IMG/VR virus record: IMGVR_UViG_3300032053_000204
Coordinates: 1 to 38,819 of that record
DNA from: a virus
Direction: 5' to 3' (one strand)
DNA length: 38,819 nucleotides
Shown here: piece after piece, positions 1-38,819 of the stretch
Layout: the number at the start of each line of letters is the position of its first letter
Numbering within the stretch: position 1 is the first letter of the stretch
Made by a program: the position numbers and the translations under genes
Notes under the pieces: model-generated
What the model was told of the DNA's origin: nothing
The model's input: only the letters and a program-made list of their open reading frames with translations
The model's database searches: none

Positions 1-1661
1 ATGGTGAAGGTTGCGGCGACCGGGGCTAGTGGGGCTACGACCATGGTCGGCACATCTAGGACCGCGCCGCCCGCGTAGCGTATCTTGAACTGGTTATCGG
101 CATCTGATAGTGTAGTCGCGCCGGTATAGTCAGAAAAAACCGTCGCTCCGTAATGATTGGCATACGAATGGTCGCCCATCGCAACGGCCCCCCGGGCGTT
201 AGCTTGATTATACCGCCCGTTTATAATGGCCGCGTATTCGGCGGTTGCCCCGATTGTGTTGATATACCCGCCTCCAATGAAGCTATACGGAGATAGAGCT
301 CTGTTTTCCTCACCGCCAGCCACCGTCGCAAAGCCCCCCATTGCCTGATTGCTCCGGCCTCCGGCTACCACATCCGACCCGCCCCCGGTGGTATTACCAA
401 ACCCGCCGCCGATAAAGTCGCGAAACCCCGCTGTGTTCCTATCTCCGCCAGCAACAGTACCCCATTGGCCGTTTGCAGTATTTTCCCGCCCGCCACCGAC
501 AGTTGACCATTGTGCCGATGCTGTATTTTGAAGGCCCCCGCCGACCGTTGAGCGAACCCCCGACGCTGTATTGGTATTGCCGCCGCCGACGACCGACTCT
601 TGGCCGCTTGCGTCATTCGTCACGCCTGAGCATAACACCGAACCCGTCCCGGCCCCCAACACACATACTCCGCCGCTGGGGGTTTCCCAAGTCGCGGCAC
701 CCGTCCCACTTACGTCGGTCAGCACCTTACCCGCGCCGGGGCTACCCCCGAGTATAGCTACGGTTCCGGTGAACGTGGAGCCAGGCGCGTCGAAGTAGAA
801 GCCCCCGCCGAATCTCGCCTTGAACTGGTCCGGCAAATCTGACGTATAATCTACAATGCTGATGGGTTGGCCTGTTAGCACAAAAGCCCCTTCATGCTGC
901 GCAACCGAGCGCCACCCCCAAGCCGTCGCGAAAGCAGCCGTAGCTCTGGCGTACTGCCCGGCCGCTATTGCATTTTGACCCGACGCAACATTAAGTGTGC
1001 CTCCTATCGTGGTTGCATAACCTCCGCTGGCAATGTTTTCATAACCACCCAGCACCGTAGCCGCATATGCCGACGCTGTCCCTCCCGTTCCGCCAATAAC
1101 CGTTGAAAGCTGGCCGCTTGCCGTATTCTGGTCACCTCCGGACACCGTTGAGCTTGACCCCGACGCGGAGTTAAATACCCCCGAAACACACACCACCGAC
1201 TTGCCTCCGGCCCCTTCCGAGCACACCCCCGCCACCGGCGGCGGAATAGCGTCTATCTGTGACTGAAGGTACTGAGTGGACACGCTTAAAACGTAGTCCC
1301 CGGTCCCTCTTGCACTTATCTCTGCCATCAGGTCCATGTCGAATGTGGTAGTAGCTACGGCGATGCTATTGAACTGGTTAAGCACATCCACTCCACCAAC
1401 AACCAGGTTACCAACTGTCAGATTTCCAGTTACAACTAAGTGAGAAGATATTTGAATCTGGCCCAAAAAAGTACATCCTGTTATCTTACACCGGGCTGCA
1501 ACCGCGGTATCTATAAGGTCCGAGTTTGAGTTAATCTTAGGACCCCAATTAAGCGACCCGATAGAAGGCTTTACCAAGTTGATATTAGGAGTAAACGTAT
1601 CCACGGCTCCTGCACAAGTTGAAGCCAAAGCCAAAATAATACCTGCTATAAACATTTTCAT
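1..1661 (-). CDS. Exported YadA-like beta-roll repeat protein (partial)
   Basis: The frame stays open from an ATG at 1661 to the left edge, giving at least 553 residues without a stop. The start is preceded by a strong GAGGAGAGG Shine-Dalgarno. The N-terminus MKMFIAGIILALASTCAGA is a Sec-type signal peptide ending in an AGA cleavage site. Next is a segment typical of fibre and surface proteins (KPSIGSLNWGPKINSNSD), then two blocks of about 15-residue repeats of the form N-T-A-S-G-x-x-S-T-V-x-G-G, as in left-handed beta-roll heads of trimeric adhesins. Each block is introduced by a VC...SV(V/L)C..GV segment, so the protein is internally duplicated. A receptor-binding fibre or a host-surface adhesin is likely. 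The signal peptide is odd for a virion fibre, since virions assemble in the cytoplasm. The C-terminus, including any S74 chaperone, lies outside the window. Confidence 0.8.
   Translation of the reverse strand, partial: MKMFIAGIILALASTCAGAVDTFTPNINLVKPSIGSLNWGPKINSNSDLIDTAVAARCKITGCTFLGQIQISSHLVVTGNLTVGNLVVGGVDVLNQFNSIAVATTTFDMDLMAEISARGTGDYVLSVSTQYLQSQIDAIPPPVAGVCSEGAGGKSVVCVSGVFNSASGSSSTVSGGDQNTASGQLSTVIGGTGGTASAYAATVLGGYENIASGGYATTIGGTLNVASGQNAIAAGQYARATAAFATAWGWRSVAQHEGAFVLTGQPISIVDYTSDLPDQFKARFGGGFYFDAPGSTFTGTVAILGGSPGAGKVLTDVSGTGAATWETPSGGVCVLGAGTGSVLCSGVTNDASGQESVVGGGNTNTASGVRSTVGGGLQNTASAQWSTVGGGRENTANGQWGTVAGGDRNTAGFRDFIGGGFGNTTGGGSDVVAGGRSNQAMGGFATVAGGEENRALSPYSFIGGGYINTIGATAEYAAIINGRYNQANARGAVAMGDHSYANHYGATVFSDYTGATTLSDADNQFKIRYAGGAVLDVPTMVVAPLAPVAATFT
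150..617 (-). repeat. Beta-roll repeat block 2 (about 10 units)
   Basis: Tandem degenerate coding repeats of about 45 nt encode units such as NTASGVRSTVGGGLQ, NTASAQWSTVGGGRE and NTANGQWGTVAGGDR. The units keep Asn at position 1 and Gly-Gly near position 12, typical of a left-handed beta-roll. The end towards 150 decays into NQANARGAVAMGDH-like units. Confidence 0.75.
925..1172 (-). repeat. Beta-roll repeat block 1 (about 5 units)
   Basis: A shorter array of the same beta-roll unit (for example NTASGQLSTVIGG, NIASGGYATTIGG). It is separated from the second block by a non-repetitive stretch. Parts of the flanks recur around both blocks, which points to duplication of a whole head segment inside one gene. 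Confidence 0.7.
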
Positions 1662-1688
1662 TTTACCTCTCCTCACTTTAGACTACCT

Positions 1689-2018
1689 TTAATCACACGT
1701 AGAACAAATTGGTATCGTCCCTGCCACGGTGGCTACCAAGAGCCCACCTTCTATTGCCCTCTTCAACTCCGTCCACTGGTTAATCTGACACTGGGTAAAC
1801 AACGCTCCCAAATCAGTGGCCTCCGAAACTATAAAAGCATCTGCCGGGTCCGCTGCTCCAGGCGTCCCATGCAAGGTGACTGGCAAAGGAATCACCACAT
1901 CCGGACCAAGTGGAGGCTCTATGATAAAACCCTGCCCGTCGGTCTCGTTAAAAGCCTTCTTCACATAGGTCAAAGCTGGCGTTACGGTTAGCGGCCCTTC
2001 CATGATTATTAAAGCCAT
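1689..2018 (-). CDS. Hypothetical protein, 109 aa
   Basis: The ATG at 2018 follows an AGGAGG box with 6-nt spacing, a near-perfect ribosome binding site. The product has no signal peptide or membrane segment. Its N-terminal half is rich in Pro and Gly, and it ends in a Cys-x-x-Cys pair (PICSTCD). It lies between a probable virion protein and the exported beta-roll protein, so it could be a small virion or fibre-associated protein. I do not recognise a family. Confidence 0.6.
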   Translation of the reverse strand: MALIIMEGPLTVTPALTYVKKAFNETDGQGFIIEPPLGPDVVIPLPVTLHGTPGAADPADAFIVSEATDLGALFTQCQINQWTELKRAIEGGLLVATVAGTIPICSTCD

Positions 2019-2028
2019 ATAAATCCTC

Positions 2029-3432
2029 CTACTCCTTATACAGCCGAAGCTGCTTGATTTCGTCTAGAATTGCTCTCTTTGCGGGAGATGATAGCTTTTC
2101 ACTCACCTCTACAGCCCCTTCTGCCATGTCTCCAAAAACGGCTATTGCTACCCGGGCTGCATTTCCGGCCTCAACTTCGTCCTGGCTCAACACTTGCCCT
2201 AACGCCACGGTCCTCTCATACGAAGTCTTTGATGCCTCCCTTAACCACAGGGTAAACATCAGGGGGCTCTCTACACTTCCAAATCGGTTACTGTTTGACC
2301 TAGCTACCCTCCAGGCATACGATTCTACGGGTCGGCGGGCAGCCGAGGCACACCTTTCCCACAAAGCGGCCATCCTATCAAAGGTCGAACCATATGGCCT
2401 TATTCCCCTTACCTGGTCCTGCCTGACGATGAATCGGGCCAGCTCCATACTAGACAATCGGGACAGGTCTGATTTCTGGGTTATGGAAAGGTCCCTATCG
2501 TACTCATCCCCCAGCTTATCCGAAAGGGCCATGACATAATTGGATATGAGCTTCTTTTTGTCCGATTCCTTGATAGTGTCCTTATTTACACTCTTGGCCG
2601 CTTCTTTTAGGGTAATGCTCAGGTTGCGGCAAATATCTGACATGGCGTAGTGCTTGGCCACCCAGTCCACAAAAGAGGCCCCTAGTATCTTCTGGACAAT
2701 CTTATTGGCAACCTCTTCGGCTATATCTTGGTGTAGCGCCTCCGGGTCGGTAGTTTCAAATATACCCTCAACCCTATCCTCACCCTCCTCCAACTGCTCG
2801 GCTGGTGACGGTGGAACCTCTGTATCGGTAGGGCCTGACTTTGGCTCTGTTGGCTCCTGACGCTCTTTACCGGGAGGGGCTGGTATAACATATCGGTCCA
2901 GGTTGTTCCTAAGCCTATTAACCAACGTCCCGAACTGTGGCTCCCCGTACCACTCATCATGGAACACAATCTTCTTATTGCTCGAGGTCTCCATTAACTT
3001 GCTAATACCCTCTATAAGCGCCCTCAAAGCTGTCTTAGCCTCTACCTTTAGGGACGGATAACCAGGCAGCGTCACCACAAACTTACCAGGCAAAGACAAA
3101 TCATCATCAGCTACCAACACCCTTAAATCGGCAAACTTACAAATAATAGAAGTAAAACCTGAATTGGTGTCCCCGAAAGGATACACCTCTGGAGCAACCT
3201 TAACCCCACTCCTAACTACCGCCTCTACCCTTCCTATCACGCCGTAAGGCAGCAGGGCACGCATACCCTTAACCAGATACTCCTTGGATATGTAGTTCCC
3301 CTTGGCAGTCTTTACCACCTCCCCTATATCCACCAGACTGTCAATCCTATCTGCCACCCTATCCCCAAACTGGCTCTCTAGGTCGGCATATGAAGCTACC
3401 TTACGTGCCTTTAGAAATTGTTTTATATCCAC
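2029..3432 (-). CDS. Hypothetical protein of the virion gene cluster, 467 aa
   Basis: I chose the GTG at 3432 because GAGGAG lies 6 nt upstream and overlaps the stop of the preceding gene. The ATG at 3465 would lie inside that gene. The N-terminus (DIKQFLKARKVASYADLESQFG and on to about residue 60) resembles a winged-helix fold. A Pro/Glu-rich linker sits near residues 190 to 220, and the rest is mostly helical with many charged residues. It follows the Mu F-like gene, so a structural or injected protein is plausible. I cannot assign a function. Confidence 0.6.
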   Translation of the reverse strand: MDIKQFLKARKVASYADLESQFGDRVADRIDSLVDIGEVVKTAKGNYISKEYLVKGMRALLPYGVIGRVEAVVRSGVKVAPEVYPFGDTNSGFTSIICKFADLRVLVADDDLSLPGKFVVTLPGYPSLKVEAKTALRALIEGISKLMETSSNKKIVFHDEWYGEPQFGTLVNRLRNNLDRYVIPAPPGKERQEPTEPKSGPTDTEVPPSPAEQLEEGEDRVEGIFETTDPEALHQDIAEEVANKIVQKILGASFVDWVAKHYAMSDICRNLSITLKEAAKSVNKDTIKESDKKKLISNYVMALSDKLGDEYDRDLSITQKSDLSRLSSMELARFIVRQDQVRGIRPYGSTFDRMAALWERCASAARRPVESYAWRVARSNSNRFGSVESPLMFTLWLREASKTSYERTVALGQVLSQDEVEAGNAARVAIAVFGDMAEGAVEVSEKLSSPAKRAILDEIKQLRLYKE

Positions 3433-3442
3433 AAGTTGCTCC

Positions 3443-3736
3443 TCAAAATGCCAACACTTCTTCATCCGACAAATTTGGTCCTGACACTATCACACTACAC
3501 CTACAATTCGGGTGGCTCTTTTCAAAAACTGGAGCGCTAAATCTCAGGTTGGCCACAAAATCTATCAACCTCCAACGCCTTCCGTGCAGGTTAATGCAGT
3601 GAGGGCAAGGGTCCCAGCTCTTATTCCACATAACATCTGTATATCCCCTAGCCATCAAATCGCGCAGCTGCCCCTCGGACTCGTCCTGAATCCCGGCTAG
3701 CTTAACTGCTGCAAGCTTCTTTGCGAATCTACCCAT
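3443..3736 (-). CDS. Short Mu F/SPP1 gp7-like head protein C-terminal module
   Basis: The 97-residue product carries the pattern C44-P-H-C47 followed by L-H-G and then H75-P-N-C-R-C80. This is the Cys/His signature at the C-terminus of phage Mu F / SPP1 gp7 minor head proteins. The long N-terminal part usual for that family is absent. The ATG at 3736 overlaps the stop of the 1304-residue upstream gene as TAATG, so translation is probably coupled. A TTG at 3763 is possible but has no better ribosome binding site. The role is inferred as a minor head or head-completion component. The stand-alone module is unusual and may reflect fission of a longer protein. Confidence 0.65.
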   Translation of the reverse strand: MGRFAKKLAAVKLAGIQDESEGQLRDLMARGYTDVMWNKSWDPCPHCINLHGRRWRLIDFVANLRFSAPVFEKSHPNCRCSVIVSGPNLSDEEVLAF

Positions 3737-6700
3737 TAAATAAGTCCTGACCTCAACAACCAAGACATGTGCCCGTGCTCACATCGTCCGTCTGGCTCAA
3801 CGCGGCAGCCGTCCGTGGCTTCAGCAACCCCGTCGTTCATCCACTCTTCCATCTCTTCCATTGAGGGAGCCTGCATGGTGGCCTTGTGCTTCTCGCCCTT
3901 CTTCCTATGGCAGGTCGGGCACTCATCTACTTCTACCAAAACGGCGGTCTTATTCTTAAAAGGTATCATCCACCTATTGCGGCACTTAGGACAGGTCATT
4001 GCTGGACTCAAATGCCTTTTATCCCTATGCTCCTCTCCTGCAGGGCTACCACACTTTGGGCACGCGCAGTCTTCAGGAACCTCATAGTACCCCAAGCGGT
4101 CGTCCCTGGTAATCTCTGAGGAGCCCTTCTTATGCGGGTCCACATGTTTCTCTAAGAGCTTGTAATAGTTCTGCTCGTCCTTACCCTTACCCTTTTGCCT
4201 CTGCTCTTCTAAATGGTCCTTGGCTATGTCCTTGGCATCGTCCTTGGCTTTGGCATCGTTGGCAGGCTCCACGTGTTCCATCTCAACCTCAATACCCTTC
4301 TTTAACTCGTCAGGGCTGTAAAGGTCGTCAGGTTGCCCGTCTGCCTTACCCCCTGGAATCTCTGCCACTTTACCTAACTCTGGATTCTCTGGATTATAAA
4401 AGTCCCCAGGAATGGGTCTCCCCAACCTGTTCTGCCTTGCACATTTATCGCAGGCATAGCTCTTACCCTCAAAAGCCCCATGTTCCTTGTACGCCCTTAT
4501 CAACACATCTTCCCCACAATAACTGCACCCACCTTCTTGCCTATCTCCCATAGCTGCAAATGGACCGTCTGTAATTCCGGCCTTCTTACCCTCTTGCTTT
4601 TTAGTCTCAGGCCCTTTATCTTTGTTAGGGCAAGGACGACCCATCAAGCAATGAGCACACATATTTGTCGTTGGGCTACCTGCGGCATAGCAACCACAAG
4701 GACAAACGTGCCTATCAGGTTCTGTCTTATCGAGCACCGCGTTCTTCTTCTCACCTACCTTCTTATCCAACAGCTCACTATAAGGCCGTGCCACCACAGC
4801 CATCTTCTTCCTAGCCTCGGCCCGGTCAAAGTCAGACATCACCTCAGCCCACATACCGTCCGGATGGCTCTCGGCAAGTTGGTCCGGCTCATAATGGTCG
4901 GCCACTCCCCAGCATGCCACCTTGTCCCCTATTTTAAGCCAGTCGAATCCCTCAGCAGCCCCATTGTCCGCGGCCCACTTCTCTGCCAACGGACCAGCCA
5001 TGCAAACCATTCTGGAATCTATGGTCGGCTGATTAAATAACTCGAATGCCGCCAGGGTCCTAATACCTACCTCATCCTCCAAGGCGCCCTCAACCGGGTC
5101 CAGTCCAAGAAGCTCAGTATAGAGGTCGTACGCCCAGTGCTTGATGTCGGCCTTGATGGTCCAAGTATCCTCAATATCGTCTGACTTCTCACCCTCATAA
5201 CTACCCATCAGTTTAGCGTCTACCGGGTCTCCTTTCTCCATGTAGTACGACTCTGAATCTCCCTCTTCCCTAAACTCCGAGCCTATGTGGAAAGCGTACA
5301 CCCAATACTGCCCTCCACCATCAACAGGGACCTTAGCTAAAATAAACTTGAACTTATCCACCATCTCATCGTCTACGTGGTTGTCCATGCTGAAGTTAGG
5401 CCAGTTCATCTTAACATCTCCACCGCCGTATGCTGAAACTACATAAACCCTGTCTGCCTGCTTACCCAATCCTTTTCCTAAGCAGTCAGGACAAAGCTCC
5501 CTAGGGCACCCACAATATTCTGTAGTGGATGGAACTGCGTGCGCTCCTCTACACTCCTTACGGGGAAACCATACATAACCGTCTCCTCCGCACTTCAGGC
5601 ATTTAACACTAGCCTCCTTCTCCTCCGGCTCGACCTTAACCTTAGCCCCACAATTCCGGCACTTAAATAGAAGGTGCGGAGCCCTAGGGTCGTCCTCTCT
5701 AATCCCTATCTCCTCCATGTTCACGCTATCACACTCCGGGCACCCCGTGCTTGCAACCTTAGGCCGAACCTTAGTAAAACAGTCCTGACATATGCCATGG
5801 GTAATAGCAGGAATGTCGTCTGAAAACTCTCCCTGAATGTGACCCATATGCTTACCACACCAGGCACAAATCTTCTGGGCCGTGGAAGCGGCTTCCTTCT
5901 CACCGCCTCCCTCATATCCCGGGTACCCTTTTGCACAGGCACCCCCTTCTATAGCACACATCTGACAAGCATAATTTCCCATCTTGCTAAAATCATGGTC
6001 GCTGGATGGATGCGGGCACTTATCACACATGTTGTTCCTACGCTCAAATTCCACCTTCTCATCTAAAGTCCAACCAGCAAAAAAATCACCCTCATCATAC
6101 CCCATGTCTTCCTCTGAAGCCTTCTTACTACCGGTTATACCTGCACACTTACCGCACAACCCGTCTACCAAATCCCCCGGGTCACCACAAACCTTGCACT
6201 CCCCAAATGAAAACTTAGGCTCTTTTCTGGCCACTACTTTGGAACCTCTCTTCTCGTACCTGCCTTCTTGGGACTGGGTGTCAGCCGCTTTAAGGCTACC
6301 AACCCTAGGTAGTGGCCCCAACCACGCCAGGTTATTACCTAGAGGTTCCCCACAAGAATCACAGTCCCCCACATGGTATGCTTTAGTCGAATTCTCCAAA
6401 CCCTTAGTGACAGCACAACCATTGCAAAAGTACTCGTACTGAGCCTCTGCCTGCTTCTGAACGCCCTTGAACTCCTTACACTCACACTCCCTACAAGGAC
6501 CGTACCCAGGCCCCATGTCGTTGGAATGCTCGCTAAAAACCCCTCCTCCCTTATGCCCACACTCACAAACCATTGGCCTGTGCGCTGCCTGTTTCTTAGA
6601 GCCCCATCGGTCCGACCCTCTCCTAACCGTAATTGCCGACTTATGTGGCTGTCCACAAAAACTGCACTTAAACGTAAGTATGTCCTCCCCCTGCATACCC

Positions 6701-7650
6701 TCTTCAATATTCAGAAACTCGGCCTGTGCCTCACCAACTGGCATGTGCTCTCCCTTACACTTAACGTAAACATCACCCTGAACCCCGTAACCATACTCAG
6801 GCTGTGCTTGCTTAAGGCGGGCCTGCAGCTCCCTCATCTGCCGCTCCTTAACCTCCTTTGGGCTCATCTTTATAGTAGGCTCCTTGGTCTTCTTAGTGGT
6901 CAGGTACTCATCCAAGAGCTTATCCAACCTCAGGCTCCTCTCCCTCTGAGTCATAACCGGGACATCTCTAGGGGTCTCGTAAACTGGCTTCTCTTCTTTC
7001 TCCAGGTTAGGATGGGCTGCCGTGGACTCTAGACCCTCCGACCCACCCGCATCATCAGCAAATACTTCCCTATGGGCCGTTTCTAAGTCCGTCCACCCAC
7101 TGTCTCCAATACAGTCCTTGCACATCAGGTATCCCGTCTTAGACGGATACGAATTAAAAGCCGCTATACTTGCATGGCAGTCAGCACATCCACCCATCAT
7201 AGGCAAACCCAATTCTTCGTAGTCGGCCCCGTTTGTTGCCTCCCTTCCAAGAACATGAGACGCCAATTCATAAATAGAAACGGGCTTTACTTGTTCCTCT
7301 GTCTCAGCGGTAGCGGGCGGCAGTTGCTCTGGAGCCTGCGGAGCTTCAACCGCTGGCTCAGGCTTAGGTTTGGCATACGTGCTCAACATCTTTAACGCCT
7401 TCTGCGCCTCCCTAGAATATGCCCTACCATCGAATCCCCACTCCCTAGCGTAGTCCATGAACTGCTGGCCTGTAATCTTCTTCAGGTCCGTAGCGTACAC
7501 CCCACCCATCTCATGCTCCATACCCCAAACCTCAACAATCGGGGTAGACGTATGAAGGTCACTTACAAGAATGCCAGGAAAGGACCCTGTATAAACGAAA
7601 TCCCCTTTCTGGAAACCCAAAGACTTAGCTGAAGCTGCTTCCTTTTTCAT
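3736..7650 (-). CDS. Giant zinc-ribbon array protein with DUF5661-like segment, 1304 aa
   Basis: The ATG at 7650 overlaps the previous stop as ATGA, with AAGGCAAGG upstream; a GTG at 7659 is less likely. About two dozen CxxC-type pairs run from residue 155 to 1250, for example CADC, CSFC, CECG, CRECEC, CKVC, CAWC, CPEC and CPTC. This suggests ten or more zinc ribbons strung along one chain. The N-terminal ~60 residues look like a small beta-barrel. Residues about 1110 to 1170 (GIEVEMEHV, then IAKDHL and YYKLL) match my memory of DUF5661, a family common in phage. Basic-Ala linkers (KKAS, KEAS, KQAD, KKAG) separate modules. It is probably virion-associated; nucleic-acid or protein binding is possible. 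No catalytic site is recognised. Confidence 0.8.
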   Translation of the reverse strand: MKKEAASAKSLGFQKGDFVYTGSFPGILVSDLHTSTPIVEVWGMEHEMGGVYATDLKKITGQQFMDYAREWGFDGRAYSREAQKALKMLSTYAKPKPEPAVEAPQAPEQLPPATAETEEQVKPVSIYELASHVLGREATNGADYEELGLPMMGGCADCHASIAAFNSYPSKTGYLMCKDCIGDSGWTDLETAHREVFADDAGGSEGLESTAAHPNLEKEEKPVYETPRDVPVMTQRERSLRLDKLLDEYLTTKKTKEPTIKMSPKEVKERQMRELQARLKQAQPEYGYGVQGDVYVKCKGEHMPVGEAQAEFLNIEEGMQGEDILTFKCSFCGQPHKSAITVRRGSDRWGSKKQAAHRPMVCECGHKGGGVFSEHSNDMGPGYGPCRECECKEFKGVQKQAEAQYEYFCNGCAVTKGLENSTKAYHVGDCDSCGEPLGNNLAWLGPLPRVGSLKAADTQSQEGRYEKRGSKVVARKEPKFSFGECKVCGDPGDLVDGLCGKCAGITGSKKASEEDMGYDEGDFFAGWTLDEKVEFERRNNMCDKCPHPSSDHDFSKMGNYACQMCAIEGGACAKGYPGYEGGGEKEAASTAQKICAWCGKHMGHIQGEFSDDIPAITHGICQDCFTKVRPKVASTGCPECDSVNMEEIGIREDDPRAPHLLFKCRNCGAKVKVEPEEKEASVKCLKCGGDGYVWFPRKECRGAHAVPSTTEYCGCPRELCPDCLGKGLGKQADRVYVVSAYGGGDVKMNWPNFSMDNHVDDEMVDKFKFILAKVPVDGGGQYWVYAFHIGSEFREEGDSESYYMEKGDPVDAKLMGSYEGEKSDDIEDTWTIKADIKHWAYDLYTELLGLDPVEGALEDEVGIRTLAAFELFNQPTIDSRMVCMAGPLAEKWAADNGAAEGFDWLKIGDKVACWGVADHYEPDQLAESHPDGMWAEVMSDFDRAEARKKMAVVARPYSELLDKKVGEKKNAVLDKTEPDRHVCPCGCYAAGSPTTNMCAHCLMGRPCPNKDKGPETKKQEGKKAGITDGPFAAMGDRQEGGCSYCGEDVLIRAYKEHGAFEGKSYACDKCARQNRLGRPIPGDFYNPENPELGKVAEIPGGKADGQPDDLYSPDELKKGIEVEMEHVEPANDAKAKDDAKDIAKDHLEEQRQKGKGKDEQNYYKLLEKHVDPHKKGSSEITRDDRLGYYEVPEDCACPKCGSPAGEEHRDKRHLSPAMTCPKCRNRWMIPFKNKTAVLVEVDECPTCHRKKGEKHKATMQAPSMEEMEEWMNDGVAEATDGCRVEPDGRCEHGHMSWLLRSGLI

Positions 7651-7922
7651 TTTATGCACCTTGCCTTAAGCCCACTCTCTCTTAAATTCGCGCTGAACAA
7701 TTCCGCGTCCTGGTCCGTCACCCCTAAATATTCAGCCCTGTTGGTCATTATAAACTGGTCCAAAGCCCATCTTGCGGCTTCCTGAGGGTCACAGCCACAA
7801 TCTGCCATGTACTCTTCCCGAAGCTCCAAAAAGTCCTTAGCTACAACCTTCCACACCATACGCCGAGTTCCTTCAGGAGTCTCGTACTCGGCCAACAACA
7901 AAATATCTATCTCTTTAGCCAT
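7647..7922 (-). CDS. Hypothetical small protein, 91 aa
   Basis: The ATG at 7922 has a TAGGGTGT ribosome binding site overlapping the end of the nucleotidyltransferase-like gene. Its own stop overlaps the next start as ATGA. The product is compact, acidic and mostly alpha-helical with an N-terminal beta-hairpin, and has a CGCD motif near residue 42. There is no membrane segment. Tight coupling to the giant zinc-ribbon gene suggests a shared expression unit. The family is not recognised. Confidence 0.65.
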   Translation of the reverse strand: MAKEIDILLLAEYETPEGTRRMVWKVVAKDFLELREEYMADCGCDPQEAARWALDQFIMTNRAEYLGVTDQDAELFSANLRESGLKARCIK

Positions 7923-7927
7923 ACACC

Positions 7928-8845
7928 CTAAATCTTCTTTTTCGCTGCTTTTGGCACATCTTTTACAAGGTTCTCCAACTCAGGCAAATCTCCCTCTTCT
8001 ACCTTCCTGTTATCGGTCAGCTTCTTAAATTCCTTGTTCAGCCACATGTACCCATACCGCCTTAAGTACCCTACCTGAAGCTCTGCCGGCATCTGAGGAT
8101 AAGGACCTGCAAACCTATCATCAATCAGCTCCTTAGTCCGACCAATGTACTCCTCAATCTCCTCGTTTACCTCATCCACCTTGGCGTCTATCTGCTCTTG
8201 GATAACTGCATGGAACTTAGCAGGGAACTGCGACATGGCCTCCCTCAGATACCCCACATCTATGGCATCCTTCTTAATCTCGGTCACCTGAAGCTGGTAC
8301 TTCTCTGACAGCCCAAGCACAAACTTCATCAGCTCTGGATAAACCTTTCCCACCACAGAAGTAAAGTCGGCTTTCTTAGGCGGCGTAGTCCACTCATCCC
8401 CATAAACATCATACATCCCCACGTTAGTAGGCAAAACTGTCTTGGATTTAATGTCCTCGTAAACAAAATAGAACTCCAAAGGATGCTCTGTGCCGGGAAG
8501 GTTGTGAGGCTCTGACTTAAGCTTCTCCTTCAACCCCTCCATCACAACCTTAGCCTGCTCCGGTTCTATCCCCCTCCCATACTCCAGGTCTGCTATCAAC
8601 CCTGCATTTACCACTACATCCACATCTGTATCCGACCCCGTGTTGTACTGATAGCTTGCCAAAGAGCCGGTAAGGTACACCCCTTTAACCCACTCGTCGT
8701 ACTTAGTAAAACCCAGTGCCTGAAACCCCTTGTACATCTCCTCCAGAATAAACGCCCTGTGTTGGGGCATCAGTTTATCGCCCGACCAAACTGAAGGGTC
8801 CAGGGTAGGTCTAGGCAGGTCCCACAACGAAGCCTTAATCTTCAT
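7928..8845 (-). CDS. Nucleotidyltransferase-fold protein, 305 aa
   Basis: Residues 55 to 80 read VYLTGSLASYQYNTGSDTDV and on into DVVV. This is the Pol beta-superfamily signature GS followed by a DxD pair (D74, D76). A later carboxylate in HPLEFYFV (about E124) could be the third metal ligand. The C-terminal half is helical and charged, with KKAD at about 147 and a Lys-rich end. The ATG overlaps the preceding stop as TGATG. The substrate is unknown. The gene lies among head genes rather than replication genes, so a virion-carried or modification role is possible. It differs from the PolX-like protein at 26402. Confidence 0.7.
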   Translation of the reverse strand: MKIKASLWDLPRPTLDPSVWSGDKLMPQHRAFILEEMYKGFQALGFTKYDEWVKGVYLTGSLASYQYNTGSDTDVDVVVNAGLIADLEYGRGIEPEQAKVVMEGLKEKLKSEPHNLPGTEHPLEFYFVYEDIKSKTVLPTNVGMYDVYGDEWTTPPKKADFTSVVGKVYPELMKFVLGLSEKYQLQVTEIKKDAIDVGYLREAMSQFPAKFHAVIQEQIDAKVDEVNEEIEEYIGRTKELIDDRFAGPYPQMPAELQVGYLRRYGYMWLNKEFKKLTDNRKVEEGDLPELENLVKDVPKAAKKKI

Positions 8846-9003
8846 CAGTCAGCCTTCTCATGCACAAAATGTTTACACCCAGTACAAAATATCCTATTGT
8901 ACAAACCGTCCTTGCTTACCACCTTACCCATAACCAACCCCTTGGTCTTATTACCACAACAGGAACACGTTATATCAATTGTTTCGTTCACGCTTATCCC
9001 CAT
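8845..9003 (-). CDS. Mini zinc-ribbon protein, 52 aa
   Basis: From the ATG at 9003 the product contains C-S-C-C-G-N-K at the N-terminus and C-x-x-C-K-H-F-V-H near the end, a four-Cys zinc ribbon. GGGAG lies about 13 nt upstream of the start. An upstream GTG (9033) is possible but would lengthen the overlap with the next small gene. The stop overlaps the nucleotidyltransferase start. The function is unknown. Confidence 0.55.
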   Translation of the reverse strand: MGISVNETIDITCSCCGNKTKGLVMGKVVSKDGLYNRIFCTGCKHFVHEKAD

Positions 9004-9124
9004 GGTGCGAAGTAGGCTCCCACGCAAAGCCACATTCCCTACAAAGACAGTGCCCTCCCTTGCCTCCCTGCCACTTCACCTTGTCTGAACGGCACTCTGG
9101 ACAACGCCTTGATTTACTGGTCAT
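8975..9124 (-). CDS. Mini zinc-ribbon protein, 49 aa
   Basis: An ATG at 9124, inside the end of the preceding gene (ATGACCAGTAA), opens a 49-codon frame ending at a TGA at 8975. The product has CPEC near the N-terminus and CLCRECGFAW in the middle, an orthodox paired-Cys ribbon that would be unlikely by chance. It overlaps the next mini zinc-ribbon gene by 29 nt in another frame. The ribosome binding site is weak, so expression may depend on coupling. Confidence 0.55.
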   Translation of the reverse strand: MTSKSRRCPECRSDKVKWQGGKGGHCLCRECGFAWEPTSHHGDKRERNN

Positions 9125-9809
9125 TGGTTTCAGGCATCCCTATAAGATACGAGCGGCCATAGTCCTTATCGTCCTGCTCCCTGGCCACCCGATAAGCCTT
9201 ACGAGCCTCCCTAATAACATTCCCGAGATGCCCTAAGGCCTTAAGCACATCTACATCCTGCTTATCCACAGCGTAAGCTACCGCATGAGGAATGACTTTA
9301 GTGAGGAAATCGGTAACCTCGTTAAGTGCTACCTTAATCTCCTCCTGCTTCTCCGGCTCAGAAGTGTAATTTGGGTTTGGATGGAATACCGCTTCTGGCT
9401 CATCCCTCGGCTTTATAGCGTTGTTATCCACCCAGTCCTCATCTGCCTTCTTGGTTATCTGCTGGTCCTTCTCACTCAAGGCATACATGGGATTATAAAG
9501 CGGCGAACTCTGGCGTTGCTGGAGCCTGTACGTATTGTCCATGACCTTCTTGAATGTGTTATAAGCCACCATCAAATCCCACACCCCTATAGTCGCCACC
9601 GCAGGTCCTAGTTGGTAAAGAGCATCCTTTATTGCGTCCATAGTGCCGGCCTGCTTACTAAAAGTCTCTATGGATAATGCGTCTAGGTGATGAGATAGGT
9701 GATGGCAGCGTGGGCACCGGGTCACCATGATACCGGCGCCCGAGTCGTTAAATACCGTGTCAAAGCCGGTAAGATTCTGCCTACATTGCTTACAAATAGG
9801 GCTGTCCAT
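9114..9809 (-). CDS. Zinc-finger-headed helical protein, 231 aa
   Basis: The ATG at 9809 overlaps the stop of a 45-codon gene as TAATG. The N-terminus has C6-K-Q-C9 and C32-P-R-C35, a zinc ribbon followed by a His-rich loop (HHLSHHLD). The rest is helical with two Lys-x-Ala linkers (KQAG at about 52, KKAD at about 120) and a charged C-terminus. It sits next to the portal gene and shares the linker style of the larger virion proteins. It is likely virion-associated, but the family is not recognised. Confidence 0.6.
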   Translation of the reverse strand: MDSPICKQCRQNLTGFDTVFNDSGAGIMVTRCPRCHHLSHHLDALSIETFSKQAGTMDAIKDALYQLGPAVATIGVWDLMVAYNTFKKVMDNTYRLQQRQSSPLYNPMYALSEKDQQITKKADEDWVDNNAIKPRDEPEAVFHPNPNYTSEPEKQEEIKVALNEVTDFLTKVIPHAVAYAVDKQDVDVLKALGHLGNVIREARKAYRVAREQDDKDYGRSYLIGMPETNDQ

Positions 9810-9946
9810 TAGTCAGTCCCTCCTACCTTTTCGTCCTGAACCTCAACCTTAGGCAGAACAACCTTTAACTCCTGCTTACCACCTTCCTTCTTCAAGACCT
9901 CTACCACCTTTAGAATCTTGTTCGGCGCACCTTGCTTTATAAACAT
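9809..9946 (-). CDS. Small Lys/Val-rich protein, 45 aa
   Basis: The ATG at 9946 is preceded by AGGAG with 6-nt spacing, and the frame ends in a TAA that overlaps the next start. The product (MFIKQGAPNKILKVVEVLKK and on to about residue 45) reads like a short beta-rich or amphipathic protein, with alternating Val/Lys. It follows the portal gene directly. The strong ribosome binding site and the exact fit into the gap support it as real. The function is unknown. Confidence 0.6.
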   Translation of the reverse strand: MFIKQGAPNKILKVVEVLKKEGGKQELKVVLPKVEVQDEKVGGTD

Positions 9947-9958
9947 GCTTTTCTCCTA

Positions 9959-11716
9959 TCAACCGGGAGTTACTGGTGAGGCTCCTTCTTCTGGAGCTGC
10001 TTCCTCTGCCCCCATACCGCCTTCCGGCCCTTCAACCACTTCCACTTCACCACCACCACCAGGACCACCACCAGCGCTAGGTCCACCCATGTCAACCGGC
10101 TCAGGGGCACCAGGCATCTCACCCGGCCCTCCCTTTTCAGGCTTTCCAGCAGCCCCACCGCCTAGTCTCTTGGCTATCTGCATCTGAACATACTTAGCCC
10201 TATAGTCCTGATACATAGGGTCAAACACAGTACCCTCTTGAGCCTGAAGCGCCTTGGCCTCCTTCTGTGGGTCCAGTCCAAGCACCCGAAGTAATGTAGG
10301 CACGGCAACCTTGGGAGTCTTATCCGTAGCCAGCCTCAGTATTGCCGACCTAAACGACTCCACATCCGACATATCAAGAGGATTTTCCCACTCAATCTCA
10401 GGAATAAGCAAGTCCTCATCTGTCTTACCCGACTTAGAAAGTGAGTCTGGCGTACCTTTATTCCTACGAGACACCATGCTCTTATACGCCTCACCTTCGG
10501 AAACCTTATAAAAACCGTGCGCTCTGGCTATAGGCTTAAGTATCTTTTCAGTAATCCAGGTCTCAATCATGGACCTGTACGCCTCATACCTCTGATTCTT
10601 AATAAGTCTGGCTATGGATGAGTTCTGATATGTCGGCCCCGTTCCGCTTATTTCGGCCATGTTAGAGAATAGTCCCAACAACACTCTCTCGTGTACAAAC
10701 TCAAACTCAGGAGCTAGCGGCAAAAGTTTACCTTGGCTACCAATATTCTCCACCTGAAAGGCATAAGAGGTAATAATGGCAAAGTTAGGGTCAAATGTGC
10801 CGCGTAGCAACACTTCTCTGAAAGCCTTTAAGTCCTCAAGCGTAGGTAGAATCTGGTTGGCCGAGTCTCCCAGCTTGTATATCCAGATGGGCCTTACATG
10901 AGCCGAAGCTATTTGCCACTGGGCCTCACGCAAAATATCCTCGTATAATAGTTCCTTAAGGCAACGAAGCGTAATCGAAGTCCCTCTAACGTCGTAAGGT
11001 GACGCTCTCCTCAACAGCATGCTTGCATTAAAAGGATGGCACTTTATAAAGGAGTTAGCAGCCACGGCATTTATAATATGCGGGTCTACATGCCTACGAA
11101 GCTCCTGGTCTATCGGGTCTCTCGAATTTACAAAGTCCTTTAGCGCCTGACTTGGCTCAATCTCAATGGTCGTAGCAGCAGCCCTGTGGACGAATGGGTG
11201 TGCCCTCAGGTGAACGTAATCAGGGTTTATACAAATCAACTGGTCAAAGATACCCTCGGTCTCATCCCACTGTAAATACGGAGCTGCTTCCCCCAGGTTG
11301 AAAAACTCCTTAATCATCTCCACGCCACGATTATAGACATCGCACTTATTTATGGCAGCATCATAGACCTTCATTATGTTAGGTTCCTTGATGCCTGACA
11401 AATGGAACTTGGACACAATCATTTCCCCGTGCATATCCAGAACTGCGCCTACGAGTGGGTGGAACCTTTGGTAATACCTTAGCCACTGATTAAGAACTTT
11501 ACGGTCTTGAGGGAAGTAAAAATTGACTACGTTTAAAAGCGGGTTACGAATCTGTGGAGCCAGCTGTTTAAAATCGGCTCCTTGTCCTCCCCCCGTGTTC
11601 TGCATACCAAAGCTGCCAAAGCCTTGCCCTAACTTGGACATCCCTCCACCCTTTGAAAGCCCTGGAAGATTAGGAACGAACTCTGCAAAAAACCTGCGGC
11701 CTGTATCTTCAGCCAT
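9959..11716 (-). CDS. Portal protein, 585 aa
   Basis: The ATG at 11716 has an AAGGGG ribosome binding site. Features fit a phage portal. There is an N-terminal Gly-rich segment, then a wing/clip region with QWLRYYQRFHPLVGAVLDMH near residue 80. A long mixed domain contains a helix-rich stem (NSSIARLIKNQRYEAYRSMI) around residues 360 to 385, followed by a C-terminal crown region. The last ~70 residues are Gly/Pro/Glu-rich and probably disordered. The portal ring sits at one capsid vertex, is the DNA channel and docks the terminase. It lies downstream of the terminase genes, as usual. The call rests on overall pattern and context, since no short diagnostic motif exists. Confidence 0.75.
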   Translation of the reverse strand: MAEDTGRRFFAEFVPNLPGLSKGGGMSKLGQGFGSFGMQNTGGGQGADFKQLAPQIRNPLLNVVNFYFPQDRKVLNQWLRYYQRFHPLVGAVLDMHGEMIVSKFHLSGIKEPNIMKVYDAAINKCDVYNRGVEMIKEFFNLGEAAPYLQWDETEGIFDQLICINPDYVHLRAHPFVHRAAATTIEIEPSQALKDFVNSRDPIDQELRRHVDPHIINAVAANSFIKCHPFNASMLLRRASPYDVRGTSITLRCLKELLYEDILREAQWQIASAHVRPIWIYKLGDSANQILPTLEDLKAFREVLLRGTFDPNFAIITSYAFQVENIGSQGKLLPLAPEFEFVHERVLLGLFSNMAEISGTGPTYQNSSIARLIKNQRYEAYRSMIETWITEKILKPIARAHGFYKVSEGEAYKSMVSRRNKGTPDSLSKSGKTDEDLLIPEIEWENPLDMSDVESFRSAILRLATDKTPKVAVPTLLRVLGLDPQKEAKALQAQEGTVFDPMYQDYRAKYVQMQIAKRLGGGAAGKPEKGGPGEMPGAPEPVDMGGPSAGGGPGGGGEVEVVEGPEGGMGAEEAAPEEGASPVTPG

Positions 11717-11725
11717 ATATCCCCT

Positions 11726-12097
11726 TTACCTAATACCTAAGCGGCACCAATTACTAAACCTGACTGGATTTAAACTTATCTCCTCTCCCTGGGGTGTTGT
11801 AGCCATTGCAGGCTCAATCAAATGTCCACCCCTAATTGGAAAGATTATCTCCACCTGCTTTGCTATACCCATTAGACAGGAGCCTACACACAGATGCCAA
11901 CCTACACTCCCCTCATGCACCTTACCGCCTTTATACTCCGTAGCTCTCATAGAGGTCTGGCAAATATCATCCACCACCAGGTCAGGCCAGCTGTTAATCA
12001 TGTTCTGCATCATAAAGGATGCCTGGGATAGAAGCAGCTCTTTCGAGAACTCTTCCTCCATAGTGACCGGGTTAATGGATGCCCTCTTTTCTTCCAT
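11726..12097 (-). CDS. Hypothetical head-cluster protein, 123 aa
   Basis: I chose the ATG at 12097, just after the upstream TAG, with GGTGGGATTAGGT providing the ribosome binding site. A TTG at 12112 would overlap that gene. The product is mixed alpha/beta with several Cys (WHLCVGSC) and a hydrophobic centre, but no clear membrane helix. It sits directly upstream of the portal gene, so a role as a head-tail or portal-associated protein is possible. The family is not recognised. Confidence 0.6.
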   Translation of the reverse strand: MEEKRASINPVTMEEEFSKELLLSQASFMMQNMINSWPDLVVDDICQTSMRATEYKGGKVHEGSVGWHLCVGSCLMGIAKQVEIIFPIRGGHLIEPAMATTPQGEEISLNPVRFSNWCRLGIR

Positions 12098-12099
12098 AC

Positions 12100-12579
12100 C
12101 TAATCCCACCAAAGCCTTAGCACACTACCGTTCTGGGATACTTCGTCTGCCTTGGTTGCCTGCGCGATACGATTCTCTTCTACCGAGTCCAACATACCAG
12201 GCTTCATCTTAGACATGGCCAAAGGAGCGGGAAGAACTATATAAACGCAGACCGAGCCTTCCCTAGCCGGTATTACTCTCAGTGCGTCTGCAAAAAGCTT
12301 ACCCACAGCCTCAGCACACTCAGCATCAAACGCATTATAACCAGGCACGATAAGAGGGAAATATGCAACCCACTCCATCAAGGTAGTATGTTCTGTAGCC
12401 TTGAAGTCCAGGTTCCTATCCACTGTACTATGGGTTTCCTGCCCACGTGCCACTTCCCACCGATTTACACCCTGCTCATCGGTAAGTCCCTCAGCCTCAT
12501 CACCATACGCAACCATTGTAGAAATCCAGGGCTCCTTGTACGGAACACCCCTACTCTTAAGCTCCTGTTCTATAGTCAT
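12100..12579 (-). CDS. Hypothetical head-cluster protein, 159 aa
   Basis: The ATG at 12579 follows GGAGG and AAGG boxes. The product starts with a short helix, then a mixed alpha/beta body with a conserved-looking strand (SVCVYIVLPAPLAMSKM) at about residues 108 to 124. It has no membrane segment, zinc site or known catalytic motif. Spacing to both neighbours is a few nt, consistent with one operon leading to the portal gene. Confidence 0.6.
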   Translation of the reverse strand: MTIEQELKSRGVPYKEPWISTMVAYGDEAEGLTDEQGVNRWEVARGQETHSTVDRNLDFKATEHTTLMEWVAYFPLIVPGYNAFDAECAEAVGKLFADALRVIPAREGSVCVYIVLPAPLAMSKMKPGMLDSVEENRIAQATKADEVSQNGSVLRLWWD

Positions 12580-12580
12580 G

Positions 12581-12631
12581 CTACCTTGACCTCCGTGCCC
12601 GAGTGATGTGCGCGACCAGGGACCTGCTCAT
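12581..12631 (-). CDS. Possible 16-aa Arg-rich peptide
   Basis: An ATG at 12631 preceded by GAGGGG with 6-nt spacing opens a 16-codon frame (MSRSLVAHITRARRSR) ending in TAG two bases before the next ATG. The ribosome binding site is good, but the length gives no statistical support. It may simply be a leader that helps initiate the next gene. Confidence 0.2.
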   Translation of the reverse strand: MSRSLVAHITRARRSR

Positions 12632-12647
12632 AAAAAACCCCTCGTAC

Positions 12648-15200
12648 TTAAAAACGGAACGGCGCCGACGGGGCGGTATCTGGCTTGTTTATCTTTTCGC
12701 ATCCCCAAAATCTCAAAATCTTGTCTTCTGACCCTCCTAGACTTGGGTAAACCTCAAAAATGGCTGCGTCCATGCTAGCGGTGTCCGATGCTCCAAATCC
12801 CACTGAGTCTATAACAGACTTAACATTCTTTAGCAGCTCAGGAGTCTCCCCGCCCTCTATAGCTGCCAGCATCGCGTCTGCTATCTGTTGAGCTGCAGCA
12901 TCCCGGCCCTTATGCTCAGGACCAGAGTACAACTGCAAAGCGTCAGCCAAGCTCGAAGATGCCTTCTTCACCTCAGGGACCTTTTCCTTCTTATGCGGCT
13001 GCTCAACCGGCTCCATCTCTTGCACCACGGTCTCCAACCCAGGCGTCCTAAATTGCGGTCTGGTGGCCTGTTGCTCCAGCTCATTTATCTTAATCTGCAC
13101 ATCGGTCTGACCTGCAAACTGCGTCCTTAACAGCTCTAGGAACATCTTAGGCTGAAACTGCTTACGATGGAGCACTTCCTTTAAACGAAACAGTACCCCA
13201 GCATACTTCCTCTGGGCCGTCTTGAGCTGGTCCAGGCCCTCCATAACCCTCTTCTCGGCCTCTGGAGCCTTGGCCCGGAGTTCGGTAGTCCTATACTTTG
13301 ACTCTATCTCGGTCTCTAACTTAGCTATCTGGGCACTCTTATATGCCTCTGCCTTGGCTAGTTGAGCAAGTACAGCTTCAGCATCCTCAAGAGACATGCC
13401 TCCTTCTGCATCGGCTTCCTTGGCGAACTCGGCGGCGTTTTCAATTTTGTTACCTGCTCGCTTCCCTTTCTTCTTAACGAATCTTTGGCAAGAATCACAC
13501 ATCCTACAAATGCCAAGGCCGGGGTGATTAAAAGCGAAATGCCCACACTCGCAAGTGTCGTCCCCGAAGGCCCCTGCGTTCTTCTCATACCGAAGCGGAC
13601 TGTCAACCTGAAGGTGCAGCCTCTTCATATGCTCGTCCAACGCAGCCTGGTCCTCCGTAGGCTCACCACAAACCTTACATATAAGATGGTCCCCTACCTT
13701 TGAAGCCTCCTTTGTCTTAGACCCCAACGGTATCTCCCTAGCATCACCGGTAATATCAGCCCCTTCCCAGACCCTACCGTTGTATGATACCCTAGCTACA
13801 ACTTTACCATCCTGATAGACTTTCCCTCCAGTCCAGTTACCACCACCCAATCCATTTTCATCAATAAATTTACTGCAGGCTTCGGAAGCTTCATCAAATG
13901 ATTTAACAGGCACCATCTGGGACGCTCCTGTTTCTGGGTTTCCTTCCTGCCAGTAGCCCGTGTAAGGTTCCAAGCCAGACCCCCCCCGTTCTTCTAAGTC
14001 AATGTTGGGTGCATGGCTCAGCTCAACAAACATTCCCTTACCAGGGGGGACAAAATAGCGGCGCAGTGCCTTTTTAGATACTGCGGCTACAGCACCCACG
14101 GGCTCCTCATCTCCACCCATCTGAGCCAAAAAATCCTCCGCCGAACTCAACAGGACCTCATACTCCTTGTTTATTGCATCTATGGCCGAGGAGAACATAC
14201 CCACATCACCACCATCGTCCGCATCCCCACAGACCATCCATGCCAAAACCTGCTTACCAACCTCCATCCACGCCTCGTTCTTTGGGTCTGCCGCAACCTT
14301 TTCCAAGAACGCTACTAATACCTTCTTCTGCTCCATCCCACCCTTATCGGCAAGACCGTCCAGCTGCTTGCACAGGTTGACCAGCTCGCTATTACCCTTC
14401 TTGTCCTTAAGGCTGGAAAGAACATGGATAGACTCAACATTCCTGCTCACATTAGCCAAGAACCGGTCAATCTCCTTCTGGTACTTAGGGAAACGAATAT
14501 GCAGCATCTTACGAATCAGGTTCCAATCCCCACCGTATGCAGCGTGGAGGTCAACCAGAGCCCACACCAACCTAGACTTGAACAACGGCTCTTTGGCTTG
14601 GGCGAGCTTAAGGGAGGCCGTCTTCTCCGCCCCCGCGTTCTCCTTCTTGTCGGGCGTCGAGAAGAGCTCGCAGTTCTCGGCCGCCTCGGCATGCTTGTCG
14701 CACACCGGCTTCCCGTCCACGCTCCCGTGCGCCTGCTCCGAGCAGCCCGGCCGCGAGCACTTGACCGCTCCTCCCTCCCACTCCTTCTCTGTGGGCGCGT
14801 TGTTCGGCGGCATGCTGGGAACTTCAGGCTGAGCGGGAACTTCAGGCTGTGCAGGCTGTTCACTAAAGCTATGCATCCAAGCCGAAAGAACCTCATTGGC
14901 CAACCTCTTATCCATGTCGAAGGCCTGCATCAAATAAGGGCGAGCACCATACATATTAGTTTCACCTGAATCCCTTAGGTCAATCAGGTAGTCAAAATAT
15001 TCCTGCCACTCGGGATGCTCTGCAGGAGCCTTTGTAGGCTCTCTCCCAGCACCCTTAAAAACAGGCTTTGGTCCCCCAGCGGCTGCACGAAGCTCTGCCT
15101 CTGTAGCACCGGCCAGCTTCTCCTTCATAAACTTTACAGGGTCGTGTACCTCCGAATTGAACACTAACCCGTTTTGGTACCCCTCAATCTTATCTTCCAT
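12648..15200 (-). CDS. Mosaic zinc-finger/coiled-coil virion protein, 850 aa
   Basis: The ATG at 15200 has a TGGAGG ribosome binding site. Visible modules: a helical N-terminus; a Pro-rich linker with a PAQPEV repeat near 116 to 127; a zinc finger C148/C153/C167/H170; a helical block at 200 to 300; a C2H2-type finger C508/C511/H524/H529; a CxCGH...CRxC ribbon at 550 to 574; a coiled coil at about 600 to 720; and a helical C-terminus. Modules are joined by KTAS, KKAL, KEAS, KNAG, KRAG, KEAD and KKAS linkers. The CxCGH ribbon recurs in two other proteins here. It is likely a virion or injected protein; no catalytic motif is seen. Residues 131 to 196 are encoded by a GC-rich insert. Confidence 0.75.
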   Translation of the reverse strand: MEDKIEGYQNGLVFNSEVHDPVKFMKEKLAGATEAELRAAAGGPKPVFKGAGREPTKAPAEHPEWQEYFDYLIDLRDSGETNMYGARPYLMQAFDMDKRLANEVLSAWMHSFSEQPAQPEVPAQPEVPSMPPNNAPTEKEWEGGAVKCSRPGCSEQAHGSVDGKPVCDKHAEAAENCELFSTPDKKENAGAEKTASLKLAQAKEPLFKSRLVWALVDLHAAYGGDWNLIRKMLHIRFPKYQKEIDRFLANVSRNVESIHVLSSLKDKKGNSELVNLCKQLDGLADKGGMEQKKVLVAFLEKVAADPKNEAWMEVGKQVLAWMVCGDADDGGDVGMFSSAIDAINKEYEVLLSSAEDFLAQMGGDEEPVGAVAAVSKKALRRYFVPPGKGMFVELSHAPNIDLEERGGSGLEPYTGYWQEGNPETGASQMVPVKSFDEASEACSKFIDENGLGGGNWTGGKVYQDGKVVARVSYNGRVWEGADITGDAREIPLGSKTKEASKVGDHLICKVCGEPTEDQAALDEHMKRLHLQVDSPLRYEKNAGAFGDDTCECGHFAFNHPGLGICRMCDSCQRFVKKKGKRAGNKIENAAEFAKEADAEGGMSLEDAEAVLAQLAKAEAYKSAQIAKLETEIESKYRTTELRAKAPEAEKRVMEGLDQLKTAQRKYAGVLFRLKEVLHRKQFQPKMFLELLRTQFAGQTDVQIKINELEQQATRPQFRTPGLETVVQEMEPVEQPHKKEKVPEVKKASSSLADALQLYSGPEHKGRDAAAQQIADAMLAAIEGGETPELLKNVKSVIDSVGFGASDTASMDAAIFEVYPSLGGSEDKILRFWGCEKINKPDTAPSAPFRF
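14613..14810 (-). other. GC-rich coding insert with foreign codon use
   Basis: Within the 850-residue gene this ~200-nt stretch switches to almost exclusive G/C third positions. The surrounding sequence mixes all third bases. It encodes a CX4C...CX2H zinc finger flanked by linkers and ends exactly at a KTAS linker. This looks like a recent in-frame acquisition from a high-GC source. Confidence 0.6.
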
Positions 15201-15214
15201 TGCAGCCTCCAGTT

Positions 15215-17335
15215 TTATAAGTCCAACAACAAATCGTCGCCGTTAATAGGGTTGAACAGCTCTTTCGCGGCGAATTGGTATGGTCCTACCTGCCTAGTCC
15301 CTTGTCCCCGTTGTACATTAGGATATACGAACTCATCTACAACGGTATTCGAGGCAGGCTGACCACTCTTGAATACATCTGCCGGCTTCTCTTCCTCTGC
15401 ATCCGTAACTACATGAGTCGAACTACCATCCACTCCCGGTATCCCTATTACCCCACCCTCACCAGTCGGCACACTCTTTCTCAAAGGGTGCTCATCGGAA
15501 CCAGGAAACCGAACCTTCTCAAACAGTAAAGGCTCCACCTTCTTTGCCTCTTCTGCAGCCTTCTTAAAGAGCGCTGCTGTTACAGGGTCGCTAATCTGTG
15601 GGTCCTCAGGTGCCGTTGTAATTTGCATCCTGTGGTGGGAAGGCCCTGCAGGATACCGGGTCTTCTGGAACCACTCGTCGCTGTCCGAACCCCTCTGGTC
15701 CGTTACCACAGGGTCTATAGCCGTAGGGTCCTCTTTCATCCTAGACACCCCTTGGTTTTGCTCCTTGGCGTCCCCAGGCCACAATGGCTCTAACTCAGGC
15801 CTCTTATGTTGAACGGATATATCATTTGGGTCCATTTCCCTAGAGCCTATACCACCATCATCTATAGCCGAGGTGGTCTGCATCCTATCCATAGTCTTCT
15901 TCATCTCTCTCCCAAAACACGTATGGCACATCCCGTGGGTATCAGGAAATCGAGGGTCCGACATCATCTCTTCCCCCATCCGCTTACCGCACCAAGCACA
16001 AATCTTAGCGTCGGCCTGTTTATCATACTCCGGCATTTTCGGCTGCCACGTACCCGAAGGGGCTATACTCTCAATGTTCTTTCTAGCGTTTAAAATACAG
16101 CCGTCCCCTAAATTAATGTAAGTAGTGTCCACAAAGTCAAACCCAAGCCTTACTAAATTATCAAACCATGCCTTATGTTGAGGATTGTTATTGGGGTCAA
16201 AATCTCTCTCTTCTACGTACTCCTTCTTAAATTCCTGTGACAACTTATCATTAGGCAAAGATTCTACACTCTCCTTGTCCAAAATATTTTTTGGATTGAA
16301 CTCTATCTTATAAATCTGTCCAAATATTTTACCCTCAGCCGTATAGACCTCGCCATCCTCATCTAAGGTATACCCTTCTACCTGACCCTCATTACAATTA
16401 ACAAATACATAATCATCAATAGAGCTTATATCCAATCCCTTCCTACGGTCTCCATGATACGTACTCTCATCGGCCTTCTTGCTAATGCGGCTCTTAATGG
16501 AAGCGGTCGTCTCTCCATTTTTCATCCACTGGAGAACCTGGTCCAACACAGCCTTCATAATAGGAGTCTCGTAGACTGTCTTCACGTCACCGGTCCCGTA
16601 GGCACGGGCCACAGCTTCTGCGGCCTTGCTCTCATCCCAGAGAGCACGGTTCCACTCCTGCAGCTTAATCATAGCCTGCAACGCCATTCCCTCCACAGTG
16701 TCGTTCCACAAACGCTTATTGTTTTCCCAAATCTTTTCGAGAACTTCTGGGGAGAAGTAGTCCTCTGCTTGAAAAACTGGCATCTCCTTAGCTGCTACTG
16801 CTTGACCCACATAAGGGCTGTGAGGGTCCCCTTCCCACTTATCAAGCATCTTTTTAATCGCGTCAGAAGGCACAGAATGAATATTCCTAACTGATTGCTG
16901 CTGTGGCAGCAACGCCGATGGCGTCGCATCCCCTACAGCATCTACATCCACTGAATATCCGTATCTCTCTGCCATTTCTTTATACGGTTCGTACTGACCC
17001 TCCTGAATGTTTGTATTATCTACAACCACTAAAGGGTCCCCTCTTTTCAACGCCTCCTCAAACTGCTGCCTGCACTTTGCGTGAGCCTGCGGCAGCTTTA
17101 CCGGGTCGAATACATACTCCCCGTCCTGCATAAAGTAATCGTCGGCCGATACAATAGTACCACCATACGCTCTAGACTTAGTGGATTTACCTGAACCTGG
17201 CAGACCTCTCATAATAACTACTCTCTTTTCTGCGCCGCCAAGGTCTAGGTCACCAGCGACATTAGCCCCAGGAGCCATGAAACTACCTGGCCCCTCAGAC
17301 ATGTCCTTCTGGCTCTTATTAACCCTATCTTCCAT
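15215..17335 (-). CDS. P-loop kinase-like protein with C-terminal zinc ribbon, 706 aa
   Basis: The ATG at 17335 immediately follows the upstream TAA. Residues 38 to 130 form an AAA_33/polynucleotide-kinase-like domain: Walker A GLPGSGKST (44 to 52), then IVSADDYF, a conserved FD, AH and C pattern, and VVVDNTN (103 to 109), as in N4BP2-type kinases. Residues about 300 to 425 (IYKIEFNPKNILD, later LGFDFVDTTYINLGDG) distantly recall ART-like domains of polyvalent phage proteins; this is an inference. A zinc ribbon C446-A-W-C449...C470-x-x-C473 matches one in the giant zinc-ribbon protein. KKAD, KQAD and KKAA linkers join modules. It is probably carried in or on the virion. The kinase substrate (nucleic-acid end or small molecule) is unknown. 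Confidence 0.7.
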   Translation of the reverse strand: MEDRVNKSQKDMSEGPGSFMAPGANVAGDLDLGGAEKRVVIMRGLPGSGKSTKSRAYGGTIVSADDYFMQDGEYVFDPVKLPQAHAKCRQQFEEALKRGDPLVVVDNTNIQEGQYEPYKEMAERYGYSVDVDAVGDATPSALLPQQQSVRNIHSVPSDAIKKMLDKWEGDPHSPYVGQAVAAKEMPVFQAEDYFSPEVLEKIWENNKRLWNDTVEGMALQAMIKLQEWNRALWDESKAAEAVARAYGTGDVKTVYETPIMKAVLDQVLQWMKNGETTASIKSRISKKADESTYHGDRRKGLDISSIDDYVFVNCNEGQVEGYTLDEDGEVYTAEGKIFGQIYKIEFNPKNILDKESVESLPNDKLSQEFKKEYVEERDFDPNNNPQHKAWFDNLVRLGFDFVDTTYINLGDGCILNARKNIESIAPSGTWQPKMPEYDKQADAKICAWCGKRMGEEMMSDPRFPDTHGMCHTCFGREMKKTMDRMQTTSAIDDGGIGSREMDPNDISVQHKRPELEPLWPGDAKEQNQGVSRMKEDPTAIDPVVTDQRGSDSDEWFQKTRYPAGPSHHRMQITTAPEDPQISDPVTAALFKKAAEEAKKVEPLLFEKVRFPGSDEHPLRKSVPTGEGGVIGIPGVDGSSTHVVTDAEEEKPADVFKSGQPASNTVVDEFVYPNVQRGQGTRQVGPYQFAAKELFNPINGDDLLLDL

Positions 17336-19282
17336 TTACTTTACCTGAATTAGGTCCTCTGGCTTAAACATATAACGACCCTCAGCAAGAACCAAGGCTC
17401 CCTTCTCATCCTTGTACCCGACCTTACCCCTAAGGTGCTCTGCTATGCGAGGGTTGTTAGCCACCTTGTACTGTGCCTGAACCGGGCGAATCTTCAAAGG
17501 AACAGCATCAGGGGCTATGTTCTTCTTCTCCCCACCAGTCTCAGGCTCAACAGTCATTTCACCACCAGGAACCATCTTCTTTACCGTAAGCCTCTTGCCG
17601 GGCTGGTCTACATGCTCCACAACCTCACCCTCTACCGGCGGCTCCCCTATGGCTTTCCGAAGAAGCTTTGCAGAAACGGTCAGTGTTCCTTCCTCACCTT
17701 GAAGTACCACACCGTTCGGCAGGCCATCGTTACCATAAGAGTAGTCCATAATCTCAAAGTTACCGTCCGTATCCGCCACCCTCACTATCTCACCTACCTT
17801 CCATCCCTGCTTAGCGCTAGACGATGCAAACTTATCGGCCAATGTTACACCCTTACCTGAAGCGGATACGGCAACTCCCTCTCTCCCATTAACGAAAGGT
17901 ACGCCTCTAAGAGTAGAGCTAAATGACGAGCTGGCTACCTGAGGGATTCCTGTGGTTGATGCTGACGCTCCCTGTTGCTTCATCAGCTGGTACGGATAGT
18001 CCTTCTTTACCAGCTCCGCACCCTTAAAGTTGTACTCAGTAACGTAGTCCTGGCCCTTGGCCGAATCGTAATCAACCAGCCTCTCATCAGTCATAGACCT
18101 GCGGGCTACCGGGAAACCTTCTTTGGTGGATGATGGCCTTTGAAGAATTACAGGCTCGTCTTTTTTTATAGGCTCAATCTCCACCTTTATCTCCTTATCC
18201 AGAGCTGCCTGGCCTCCCTTAGCAGCGTACCTCTCTAATGTCTCTGCGTCTGGCTTAACCACCTTCTCCTTACCTCGGGTCAGGGTGAAGTCCTCCCTCT
18301 TTACAGCCGCGTCGGTCCCTATGGCCGCATTCTGTTCTGCGTAAAAATCTGCGTCTTGAAGCTTGTACTCTTTCTCCCCAGTCCCCTTTGTAGAACGGTG
18401 ACCATCGGCAGGCTCAGCGGACCTATTCTTATCCCAGTCAAACTTCTCGGTCTTACTTGCCTTGCGCGGGATAATCAGGTCCTTGGAAGAGGCAGGCTTC
18501 TTCGCCTCCTTCAAAATATCAATCACCAGCTCCTTGGCCGACTTCTTAGTACCTACAATAGGAGTCTCGTGGGCAGCGGCGTAACACTCATGGCACATAA
18601 GCCCGCCCTCAACCGGCTCAGCGCAAGCATAGCACCGTGACTGAAGGTAGCTGCCATACTCCTTCTCAGTGGACCCCTTTCCGGCTTGCTTGAACTCGGC
18701 AAAGGTCATTAACATAGCCCCGTCTTTCTGACCAATAACCTGAATCTTTGCCACCTTTTGGGACCAGGTTGCGATTCGGGCTATCTCCGAAGGTTCTTTT
18801 TCCGGCATGGTGTTCTCTGTCATATTAGGGTCCTCTTCATCCCTAGCCGATAAAAGCTTAGGGGTCTTTACCTTTCCAACAAATCCCTGACCTGTAGGGC
18901 CCTCATTAATCTCCTTTACCCGTTGGTCAATGGGTCCTGCCTTCTTCTCCAAAATCTCTTCTTTAGGAGCTGGCGTCTGGTTAAAATCCATGGCTGACAT
19001 TGCTGAGCCTCTGGAAGGGTTGTATATCGAACCGTAGTCCCCGGCTCCCATCCACGGCTTTTGTCTGCCTGCAATCTTTCTTCTAGGAGTAGTTATATCC
19101 CGAGGATTGATTGAGCCTAGACCCCCTGTAGGGTCTACCGGCCCCAATGGTATTCCGGTAGCGTTGGCAGTCCTTGTTACCCTTTGACCGCCAGCCATCT
19201 CGAAAATATTGGTCGCTCCACCCTCAGGCACCTCAGGCAGAACATCCTCCACCTGCTCCAAAAAGTCTTCTTCATCAGCCAT
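17336..19282 (-). CDS. Modular virion-cluster protein with central zinc ribbon, 648 aa
   Basis: The ATG at 19282 has a GAGGAGGTAGT ribosome binding site. The N-terminal 100 residues are acidic then Gly/Pro-rich and probably disordered. A zinc ribbon CYAC...CHEC lies at 217 to 233. The middle is low-complexity and charged. The C-terminal third contains small beta-barrel segments (GWKVGEIVRVADTDGNFEIM and GVVLQG) resembling the N-terminus of the giant zinc-ribbon protein. KKAG, KQAG and RKAS linkers occur. It sits between the terminase nuclease and kinase-like genes. A structural, scaffold or injected role is possible; the family is not recognised. Confidence 0.65.
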   Translation of the reverse strand: MADEEDFLEQVEDVLPEVPEGGATNIFEMAGGQRVTRTANATGIPLGPVDPTGGLGSINPRDITTPRRKIAGRQKPWMGAGDYGSIYNPSRGSAMSAMDFNQTPAPKEEILEKKAGPIDQRVKEINEGPTGQGFVGKVKTPKLLSARDEEDPNMTENTMPEKEPSEIARIATWSQKVAKIQVIGQKDGAMLMTFAEFKQAGKGSTEKEYGSYLQSRCYACAEPVEGGLMCHECYAAAHETPIVGTKKSAKELVIDILKEAKKPASSKDLIIPRKASKTEKFDWDKNRSAEPADGHRSTKGTGEKEYKLQDADFYAEQNAAIGTDAAVKREDFTLTRGKEKVVKPDAETLERYAAKGGQAALDKEIKVEIEPIKKDEPVILQRPSSTKEGFPVARRSMTDERLVDYDSAKGQDYVTEYNFKGAELVKKDYPYQLMKQQGASASTTGIPQVASSSFSSTLRGVPFVNGREGVAVSASGKGVTLADKFASSSAKQGWKVGEIVRVADTDGNFEIMDYSYGNDGLPNGVVLQGEEGTLTVSAKLLRKAIGEPPVEGEVVEHVDQPGKRLTVKKMVPGGEMTVEPETGGEKKNIAPDAVPLKIRPVQAQYKVANNPRIAEHLRGKVGYKDEKGALVLAEGRYMFKPEDLIQVK

Positions 19283-19291
19283 ACTACCTCC

Positions 19292-19897
19292 TCAACTATT
19301 CCGGAGATTCCGGTAAGCTCTCTCGCCCGAAGGCAACACCTTAAAAACCTCTGCCAGGAAATTCCTAGCACTCTTCCAGCTTGACTCCACAACCCCTATG
19401 TTCTCGCAGCCGTGGGTCCTCAAATACTTTATAACCGATTCAGTGGTCTTATCCAAAATCTCACGAACCTTCTCTGCCTCCACCCTTGTTAGCGGAGCAA
19501 TGTCCCTGTTCTTGTCTATGGCCACTTCGTGATGCATACACGAGTTCATTAGGTCCGTATATCTCTTGGTCAGGGTCGGCATCACCTGGCCAATTAAATA
19601 CGTATGGAATGTAGGACGGGCCTTCTCATCCATTATATTAGCCACATTAACCTGATAGTCCTCGTATATCCCATCCATGCAGTCCTCATCAGACCACACA
19701 GGAATCTTATCAAAGGCCAGGTTTATCTTTGATGCCTGCCTGGAAAGCCGTGAAGGCCTGCCCTTGAGCGGATTGCCCCTCACGTCCTTAGGCACATCCA
19801 CCGGAACCTTCTTCTCCAGCTCCCTCATCTTTGCGTGAGCCTCTTCTTTCCAACCTGGCTCTGGCGCGTTATCCTTAATCGGTCCCTCGTTATTCAT
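19292..19897 (-). CDS. Hypothetical helical protein, 201 aa
   Basis: The ATG at 19897 has a GGGGGA ribosome binding site. The product is strongly helical and charged, with a Lys/Pro-rich N-terminus (KKVPVDVPKDVRGNPLKGR), one basic-Ala site (RQAS at about 54) and an otherwise compact core. No signal peptide, membrane segment or zinc site is visible. It directly follows the terminase nuclease gene. A packaging or head-assembly accessory role is only a guess from position. Confidence 0.6.
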   Translation of the reverse strand: MNNEGPIKDNAPEPGWKEEAHAKMRELEKKVPVDVPKDVRGNPLKGRPSRLSRQASKINLAFDKIPVWSDEDCMDGIYEDYQVNVANIMDEKARPTFHTYLIGQVMPTLTKRYTDLMNSCMHHEVAIDKNRDIAPLTRVEAEKVREILDKTTESVIKYLRTHGCENIGVVESSWKSARNFLAEVFKVLPSGERAYRNLRNS

Positions 19898-19912
19898 ATG
19901 TGTTCCCCCACT

Positions 19913-21028
19913 CTATATAGCAAACAGTCTTCCCTTGACTGGCGCTTTATTCCCCAACGACTCTGCTGTTATACCCGCTACATAAGGCATCCCGGCTCCA
20001 GGTATATTGTTGGCCGAAGCTCCGCCACCAATGCCCATCTTAATGACACCCGGCAATTCAGGCTTCCTAATCTTTGACAACCCTAAAGCAAACACACAGG
20101 AAGCAGCTACAGCATCCGAAAGGTCCTTACTACCGCCCTCTGGGTGGTCTACCTTCTTACCCTCAATCAAACTCAACCCTTGAAACTCTGTTATAAAAAC
20201 GGGTTCATAATAATAATCAATCCTTCCAGACAGCATAAGTTCAACCAAAGTATCGTAAGCCTCAGTGGTCCTGTCTACCGAATACTGCTTGACGTTATAC
20301 TTCTTCAGCGTCAGCTCCTGTTGAAATTCCACAGATTGCCAAGAATCTACCGACACCTGACCTATGCAAAATCCCAGGTTGGTAAGCTCATAAACTATCT
20401 GCCTGAACTTTTCAAGCCTGAGTTCCCCACCATCCGGAGGCCTTATGCTCAACATCAGGTCCACTACAACTTTATCCATGTGGTGGTCGTAGTGAGACAT
20501 AGCAACACCAGCCGCGTCCCTGCTCTTCGCCATATCAAAATGGATAAAATATTCAAACCCCTCTCCCCTAAACCAAGGCGCGAACGAGAACTGGTCTGAA
20601 TTTCTCCTATCCTTATACACCACAGGACAAATGCGGCCCTGGTTCACCCTTCTCTCTGCCAACATAGAGTCATGTACCAGGGGCTGAGCTGCTGAAGGAG
20701 GAGCTGAACCATAGTCCCTGGCTGCCTGATAGTACGACTTGGCAAACTCAGAAGCAAAATCATCCTTGGTCAGCTTAGGGTTCATACACCACGTACTTCC
20801 CCTTACCCCCAAAACTGAACCACAACGATAAATTTCAACCGAGTCCATACTATAGTCAGACTGGGTTTGTGACTCTACTTCCAGGTGAGCAGCCCCGTCC
20901 AGTATCGCTGCGTCTTGTTCACCCTGTTCGGCTGCATTGAACATTGGTAATAGCGGAACAGGTAAGGGCTTTACTTCCTCGCCCTTACCTACCGCTCTGC
21001 CGCTGTGATGGTTAAACGACGGACCCAT
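19913..21028 (-). CDS. Terminase large subunit, nuclease half (separate gene), 371 aa
   Basis: Residues 78 to 120 (STWCMNPKLTKDD and ARDYGSAPPS) match the linker found after the ATPase domain in large terminases. The RNase H-fold nuclease follows: FDMAKSRDAAG with D165, VSVDSW with D228, and GGSKDLSDAVAAS with D302 or D305. These are the three catalytic acidic positions of TerL nucleases, which cut concatemeric DNA before and after packaging. No Walker motifs are present. The ATPase half is a different gene (22069 to 23877), and an unrelated gene lies between. The ATG at 21028 overlaps the upstream stop as TAATG, so this is a designed start, not a frameshift remnant. Confidence 0.8.
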   Translation of the reverse strand: MGPSFNHHSGRAVGKGEEVKPLPVPLLPMFNAAEQGEQDAAILDGAAHLEVESQTQSDYSMDSVEIYRCGSVLGVRGSTWCMNPKLTKDDFASEFAKSYYQAARDYGSAPPSAAQPLVHDSMLAERRVNQGRICPVVYKDRRNSDQFSFAPWFRGEGFEYFIHFDMAKSRDAAGVAMSHYDHHMDKVVVDLMLSIRPPDGGELRLEKFRQIVYELTNLGFCIGQVSVDSWQSVEFQQELTLKKYNVKQYSVDRTTEAYDTLVELMLSGRIDYYYEPVFITEFQGLSLIEGKKVDHPEGGSKDLSDAVAASCVFALGLSKIRKPELPGVIKMGIGGGASANNIPGAGMPYVAGITAESLGNKAPVKGRLFAI

Positions 21029-22008
21029 TACTCAGCGTCCTTAACACCCGGCTTATTTTTCTTAATCTCTTCAACAGCACCTGGCAAAAACTCTACCCAA
21101 GTAAATTTTTGACAGTTGCACATTCTGCACTTCCCATGCCCAGCTTGAACTGTGTCCTCATGCTGGCTCCCGCCCCCATCACCAGTATGTCCGCACGAAC
21201 ACTTGCTCTTTCCACCGGCAGTCTTGTCCACTTTCAAAGGCGTGGATTCCTGAGGCGGCTTCTGTTTTGTAAGGTCCACAGACTTCCTTTTATCCAGGGT
21301 CTGCTTCTCGGCCGCAGTCTTTATCATATCCTTTACCAGGTTAGCAAAACGACCCCATGCCATGTTCTTAGGCTTACGGCAGGCTAGAGTCCTCATTAAA
21401 CCATCGAAAGGCCCTGTAACCGTCTTATTAGGACCAAACATCCCCTCAGTCCTAGCCTCTATGTACTGAGCTACCTGAGGGAGAATCCTTACAGCCATGC
21501 CCTTTATAGCGGCTGCATCATCGGCCCCAATACGACCGGCCTTAACCTCTGCGTCGGCCTTCTTTTCCAGGTCTCCAACCGAAGTAGGAAGAAAACCACC
21601 CTCTACCCAATCCAGCACCACAGGAACCAACGCAGCCTCAACTGCAGCTATATGGGCACTAGGGACCTTAACCGAAATGCCACTGGCGACCCTCTCTGGA
21701 GCACCTGCCGTAGAGTGCAGCGCTGCGGTCTTAACCGCCATCTTGTTAGACACGGCAGCCTGGTCCAAAATCTTTGCGCCTTCAGGGGTAGGCCCGTCGT
21801 GAACCCTAGCCAGAATGGGTCCCTCAGGTGACTCCACCAGCTGCCATATAGTCCCCAATCCCCAGTCCTTACCCGCAACCACCTGAGTCAGCACATACTT
21901 GCCGTCGTCCTTCGCCTGAAATGACTTCATAGTATCAGGGTTGGACTGAAGCTCAGCCAGCTTAATATGCTGATGCGACAACTTCTTACCGACCAATCCG
22001 CTAGACAT
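21028..22008 (-). CDS. Virion-type protein with C-terminal CxCGH ribbon, 326 aa
   Basis: The ATG at 22008 has an AGGAGG ribosome binding site. The N-terminal ~100 residues are mixed alpha/beta. The middle is helical with KTAA, KKAD and KTAG linkers. A ribbon C270-S-C-G-H...C-R-M-C-N-C-x-x-F302 matches ribbons in the 850- and 1304-residue proteins. It is inserted between the ATPase and nuclease halves of the terminase but shows no terminase or homing-endonuclease features. It is probably a structural protein that separates the two halves. The function is unknown. Confidence 0.65.
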   Translation of the reverse strand: MSSGLVGKKLSHQHIKLAELQSNPDTMKSFQAKDDGKYVLTQVVAGKDWGLGTIWQLVESPEGPILARVHDGPTPEGAKILDQAAVSNKMAVKTAALHSTAGAPERVASGISVKVPSAHIAAVEAALVPVVLDWVEGGFLPTSVGDLEKKADAEVKAGRIGADDAAAIKGMAVRILPQVAQYIEARTEGMFGPNKTVTGPFDGLMRTLACRKPKNMAWGRFANLVKDMIKTAAEKQTLDKRKSVDLTKQKPPQESTPLKVDKTAGGKSKCSCGHTGDGGGSQHEDTVQAGHGKCRMCNCQKFTWVEFLPGAVEEIKKNKPGVKDAE

Positions 22009-22068
22009 TTTACCTACCTCCTAATTTGTGCGCCCTCATTAGCCATACAAAAGCCTTTATGAACATTG

Positions 22069-23877
22069 CTATTTTTCGTCAGATATAGCCAGCTCCCTCT
22101 TAATATCCTCGATGGTTTCCGGCTGCCCTGCCTTCTGCACCACTTCCTTACGCAGCCCTGTTACGGTCTTGCAGAGATAATCGGTCCTACTCTTTAACGA
22201 GCTTATTGCCAAGAACTTGTAGCTGTCAGAAAAACGGGTCTTCATGGAGCCCTTAAGAACCTGGCAGATATCCTCCCCGTTATCCTTGTTCGCCTTTGAA
22301 ACAAACCACGAAAGCTCATCGGCCACAGCAGCGTAAATAGCATAACCACGCCATACTGTCGAGCCACTGTGACCACTTATGGCCCTTACCCTCTTTGAAG
22401 GAAAGAACATATCGGCATGACCTAAGGCAGTTCTCTTACTGAATTTATCGTTAAAATACCTACTGTTTTCAATAACGGCACAAAGCGTATCGAACACAAC
22501 GCTCTGAGCCTGTACTCCGCTGACCGATACGTTGAGCACAGTCAAAAGCGTATTCTTGCGAAGGCTGTAGTAGCTCCACGGGTCCTTAAGGTTCAGAAGC
22601 CAGTAAATGGCCCTTGCCAGAAATAAGGAACCCATAGCTGACTTGCCTGAATTGTGACCTACTACACCACCATCATGTATATAATTTTCCACCCCAGGCA
22701 CAGAACAATCGTAGTACTCCCCCTCCCCCTCACCCACTACACTTTTAACTCTAACCCAGTAAAAATCGTCCTCCTCAAGCGAAACGGGTTTTTCTTCCCT
22801 TATAGACTTTAAAACTTCCTCACAACCTATAATATTAATACTGTTTGCAAACCTTCTTCTATTAGAGGTACCCACTACCTGCAACACCCATGCAAACCCA
22901 TAAGTCTTATCTCCACACCTAAATTCCCTAGACACTTTCCTATATACCCGGGAAGCAACTCCAAACCGTAATAACAACCTACGGACTCCTTCTACCAACT
23001 CCTTAGACTTACTAACATAACCTATTTGATACTGATAACCCTTAGTGTTTTTCCGTATCCGCTTATCATGATATTTGTACCTACCGCACCAACCGTCCGT
23101 AGAAAACAGCCCTTCTAAAAATTTTGCGACATGAGTATCGGGCAAACTATATATCAAATCTGGCACAGTCTTATTATGTGCCACCCCTTTTCTTATACCT
23201 GGAAAACTACCGTCTCCAATCATGGCTCCCAAAAAGAAAGCCTCATTGGAGGTCATACTCTCTACAGGATTATTAATATACACTCTACGGCTTACAGCCA
23301 CCAACTCCCCCACCTTCAACTCCCCTGCTTTAACCCACCTAGTCTTGCTTCTACCCAGTACTACATGCCCCCAATTCTTGCTTTTACTGTACTCCCTGCC
23401 CAAGAATCTATGTCCTTGGTACACCCTTACTGATAGACCCCCAGCAAGTTCAACTTTAAGAATTTTACCCCTTCCAGAAACTCTGAATCCTGTAGCTGGT
23501 GATATACCACACCTACCTTCATTATACCCTACGGAAACAAAATCATTTTTAACACCCTCTACCCTTCTCCACAAACCGGTATTAGCGTCGTATACCTCAG
23601 AACCGGCTGCAATGCATCCCCTCCCGATAGCAAAATAGCCTTCTCGGTAGGTAGGTTTGTCGAACTCTTCCAGAATGGCCTGAACATTAGGCCAGAGGTC
23701 GCCCTTCCAGTCTGCGAAATCGGGAGAGAATAAAAACTCTCTCATAGGAACCGGCGGCTCCTCATACACCCTTTCAAGAAGGAGCCTGGCCCACTTGGTA
23801 GGAGTTAAGTCGTTCTTTTTCAAAAACGCCTGAACGCCAGGGTCCTGCAACTGCAACCACCAAAGATTGTCGTCCAC
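22069..23877 (-). CDS. Terminase large subunit, ATPase half, with intein
   Basis: The extein parts (residues 1 to 87 and 410 to 602) form a terminase ATPase. Walker A GRG|SGKS is interrupted by the intein. Walker B is YAIYAAVADEL (D520, E521), with a coupling motif FLAISS near 550. Removing the intein leaves about 280 residues, the ATPase domain only; the nuclease is encoded at 19913 to 21028. The ATPase powers DNA translocation into the prohead through the portal. The start is GTG at 23877, with GGAGAGG close upstream and an in-frame stop just before it. The C-terminus ends in a charged tail rather than a linker, so the break lies between the two classic domains. Confidence 0.8.
   Translation of the reverse strand: MDDNLWWLQLQDPGVQAFLKKNDLTPTKWARLLLERVYEEPPVPMREFLFSPDFADWKGDLWPNVQAILEEFDKPTYREGYFAIGRGCIAAGSEVYDANTGLWRRVEGVKNDFVSVGYNEGRCGISPATGFRVSGRGKILKVELAGGLSVRVYQGHRFLGREYSKSKNWGHVVLGRSKTRWVKAGELKVGELVAVSRRVYINNPVESMTSNEAFFLGAMIGDGSFPGIRKGVAHNKTVPDLIYSLPDTHVAKFLEGLFSTDGWCGRYKYHDKRIRKNTKGYQYQIGYVSKSKELVEGVRRLLLRFGVASRVYRKVSREFRCGDKTYGFAWVLQVVGTSNRRRFANSINIIGCEEVLKSIREEKPVSLEEDDFYWVRVKSVVGEGEGEYYDCSVPGVENYIHDGGVVGHNSGKSAMGSLFLARAIYWLLNLKDPWSYYSLRKNTLLTVLNVSVSGVQAQSVVFDTLCAVIENSRYFNDKFSKRTALGHADMFFPSKRVRAISGHSGSTVWRGYAIYAAVADELSWFVSKANKDNGEDICQVLKGSMKTRFSDSYKFLAISSLKSRTDYLCKTVTGLRKEVVQKAGQPETIEDIKRELAISDEK
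22651..23616 (-). mobile_element. LAGLIDADG-type intein in TerL Walker A, 322 aa
   Basis: The intein starts with Cys (CIAAGSEVYD) directly after GRG and ends in VVGHN before Ser, restoring the Walker A GRGSGKS. The N-terminal splicing block and the C-terminal block (ENYIHDGGVVGHN) look intact, with Ser as the +1 nucleophile. Two LAGLIDADG-like motifs, FFLGAMIGDGSF (residues 127 to 138) and FLEGLFSTDGW (166 to 176), lie only about 38 residues apart, much closer than usual. The endonuclease therefore seems shortened and may no longer cut. Insertion in the terminase P-loop is a known intein niche. Confidence 0.85.
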
Positions 23878-23887
23878 TACCTCTCCG

Positions 23888-24271
23888 TCACGTTTTCTTT
23901 TTGCCTACTTGGCTTATCAGAGCATTTACATCGTCCAGAACATCTCCTATTTCATCTACTGTACCGGCGTCTTCCGTATCTTCCTTCGGCGCAGTATCGG
24001 TATCCTCTTCTTCACTAGGCTGGCGTGAAACGGTAACTGATGCCTTGTTCCCCGCAACCTTAAACAGCCTATCTACCAGCTCCCCCATCATGTCCATCTC
24101 TTTGGACAGGGACGACGACAAAATCCTCTTACCCTCTTCCGTCTTGTCCCAAATAAGCTTCTCCTCTTTATATGCGGCATCCACCCTTGCCATCTGTATT
24201 CTGATTAGCTTGAGAAGCACCTTACGTAAATCTTTGGTGCCTAGTCCAGTCTTTGGATTTTTATATTCCAT
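23888..24271 (-). CDS. Possible small terminase subunit (TerS), 127 aa
   Basis: The ATG at 24271 has GGAG with 5-nt spacing. The product is helical for about 80 residues, followed by an acidic low-complexity stretch and a short helix ending in KKKT. It has one KASV linker-like site. It is directly upstream of the terminase ATPase gene, the usual place for TerS, and its size fits. No DNA-binding motif is clear, so the assignment rests mainly on position and size. Confidence 0.4.
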   Translation of the reverse strand: MEYKNPKTGLGTKDLRKVLLKLIRIQMARVDAAYKEEKLIWDKTEEGKRILSSSLSKEMDMMGELVDRLFKVAGNKASVTVSRQPSEEEDTDTAPKEDTEDAGTVDEIGDVLDDVNALISQVGKKKT

Positions 24272-24272
24272 A

Positions 24273-25499
24273 CTATCTCCAAAGCTTCTGGAAGTCTGCG
24301 AGAGAATTTATTTGGACCACTTCCGGCTTGCCCTCCAACTGCTTGTTTTTGCCGTTACCATTCCCGTTACCGTGCAACAAGGGGTGCGCTGGTTCGGTGG
24401 CCTGCGGTGGTGGGGGATTTTTTTCCACAGGCTCCGTATCCCGCGCACCCCCATATCGTAAAAACATCCTAGCCAGCATGTTCTCTACTCTCGGCTGACT
24501 ATAGTGGGAACGAGTTACATCCTGCATCTCCCACACATTAGAAATACATTCAATTAGGTCACTCCATGTTACTTTCGAGTCTGGTTGCACAACTTGAACT
24601 TTTATGCCGTTCTGGTGCAGGAACAACTTGTGTAGGTAATCCTCCAGACCCTTAAGAAAATCGGTAGGACCCATTGATACCAACCAATGTCGAAACAGGT
24701 CCACCCCATCCTTTATCTTTCCAGCCAGCATAAGGTTCAGGAAACGAGCATACACATCCTGACCACATACACCGACCAGAGCCATAGTGTCCTCGTCTAC
24801 CTCCTTCCCGTCCGATAACACCCACAGCTGCTCCAACAAGGTGATGGCATCCCTCATCTTGCCGGCTGACCTTCTTGCAATAGCCTCAAAAACCTCGGGT
24901 CCAACCTTAATTCCTTCCTGTTCTGCTATCTTTGTTAGCTGTCCTCCAACGTCCTCTGAACCAATGCTCTTAAAGGGAAGTGCAAAGGACCTGCTCATTA
25001 TGGTCTCCGGAACCTTCCTAACCTCCGTGGTCACAAATATAAAGACAACGTGCGGCGGCGGCTCCTCTATAACCTTAAGCATGGAGTTCCAAGCAGCCTG
25101 ACTCATCATATGACATTCGTCCAAGGTAACTACACGATACGCTACTCCAGGCACCTCATATCTCAAAACCTTCAGCAGCTCCTGCACATCGTCAACATTT
25201 CCATTTGAGGCCGCGTCTTGCTCTATGTACGCCAGCGAGCCTCCTGCAGTGATGGCCTTACATGAATCACAAACTCCACAAACATCCTCTTCAAAACTAG
25301 AACAGTTCAAGCCCTTTGCATAAATGCGGGCCATACTCGTCTTCCCTGAGCCTGCTGACCCATAGAACACCAGGCTAGGATAAATCTTCTTTGTCTTAAG
25401 GGTATTTCGTAAAATCCTTACAGGAACCTTCTGCGACACCACCTCAGAGAACTTAGACGGCCGATACTTAAGCGCTAATGCTTTATACACATCCGGCAT
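24273..25499 (-). CDS. dnaX: DNA polymerase III gamma/tau-like clamp loader, 408 aa
   Basis: The N-terminus KYRPSKFSEVVSQ is diagnostic of clamp-loader ATPases. Walker A is GSAGSGKT (47 to 54). A zinc module has C66, C74, C77 and C80. Walker B is LDECHMM (126 to 132; DEVH/DEAH in most relatives). Sensor 1 is FVTTEVRKVPETI, followed by the arginine-finger SRS (169 to 171; usually SRC). An AGKMRDAITLLEQ helix follows. The C-terminus has a Pro-rich linker and an Asn/Gly run, then ends with ADFQKLWR. It loads the sliding clamp, here probably the DnaN-like protein at 34563. The leader contains two hairpins, one covering the Shine-Dalgarno, and a promoter motif 179 nt upstream. Confidence 0.9.
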   Translation of the reverse strand: MPDVYKALALKYRPSKFSEVVSQKVPVRILRNTLKTKKIYPSLVFYGSAGSGKTSMARIYAKGLNCSSFEEDVCGVCDSCKAITAGGSLAYIEQDAASNGNVDDVQELLKVLRYEVPGVAYRVVTLDECHMMSQAAWNSMLKVIEEPPPHVVFIFVTTEVRKVPETIMSRSFALPFKSIGSEDVGGQLTKIAEQEGIKVGPEVFEAIARRSAGKMRDAITLLEQLWVLSDGKEVDEDTMALVGVCGQDVYARFLNLMLAGKIKDGVDLFRHWLVSMGPTDFLKGLEDYLHKLFLHQNGIKVQVVQPDSKVTWSDLIECISNVWEMQDVTRSHYSQPRVENMLARMFLRYGGARDTEPVEKNPPPPQATEPAHPLLHGNGNGNGKNKQLEGKPEVVQINSLADFQKLWR

Positions 25500-25505
25500 A
25501 TCTCA

Positions 25506-25582
25506 CCCCTTAAAAACGAGGGGCCTACACCTCAACCCGGCGTGAGTGAATATCACCCACATCATCGGGTTATGAAGTGTAG
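25506..25582 (-). promoter_or_regulatory. Structured dnaX leader with sequestered Shine-Dalgarno
   Basis: A long hairpin pairs 25525-25539 with 25566-25582 (CTACACYTCA...ACCCG on one arm), with an inner 7-bp stem 25542-25548/25554-25560. Directly downstream, 25519-25523 pairs with 25506-25510 (CCCCT/AGGGG). This would bury the AAGGGGTGAG ribosome binding site of dnaX. The arrangement fits translational control such as autoregulation by an RNA-binding protein or an RNA switch. No known riboswitch class is recognised. Confidence 0.55.
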
Positions 25583-25677
25583 ACCACCTCTAAATTTGTG
25601 GAATAATCCCAAGGTCCCCTCTGAACCATACATCCCGGGAGTTCTACAAGCGCAAACAAAAGCGAAGCCATACGACC

Positions 25678-25689
25678 TATATACGAAAT
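25678..25689 (-). promoter_or_regulatory. Putative phage promoter motif ATTTCGTATATA (copy 1)
   Basis: An exact copy of the recurring 12-mer, followed by GG three bases after TATA. It sits upstream of the dnaX leader and just downstream of the metallophosphoesterase gene, pointing towards dnaX. Flanks share CGTTAAAAGCC with the copy at 30227. No classical -35 box is obvious. Confidence 0.6.
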
Positions 25690-25724
25690 GGCTTTTAACG
25701 GCCTGTGGTATGCGTGTGGCAGGA

Positions 25725-26405
25725 CTACTTAGAGAAACAAAACTCTATAGGCAGATTCGTATGCTCGTATCTCTCATTGCACAAAGAGGCATTTATAAAT
25801 TGTGTACCTGCCACAGTCTTGGTCTTGCCTCCCTGAGAATGGATGTGACCAAAGATATGATATAAAGGCTTTACTCTCTCGATGGCCTTGCGGAGTTCTA
25901 TACATCCAACATGACGGTCTGTCCACACTCCATCCACAAGCTCCCAACCGGCCTCATCTAAAATCCCACGAGGCGGTCCATGAGTAACCAAAATGTCAAT
26001 CCTCTCCGGTATTCGAGACCACTTATCTTCCAACTCCTCCTGATGGGTCAACATGAAAGCCCAATTACAAAATTCAGGTGTATATGGCGAGCCGTAAATT
26101 TTAATACCCTCAATCTCTACCATGTCGTCCACTAGAAGATGGGTCCCCAATAACCAATTCTTGCACAAAGCTACATCCTGTTCCACAATACGGTCGTGGT
26201 TCCCAGGTACAAAAATCTTATGTTTATACGGCAGATTCTCCCACCACACAATAAAACGGTTGAATTCCACCATGTCCCCAAACATACATGCATCACCAGC
26301 ACAAACTAAAACATCCCCCTCAGGCAGAACGGGGCCTGGGCTGTATCTGTGGTGAGGGTCTGCTATTGCTACAAATCTCAAAAGTCCCCCCTTTTTCCTT
26401 TTCAC
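25725..26405 (-). CDS. Calcineurin-like metallophosphoesterase (MPPED-like), 226 aa
   Basis: Motifs in order: ADPHH (metal-binding Asp-x-His), CAGD, GNHD, THGPP and GHIH, the complete set of ligands for a dinuclear metallophosphoesterase. The pattern VLVCAGDACMFG and HKIFVPGNHD resembles MPPED/UPF0046 enzymes. The substrate is unknown; phosphodiesters or nucleotides are likely. The start is GTG at 26405, overlapping the previous stop as GTGA. A TTG eight codons downstream, behind a strong AAGGGGGGA, is an alternative. Confidence 0.8.
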   Translation of the reverse strand: MKRKKGGLLRFVAIADPHHRYSPGPVLPEGDVLVCAGDACMFGDMVEFNRFIVWWENLPYKHKIFVPGNHDRIVEQDVALCKNWLLGTHLLVDDMVEIEGIKIYGSPYTPEFCNWAFMLTHQEELEDKWSRIPERIDILVTHGPPRGILDEAGWELVDGVWTDRHVGCIELRKAIERVKPLYHIFGHIHSQGGKTKTVAGTQFINASLCNERYEHTNLPIEFCFSK

Positions 26406-27082
26406 CTTTCGCTAGGCTCCTTCCACCCTATGCCCAACAAGCGTAAAATCTCGGCCTCTGATTCCGCCGCTTGTAGCACACCCTTATCATCAAACAGACC
26501 ATGCTCGTTCAACAGCCACCCCATCTTCTTGGCCGCAGTTCTGGACTTGATGTTAAACTCCTTGGAGCCAGTCCTGTACAAAACACACGCTCCCCACTCC
26601 TTCTTGTCGGTAAAGGTCAAATCAAACATCACCCTCTTATCGCCGTAATGAAACCTGATTATGTGCTCCCCTGACATTACCACATCCTTAGCCACACTCT
26701 CCGCAATACAAAGCGCCAGTACAGGAGTTCCAACAATAACCAGGTCTACGTCCTTTATATCCGGCTTGCCTCTCCTATACGAACCACAGACCTCCACCTG
26801 CTCTATCGCCGGCAACAGGTGTGTCAAAACCTCACGAATCAAAGGCTCTATCTCTACCCGACTATAACGAACAGGAGGAGGGACTAAAGAAGCTACGTGC
26901 GAAGAATGCTTACAACTCCCTCCACGAAACCTAAAATGAGGGCAGTTACATACCACCCTACCATCGGACTTAATGTCAACCTTATACCCGCTCCCGTCAG
27001 GCTTCAACACCTGCACCTTAGAGCCGAGTTTAAGCTCCCCTACTATCTCGTACCCCTTAAGCTGACCTTGTGATATGGTCAT
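26402..27082 (-). CDS. SWIM zinc-finger plus PolX-like nucleotidyltransferase, 226 aa
   Basis: Residues 45 to 59 give C-N-C...C-K-H, a SWIM zinc finger. Residues 96 to 226 form a Pol beta/PolX palm and thumb: VCGSYRRG, D111-V-D113 as the metal pair, FDLTF with D154 as the third carboxylate, then TGSKEFNIKSRTAAKKMGW and a C-terminal LLGIGWKEPSER that matches the PolX ending. The usual N-terminal helix-hairpin-helix (8-kDa) domain is absent, and the SWIM finger takes its place. Gap-filling or template-independent nucleotide addition is possible. The ATG overlaps the previous stop as ATGA, with GGGGG upstream. Confidence 0.8.
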   Translation of the reverse strand: MTISQGQLKGYEIVGELKLGSKVQVLKPDGSGYKVDIKSDGRVVCNCPHFRFRGGSCKHSSHVASLVPPPVRYSRVEIEPLIREVLTHLLPAIEQVEVCGSYRRGKPDIKDVDLVIVGTPVLALCIAESVAKDVVMSGEHIIRFHYGDKRVMFDLTFTDKKEWGACVLYRTGSKEFNIKSRTAAKKMGWLLNEHGLFDDKGVLQAAESEAEILRLLGIGWKEPSER

Positions 27083-27576
27083 ACTATACCCCCGTACCCA
27101 ATCAAAGCTTCCACTGTTGCCCTGGTAGCAAAATGGAGCATCATGTCGCCTTTGTGCTTATCGTACCATGCCAGAACATCAGGAGTGCCCTGAGCCCTAC
27201 CTGCCCCCTTCCAGTCGCACACCATTTCCACCACATACCTTTCCGGCATCCTCAAAATCCTTCTCCCGTCCTCATCGTTCTGAAGTACCCAAAACTGCCA
27301 GTGATGAGGATTTCTATGTTGGTGCATCAGCCACGCCACATCAAAAGCCATGTCGCCACTCCGAGCCGGCTTATAGTACCCGGTCTCATCCCGACCTTTA
27401 TTTATGTCCGACCCCTTCTCCCCATAAAAGAAATTGGCATATGGGATAAACTCACTAGGATAAAGCTTACTCATATCGTGCATAAGCCCTGCCCAATAAC
27501 GCCCCCTCTTGGCACACTCTAGGAAAACAAACCACTTATGCCTCAGGACGTATCTCAAATATAGACAGTATTTCAT
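27079..27576 (-). CDS. DUF5662-like protein, 165 aa
   Basis: The sequence has LMHDMSKLYPSEF, then an HQHRNPHHWQFWVL His cluster, MPERYVVEMVCDW, and a closing ATRATVEALIG. This is the order I associate with DUF5662, a phage and bacterial family with HD-like conserved His/Asp residues. Metal-dependent hydrolase activity would be a guess. A promoter motif lies 18 nt upstream of the ATG at 27576, with GGGGA as ribosome binding site. It may therefore be the first gene of a transcript that continues into the SWIM-PolX gene. Confidence 0.75.
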   Translation of the reverse strand: MKYCLYLRYVLRHKWFVFLECAKRGRYWAGLMHDMSKLYPSEFIPYANFFYGEKGSDINKGRDETGYYKPARSGDMAFDVAWLMHQHRNPHHWQFWVLQNDEDGRRILRMPERYVVEMVCDWKGAGRAQGTPDVLAWYDKHKGDMMLHFATRATVEALIGYGGIV

Positions 27577-27593
27577 ATATCCCCATACTATAA

Positions 27594-27605
27594 TATATAC
27601 GAAAA
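27594..27605 (-). promoter_or_regulatory. Putative phage promoter motif (copy 2, one mismatch)
   Basis: TTTTCGTATATA, one base off the consensus, lies 18 nt before the DUF5662-like gene in an intergenic gap. The flanking sequence continues TTATAG. Position and orientation match the other copies. Confidence 0.5.
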
Positions 27606-27613
27606 AGAGGTAT

Positions 27614-28198
27614 TCAGACCACGCAAATGGTCACTAGGTTGGAGATTACTAAAAGGTCTTGTGGCGTGGCTAAACTAAAATCCTTACTGGGCAACAGGTC
27701 TACCCCTATACCCTTCCAAACAGCCGCACAGCAAAGCTCCGAGCAGGTAAACCCGTTCTTCCACCCCTTCCAATGCCGTGCTACCTCTCTCTGAAGCTTG
27801 GTCCACCCCATCTTGCCCAAGGTACAATAGACCATATCCACACCAATCTGAGCGAAGTCGTAACGGGACCCAACAAAGGTCTTTCCTGCCGCAGCCACCC
27901 TCTCCCCTGTATTGCGATACATGCCCATAAAAGGCGGCGTTAGTCTACGAAGGGCCAAAGAGTACTCGTCCTTGCAGTACTTTTTAATTGGATTTATCTG
28001 AACCCCACCTGCAGGCATTGCTTCAACAATAGCCCCATCCCCGAGACAAACAAAACAGTGAGACACTTGGCCATCCGAAAACCACTCGATGCCGGCGGCT
28101 CCAAAGCTAGAATTAGCTTGTATGCCCTCCGACCCGTGCCTCACCATAACCAGGTCACCCGGCCTAGCTTGCTCAAGGATGGGGCTAAAGTCTTTCAT
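27614..28198 (-). CDS. Permuted papain-like amidase (YiiX/NlpC-like), 194 aa
   Basis: The motif order is that of circularly permuted papain-like enzymes: GDLVMVRHG, then SHCFVCLGDGAIVEAMPAGG with H47 and a following Glu, a YDFAQIGVD segment, and FTCSELCCAAVW with the likely nucleophile C152. Relatives cleave amide bonds in cell-wall peptides or lipoprotein-type substrates. Here it may be the lysis enzyme or an accessory amidase. No signal peptide is present, so release would need a holin; the 93-residue membrane protein at 29927 is a candidate. No clear Shine-Dalgarno lies before the ATG at 28198, so translation may be coupled to the upstream gene. Confidence 0.75.
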   Translation of the reverse strand: MKDFSPILEQARPGDLVMVRHGSEGIQANSSFGAAGIEWFSDGQVSHCFVCLGDGAIVEAMPAGGVQINPIKKYCKDEYSLALRRLTPPFMGMYRNTGERVAAAGKTFVGSRYDFAQIGVDMVYCTLGKMGWTKLQREVARHWKGWKNGFTCSELCCAAVWKGIGVDLLPSKDFSLATPQDLLVISNLVTICVV

Positions 28199-28199
28199 C

Positions 28200-28490
28200 T
28201 TAGTTCATTATGTTGCAGGTTGACGGCCAGGCGCACGGCCTTACCTGTGCCACTAACGTCTTTGCACAAGGATTAGGCATAACACATGGCGTAAACTGCA
28301 CCACCGGCTGCACTACCGGAATCTTGGAACAAGGATTAGGCATAACACACGGCTTGAATTGAGCCACGTTCCTCTGATACCCACCACTCTGAACAGCCTT
28401 AGTGGGCACTAAGGACTTACGCAGCGCAACCTTATCCGTATGAACCGCCCCTCCAAGAAACCACACTACCACGCTTAACAGCTCTACCAT
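28200..28490 (-). CDS. Small protein with three Cys-Pro repeats, 96 aa
   Basis: The ATG at 28490 has GGAG with 8-nt spacing. The first 16 residues (MVELLSVVVWFLGGAV) are hydrophobic and could be a membrane anchor or signal sequence. The C-terminal half has three tandem repeats of the form Q-F-x-P-C-V-M-P-N-P-C: FKPCVMPNPCSK, FTPCVMPNPCAK and VRPCAWPSTC. The first two are nearly identical at DNA level. It may be an exported, disulfide-bonded peptide. It lies directly upstream of the amidase gene, so a link to lysis (spanin-like) is conceivable but not supported by a lipobox. Confidence 0.55.
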   Translation of the reverse strand: MVELLSVVVWFLGGAVHTDKVALRKSLVPTKAVQSGGYQRNVAQFKPCVMPNPCSKIPVVQPVVQFTPCVMPNPCAKTLVAQVRPCAWPSTCNIMN

Positions 28491-28492
28491 TT

Positions 28493-28642
28493 TTACTTCT
28501 CCTCCACATGACCGGACAACATCCGGTCTATCCGCAGTTTGAGTTTAACTATCTCCCTGCGGTCTGAGGCTTCCCCCTTCAGGAGTATGCCTCGAATCTG
28601 TTGCATCAAATCCATACAAATCTGCTTAACCTCTTTACTCAT
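28493..28642 (-). CDS. Small helical protein, 49 aa
   Basis: The ATG at 28642 overlaps the preceding stop as ATGA, and the frame ends in TAA three bases before the next ATG. The product (MSKEVKQICMDLMQQIRGIL and on) is a single amphipathic, coiled-coil-prone helix with many Lys, Arg and Glu. The exact fit between its neighbours supports it as real. The function is unknown. Confidence 0.5.
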   Translation of the reverse strand: MSKEVKQICMDLMQQIRGILLKGEASDRREIVKLKLRIDRMLSGHVEEK

Positions 28643-29364
28643 GCTCCAACCCTGGCCTCTACGGGCTCAAACGTCACCTCGCCGCCCCTTACCATAACTG
28701 CCAGACCGCCAAGTGCCCCGGGCCTAGAGTACCCAAACTTAGACAGCTCGTACGACTCAGTGCCCCCGTTTCCTACAACCCATGCTGGAACACCTGAGAC
28801 CATCCCGTCTTGTACTACCTGCTCTCTACTGCAAGCCTTTATATTACCAAAAAAGGCCCCTAATACAAAACTAGACTTGTTGACCAGGACCTCCACCAAA
28901 TCCTCTGTCCCCTTGTCCAAGCCTCCAAAAGACCACATCCCTATCTTTGGGGGCCAATGAGTAAATACAAACGAAGGGCAGCTTAAGTGTCTATCTAGAA
29001 AGCCCGTCTCCTTCTCGGTAACGGTTCCAGATGATGAGTCTATAGTAATAAACCTAACCCCATTAAGCGTAAAACTGGCATTGGGCTCCCCAAAATAGTA
29101 CGTAAAGTTATCAGAAAGTTTACCATTAAGTCGCTCGGTGGCTCCTGGTGTAACCTCAATCGGCAGACCGTACTTCTTATTTACCCTCTCCAAAAAGGCA
29201 TACGTCCTTCTATAATTGTCGTCAGTGGAAGCGGGAACTAATCCACCACACACCAACATAATTTGAGGGCTGTATTCAAGTAAAGCGGGAAGTCTTTGTT
29301 CAAACTTATCCAGCCCCCCTTCTGCCGTCCCTATGTCCCCCACCACCACAAAATTGAAGTTCAC
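28639..29364 (-). CDS. Degenerate calcineurin-fold protein (probable pseudoenzyme), 241 aa
   Basis: The order of blocks follows metallophosphoesterases, but ligands are lost. VVVGDIG keeps the first Asp and lacks the following His. The GD block is CGGLVP, the GNHE block is PGATER, FTHWPP keeps its His, and the terminal GHxH block is FFGNIKA. A typical ending (WVVGNGGTESYEL) supports the fold assignment. Metal binding and hydrolysis therefore seem unlikely, and a binding or structural role may remain. The GTG at 29364 overlaps the previous stop as GTGA, with GGAG upstream. A different fold with chance similarity is possible but less likely. Confidence 0.65.
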   Translation of the reverse strand: MNFNFVVVGDIGTAEGGLDKFEQRLPALLEYSPQIMLVCGGLVPASTDDNYRRTYAFLERVNKKYGLPIEVTPGATERLNGKLSDNFTYYFGEPNASFTLNGVRFITIDSSSGTVTEKETGFLDRHLSCPSFVFTHWPPKIGMWSFGGLDKGTEDLVEVLVNKSSFVLGAFFGNIKACSREQVVQDGMVSGVPAWVVGNGGTESYELSKFGYSRPGALGGLAVMVRGGEVTFEPVEARVGA

Positions 29365-29927
29365 GTTGTCATACTCTCCGATTCAGCATTCTCCCCTCTA
29401 ACTGCCTTACGCCCCTCGCTAACACTCAAAGATAAATAGCTGTCCCCCCTTAAGCCCCCATCCACGACACTATAGTTCCGCAGTACATACTTAATCACGT
29501 TGAACTTCTCCACCTTAACCGAGAAGACTGGCAAGAACACCACCTTTGACCCTCCCACTGAGCCCGCATCCCCCAAATCCACCAAAGATTGCATTATACC
29601 CATCTGCGTAAAAGAGGTACCGTACATAGTCAAATGGTACTTGGTGTATTCGTCAATAGCCTTAAAGTCCTTATTCATACCACTCAACACTTCTAAAAAC
29701 TCGGCTATTGTGGCTGGCTGTGAGAACTTGGAGTATATGTTCAAGAAGTGCAGGGCGTCTGTTGATATCCCTGTACCCCTTACCACATCAGCCGGTACCC
29801 CCAACCCTTCCGGTGCCTGTATGGTCAGAACACGCCTGTCCTTCCTCCACGCATAATCATCAAAGGAAGTGGCCAATAGAACAGCCTTACGGGTTTCCAG
29901 CGACCCTAAAAAGTCGTCGAGTTGCAT
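29361..29927 (-). CDS. Hypothetical protein, 188 aa
   Basis: The ATG at 29927 overlaps the upstream stop as TAATG. The product is mixed alpha/beta with no signal peptide, membrane helix or metal motif, and has a polar C-terminal tail rich in Ser, Arg and Glu. It lies between a small membrane protein and the degenerate calcineurin-fold protein and is probably co-translated with both. The family is not recognised. Confidence 0.6.
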   Translation of the reverse strand: MQLDDFLGSLETRKAVLLATSFDDYAWRKDRRVLTIQAPEGLGVPADVVRGTGISTDALHFLNIYSKFSQPATIAEFLEVLSGMNKDFKAIDEYTKYHLTMYGTSFTQMGIMQSLVDLGDAGSVGGSKVVFLPVFSVKVEKFNVIKYVLRNYSVVDGGLRGDSYLSLSVSEGRKAVRGENAESESMTT

Positions 29928-30208
29928 TACAAGGGCAAAGTCACGCCGTACTTCTCTTTTAGGAACCGGGAAACTGCTGTGATAAGAACCTGAGCAGCCA
30001 CCACCTTAAACACCATCTCCACAGAAGGAGTAGTAGCAGCCTGAGCGTTCATACCCTGCAAGAACACAATCATACCGTACCCCGCCCCAGCAGCTACCGC
30101 GTTCTTTCCTGCCCTGTTAGCGGCTGACATAAGAGACTTGAAGAAATCCGGATTGTCTACTTGCTTCAACAAGTTTAGTGCAGCCATAAGACGCTTCATG
30201 TAATCCAT
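29927..30208 (-). CDS. Small membrane protein, possible holin, 93 aa
   Basis: I chose the ATG at 30208 because GGAGGT lies 6 nt upstream; a start at 30226 would ignore this site. Two moderately hydrophobic segments are visible, NAVAAGAGYGMIVFLQGM (about 35 to 52) and VFKVVAAQVLITAVSRFL (about 66 to 83), with a basic C-terminus. This fits a small two-helix holin and a papain-like amidase lies nearby, but no family motif proves it. A promoter motif lies 19 nt upstream of the start. Confidence 0.5.
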   Translation of the reverse strand: MDYMKRLMAALNLLKQVDNPDFFKSLMSAANRAGKNAVAAGAGYGMIVFLQGMNAQAATTPSVEMVFKVVAAQVLITAVSRFLKEKYGVTLPL

Positions 30209-30225
30209 TTTAATACCTCCACCCA

Positions 30226-30411
30226 TTATATACGAAATGCCCTTTTACGGGCACCGTGCGCTCCCTTCTTATCCGTTATACAGCCTTTACAGAACTCTAC
30301 CTTTTTACCCTTGTCGTAAAACGCGCTTGCAGGCAAAAGCGTCCTACAACCCCTACACACCCTATCGGTAGTAATGCACTTTTCTAAAGAGTCACCCAAT
30401 CTTCGGTCCAT
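30226..30411 (-). CDS. Small zinc-ribbon protein, 61 aa
   Basis: The product contains CRGCRTLLPASAFY and later CKGC, a ribbon like those of small phage HNH-associated or anti-repressor proteins, and ends in a basic tail (KRAFRI). The start is uncertain. The ATG at 30411 has a weak GGA site; the ATG at 30423 and a TTG at 30435 are further inside the upstream gene. It overlaps the previous gene by about 20 nt. The function is unknown. Confidence 0.55.
   Translation of the reverse strand: MDRRLGDSLEKCITTDRVCRGCRTLLPASAFYDKGKKVEFCKGCITDKKGAHGARKRAFRI
30227..30238 (-). promoter_or_regulatory. Putative phage promoter motif ATTTCGTATATA (copy 3)
   Basis: An exact 12-mer ending 19 nt before the possible holin gene. 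It overlaps the last codons and stop of the upstream zinc-finger gene (GCATTTCGTATATAA). Upstream flank CGTAAAAGGGC resembles copy 1. Retention of the motif inside a reading frame argues for selection on the DNA. Confidence 0.6.
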
Positions 30412-31177
30412 AGAATTTTCCATTTGGCGATACAAAACGACCTCTTATTATGTCTATAGGATACACATTGAACGACCCGTTAGGCATAATAAATACTTCG
30501 GCAATCCCATTAACCCAGGCGTTAGGAGCCCCATTTTTCCACTCCGGGTTGCGAGAGCACAAACAACCGATACTCCAGGCCGACTTCGGACTATGTGTAA
30601 CCCTGGCTACCTTAGTGTGACGCTGGGGCGCGTGGACGTGGGCGTAAATTAGGTTGACCTCATAATCCGATAAAAGCTTTCTGGCGTGATGCGTGGAATA
30701 GTCAGACCCGTGCATAACCCAAAGTTTTCCAAGGGGAAACAAATCGTTCTGCCAGTGAACCTGCATCCCCCTCTCCTTAAGTTTCAGGTCACGAACCAGC
30801 TCAGGAACCGTAGACCTATTCTTTCTTAGGTCCTCAGTATGAGTGTCCCTCCAATGGTACAGCCTCTCTTCGTGGTTTCCGTGTATCCAATGAAGCTCCA
30901 CAGGCTTACCAAACTTAGCAAATATGGCCTGATGCCTGTCTAGCATCTGGTTAGCAATCCTTATCTCCTCTCTAACTGACTCCCAATCTATTGCAGCCAT
31001 TCCAGAGGAGGACCACTTCAGGAGGGCCGTCATGTCGAGCATATCGCCCATGTAGACCACCACATCGGGCTTTTCGTCTACTAGAAACTGCTCGACGTAC
31101 CTGAGGTCAATTTGAAAAGGAATCTGTGAGTCGGCTAAAAAGATTACCTTGCGTACCTTCGTAGTCTCTTTCTTCAT
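30392..31177 (-). CDS. Calcineurin-like metallophosphoesterase, 261 aa
   Basis: I chose the ATG at 31177, with TAGGA 9 nt upstream, over a GTG at 31198. Motifs: FLADSQIP (Asp with Gln in place of the usual His), YMGDMLDM, HGNHEERL, MHGSDY and YAHVHAP. These give a nearly complete metallophosphoesterase centre. The architecture recalls phage-encoded phosphoesterases found with replication genes. The substrate is unknown, perhaps DNA ends, RNA or nucleotides. It is one of four calcineurin-fold genes between 25.7 and 38.1 kb. Confidence 0.8.
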   Translation of the reverse strand: MKKETTKVRKVIFLADSQIPFQIDLRYVEQFLVDEKPDVVVYMGDMLDMTALLKWSSSGMAAIDWESVREEIRIANQMLDRHQAIFAKFGKPVELHWIHGNHEERLYHWRDTHTEDLRKNRSTVPELVRDLKLKERGMQVHWQNDLFPLGKLWVMHGSDYSTHHARKLLSDYEVNLIYAHVHAPQRHTKVARVTHSPKSAWSIGCLCSRNPEWKNGAPNAWVNGIAEVFIMPNGSFNVYPIDIIRGRFVSPNGKFYGPKIG

Positions 31178-31213
31178 CCATACACTTCCTACCCCCACCT
31201 TGAGTAGTTGTGC

Positions 31214-32077
31214 CTAGACAGCTGCAACAAAAAGTTTTCTAGTCCTCTCCGCCTCGATGCCCGCCTGCTCCACGAAACCAGGCCAAGCGCTCCCCTCTTT
31301 CAAGAAGCTGTTAAACTCATAGTCTTCAAAAAATGCCTTAGCGCCAACCCAGTCAACAGCAGGCCACGTCCAATTCAGCTCAGGGAGAAGATTCACACGT
31401 AGGCTTAAAGCATCTATAGCAACCTTGAACGATTCAGCCCTCTCACCAAATTTCACAAGTGCCTCTTCTATGCTCCCCACTTCTTCCTTAATCATTTTCA
31501 AGGCCGTCTTTTCTCCAACGCCACCAATCCCCTTGATGTTGTCAGAAGGGTCACCAGTCAAGGCCCACATAACGGGCAACCACGCTGGCTCTACCCCATA
31601 TTTACTTACAACCCAGGAAACATCGGCGGTTTCTTTCGACTTAGGGAAGTAACAATTTACGGTCTTATTAACGGTCTGAAGTAGGTCGTGGTCCCCGGTT
31701 ATAATCCGGACCTCCTGCCCTTGTTCCGTAGCCCAAACTGCCAAGGTACCCAAAACATCATCTGCTTCCCACCCAGGATGAATTACTTGAATCACACCAA
31801 TCATAGGCAGCACCTTCTTCAAATCTGACACTTCTCTATAAAACGCCTCTGCTCTTGGGTTCCTGGTGGACTTATATGTAGCTATAAGATTACGACGAGC
31901 TACAGGAGAACCGTCCCAAACCACTATCGGGACCACACCAAATAACTTCTTGTACATACCCAACGCTCTTAAAAATCCAAAAACCATACCTGACTTCTTG
32001 CCTGACTTGGTAGCCAGATTACCCATGGCCGCGTCGAACCTGTGCACTTCTCCCATCGCGTCTACTAGAACAACCAT
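31214..32077 (-). CDS. 5'-3' exonuclease (FEN/Pol I N-terminal family), 287 aa
   Basis: Motifs: LVDAMGEVHR near the start, VVWDGSPVARRN, then WEADDVLGTLA, ITGDHDLLQ and LTGDPSDNIKGIGGVGEKTA. The last is the helix-3-turn-helix of flap endonucleases and the 5' nuclease domain of Pol I. The acidic residues bind two metals. It removes RNA primers and 5' flaps during phage replication. The ATG at 32077 has AGGAGG with 4-nt spacing. The preceding ~480 nt lack genes and are highly structured, so this mRNA may carry a very long leader. Confidence 0.9.
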   Translation of the reverse strand: MVVLVDAMGEVHRFDAAMGNLATKSGKKSGMVFGFLRALGMYKKLFGVVPIVVWDGSPVARRNLIATYKSTRNPRAEAFYREVSDLKKVLPMIGVIQVIHPGWEADDVLGTLAVWATEQGQEVRIITGDHDLLQTVNKTVNCYFPKSKETADVSWVVSKYGVEPAWLPVMWALTGDPSDNIKGIGGVGEKTALKMIKEEVGSIEEALVKFGERAESFKVAIDALSLRVNLLPELNWTWPAVDWVGAKAFFEDYEFNSFLKEGSAWPGFVEQAGIEAERTRKLFVAAV

Positions 32078-32089
32078 ATAACCTCCTAA

Positions 32090-32563
32090 ATCTTTGGGGA
32101 CCTACGGCGGCCTCAGTTCTCCCCCACGGACGCTTGCGACTTACCCCGTCCATCCGTACCCTTTATTTGCTGGCACTTACCAGTAGCCTGGGCCAGGCAT
32201 CAGTGTCTTTAAATCGGTAGTGAGGGAGGATTAATGATTACCTCCAAGAGCCTCCACAGTCGCAGATTCAGTCAGCAGCTCGGTGTAGGCCATGACCCCA
32301 CTCCGTACTAACGCTACCGGGGACTTTACCCCGACCACCCCGCAGGACTCATCTATGTAATTAGATGGGCTTAGAGTGGACGCCCAGAACAGGTTTCTCT
32401 GTTCCCATACGTACCTTCTGCTTCTGCTTCACCTCAGCCAGTTTTCAGGGCTAACTCCGCCACCTTGATAGCGGTCCCTTACTTACTGCACCTTAGGCCG
32501 TCCAGGCCTTTTTCGGTCACTCACTAAAAGGAATCAGTAGTTTCCTACCTCATCCTCCAAACC
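32090..32563 (-). ncRNA. Candidate structured non-coding RNA or long leader (about 480 nt)
   Basis: No credible reading frame lies in this stretch on either strand. By eye I find about 12 hairpins, each 4 to 6 bp with short loops. Examples (plus coordinates): 32387-32392/32399-32404 (GAACAG/CTGTTC), 32350-32355/32362-32367, 32318-32322/32329-32333, 32186-32190/32194-32198, 32128-32132/32147-32151 and 32225-32229/32241-32245. A promoter motif lies directly upstream (32566-32577). No core of tmRNA, RNase P, group I or group II intron was recognised. It could be an independent phage RNA in the spirit of GOLLD or ROOL, a leader of the exonuclease gene, or an origin. Confidence 0.6.
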
Positions 32564-32565
32564 TA

Positions 32566-32577
32566 TATATACGAAAT
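32566..32577 (-). promoter_or_regulatory. Putative phage promoter motif ATTTCGTATATA (copy 4)
   Basis: An exact 12-mer, followed by TAGG, in the gap just after the upstream gene's stop and directly before the structured region. If the GG after TATA is the start site, the RNA begins at about 32563. Confidence 0.65.
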
Positions 32578-32590
32578 GCACCTAAACGAA

Positions 32591-33199
32591 TTAACGAATG
32601 TACATCTGGTTACGGCTAGATGATGTCTTGAGCTGGGGCTTCCCGAAGGCTATCTCGACACCAAAAAACATAGAAGCGGTGTTAATAACCACTTTAGATT
32701 TCTCGGTATAGTTGAAGTCGTGCCCTGCCAGAACTCCCACGCTAGATGCATTTGCTATCTTCTCTAGAAGCGGCATCTTGTCCAGGTTGTTAAAAGACAC
32801 CTTATTTAAAACCCAACAAACCACCGGTCTAGTAACATCATTCAACCTTACTCCTTGGACTAATGAGGCCTGACTTGGTGCCCTTGCGCTATTTATCCAA
32901 GAAGCAGAAACCCCAGTATACACATACGAGCCTAGATGGAAAAAGGGTACTGCTGAACCTGCCGACCATATGCCTCTTTTCCAATCTACGGCAGAATAAG
33001 GGATAGTGCTGTCAACTTTAAACCCCGTATTCTTCCTTAAGTCCAACCACACATATCCCCCGAAGTCCCTAACCTTATCTACCTGACCCTGAATCAAACC
33101 AGGGGTAACGGGTTGGAATGTCCCTGAATCTACCGAAACCTCTTGAGCCTGTGCAACGCCAACCAACGACAACAGCGCCACGACCAGTAACATCTTCAT
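32591..33199 (-). CDS. Exported protein with Sec signal, possibly small beta-barrel, 202 aa
   Basis: The N-terminus MKMLLVVALLSLVGVAQAQ is a textbook signal peptide with AQA cleavage. The mature part alternates polar and aromatic residues in strand-like stretches (GGYVWLDLRKNTGFKV, GSYVYTGVSASWI, SVGVLAGHDFNY, MFFGVEIAFGKP), compatible with a small outer-membrane or periplasmic beta-protein. Such phage genes sometimes block superinfection or alter the host surface; that is an inference. The ATG at 33199 overlaps the upstream stop as ATGA. The structured RNA region starts just downstream. Confidence 0.7.
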   Translation of the reverse strand: MKMLLVVALLSLVGVAQAQEVSVDSGTFQPVTPGLIQGQVDKVRDFGGYVWLDLRKNTGFKVDSTIPYSAVDWKRGIWSAGSAVPFFHLGSYVYTGVSASWINSARAPSQASLVQGVRLNDVTRPVVCWVLNKVSFNNLDKMPLLEKIANASSVGVLAGHDFNYTEKSKVVINTASMFFGVEIAFGKPQLKTSSSRNQMYIR

Positions 33200-33612
33200 T
33201 TCTGTTCTCCTCCTTCAGCCTTCTTTATATCCTCAACAGCTTCCTTTGCGTTACCTCTACTTTGTAGCAGAGCCTTTTTCATTGCCTCCATCTCAGGAGC
33301 TAGCTTTCTAGTCCAATGCATATATGACAACCTGCTTATGTGCAGCACCTGAGACCTTCTCGTCCATGTCCCGTGCATCCTATTAAGCTCTATCAACAAT
33401 GCAGCCATAAACATCCTCGGCCTCAGCGACTCGTATGCCGGCATTCTCTCTACCCACTCAGCATAAACATCGTTCATCTTAGGGGTAAAAAGTCCGTAGC
33501 ACTTACGGCTGCAGTACATACCCCGCCGCTCTACATTCTTGCTGCGGTACCTCAACGGAAATGACGTAGAACACTCCGGATTAATACAGTTCAAAGAAAT
33601 CATATTACCCAT
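33196..33612 (-). CDS. Cys-rich putative DNA-binding protein, 138 aa
   Basis: The ATG at 33612 has GGAGGGG with 4-nt spacing. Residues 9 to 38 carry CINPEC and YCSRKCYGLF, a zinc site of the kind seen in small phage transcription and HNH-related proteins. A central helical region (TWTRRSQVLHISRLSYMHW) could be a helix-turn-helix. The C-terminus is charged and helical. A regulatory role is inferred only. It sits between the SbcC-like lobe and the exported protein. Confidence 0.5.
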   Translation of the reverse strand: MGNMISLNCINPECSTSFPLRYRSKNVERRGMYCSRKCYGLFTPKMNDVYAEWVERMPAYESLRPRMFMAALLIELNRMHGTWTRRSQVLHISRLSYMHWTRKLAPEMEAMKKALLQSRGNAKEAVEDIKKAEGGEQK

Positions 33613-33613
33613 T

Positions 33614-34258
33614 TTACCCCTCCTCTCCTGCCCGGGTTGCTACTACCTCCCCGTCGTTCTTGGTAATCACGTAAGACAAATCAGAACCCTCAATGAGCAA
33701 AGGCTCTCGGGTAATGTAGATATGCTGCACCCCAAGGCTTCGGCTCAAATTGACCATAAGCTCTGTAACCTTAGAAAGATATTCCGGGCTCACCCAACCA
33801 AAAGGCTCATCCATAAATATAACCCGGTCTACCAGCCCTAGCTGCGACAGCCTCAACACCACCCACAAACGCAGGAGCCAAGAAACCACGTGAAGCACTC
33901 CACCCGATTGCGAAAAGACCCCGGCGGTATCATTCAAAGGCAGGTCGTTCAAAGTCATATTAGCCACAACCTGATTATTTCTAAGTCCAAATTCGAGCTT
34001 ATAATCCTTCTCATCCCCGAATACGGCCTTCAGCCCGTCAGAAACGAACTTAGAAACGTCCTCTTGAACTACAGTCTGCAACCTGTCGGCGAATCCCTGC
34101 AGTAACTTTAAGACCTGCTCCATCTCTACCACTGAGCTATAAAATTGGTCTGCCTCCCTTTGAAATCTACCAACCTCTGACTGACACAGCTCTCTCCGTG
34201 CCGTAAGTCCGGAGATGCTCTTCCTCAGACCAGATAGCTCAGCAGCAACTATGGACAT
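33614..34258 (-). CDS. SbcC/Rad50-like C-terminal ATPase lobe, 214 aa
   Basis: Residues 1 to 65 form a coiled coil. A signature-like loop SQSGG (116 to 120) is followed by a hydrophobic helix. Walker B is VIFMDEPF (146 to 153), and HIYITREP occupies the switch position (usually His, here Arg). This is the C-terminal ATPase half of an SMC/Rad50/SbcC protein without its N-terminal Walker A half or zinc hook. The likely partner is the coiled-coil protein at 38200 to 38819, which ends at a zinc hook. With the SbcD-like nuclease at 37157 they could form an Mre11-Rad50-type complex for DNA ends. There is no strong ribosome binding site; coupling with the gene two bases upstream is likely. Confidence 0.7.
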   Translation of the reverse strand: MSIVAAELSGLRKSISGLTARRELCQSEVGRFQREADQFYSSVVEMEQVLKLLQGFADRLQTVVQEDVSKFVSDGLKAVFGDEKDYKLEFGLRNNQVVANMTLNDLPLNDTAGVFSQSGGVLHVVSWLLRLWVVLRLSQLGLVDRVIFMDEPFGWVSPEYLSKVTELMVNLSRSLGVQHIYITREPLLIEGSDLSYVITKNDGEVVATRAGEEG

Positions 34259-34259
34259 T

Positions 34260-34553
34260 TTAGGTTATGCTGCACTTAACCGTTCCACCAATAGCCTGCC
34301 CGGTGGATGTGCCTGTGTCGCACCAAACGATGGGCGTTTGCCAAGGTGTGGTCTCCTGTTTGTACGCACCATTCCAATACCACCTGTCATAGTGATGATG
34401 CTCTGTCCTGACCTCCTTAATGACCTCTTTTCCGAAAAGCTCATTCAGGGCTGCGCGCATCTTCTTAGCCTCATCAACGGTCAGAGTAATCTCCCGGCCC
34501 CCTATTGCTACTACTACCCTCTTAACCAAAACTTCTTTTTCTTTAGTTTCCAT
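34260..34553 (-). CDS. Hypothetical protein, 97 aa
   Basis: The ATG at 34553 has GGAGGG with 4-nt spacing. The N-terminal 50 residues form a beta-hairpin and helix (VAIGGREITLTVDEAKKMRA). The C-terminal half is rich in Trp, Tyr and Thr (HHYDRWYWNG), perhaps a small binding surface. It lies between the sliding clamp and the SbcC-like lobe. The function is unknown. Confidence 0.55.
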   Translation of the reverse strand: METKEKEVLVKRVVVAIGGREITLTVDEAKKMRAALNELFGKEVIKEVRTEHHHYDRWYWNGAYKQETTPWQTPIVWCDTGTSTGQAIGGTVKCSIT

Positions 34554-34562
34554 ACTGCCCTC

Positions 34563-35792
34563 CTAGTTTGCCACGGCTACTGCAGCCTTCTGAGCCGCCT
34601 TGCCTACCATGCCCCTCAAAGGAATAACGTACGCTTTTATACCGGGGTTCTCGACGTACATGACAGGCCGACCGTTACCGGTCTTGCCCTCACGAACGGT
34701 TATCATCCTCTCCTGCTCCGTGCTGCCGAATGTGTTTGCCAGGTCCTTCAGGAACTGCCAGTTGAAGGATATGTCGTACTCGTCGGCTATCTTCCAATTC
34801 ACCCGAAGCACAACCTTACCCTTTTGACCAACCTCATCGTCCGCATAAACTAGCAGGGCGTTCCCGCTCTTGGTCAGCCTTACTCCGTGCTCTCCCTCCG
34901 ACAAGAACTGTACCTGCTCTATGGCCCCGGTGAACATAACCTTATCCACCATAAACAGCTCTCTCTTAGTCTGCTCCACAGGCGCCTCAAGCTTGGCAAC
35001 GATATCCAACCAGTAGTTCTGAGCTGTAAATATACCCAGTGAATCGGCGCCGAATGTAAACACAACCTCATTATCCTCAGTCAAGCCAAACTGCACAGTC
35101 TCCACTACCGACAAGCCTATCATGTCCCGTAGTGCCTGAACCCCGTCATGTGCCAAAACGAAGTTGAACTTAGCCTCGGTCAACAGTTTGGCTATGATGT
35201 ATCGGCCTCCTCCGCCAGCTTCCACAAAACCATCCCTGAAATGCAAACCGAAGGAGTTAACGGTATTAGACTCCTGGCCCGGGCCTCCCTCCACCGTTCG
35301 GCTAATGTCTTGAACGGCAGGCATTACCCTACTTAAAACGTCATGTAACAAGGCCCTAGCCACTGTCCACGTGCTCACCCTCTTTACATTGACCAGAGGG
35401 TACGAACTCTCTGGTATGCACAGCGGGGTCCACTCAGCGTCCCCACAAGCAGCTCTACCGTAGAAAGAAGCGTTGTTCCCCACCTTAGCCAGGTCGTCGT
35501 CATTAAATACCAGCTCAAATACTTCCCCCTTAGCAGAAGAGGCCATACTAAGACCAAAGCGGCCGTCCATTGCAAAGGCAAACGGAGCCTCTTTGTAATC
35601 CCCATGAGTCGGTAAAATGACCCTAGCCGAAATAGACTGGTTATACGCCGTTAACGTAACCTTGTTATCCCCAACCTGGAAAAGAACGTATGTCAATGCC
35701 TGAATACCCTCTCTTTTCCCCAGCGCTCCTTTTACAGCCGAAAGTCCCCTAACCAAAACGGGAGTCTCTATCCGAACCCTTTTCTCTGCCAT
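34563..35792 (-). CDS. DNA sliding clamp (DnaN-like), 409 aa
   Basis: The length (409) suits a three-domain bacterial-type clamp (366 residues in E. coli, plus loops). Repeated beta-strand patterns fit: ALTYVLFQVGDNKVTLTAYN, ISARVILPTHGDY, FNFVLAHDGVQALRDMIG, and GVRLTKSGNALLVYADD near the end, where clamps have a MPM-like tail region (KAYVIPLRG). It forms a ring that tethers the polymerase, loaded by the DnaX-like protein. The ATG at 35792 has TAGGAGGTAGC upstream. The fold call is by pattern and neighbours. A processivity factor fits the other replication genes. Confidence 0.7.
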   Translation of the reverse strand: MAEKRVRIETPVLVRGLSAVKGALGKREGIQALTYVLFQVGDNKVTLTAYNQSISARVILPTHGDYKEAPFAFAMDGRFGLSMASSAKGEVFELVFNDDDLAKVGNNASFYGRAACGDAEWTPLCIPESSYPLVNVKRVSTWTVARALLHDVLSRVMPAVQDISRTVEGGPGQESNTVNSFGLHFRDGFVEAGGGGRYIIAKLLTEAKFNFVLAHDGVQALRDMIGLSVVETVQFGLTEDNEVVFTFGADSLGIFTAQNYWLDIVAKLEAPVEQTKRELFMVDKVMFTGAIEQVQFLSEGEHGVRLTKSGNALLVYADDEVGQKGKVVLRVNWKIADEYDISFNWQFLKDLANTFGSTEQERMITVREGKTGNGRPVMYVENPGIKAYVIPLRGMVGKAAQKAAVAVAN

Positions 35793-35800
35793 GCTACCTC

Positions 35801-36064
35801 CTATCGAATGCGCGACTCAATTTCTTTTATTACCTCATTGACCTTACGAACTCGGTTCTGCCAGTCTGCCAGCCCCTTCTCCACCTCATCCTCAATGGTT
35901 GCTATTCTGACCTCCAGCTCGTCCAAATCCTTGACACCCAACGAATCAAATAGCTCGGCCTCTTGTTTCCTGAAAAGCTGAAGTTGAGTAGTAAAAGTGG
36001 TAAGCTGATTCTCCGCGTTACGAACTTGGCCGTCTAACTCGGTAAACTTCTTCAACAGGTCCAT
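35801..36064 (-). CDS. Coiled-coil protein, 87 aa
   Basis: I chose the ATG at 36064 behind GGAGG with 5-nt spacing; an upstream GTG (36070) lies inside that site. The product is almost entirely coiled coil with heptads (MDLLKKFTELDGQVRNAENQ and on), a short break around GVKDLDEL, then a second coil. It could be an accessory of the SbcC-like complex or a separate structural helix. It is the first gene after promoter copy 5. Confidence 0.55.
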   Translation of the reverse strand: MDLLKKFTELDGQVRNAENQLTTFTTQLQLFRKQEAELFDSLGVKDLDELEVRIATIEDEVEKGLADWQNRVRKVNEVIKEIESRIR

Positions 36065-36085
36065 CAACACCTCCCCATTTCAACC

Positions 36086-36097
36086 TATATACGAAAT
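36086..36097 (-). promoter_or_regulatory. Putative phage promoter motif ATTTCGTATATA (copy 5)
   Basis: An exact 12-mer, followed by GGTT, 22 nt upstream of the coiled-coil gene and in a gap after the nuclease stop. Transcripts from here would cover the sliding clamp and SbcC-like lobe genes. Confidence 0.65.
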
Positions 36098-36110
36098 TGA
36101 ACAAATCACA

Positions 36111-36986
36111 TTACTCAAACGGCTTGTCCTCACACTCCTCAGAATATAGGCAGTATCGGCAATTCTTCCTCTGTTTTGTAGGAATACGCTTATCCTGCTT
36201 AATCTTTTCCGAGATTCCCTTTAACTTAAATATAAAGCCTTCGTAGTCCTCTTCCTTGAATCGGTACAGGCTTTCTTTATTCAGGCCAGGAAATGCAAAA
36301 GACACCAGACGAACCGGCAGATTCCTAACCCCCATTCCACCAAGACCGTAAAATATCAGCTGCTCCCTCGAAACTGAACCTGCTCTGCTAGTCCCCTTCC
36401 AGTCCACCACATCCAAAAACATAGGTGCTTCTGGATTAGCCTGCTTCACCATTAACAAATCCATCCTACCACCCACAGTCACGTCCGGCAATACCTTAAC
36501 GACAAAAGGCAGCTCCACCACAGCTTCTCTAACCATAGGGTCGTCAAACACACGGGTCCTTACGTACGAACACGCCCTAGCCAAAAGACCCAGGTACTTG
36601 TCGTAAGCATCGGCCGAGTCAGTAGCCGTCTTCCACCTGAAGCCTTCTTTAATGCTGTGAAGGTACTGGTCAAAGTACATCCGTGCATAATGCTGACACC
36701 AATTGGCTATGTCCCCCGGCCTCTCCCTAATAAAGTTTTCTATGGCCAAGTGCATAGCCCCACCCTCCAACGTACCTCTTTTATCCGGAGGCCTGGCTGG
36801 CACCCTTCTATCTACCACCAGCCAAAAATACCTTAAAGGACACTCCCAAAAGTTGGAGTATGACCAATGTGAAAAATGACTGGCTTCCCTTGCCGTAGCC
36901 CTGCCACACGGGTTCAGCTCGGCCAAATAATCTAGACTATTACGGTTGCCGAAAATGCCGTACCCGTCCAACACCCCGTCAGTCAT
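36111..36986 (-). CDS. PD-(D/E)XK nuclease, Cas4/RecB-like with Cys cluster, 291 aa
   Basis: Motifs of the RecB/Cas4 nuclease fold: GGAMHLAIENF (H79), VGGRMDLLM (D176), LDVVDWKGTSR (D195, K197) and REQLIFYGLGG with Gln209. Four Cys likely ligate an iron-sulfur cluster: C49 (ECPLRYF) plus C276, C279 and C285 (NCRYCLYSEEC). Cas4 and AddB-like enzymes resect DNA ends. Here it probably serves recombination or replication together with the SbcCD-like genes. The ATG at 36986 overlaps the preceding small gene by 8 nt. Confidence 0.85.
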   Translation of the reverse strand: MTDGVLDGYGIFGNRNSLDYLAELNPCGRATAREASHFSHWSYSNFWECPLRYFWLVVDRRVPARPPDKRGTLEGGAMHLAIENFIRERPGDIANWCQHYARMYFDQYLHSIKEGFRWKTATDSADAYDKYLGLLARACSYVRTRVFDDPMVREAVVELPFVVKVLPDVTVGGRMDLLMVKQANPEAPMFLDVVDWKGTSRAGSVSREQLIFYGLGGMGVRNLPVRLVSFAFPGLNKESLYRFKEEDYEGFIFKLKGISEKIKQDKRIPTKQRKNCRYCLYSEECEDKPFE

Positions 36987-37134
36987 TCAACATTACCAAT
37001 CCCTGTTTAGTTATCTTCAGTTCGGCATCACAGTCTATACAGTTAAACATAGTCTCCATCTTTTCACTAGGCATCCGACCGTCCAAACGCATACGGCAAT
37101 TTGGACAGTACCACTCCTTCCTCTTCTTCAGCAA
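36979..37134 (-). CDS. Mini zinc-ribbon protein, 51 aa
   Basis: A TTG start at 37134, behind GGAGGGAG, opens a frame of 51 codons with WYCPNC and later NCIDCDAELKITKQG, an orthodox zinc ribbon. Later ATGs would lose the first Cys pair. It fills the gap between the SbcD-like and Cas4-like genes and overlaps the latter. The TTG start and slightly long spacing make expression less certain. Confidence 0.5.
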   Translation of the reverse strand: MLKKRKEWYCPNCRMRLDGRMPSEKMETMFNCIDCDAELKITKQGLVMLND

Positions 37135-37156
37135 AACTGGTCACTCTCCCTCCCCC

Positions 37157-38134
37157 TTACCTAAGCCCCGCATACTCTTTCACCTTACGCTTAACAGACT
37201 CACTCCCCTCCTGAGCCTGTAAAAACTCATCTAACATCTGAACTAAATCGAACGTCTGAGCCGACAACGAGACCTCTCTGCTCTTTATCCCATCTACAAA
37301 TTCATTCAAACCCGCCTTGTGCTCCTTCATTCTTACCGCATCCTCCACCCTGAACACTTCCTCTGCCGGTCTGACGATGATGTTGTGCCACTCAAAACTA
37401 ACGTCTCCCTTTTCTATGTGAACACCTAAAATCCGGGGCTTTGTTTCCAACGCCCAGCTGTTTAAAGCACCTCTTGCTATAGCACCCACATTAACAAAAC
37501 TCTGCTTATGAGCCGGTATTGAAATGACCTCTGAACCGTGGTGGACATGACCATTAACCAACAGGTCCCAGCTCTGCCCCCAGACTTTCTCAACCCCCAC
37601 ATGCGGCATCTTATAAACCAGTTGCGGCATACCCACCGGAAGAATAGAGGCATGGGTCATACGAATGACATAATCCACTCCCGGCAGCCTCTTACACTCA
37701 TACAATGAGGGATTAGTTTCTGCCAAGTATGAAAAAGGTAACGGCGAAACCTGGACCGTTGTACTCCCCTCCACAAAAACCATATCCCTATCCAAAGGCT
37801 GTAAAAGACCAGTCTTAAATATTACCCCCAACGGCTGTTCCGGCAAGGTCCCCATATTCCCATCCCTGATGTCATGGTTACCCACCAATGAATATGTCCT
37901 ACCCTTGGGAAAGCACCTTAACGTATCCATGAACGCACCAACCATATGGTGACTATTTACCTCAGGCCGCTTCTTATGGAACACGTCTCCGGTCATAAAT
38001 ACGTGCTGGTACCTATTTGCCACCTCACAACACTGAACCAGCTTGGCAAAAATGGCCTCGGTGTAGTTGTCCTTTCTCGACCTAGGTGGCGCATCTGAAA
38101 GGTGAATATCGCCTATAAACAATAGATTAATCAT
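37157..38134 (-). CDS. SbcD/Mre11-like nuclease, 325 aa
   Basis: Complete metallophosphoesterase motifs: IGDIHLSD, TGDVFHKKRP, VGNHDIRDG, MTHASI and VNGHVHHG. The capping-domain-sized C-terminus (residues about 230 to 325) is helical and charged, as in Mre11/SbcD and T4 gp47, where it contacts the ATPase coiled coil. It processes DNA ends with the SbcC-like proteins here. The ATG at 38134 is fixed by the motif at residues 7 to 14. No Shine-Dalgarno precedes it; a 10-bp hairpin ends 8 nt upstream. Confidence 0.85.
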   Translation of the reverse strand: MINLLFIGDIHLSDAPPRSRKDNYTEAIFAKLVQCCEVANRYQHVFMTGDVFHKKRPEVNSHHMVGAFMDTLRCFPKGRTYSLVGNHDIRDGNMGTLPEQPLGVIFKTGLLQPLDRDMVFVEGSTTVQVSPLPFSYLAETNPSLYECKRLPGVDYVIRMTHASILPVGMPQLVYKMPHVGVEKVWGQSWDLLVNGHVHHGSEVISIPAHKQSFVNVGAIARGALNSWALETKPRILGVHIEKGDVSFEWHNIIVRPAEEVFRVEDAVRMKEHKAGLNEFVDGIKSREVSLSAQTFDLVQMLDEFLQAQEGSESVKRKVKEYAGLR

Positions 38135-38142
38135 AAATTAAA

Positions 38143-38172
38143 GCACGCCGGGTTGCCCATTCCCCGGCGTGC
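38143..38172 (-). terminator. GC-rich hairpin, possible terminator
   Basis: Perfect 10-bp inverted repeat GCACGCCGGG/CCCGGCGTGC with a 10-nt loop. On the minus strand it is followed by TTTAATTT, a weak U-rich tail. It lies between the zinc-hook gene and the SbcD-like start. It could terminate upstream transcripts or control SbcD translation, since the start codon is only 8 nt away. Confidence 0.55.
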
Positions 38173-38199
38173 AGGTGTCCGAGGTACCCCCCGGAAATA

Positions 38200-38819
38200 T
38201 TACCACGACTTACCACAGGCAGGACACAGTTTATTCTCATCCCTGAACTCGTCCATCCGTCCCTTTAAAATCCTAAAGTTCTCTGCTGCCACCTTAGCCT
38301 TTTCCTCACAGTCCCTTCTCTGGGTAACTATTCTACACCCCGATAGATACTCCTTACCCAGGCGGTCCAGCTCGGCTACCTTAGTCCTGTAATCGGTATC
38401 CCCCCAGCCCTCAATGTCCTTCCTGACCGATGCCCCAACCTGAAGCGCATCTTGACTATTGCGAAGAGACCTAATCTTACTGCTAAAGCTCACCAGCCGC
38501 CCCACCTCACTAATTCTGTCCCTGAATGTGCTGTCCTGCCACCCTTGAATGCTGTCCCTCAACGCCGGGTCCACCTGTAGCGCTCCTATCCTAGCCTTTA
38601 GCGCTTTGGCCCTATCAACACCCCCCAACATCTTATCCAACCCTTCCTTCTCCCCATCCAAACCAGCCGCCTTCTTCTCCAACGCCCCCAAAATAGGCTC
38701 TAGCTTCTCTATCCCCTGGTGCTTCGATAACTTGTCTTTGGCCAACTCCAGGTCCCTGCGTCTGGTCTGCTCATCATGCTTTAAACTCTGCAGGTCCTTA
38801 TTAGCCACCCTGACAGCCG
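38200..38819 (-). CDS. SbcC/Rad50-like coiled coil ending at zinc hook (partial)
   Basis: The frame is open to the right edge (about 206 residues seen; the 5' end is missing). It is a long coiled coil with two repeat-like segments (GWQDSTFRDRISEVGRL and GWGDTDYRTKVAELDRL) and ends in NKLCPACGKSW followed by a stop. CPxC at a coil tip is the zinc hook of SbcC/Rad50. In normal proteins the chain returns as a second coil and ATPase lobe. Here it stops, and a matching C-terminal lobe exists as a separate gene at 33614. The N-terminal Walker A lobe should lie just outside the window. Confidence 0.65.
   Translation of the reverse strand, partial: AVRVANKDLQSLKHDEQTRRRDLELAKDKLSKHQGIEKLEPILGALEKKAAGLDGEKEGLDKMLGGVDRAKALKARIGALQVDPALRDSIQGWQDSTFRDRISEVGRLVSFSSKIRSLRNSQDALQVGASVRKDIEGWGDTDYRTKVAELDRLGKEYLSGCRIVTQRRDCEEKAKVAAENFRILKGRMDEFRDENKLCPACGKSW

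Follow-up and report, generated by a model that had tools for sequence, protein, structure and literature searches.

Is the large terminase (TerL) of a tailed phage necessarily a single polypeptide? This question is raised by a locus in the IMG/VR record IMGVR_UViG_3300032053_000204, a linear virus fragment of 38,819 bp that was taken whole for the analysis (the window). Elsewhere, that is, in the relatives and the literature examined, TerL forms one chain in which the two domains act through intramolecular motion, and a review regards the nuclease domain as a universal attached feature of the protein (PMC7824862). In the window, the ATPase and the nuclease were not found on one polypeptide; they are encoded by two minus-strand ORFs with a third ORF for an unrelated protein between them (Table 1). 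This arrangement had been proposed in the initial annotation, and it was confirmed here by ORFs, motifs, PHROG matches and comparison of AlphaFold models with the PDB. TerL is one protein in every relative that we checked outside a particular clade and two genes inside that clade, to which this record belongs.

Searches with TerL profiles gave a match for each of the two proteins. The ATPase protein covered positions 376 to 559 of the 940-position TerL family phrog_17415 (E = 7e-9) and the nuclease protein positions 605 to 797 (E = 4e-11), and since these ranges are consecutive, the two proteins represent consecutive parts of one TerL. When AlphaFold models were compared with the PDB, the ATPase model matched the TerL ATPases of P74-26 (4zni, Z = 16.5) and T4 (gp17, Z = 16.0), and the nuclease model matched the TerL nucleases of G20c (5m1o, Z = 17.2) and T4 (gp17, Z = 15.8). 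The mean pLDDT of the nuclease protein was 77, while the TerL parts of the ATPase protein were mostly above 80 and an intein within it was mostly of low confidence. The catalytic residues are intact: K412, D520 and E521 are kept in the ATPase, the latter two (Walker B, VADE) being invariant across 36 sequences, and the three acids of the nuclease (D165, D228 and D302) are invariant. The coupling motif ISSLKS aligns with ISSPR of relatives. Scans of the main ORFs in this linear fragment revealed no other TerL. A profile of the fused relatives yielded no match among PDB sequences, and Pfam Terminase_6N found nothing in the split phages.

Table 1. Features of the split TerL locus and its surroundings in the window
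Feature	Position	Strand	Basis
TerL ATPase gene, GTG start, 602 aa with intein, 280 aa spliced	22069..23877	-	ORF; phrog_17415; PDB Z 16
N-extein, residues 1-87, C-terminal end ...FAIGRG	23617..23877	-	
322-aa LAGLIDADG intein inside Walker A; Cys first, His-Asn last, then Ser	22651..23616	-	Pfam; motif-read boundaries
C-extein with SGKS, Walker B (VADE) and coupling motif (ISSLKS), last residues ...ELAISDEK	22072..22650	-	
AGGAGG ribosome-binding site of middle gene	22017..22022	-	
Middle gene, 326 aa, ATG start, no family; Cys/His-rich module at residues 270-306	21028..22008	-	
TerL nuclease gene, 371 aa, ATG start; TAATG overlap with middle-gene stop	19913..21028	-	ORF; phrog_17415; PDB Z 17.2
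Nuclease-gene residues 62-111, predicted last ATPase-core strand (VRGSTW) and lid region	20696..20845	-	Predicted secondary structure; structure/profile alignment
RNase H-like nuclease, residues 112-320, D165/D228/D302	20069..20695	-	Structure match, conserved residues
127-aa gene directly upstream of ATPase gene, putative small-terminase position	23888..24271	-	Position only
Clamp loader	24273..25499	-	phrog_5846 E 9e-64
Portal protein, Bacillus phage G gp14 closest	9959..11716	-	phrog_16240 E 4e-56

The initial annotation had placed Walker A, Walker B and the coupling motif in a single gene. All of them are indeed there, but Walker A is broken by an intein that had been overlooked. It occupies residues 88 to 409 of the ATPase protein, within the P-loop (AIGRG/C...HN/SGKS), with Cys1, a terminal His-Asn and Ser at +1 as the termini read from the sequence, and GRG and SGKS become continuous only once it is removed. 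Its endonuclease domain was recognized by Pfam LAGLIDADG_3 (E = 4e-13, 50 bits against a cut-off of 22.5), and a putative splicing (Hint) domain matched Pfam Intein_splicing (E = 1.5e-8) at 35.0 bits, just below the cut-off of 35.8. Judged from these sequence features, the intein is likely to be able to splice, and because it sits exactly inside Walker A, the ATPase piece would need protein splicing as well. Inteins in or near the same motif were seen in three other TerLs of our set (L011, L127 and L147), and inteins in phage TerL are already known from cyanophage Mic1 (PMC7156551) and the crAss-like OBYQ01000140 (PMC7886860). The ATPase piece resembles the latter two in carrying an intein with a homing endonuclease; their TerL, however, is one precursor, whereas here the intein comes on top of a fission that gives the nuclease a gene of its own.

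The break had been thought to fall between the two classic domains, and this part of the proposal did not hold, since the structural ranges put it upstream of the lid position rather than at the ATPase/nuclease linker. The ATPase model aligns to residues 107 to 305 of T4 gp17 and 3 to 213 of P74-26, and residues 111 to 321 of the nuclease protein align to gp17 355 to 561 (residues 113 to 315 to G20c 255 to 442). About 50 amino acids of the nuclease protein (residues 62 to 111) lie ahead of the structural match and are left over for gp17 306 to 354. Strands at residues 65 to 69 and 72 to 76 and helices at 79 to 106 were predicted by AlphaFold, and residues 62 to 111 fill the position of lid and linker in sequence and predicted helices, with the structural alignments beginning only at about residue 112. 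The lid of D6E, which contains Y213 and R224, precedes a linker at 230 to 241 (PMC5727402), and the structural match of the nuclease protein begins at D6E residue 232. An hhalign comparison with T4 gp17 (E = 0.047, weak and used for break placement only) set the break opposite AAVEGKSGFEP, immediately before YTAIW, in agreement with the structural ranges. These ranges, the order of lid and linker in D6E and the start of the match at D6E 232 put the modelled break within the ATPase domain, at about residue 305 of T4 gp17, with the last core strand and the lid predicted on the nuclease chain.

Each half has a proper start, as had been noted at the outset. GGAG stands 5 nt ahead of the GTG of the ATPase gene, AGGAGG 8 nt ahead of the middle gene and TAATG at the nuclease start, and in the relative L091 the nuclease likewise has a site of its own. 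The middle protein had been described as virion-type, which was not borne out: it has no Pfam or PHROG family and no database relative beyond a shared 37-residue Cys/His module, which also occurs in a 1307-aa protein of the same record. In relatives, the spacer may be empty of genes, contain different ones or contain many. As the middle gene is without relatives and varies within the clade, it does not belong to the mechanism.

The first scan returned 80 loci, of which 76 were fused and four were cut by contig ends, and this suggested that the split was unique to this contig. When viral contigs were scanned with single sequences of the nuclease, the portal and the middle protein, no relatives came up, and the ATPases, once aligned, proved too diverse to serve as a query. 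Closer relatives, recovered by a tight nuclease alignment, overturned the impression of uniqueness, for the closest relatives are split too, at the same break site. The split was found in about ten lineages of metagenomic contigs, seven with both halves in one record and three (L105, L108 and L305) with a stand-alone nuclease gene and no ATPase within the stretch examined; every record with the split comes from metagenomes, and none of them is proven to be a complete genome. The spacer measures 9 bp in L091, 1.0 kb in the studied record, 2.2 kb in L104, about 12.4 kb in G016 and 16.0 kb in G006. In L091 (45% identity), the ATPase gene is free of an intein and ends at 1332 and the nuclease gene starts at 1342, followed by a 696-aa gene in the portal position; because these two ORFs are in the same frame, readthrough could give some fusion product. 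The two genes overlap or nearly touch in L284, and in L104 the ATPase gene (252-1259) is followed by five small genes, the nuclease gene (3417-4295) and then a large head gene. The order in L098 is clamp loader, a 242-aa gene, ATPase and a nuclease with a frame break. At the other extreme, the ATPase gene of the 49-kb record G006 ends at 25,027 and the nuclease gene starts at 41,032, with 16,004 bp between them, and sequences identical to G006 were found again in other contigs; in G016 (129,940 bp), the corresponding positions are near 66.5 kb and near 79.0 kb. No other TerL was found by the searches run in G000, G006, G016 and G019, records that may be fragments. The split ATPases all end beyond the helix that comes next after the coupling motif, at most about 60 residues from the motif itself, and the split nuclease genes all begin ahead of the TW(E) strand. 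Even the closest pair shares only about 45% identity, yet the motifs of both halves are kept. Three further candidates were not counted as split: L156 is a fused gene with an internal frameshift, L155/G014 resembles a circular genome opened within terL, and L159 is broken in several frames.

In a tree computed from the ATPase and nuclease segments joined together (97 rows, built by a quick method with L305 left out), all nine of the nine split rows fell into one clade (SH-aLRT 99), with the studied record and L284 on long branches. The two split groups stood apart in a nuclease-only tree and were joined once the ATPase was added. Outside the split clade, we collected 202 distinct fused TerL ORFs, in which an extra loop of about 1 to 40 residues (5th to 95th percentile) lies at the break point. 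The shared break site, the single clade and the variable loop of the fused proteins fit a single fission at a permissive loop and later gene insertion. Isolated phages offered distant relatives only (roughly 20 to 35% identical), and seven of the seven opened at the matches have a single-gene TerL.

Considering these results, we regard it as highly probable that this is a two-polypeptide TerL that arose by a single ancestral fission at a length-variable loop, re-assembles non-covalently and serves ordinary packaging. The first gene would be expressed as the ATPase core, with Walker A completed by self-splicing of the intein, and the second would supply the last core strand, the lid, the linker and the nuclease. 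The two chains would dock non-covalently, the strand and lid packing onto the core just as they do within a one-piece TerL, and the assembled enzyme would then work on the portal and package DNA in the usual way. The split would have arisen once, in the ancestor of an uncultured tailed-phage clade, at a loop already variable in length in one-piece TerLs, and genes would have gathered in the gap afterwards. A bolder version, to which we give rather less than even credence, is a two-component motor in which ATPase-core and lid-linker-nuclease subunits cycle their contact or have their own stoichiometry, so that motion crosses the interface, and in which the terL gap collects tagged cargo genes.

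Could the halves instead act apart, the ATPase packaging alone and the nuclease being a free or loosely bound cutter needed at start and end only? Distances of up to 16 kb would permit separate expression, and phi29-type motors keep their architecture without nuclease activity (PMC8589836). However, the ATPase gene stops before the position of the lid, which moves upon ATP hydrolysis in TerL models (PMC5727402), and since the nuclease chain is predicted to carry both lid and linker, a lone ATPase piece would be incomplete; we consider this reading improbable. Still less probable is that the halves are rejoined into one chain, through an intron between the genes or a split intein that ligates the proteins. 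Group I introns and inteins that cut phage terL are well documented (PMC12363816, PMC11878797 and PMC7156551), and the ATPase gene does contain an intein. Yet no Rfam family matched the region at E up to 1, no intein half was found at the break ends here or in the pairs of four relatives, each half has its own start signal, and the spacer, 9 bp to 16 kb in size, is packed with unrelated ORFs. The absence of an intron family and the variability of the spacer across the clade likewise speak against the middle gene being an intron in relatives.

An assembly error, a chimera or a decaying pseudogene has hardly any probability left. The studied record is a metagenomic fragment and the L098 nuclease has a frame break, but the same split recurs in contigs from many data sets, several of which hold 100% identical copies, and the break site and catalytic residues are conserved over large divergence. 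The constant break site and the variable spacer make an intron, a frameshift or an assembly error very unlikely, and because independent contigs show the same split, chance and error are excluded. The earlier statement that a frameshift or sequencing error cannot explain the split is upheld.

Fractured genes with split inteins were reportedly described by Dassa in 2009, a paper listed among the references of PMC12350094; there, too, an essential gene occupies two loci, but no split-intein halves were found at the break here. The TerLs of tailed phages (T4 gp17, P74-26, G20c, D6E and PHROG 17415) share with the split protein Walker A and B, the coupling motif, the RNase H nuclease with three acids, folds that match at Z 16 to 17, and the gene order ATPase, nuclease, portal, and their lid region and linker have a predicted counterpart in it; they are one polypeptide, whereas the enzyme here is two, cut between core and predicted lid with other genes between. 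In Jug phages (PMC12363816) and Bastillevirinae (PMC11878797), terL is likewise in genomic pieces, but one chain is restored by RNA splicing, since the pieces are separated by a group I intron, often with a homing endonuclease, unlike the present spacer, which ranges from nothing to 16 kb of genes and in which no intron was found. In jumbo phages, RNA polymerase and DNA polymerase III occur in split form (PMC7824862); there too, a large enzyme is encoded as separate subunits, but the enzymes are different ones. No comparable split was met in the isolate collection or the freely accessible literature searched; that literature holds terL broken by introns or inteins only, plus one short fragment produced by endonuclease insertion (PMC10054541), and reports on terminase 'separate genes' or a 'nuclease subunit' turned out to be unrelated.

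The natural cut, placed between ATPase core and lid, suggests that the covalent link is non-essential in this lineage. Such a split would allow the ATPase, the transmission and the nuclease to be mixed, swapped and titrated separately, and motor coupling may be testable in two pieces. Genome surveys built around a full-length TerL will overlook these phages or label them wrongly.

Upstream of the split ATPase gene, the 127-aa gene product had no Pfam or PHROG family match, and different genes occupy this position in L091 and L098. A clamp loader upstream of the split ATPase gene is shared by the studied record and L098.

At loci on other contigs (L206, L281, L104, and L108), where relatives also carry split TerL halves, the spacer genes share N-terminal tags, in which PNS.G is followed by E.N.CH.P.G...GGQF, or, as an alternative to these tags, EAWSDAARAAAAAAR modules. 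The bodies to which they are joined differ (ADP-ribosyltransferase-like, metallopeptidase-like, and P-loop kinase-like, as judged by eye), and it is possible that these products are tagged virion cargo. As for inteins in relatives, apparent ones were found in L108 in the gene after the nuclease (CLSGDTPI...VHNC) and in the next gene along (CVLGDTRV...THNC). The TerL inteins of L016 and L036 occupy a second site, after the NMC/NMS position of the ATPase core, not Walker A.

Short modules are also common to otherwise unrelated window proteins: the middle-gene and 1,307-aa products share a Cys/His-rich module of 37 aa (43% identity), and the latter shares one of 63 aa (40% identity) with the 706-aa protein, which is encoded between the nuclease and the portal. 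The portal is closest to gp14 of Bacillus phage G (32%, E 1e-72) and to Virus Rctr197k; despite this likeness, the phage G TerL gave no match with TerL profiles. An enoyl-CoA hydratase-like protein is listed in the table.

Coordinates of the genes discussed
Source	Positions	Feature	Match
Window	3736-7659	1,307-aa protein	
Window	9959-11716 (-)	Portal	
Window	15215-17335	706-aa protein, AAA_33/polynucleotide-kinase-like domain	phrog_2071, E 1e-25
Window	21028-22008 (-)	Middle gene	
Window	27614-28198	Enoyl-CoA hydratase-like protein	phrog_1128, E 2e-16
L206	2525-17800	Spacer genes with common tags or modules	
L281	10855-20332	Same	
L104	1189-3382	Same	
L108	1-5955	Same	
L108	6963-9887	Gene after nuclease	
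L108	9890-11641	Next gene along

Follow-up and report, generated by a model that had tools for sequence, protein, structure and literature searches.

A putative phage-specific promoter family with an upstream A/T element, preceding replication genes and a manA-like RNA in a fragment of an uncultivated large phage

The late promoters of phage T4 (TATAAATA) consist of a single AT-rich element in the -10 position, read by the small sigma-like protein gp55 together with the sliding clamp. Stoperators of cluster A mycobacteriophages are asymmetric sites that occur between genes in one orientation. The phiEco32 factor gp36, which is devoid of sigma region 4, recognizes one element only (tAATGTAtA), and transcription begins 6-8 bp downstream (PMC8948821). 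Early promoters of phage AR9 follow the form AAATATATATTAT-N6-G and tolerate few changes, with the start located about 6 nt downstream (PMC5312081). In cluster K mycobacteriophages, start-associated sequences include the ribosome-binding core and are positioned 3-7 bp ahead of the start codon (PMC3203893).

The DNA analyzed here (the window) is an entire IMG/VR record, 38,819 bases long and listed as a linear fragment, and belongs to the genome of an uncultivated large phage. It comprises two regions:

High-coordinate side, minus strand: replication/nucleic-acid region, encoding SbcD-like and PD-(D/E)XK nucleases, a beta clamp, a 5'-3' exonuclease, phosphoesterases, a PolX-like protein and a DnaX-like clamp loader
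Lower coordinates, after the replication region, minus strand: packaging/structural region, with a terminase interrupted by a LAGLIDADG intein, and a portal

The portal protein is 32% identical to that of Bacillus phage G, and this is the sole clear phage kinship of the fragment. No close relative of the fragment was found in any collection searched, including the genome contigs, nor were relatives recovered through the DnaX-like and 850-aa proteins. Searches with the portal yielded 15 and then 80 loci at ~30% identity, none of which has a second convincing gene in common with the fragment. The terminase is apparently split, with the intein and LAGLIDADG domains at 22069-23877 (minus strand) and the C-terminal part in a separate gene at 19913-21028 (minus strand), beyond another gene, the whole stretch spanning 19913-23877. 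Directly before the SbcD-like gene, at 38135-38199 (minus strand), a perfect 10-bp hairpin is followed by a T-rich stretch (z -4.6), making it a candidate terminator or control element. Also, a small ORF harbors two 46-nt direct repeats (28259-28367, minus strand), 83% alike and 63 nt apart, that encode a repeated PCVMPNPC-like peptide.

Five copies of a 12-mer occur in the window, at the positions and on the strand given by the first-pass annotation. Four are exact copies of ATTTCGTATATA (25678, 30227, 32566 and 36086, minus strand) and the fifth, TTTTCGTATATA (27594, minus strand), has the first base changed; 11 positions are invariant across the five. In their extended form, described below, the sites are:

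36086..36107, minus strand: site 1, G-ATTT-N5-ATTTCGTATATA, 21 nt before the ATG at 36064 of a small gene heading the beta-clamp operon
32566..32587, minus strand: site 2, G-TTTA-N5-ATTTCGTATATA, 7 nt before the first hairpin of a manA-like RNA
30227..30248, minus strand: site 3, G-TAAA-N5-ATTTCGTATATA, overlapping the end of a zinc-motif ORF, 18 nt before the ATG at 30208
27594..27615, minus strand: site 4, G-AATA-N5-TTTTCGTATATA, 17 nt before the ATG at 27576 of a DUF5662 gene
25678..25699, minus strand: site 5, G-TTAA-N5-ATTTCGTATATA, preceding the structured leader of the DnaX-like gene

The claim that such a repeat is not expected by chance is borne out by its counts. Of all 12-mers on the minus strand, ATTTCGTATATA is the most frequent, and a count of 4 was reached by any 12-mer in one of 300 Markov simulations (orders 2-4). 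The scan with mismatches that had been proposed returned 11 matches at up to two mismatches, against 1.9 expected and a maximum of 6 in 100 shuffles. The shared strand is weak evidence by itself, since essentially all genes of the fragment are carried on the minus strand. After removal of several seeming gaps that proved to be small genes, truly noncoding DNA amounts to about 2.8% of the region, and four of the five copies fall within it (binomial P about 3e-6); between 25.5 and 37 kb every truly noncoding gap of at least 35 nt contains exactly one copy. The remaining copy, at 30227, extends into the final codons of the small zinc-motif ORF at 30226-30435 (...AFRI*), an overlap that had been overlooked, as had the following look-alike:

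7590-7601, minus strand: look-alike ATTTCGTTTATA with one mismatch, located within a structural gene and lacking the upstream GWWWW element; taken as chance

All five copies had been described as pointing at a gene or at the structured RNA, three of them 18-22 nt before a start codon with a good ribosome binding site. The three gene-proximal copies do have a ribosome site between motif and start codon, at distances of 17, 18 and 21 nt when measured from the end of the motif, near the range given. The copies at 32566 and 25678 adjoin no gene; the former faces the structured RNA, as described, and the latter a 178-nt structured leader instead:

25500..25677, minus strand: structured 5' leader of the DnaX-like gene, 178 nt, folding z-score -3.4 versus shuffles

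This leader (25500-25677) ends in a long hairpin and has no match in Rfam. The three copies just before start codons would also be compatible with translation-linked repeats resembling the start-associated sequences of cluster K mycobacteriophages, which are likewise limited to the non-structural half of the genome and to one orientation (PMC3203893). In the window, however, the ribosome site is separate from the motif and downstream of it, at the 17-21 nt spacing, and two copies are followed by an RNA or a long leader, which renders such a role exceedingly improbable. An archaeal TATA box with a leaderless start was rejected, given that the replication genes are of bacterial type, that GGAGG-like sites stand between motif and start codon, and that the start would land within the first hairpin of the RNA.

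Alignment of the five sites without gaps revealed an invariant G, ten bases upstream of the 12-mer, followed by four columns with A or T in 20 of 20 cells. The working consensus is G-WWWW-N5-WTTTCGTATATA, larger than the 12-mer reported earlier. Of 200,000 sets of five randomly chosen places, a fraction of 2-3e-5 showed four adjacent all-A/T columns by chance and none showed the G plus four A/T columns; the extension itself draws on few sequences because there are only five sites. Downstream of TATATA no base is common to the sites, and the 12-mer is followed directly by G, T, A, T and G across the five. The TATAGG continuation noted earlier does exist at three copies (25678, 32566 and 36086), at 32566 in a version shifted by 2 nt (TATATATAGG); given the variable next base, a fixed GG start is not a common feature of the five.

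As also reported in the first-pass annotation, no -35 box is present at the five sites, the best TTGACA match being 2-3 of 6 positions, where the random level is 2.8. There is also no excess of sigma-70-like promoters anywhere in the window. T4-type late promoters (TATAAATA) were searched for and rejected, with no exact copy found and 45 one-mismatch matches distributed over both strands versus 27 expected.

Evidence on the position of TATATA relative to a transcript came from the RNA downstream of site 2:

32078..32559, minus strand: long, divergent manA-like RNA and leader of the 5'-3' exonuclease gene, with an Rfam match at 32215-32545 (31 bits)

The match is below the manA gathering score of 55.2 bits and has an E-value of 0.0002 for the whole window. 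For comparison, manA RNAs were gathered from viral contigs by pattern scan. Of 66 distinct compact manA RNAs, 65 have a TTGACA/TATAAT promoter that matches at 9 or more of 12 positions, and the hairpin base lies 5-7 nt after the canonical -10 box in 58 of the 63 phage manA RNAs with a scorable 5' hairpin. In the RNA of the window, a folded hairpin (GGAGGA...UCCUUU) begins 7 nt downstream of TATATA, although the Rfam alignment instead has the first stem begin at 32545, some 20 nt away from the motif. Because the hairpin spacing matches that of the other manA RNAs (58/63), TATATA appears to occupy the place of the -10 box, and a start approximately 6-8 nt downstream, as in sigma-type initiation, is therefore favored.

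Long manA forms similar to this one, also below the gathering score, occur in other phage contigs, and several of the long forms are neighbors of tRNA genes; manA could represent the central part of a wider class of phage RNAs. An exact 17-nt repeat, TTGGAGGATGAGGTAGG, occurs at the 5' end of the RNA (32544-32560, minus strand) and inside the gene for a 1307-aa protein (5066-5082, minus strand), possibly by chance.

The location of TATATA in the -10 place, comparable to the canonical boxes of the other manA RNAs, leaves some room for ordinary promoters of a housekeeping or alternative host sigma factor with an unusual consensus. Nevertheless, host promoters of one genome are seldom identical over 11 positions, and the missing -35 box and lack of surplus sigma-70-like sites likewise argue against this option, which we judge improbable. 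Asymmetric sites in a single orientation within intergenic gaps are also reminiscent of stoperators, and might be where a phage regulator binds to act on transcription or to block it. The AT-rich TATATA core and its fixed place before the RNA hairpin indicate a promoter instead, and no repressor or integrase gene was recognized in the fragment, so that a regulatory role of this kind is very improbable.

We infer rather than identify the reader of the motif, since no transcription factor of any kind that would read it, a sigma-like or gp55-like protein included, is recognizable in the 38.8-kb fragment. The polymerase or sigma gene whose search had been suggested is thus not apparent within these limits. 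In phage G, the distant portal relative, the profile of sigma region 2 matched twice, once above the curated cut-off, making a phage sigma factor plausible in the wider group. Three candidates of the fragment were tried and rejected: a zinc/HTH-like 138-aa protein (33196-33612) gave no match as a factor and had a model of too low quality for use (mean pLDDT 53), and the 850-aa and 648-aa proteins of the structural region gave none as polymerases.

Near-exact conservation together with the absence of a -35 box is typical of promoters of phage-encoded RNA polymerases, whether multisubunit (phiKZ or AR9 type) or single-subunit (T7 type), and the three TATAGG sites agree with such an enzyme. Against it, no polymerase gene was found in the fragment; an Rpb1-type profile matched neither the fragment nor 11 distant relatives, while all 14 of 14 controls were positive. 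No kinship with phiKZ-type phages was seen in the fragment, phage G being its only clear kin, via the portal. The T7-type profile was also silent in the fragment and the distant relatives, an absence of little weight given that it matched none of the control genomes; the GG start expected of T7-type enzymes is contradicted by the lack of any common base after TATATA. Overall, a phage polymerase of either sort is unlikely, and a T7-type enzyme is less likely than a sigma-like factor acting on a multisubunit RNA polymerase.

Taken together, the noncoding position, the upstream element, the -10-like place before the RNA and the lack of a sigma-70-like excess make a phage-specific promoter family, as first proposed, well supported, with a sigma-like reader fitting best and the T7-type reader also put forward fitting less well. 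The best explanation, with a probability of roughly 0.6, is that the five sites are single-element sigma-type promoters of one class, serving genes of replication and nucleic-acid metabolism and a structured RNA, where promoter activity, start point and reader are all deduced from sequence. This suggests that the phage uses a promoter code of its own. The recognized unit would be G-WWWW-N5-WTTTCGTATATA, within which TATATA (or GTATATA) may be the -10 element that melts, ATTTC may form an extended -10 block and the AT tract may provide an upstream contact, with the -35 element absent and transcription presumably beginning about 6-8 nt past TATATA. The likeliest reader would be a sigma-like factor, encoded or recruited by the phage, that lacks a -35-reading domain and acts on the host RNA polymerase, in a mode that could resemble that of phiEco32 gp36 or T4 gp55. 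A further reading is tentative: GWWWW-N5-WTTTCGTATATA might be a bipartite promoter that also drives the long manA RNA, its reader being an undescribed sigma-like protein or phage polymerase from a large-phage lineage that is deeply divergent.

IMG/VR was searched with the 14-mer ATTTCGTATATAGG and with TTTCGTATATA followed by GGAGG, yielding one copy or at most two copies per locus, at chance level; none of the loci from the TTTCGTATATA-GGAGG scan contains the GWWWW element. The 12-mer is not enriched in the complete records of the distant portal relatives tested, and the motif is not common to them. The sites provide a concrete and testable promoter code for a phage lineage without a characterized close relative, and with it a handle for finding the transcription factor and for sorting genes into temporal classes. 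They also tie a structured manA-like RNA to a promoter that is likely phage-controlled.

Among known systems, the start-associated sequences of cluster K are also short asymmetric repeats at gene starts, in one orientation and in the non-structural half, but differ in sequence and spacing, and here the ribosome site lies outside the motif and two copies have no adjacent start codon. Promoters of T7 type resemble the sites in length (about 22 bp), in combining an AT-rich upstream portion with a TATA part, and in occurring as near-exact copies; in contrast to their conserved GG start directly after TATA, no common start sequence exists here. T4 late promoters differ in sequence from the present sites, which would serve replication genes. 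The early promoters of AR9 and phiKZ, used by a virion multisubunit RNA polymerase, are similarly long, nearly invariant, AT-rich and devoid of a -35 element, whereas the motif described here has an invariant CG and, in addition, an upstream block; those of AR9 type are the next closest in style after phiEco32. The middle and late promoters of phiEco32 agree with the sites in having one -10-like element, no -35 element and a GTATA core, at a start distance equal to that proposed here. They differ in that their 9-bp element has no upstream G-WWWW, their sigma factor is known and they serve middle and late genes rather than a replication region. The general kind of promoter is already known; the extended code described here is well supported and belongs to an unstudied phage lineage.

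Follow-up and report, generated by a model that had tools for sequence, protein, structure and literature searches.

The gap at 32078-32590 of the 38,819-nt stretch of viral DNA analyzed here (the window) encodes, in the reading to which we assign a probability of roughly 0.55, a stand-alone, trans-acting structured noncoding RNA of about 310 to 350 nt that is a divergent member of the manA superfamily. The 513-nt gap separates two minus-strand ORFs at 31214-32077 and 32591-33199 and holds no gene on either strand, in agreement with the earlier note that drew attention to it. No ORF starting within 32078-32590 exceeds 44 aa, and the idea of a hidden ORF was dropped for this reason. It is also the sole long gene-free stretch, as had been claimed, the next-largest gap seen being 225 nt (25500-25724). 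No tRNA or tmRNA was detected in 32078-32590 by ARAGORN or the Rfam models, no Rfam family matched there at gathering thresholds, and, as the earlier note had said, there was no model match to an intron, RNase P, or tmRNA. The parts of the locus, in the order of the minus strand, are as follows.

32562-32589, minus strand: phage promoter motif (TCGTTTAGGTGCATTTCGTATATATAGG); TTTCGTATATA has 5 copies in the window, all minus strand and upstream of genes
32529-32556, minus strand: 5' hairpin GUAG-GAAA-CUAC within an outer stem, preceding the core (minimum free energy [MFE] fold)
32520-32526, minus strand: 5' strand of P1, UAGUGAG, forming 7/7 pairs with 32218-32224; P1 covaries across members
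32509-32519, minus strand: core strand UGACCGAAAAA, in near-invariant alignment columns; its AC pairs with the GU of UAAGGU
32496-32508, minus strand: P2 hairpin GGCC-UGGAC-GGCC (MFE fold; P2 covaries)
32489-32495, minus strand: core strand UAAGGUG; the core pattern is unique in the window and has 0 occurrences in shuffles
32246-32488, minus strand: large, phage-specific middle domain with several predicted hairpins (MFE fold)
32225-32245, minus strand: 5-bp P3 hairpin GGAGG-UAAUCAUUAAU-CCUCC, abutting P1 (MFE fold; P3 covaries)
32218-32224, minus strand: 3' strand of P1, CUCACUA, immediately after P3 (pairs 7/7; MFE fold)
32078-32217, minus strand: tail from the RNA to the exonuclease start codon, with the ribosome-binding site AGGAGG and without folding support
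31214-32077, minus strand: downstream 5'-3' exonuclease gene, 287 aa (PF02739, E 2e-28; PF01367, E 4e-12; phrog_107)

A minus-strand structured phage RNA behind its own promoter motif had been proposed from the letters alone, and our results bear this out. The exact copy of the motif directly upstream of the RNA is real, with TTTCGTATATA located at 32566, 30227, 25678, 36086, and 27594 in the window. Since each of these five minus-strand copies precedes a gene, a promoter role is fairly assigned to them; a weaker copy lies at 7590. The full 25-nt sequence upstream of the RNA occurs once in the window, and transcription would start a few nucleotides downstream of 32562-32589. The second-largest gap, 25500-25724 (minus strand), is the leader of the clamp-loader gene behind the same motif (25678-25701); it contains a long hairpin, has a fold z of -3.7, and is possibly another structured RNA. 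Elsewhere in the window, the ORF at 22069-23877 (minus strand) carries LAGLIDADG and intein-splicing domains. It matches the same terminase large-subunit PHROG as the ORF at 19913-21028 (minus strand), with an unmatched 326-aa ORF between them, and the pair may represent an intein-bearing or split terminase.

A permissive Rfam search returned manA (RF01745) at 32545-32215 on the minus strand over the full model range, with 31 bits and an E value of 4.1e-6 (5.3e-6 when a wider stretch was searched), which does not reach the family's gathering cut-off of 55.2 bits. Matches to snoTBR5 and PART1_3 from the permissive search were judged to be chance. The manA match is carried by the two conserved manA halves, GUGAG-UGAC-CGAAAAA-GGCC..GGCC-UAAGGUG and GGAGG-UAAUCAUUAAU-CCUCC-CUCAC. 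The RNA thus contains the manA core letters UGAC-N-GAANAA ... UAAGGUG and the P3 loop, and the strands of the closing helix/pseudoknot pair across it. These strands read GUGAG/CUCAC here versus GGGAG/CUCCC in the manA consensus, a compensated change, and the helix extends to 7 pairs (UAGUGAG/CUCACUA). The manA middle domain is missing, with the middle of the model skipped in the alignment and 244 nt of unrelated sequence in the window RNA. The features by which we define the wider manA-type superfamily are all present, namely P1, P2 with its AC/GU extension, P3 abutting P1, and the invariant letters. Because the core is common to both but the score threshold and middle domain are missed, we file the RNA as a divergent variant and not as plain manA. 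This sub-threshold but significant match places the RNA, divergent and enlarged, in a phage RNA superfamily whose described branch is Rfam manA. Two statements of the earlier note are revised accordingly: the RNA that it could match to no known family is a divergent manA RNA below the curated cut-off, and its length is not ~480 nt but about 310 to 350 nt (32208-32556).

Folding statistics locate the structure within the gap. The count of about 12 hairpins made earlier is a fair one for the predicted fold, but the description "densely folded" does not stand, as the whole gap 32078-32590 folds no better than dinucleotide shuffles (z of -0.63 on the minus strand and -0.38 on the plus strand); hairpin number alone is therefore no evidence. 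The 309-nt domain at 32218-32526 (minus strand) folds at a z of -2.44, the middle domain (32246-32488) at -1.9, and the 134 nt preceding the exonuclease gene, without folding support, at +0.7. The unconstrained MFE structure of 32208-32556 is the one predicted from relatives. It includes the 5' hairpin as well as P1, P2 with its AC/GU pairs, and P3, and constraining these elements changes nothing (-125.2 kcal/mol both ways).

The window contains a single match to the 5' core pattern, and none of 100 shuffles contains one. In viral contigs the pattern retrieved classical marine manA RNAs, two of them confirmed by Rfam, and altered spacing or flanks retrieved many more viral RNAs, most of which fall below Rfam's cut-off. 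A P3-only pattern brought in a further branch with a P3 identical to that of the window RNA; L200, L201, and L209 have this identical P3. As a negative control, the core-pattern scan of 84,980 bacterial and archaeal genomes gave 19 matches, all of which read as protein-coding on inspection. P1, P2, and P3 were found together in 26 of 58 viral matches versus 1 of 19 controls. When the downstream sequence was shuffled, 85 of 1160 trials still gave P1 with P3; for the window copy, an equally good score arose in 8 of 2000 shuffled trials. These figures are from a strict scan, adopted because a more permissive one for P1/P3, in which G-U pairs were free, could not tell real matches from chance ones.

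BLAST of the window RNA against 50,697 phage records gave chance matches only, its middle domain yielded no homologue, and a search for close relatives of the window phage produced two weak hits with the exonuclease and none with the clamp loader. When the relatives' RNAs were compared with phages by BLAST, a 735-kb phage provided a partner for L133 and for no other, in addition to manA's cyanophage set; the single hit of L209 (E 0.3) was weak and judged to be chance, and a plasmid search with the L138 RNA found none. The partner of L133 (60-kb contig) is L199 (LR756501.1, at about 608.1 kb), with which it has a 78%-identical RNA stretch covering part of the middle domain, so that the two form a sub-branch with a conserved middle domain. 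In L201 (minus strand), the core word UGACUGAAUAA recurs inside the middle domain, about 200 nt past the core.

For covariation analysis, 30 members, with membership resting on core sequence plus covariation, were reduced by script to their core columns. These members range from cyanophages to the 735-kb phage, with RNAs of 117 to 307 nt, and the window RNA has the longest domain from UAAGGUG to P3, at 244 nt versus about 100 in manA. Among alignment cells, 92.9% were paired, compared with 65.9% after shuffling and at most 55% when slid; both-sided changes were seen in 16 of the 17 core pairs, and the covariation score was 0.752 versus 0.226. The A-U pair at UGAC/GGU is never broken and is G-C in four of the 30 members, in which the AC/GU extension reads GC/GC. 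The P3 pairing is partly selected, since P3 was chosen by being a hairpin, and the P2 positions come from a register search, in which they stayed unshifted in 26/30. Four members (L133, L166, L185, and L187) are included in the count even though no clear partner for P1 lies where it would be expected. Compensatory changes in homologues, the absence of which the earlier note would have held against an RNA, are therefore present in the core, to which the columns are confined. The core structure, consisting of P1, P2 with its AC/GU extension, and P3 stacked on P1, is conserved across unrelated phages.

The neighborhoods of the relatives bear on what such an RNA may do. In 39 cyanophage and marine-virus records, the RNA occupies a single place per record, and its neighbors vary: in P-SSM2 it lies between regA (before) and purL (after); it follows pstS in P-SSM4, a ferredoxin gene in P-SSM7, and the major capsid gene in P-HM1, P-RSM4, MED4-213, and S-SSM5; and in P-TIM68 and P-RSM6 it is close to talC. 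Six contigs have a 97-100% identical RNA and common upstream sequence, followed by three different downstream sequences, and in L124, L132, L187, and L198 the next predicted gene is convergent. Upstream sigma-70 promoters scoring 11-12/12 were found in 9 of 33 relatives (0.5 expected). In 8 of 32 relatives (0.7-1.3 expected), the 110 nt upstream contain TCTTTRA, the core of the boxA element found in rRNA leaders, although some of the phages that carry it may be related. Intrinsic terminators follow the RNA in several relatives, and several have tRNA genes on the analyzed stretch. Among the named cyanophages (L213-L221), P-HM1, P-SSM4, and S-SSM5 have hypothetical genes annotated across the manA RNA, and these are probably mis-annotations.

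It is this context of single copies, varied neighbors, and own promoters that leads us to favor a stand-alone, trans-acting RNA over a riboswitch. The RNA would head the transcript made from the phage promoter at 32562-32589 and, to judge solely from the context of its relatives, may act in trans as a stable RNA. Its universal core could engage a conserved part of the host gene-expression machinery, with the variable middle domain as the phage-specific part. In the window phage the same transcript could continue into the exonuclease gene, in which case processing would free the RNA or it would act while still attached. Against this reading stand the score below Rfam's cut-off, a middle domain without homologue or covariation, and the window copy itself, which has no boxA, is followed by no terminator that we could find, and leads straight into the gene. 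An anti-Shine-Dalgarno role for the CCUCC of P3 was dropped because the P3 sequence varies freely.

The position of the window RNA between the promoter motif and the exonuclease ribosome-binding site is what a cis-acting leader or riboswitch, sensing a metabolite or protein and controlling the exonuclease gene, would also occupy, and manA itself was proposed to be cis-regulatory with most copies in potential 5' untranslated regions (PMC2864571). A long leader of the exonuclease gene, already offered as an alternative in the earlier note, is possible for the window copy; as an account of the RNA we consider regulation in cis unlikely, since the gene downstream differs among relatives and is convergent in some, and RNAs that are nearly identical are followed by unrelated sequence. 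Location at the start of the transcript, together with the boxA-like elements and tRNA clusters near relatives, could instead point to promoter-proximal antitermination, in which the nascent RNA modifies RNA polymerase to read through terminators in the operon. The put RNA of phage HK022 and the EAR element are nascent RNAs that make RNA polymerase do so. Several relatives, however, are directly followed by a convergent gene or by a terminator, and readthrough at such sites would serve nothing; we regard this explanation as somewhat less probable still than a leader. Least probable by far is that the gap has no RNA function and is a DNA element (replication origin or packaging site) or spacer with a chance manA match. 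The gap does adjoin DNA-replication genes, and whole-gap folding is not above chance, but manA scores an E of 4e-6 against all of Rfam, P1 is compensated on the same strand as the core, and the compensatory core changes largely contradict this explanation. Nor did the replication origin suggested earlier find support, as the skew shows no switch across the window and no iteron-like repeats are listed at the site.

Beyond the window, we tentatively suggest, at somewhat less than even odds, that manA is not a marine riboswitch but the visible part of a widespread superfamily of phage RNAs, each single-copy and stand-alone, that act in trans on a universal host machine such as the ribosome or RNA polymerase. 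Such a superfamily would combine a universal core and an interchangeable middle with own promoters and, sometimes, rRNA-type boxA and tRNA-gene neighbors. manA has been a candidate riboswitch since 2010, known almost only from marine sequence, and we found no description of the wider manA-type set in the openly licensed literature. The conserved core, its covariation across unrelated phages, and the inconstant neighbors argue for a structured RNA that is common among phages at large and that standard annotation misses, because many relatives score under Rfam's cut-off and several named cyanophages have hypothetical genes annotated over it. Since cultured phage-host pairs carry it (Prochlorococcus phages P-SSM2, P-SSM4, P-HM1, and others), its function is directly testable.

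The closest known system is manA (RF01745; Weinberg 2010, PMC2864571), also phage-borne, which has in common with the window RNA a hairpin at the same 5' place, the closing helix, UGAC-N-GAANAA, P2, UAAGGUG, and a P3 that carries a UANNCANNAAU-type loop and stacks on the closing helix; the P3 loop of the window RNA resembles the manA loop UAUACAGUAAU. The window RNA differs in lacking manA's conserved GGUGGUGCUGC middle and in its P1 of 7 bp rather than 5, and the window phage is not a recognized cyanophage. In the literature manA is a candidate for regulation in cis to which no ligand has been assigned (PMC2864571, PMC9964418), and its weak cloverleaf likeness and adjacency to tRNAs have been remarked upon (PMC3692125). 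The core outline here recalls tRNA or tmRNA in its closing stem, 2-nt UG linker, arm, large insert, and 5-bp arm, which here abuts the closing stem, but P1 length is not fixed; strict tRNA mimicry was dropped on this point and because a CCA end is not constant. The Bifidobacterium megaplasmid pMP7017 has a 178-bp manA RNA, a transcribed tmRNA, and a tRNA region (PMC10832533), and this motif, likened here by description, is on a plasmid and not a phage. GOLLD and ROOL (PMC12286853) are likewise large structured phage RNAs, often near tRNA islands; at about 660-800 nt or more they are twice the size of the window RNA, and the inability of the earlier note to match them agrees with the Rfam models, which gave no match to either over 32000-32700 at gathering thresholds or up to an E of 10.
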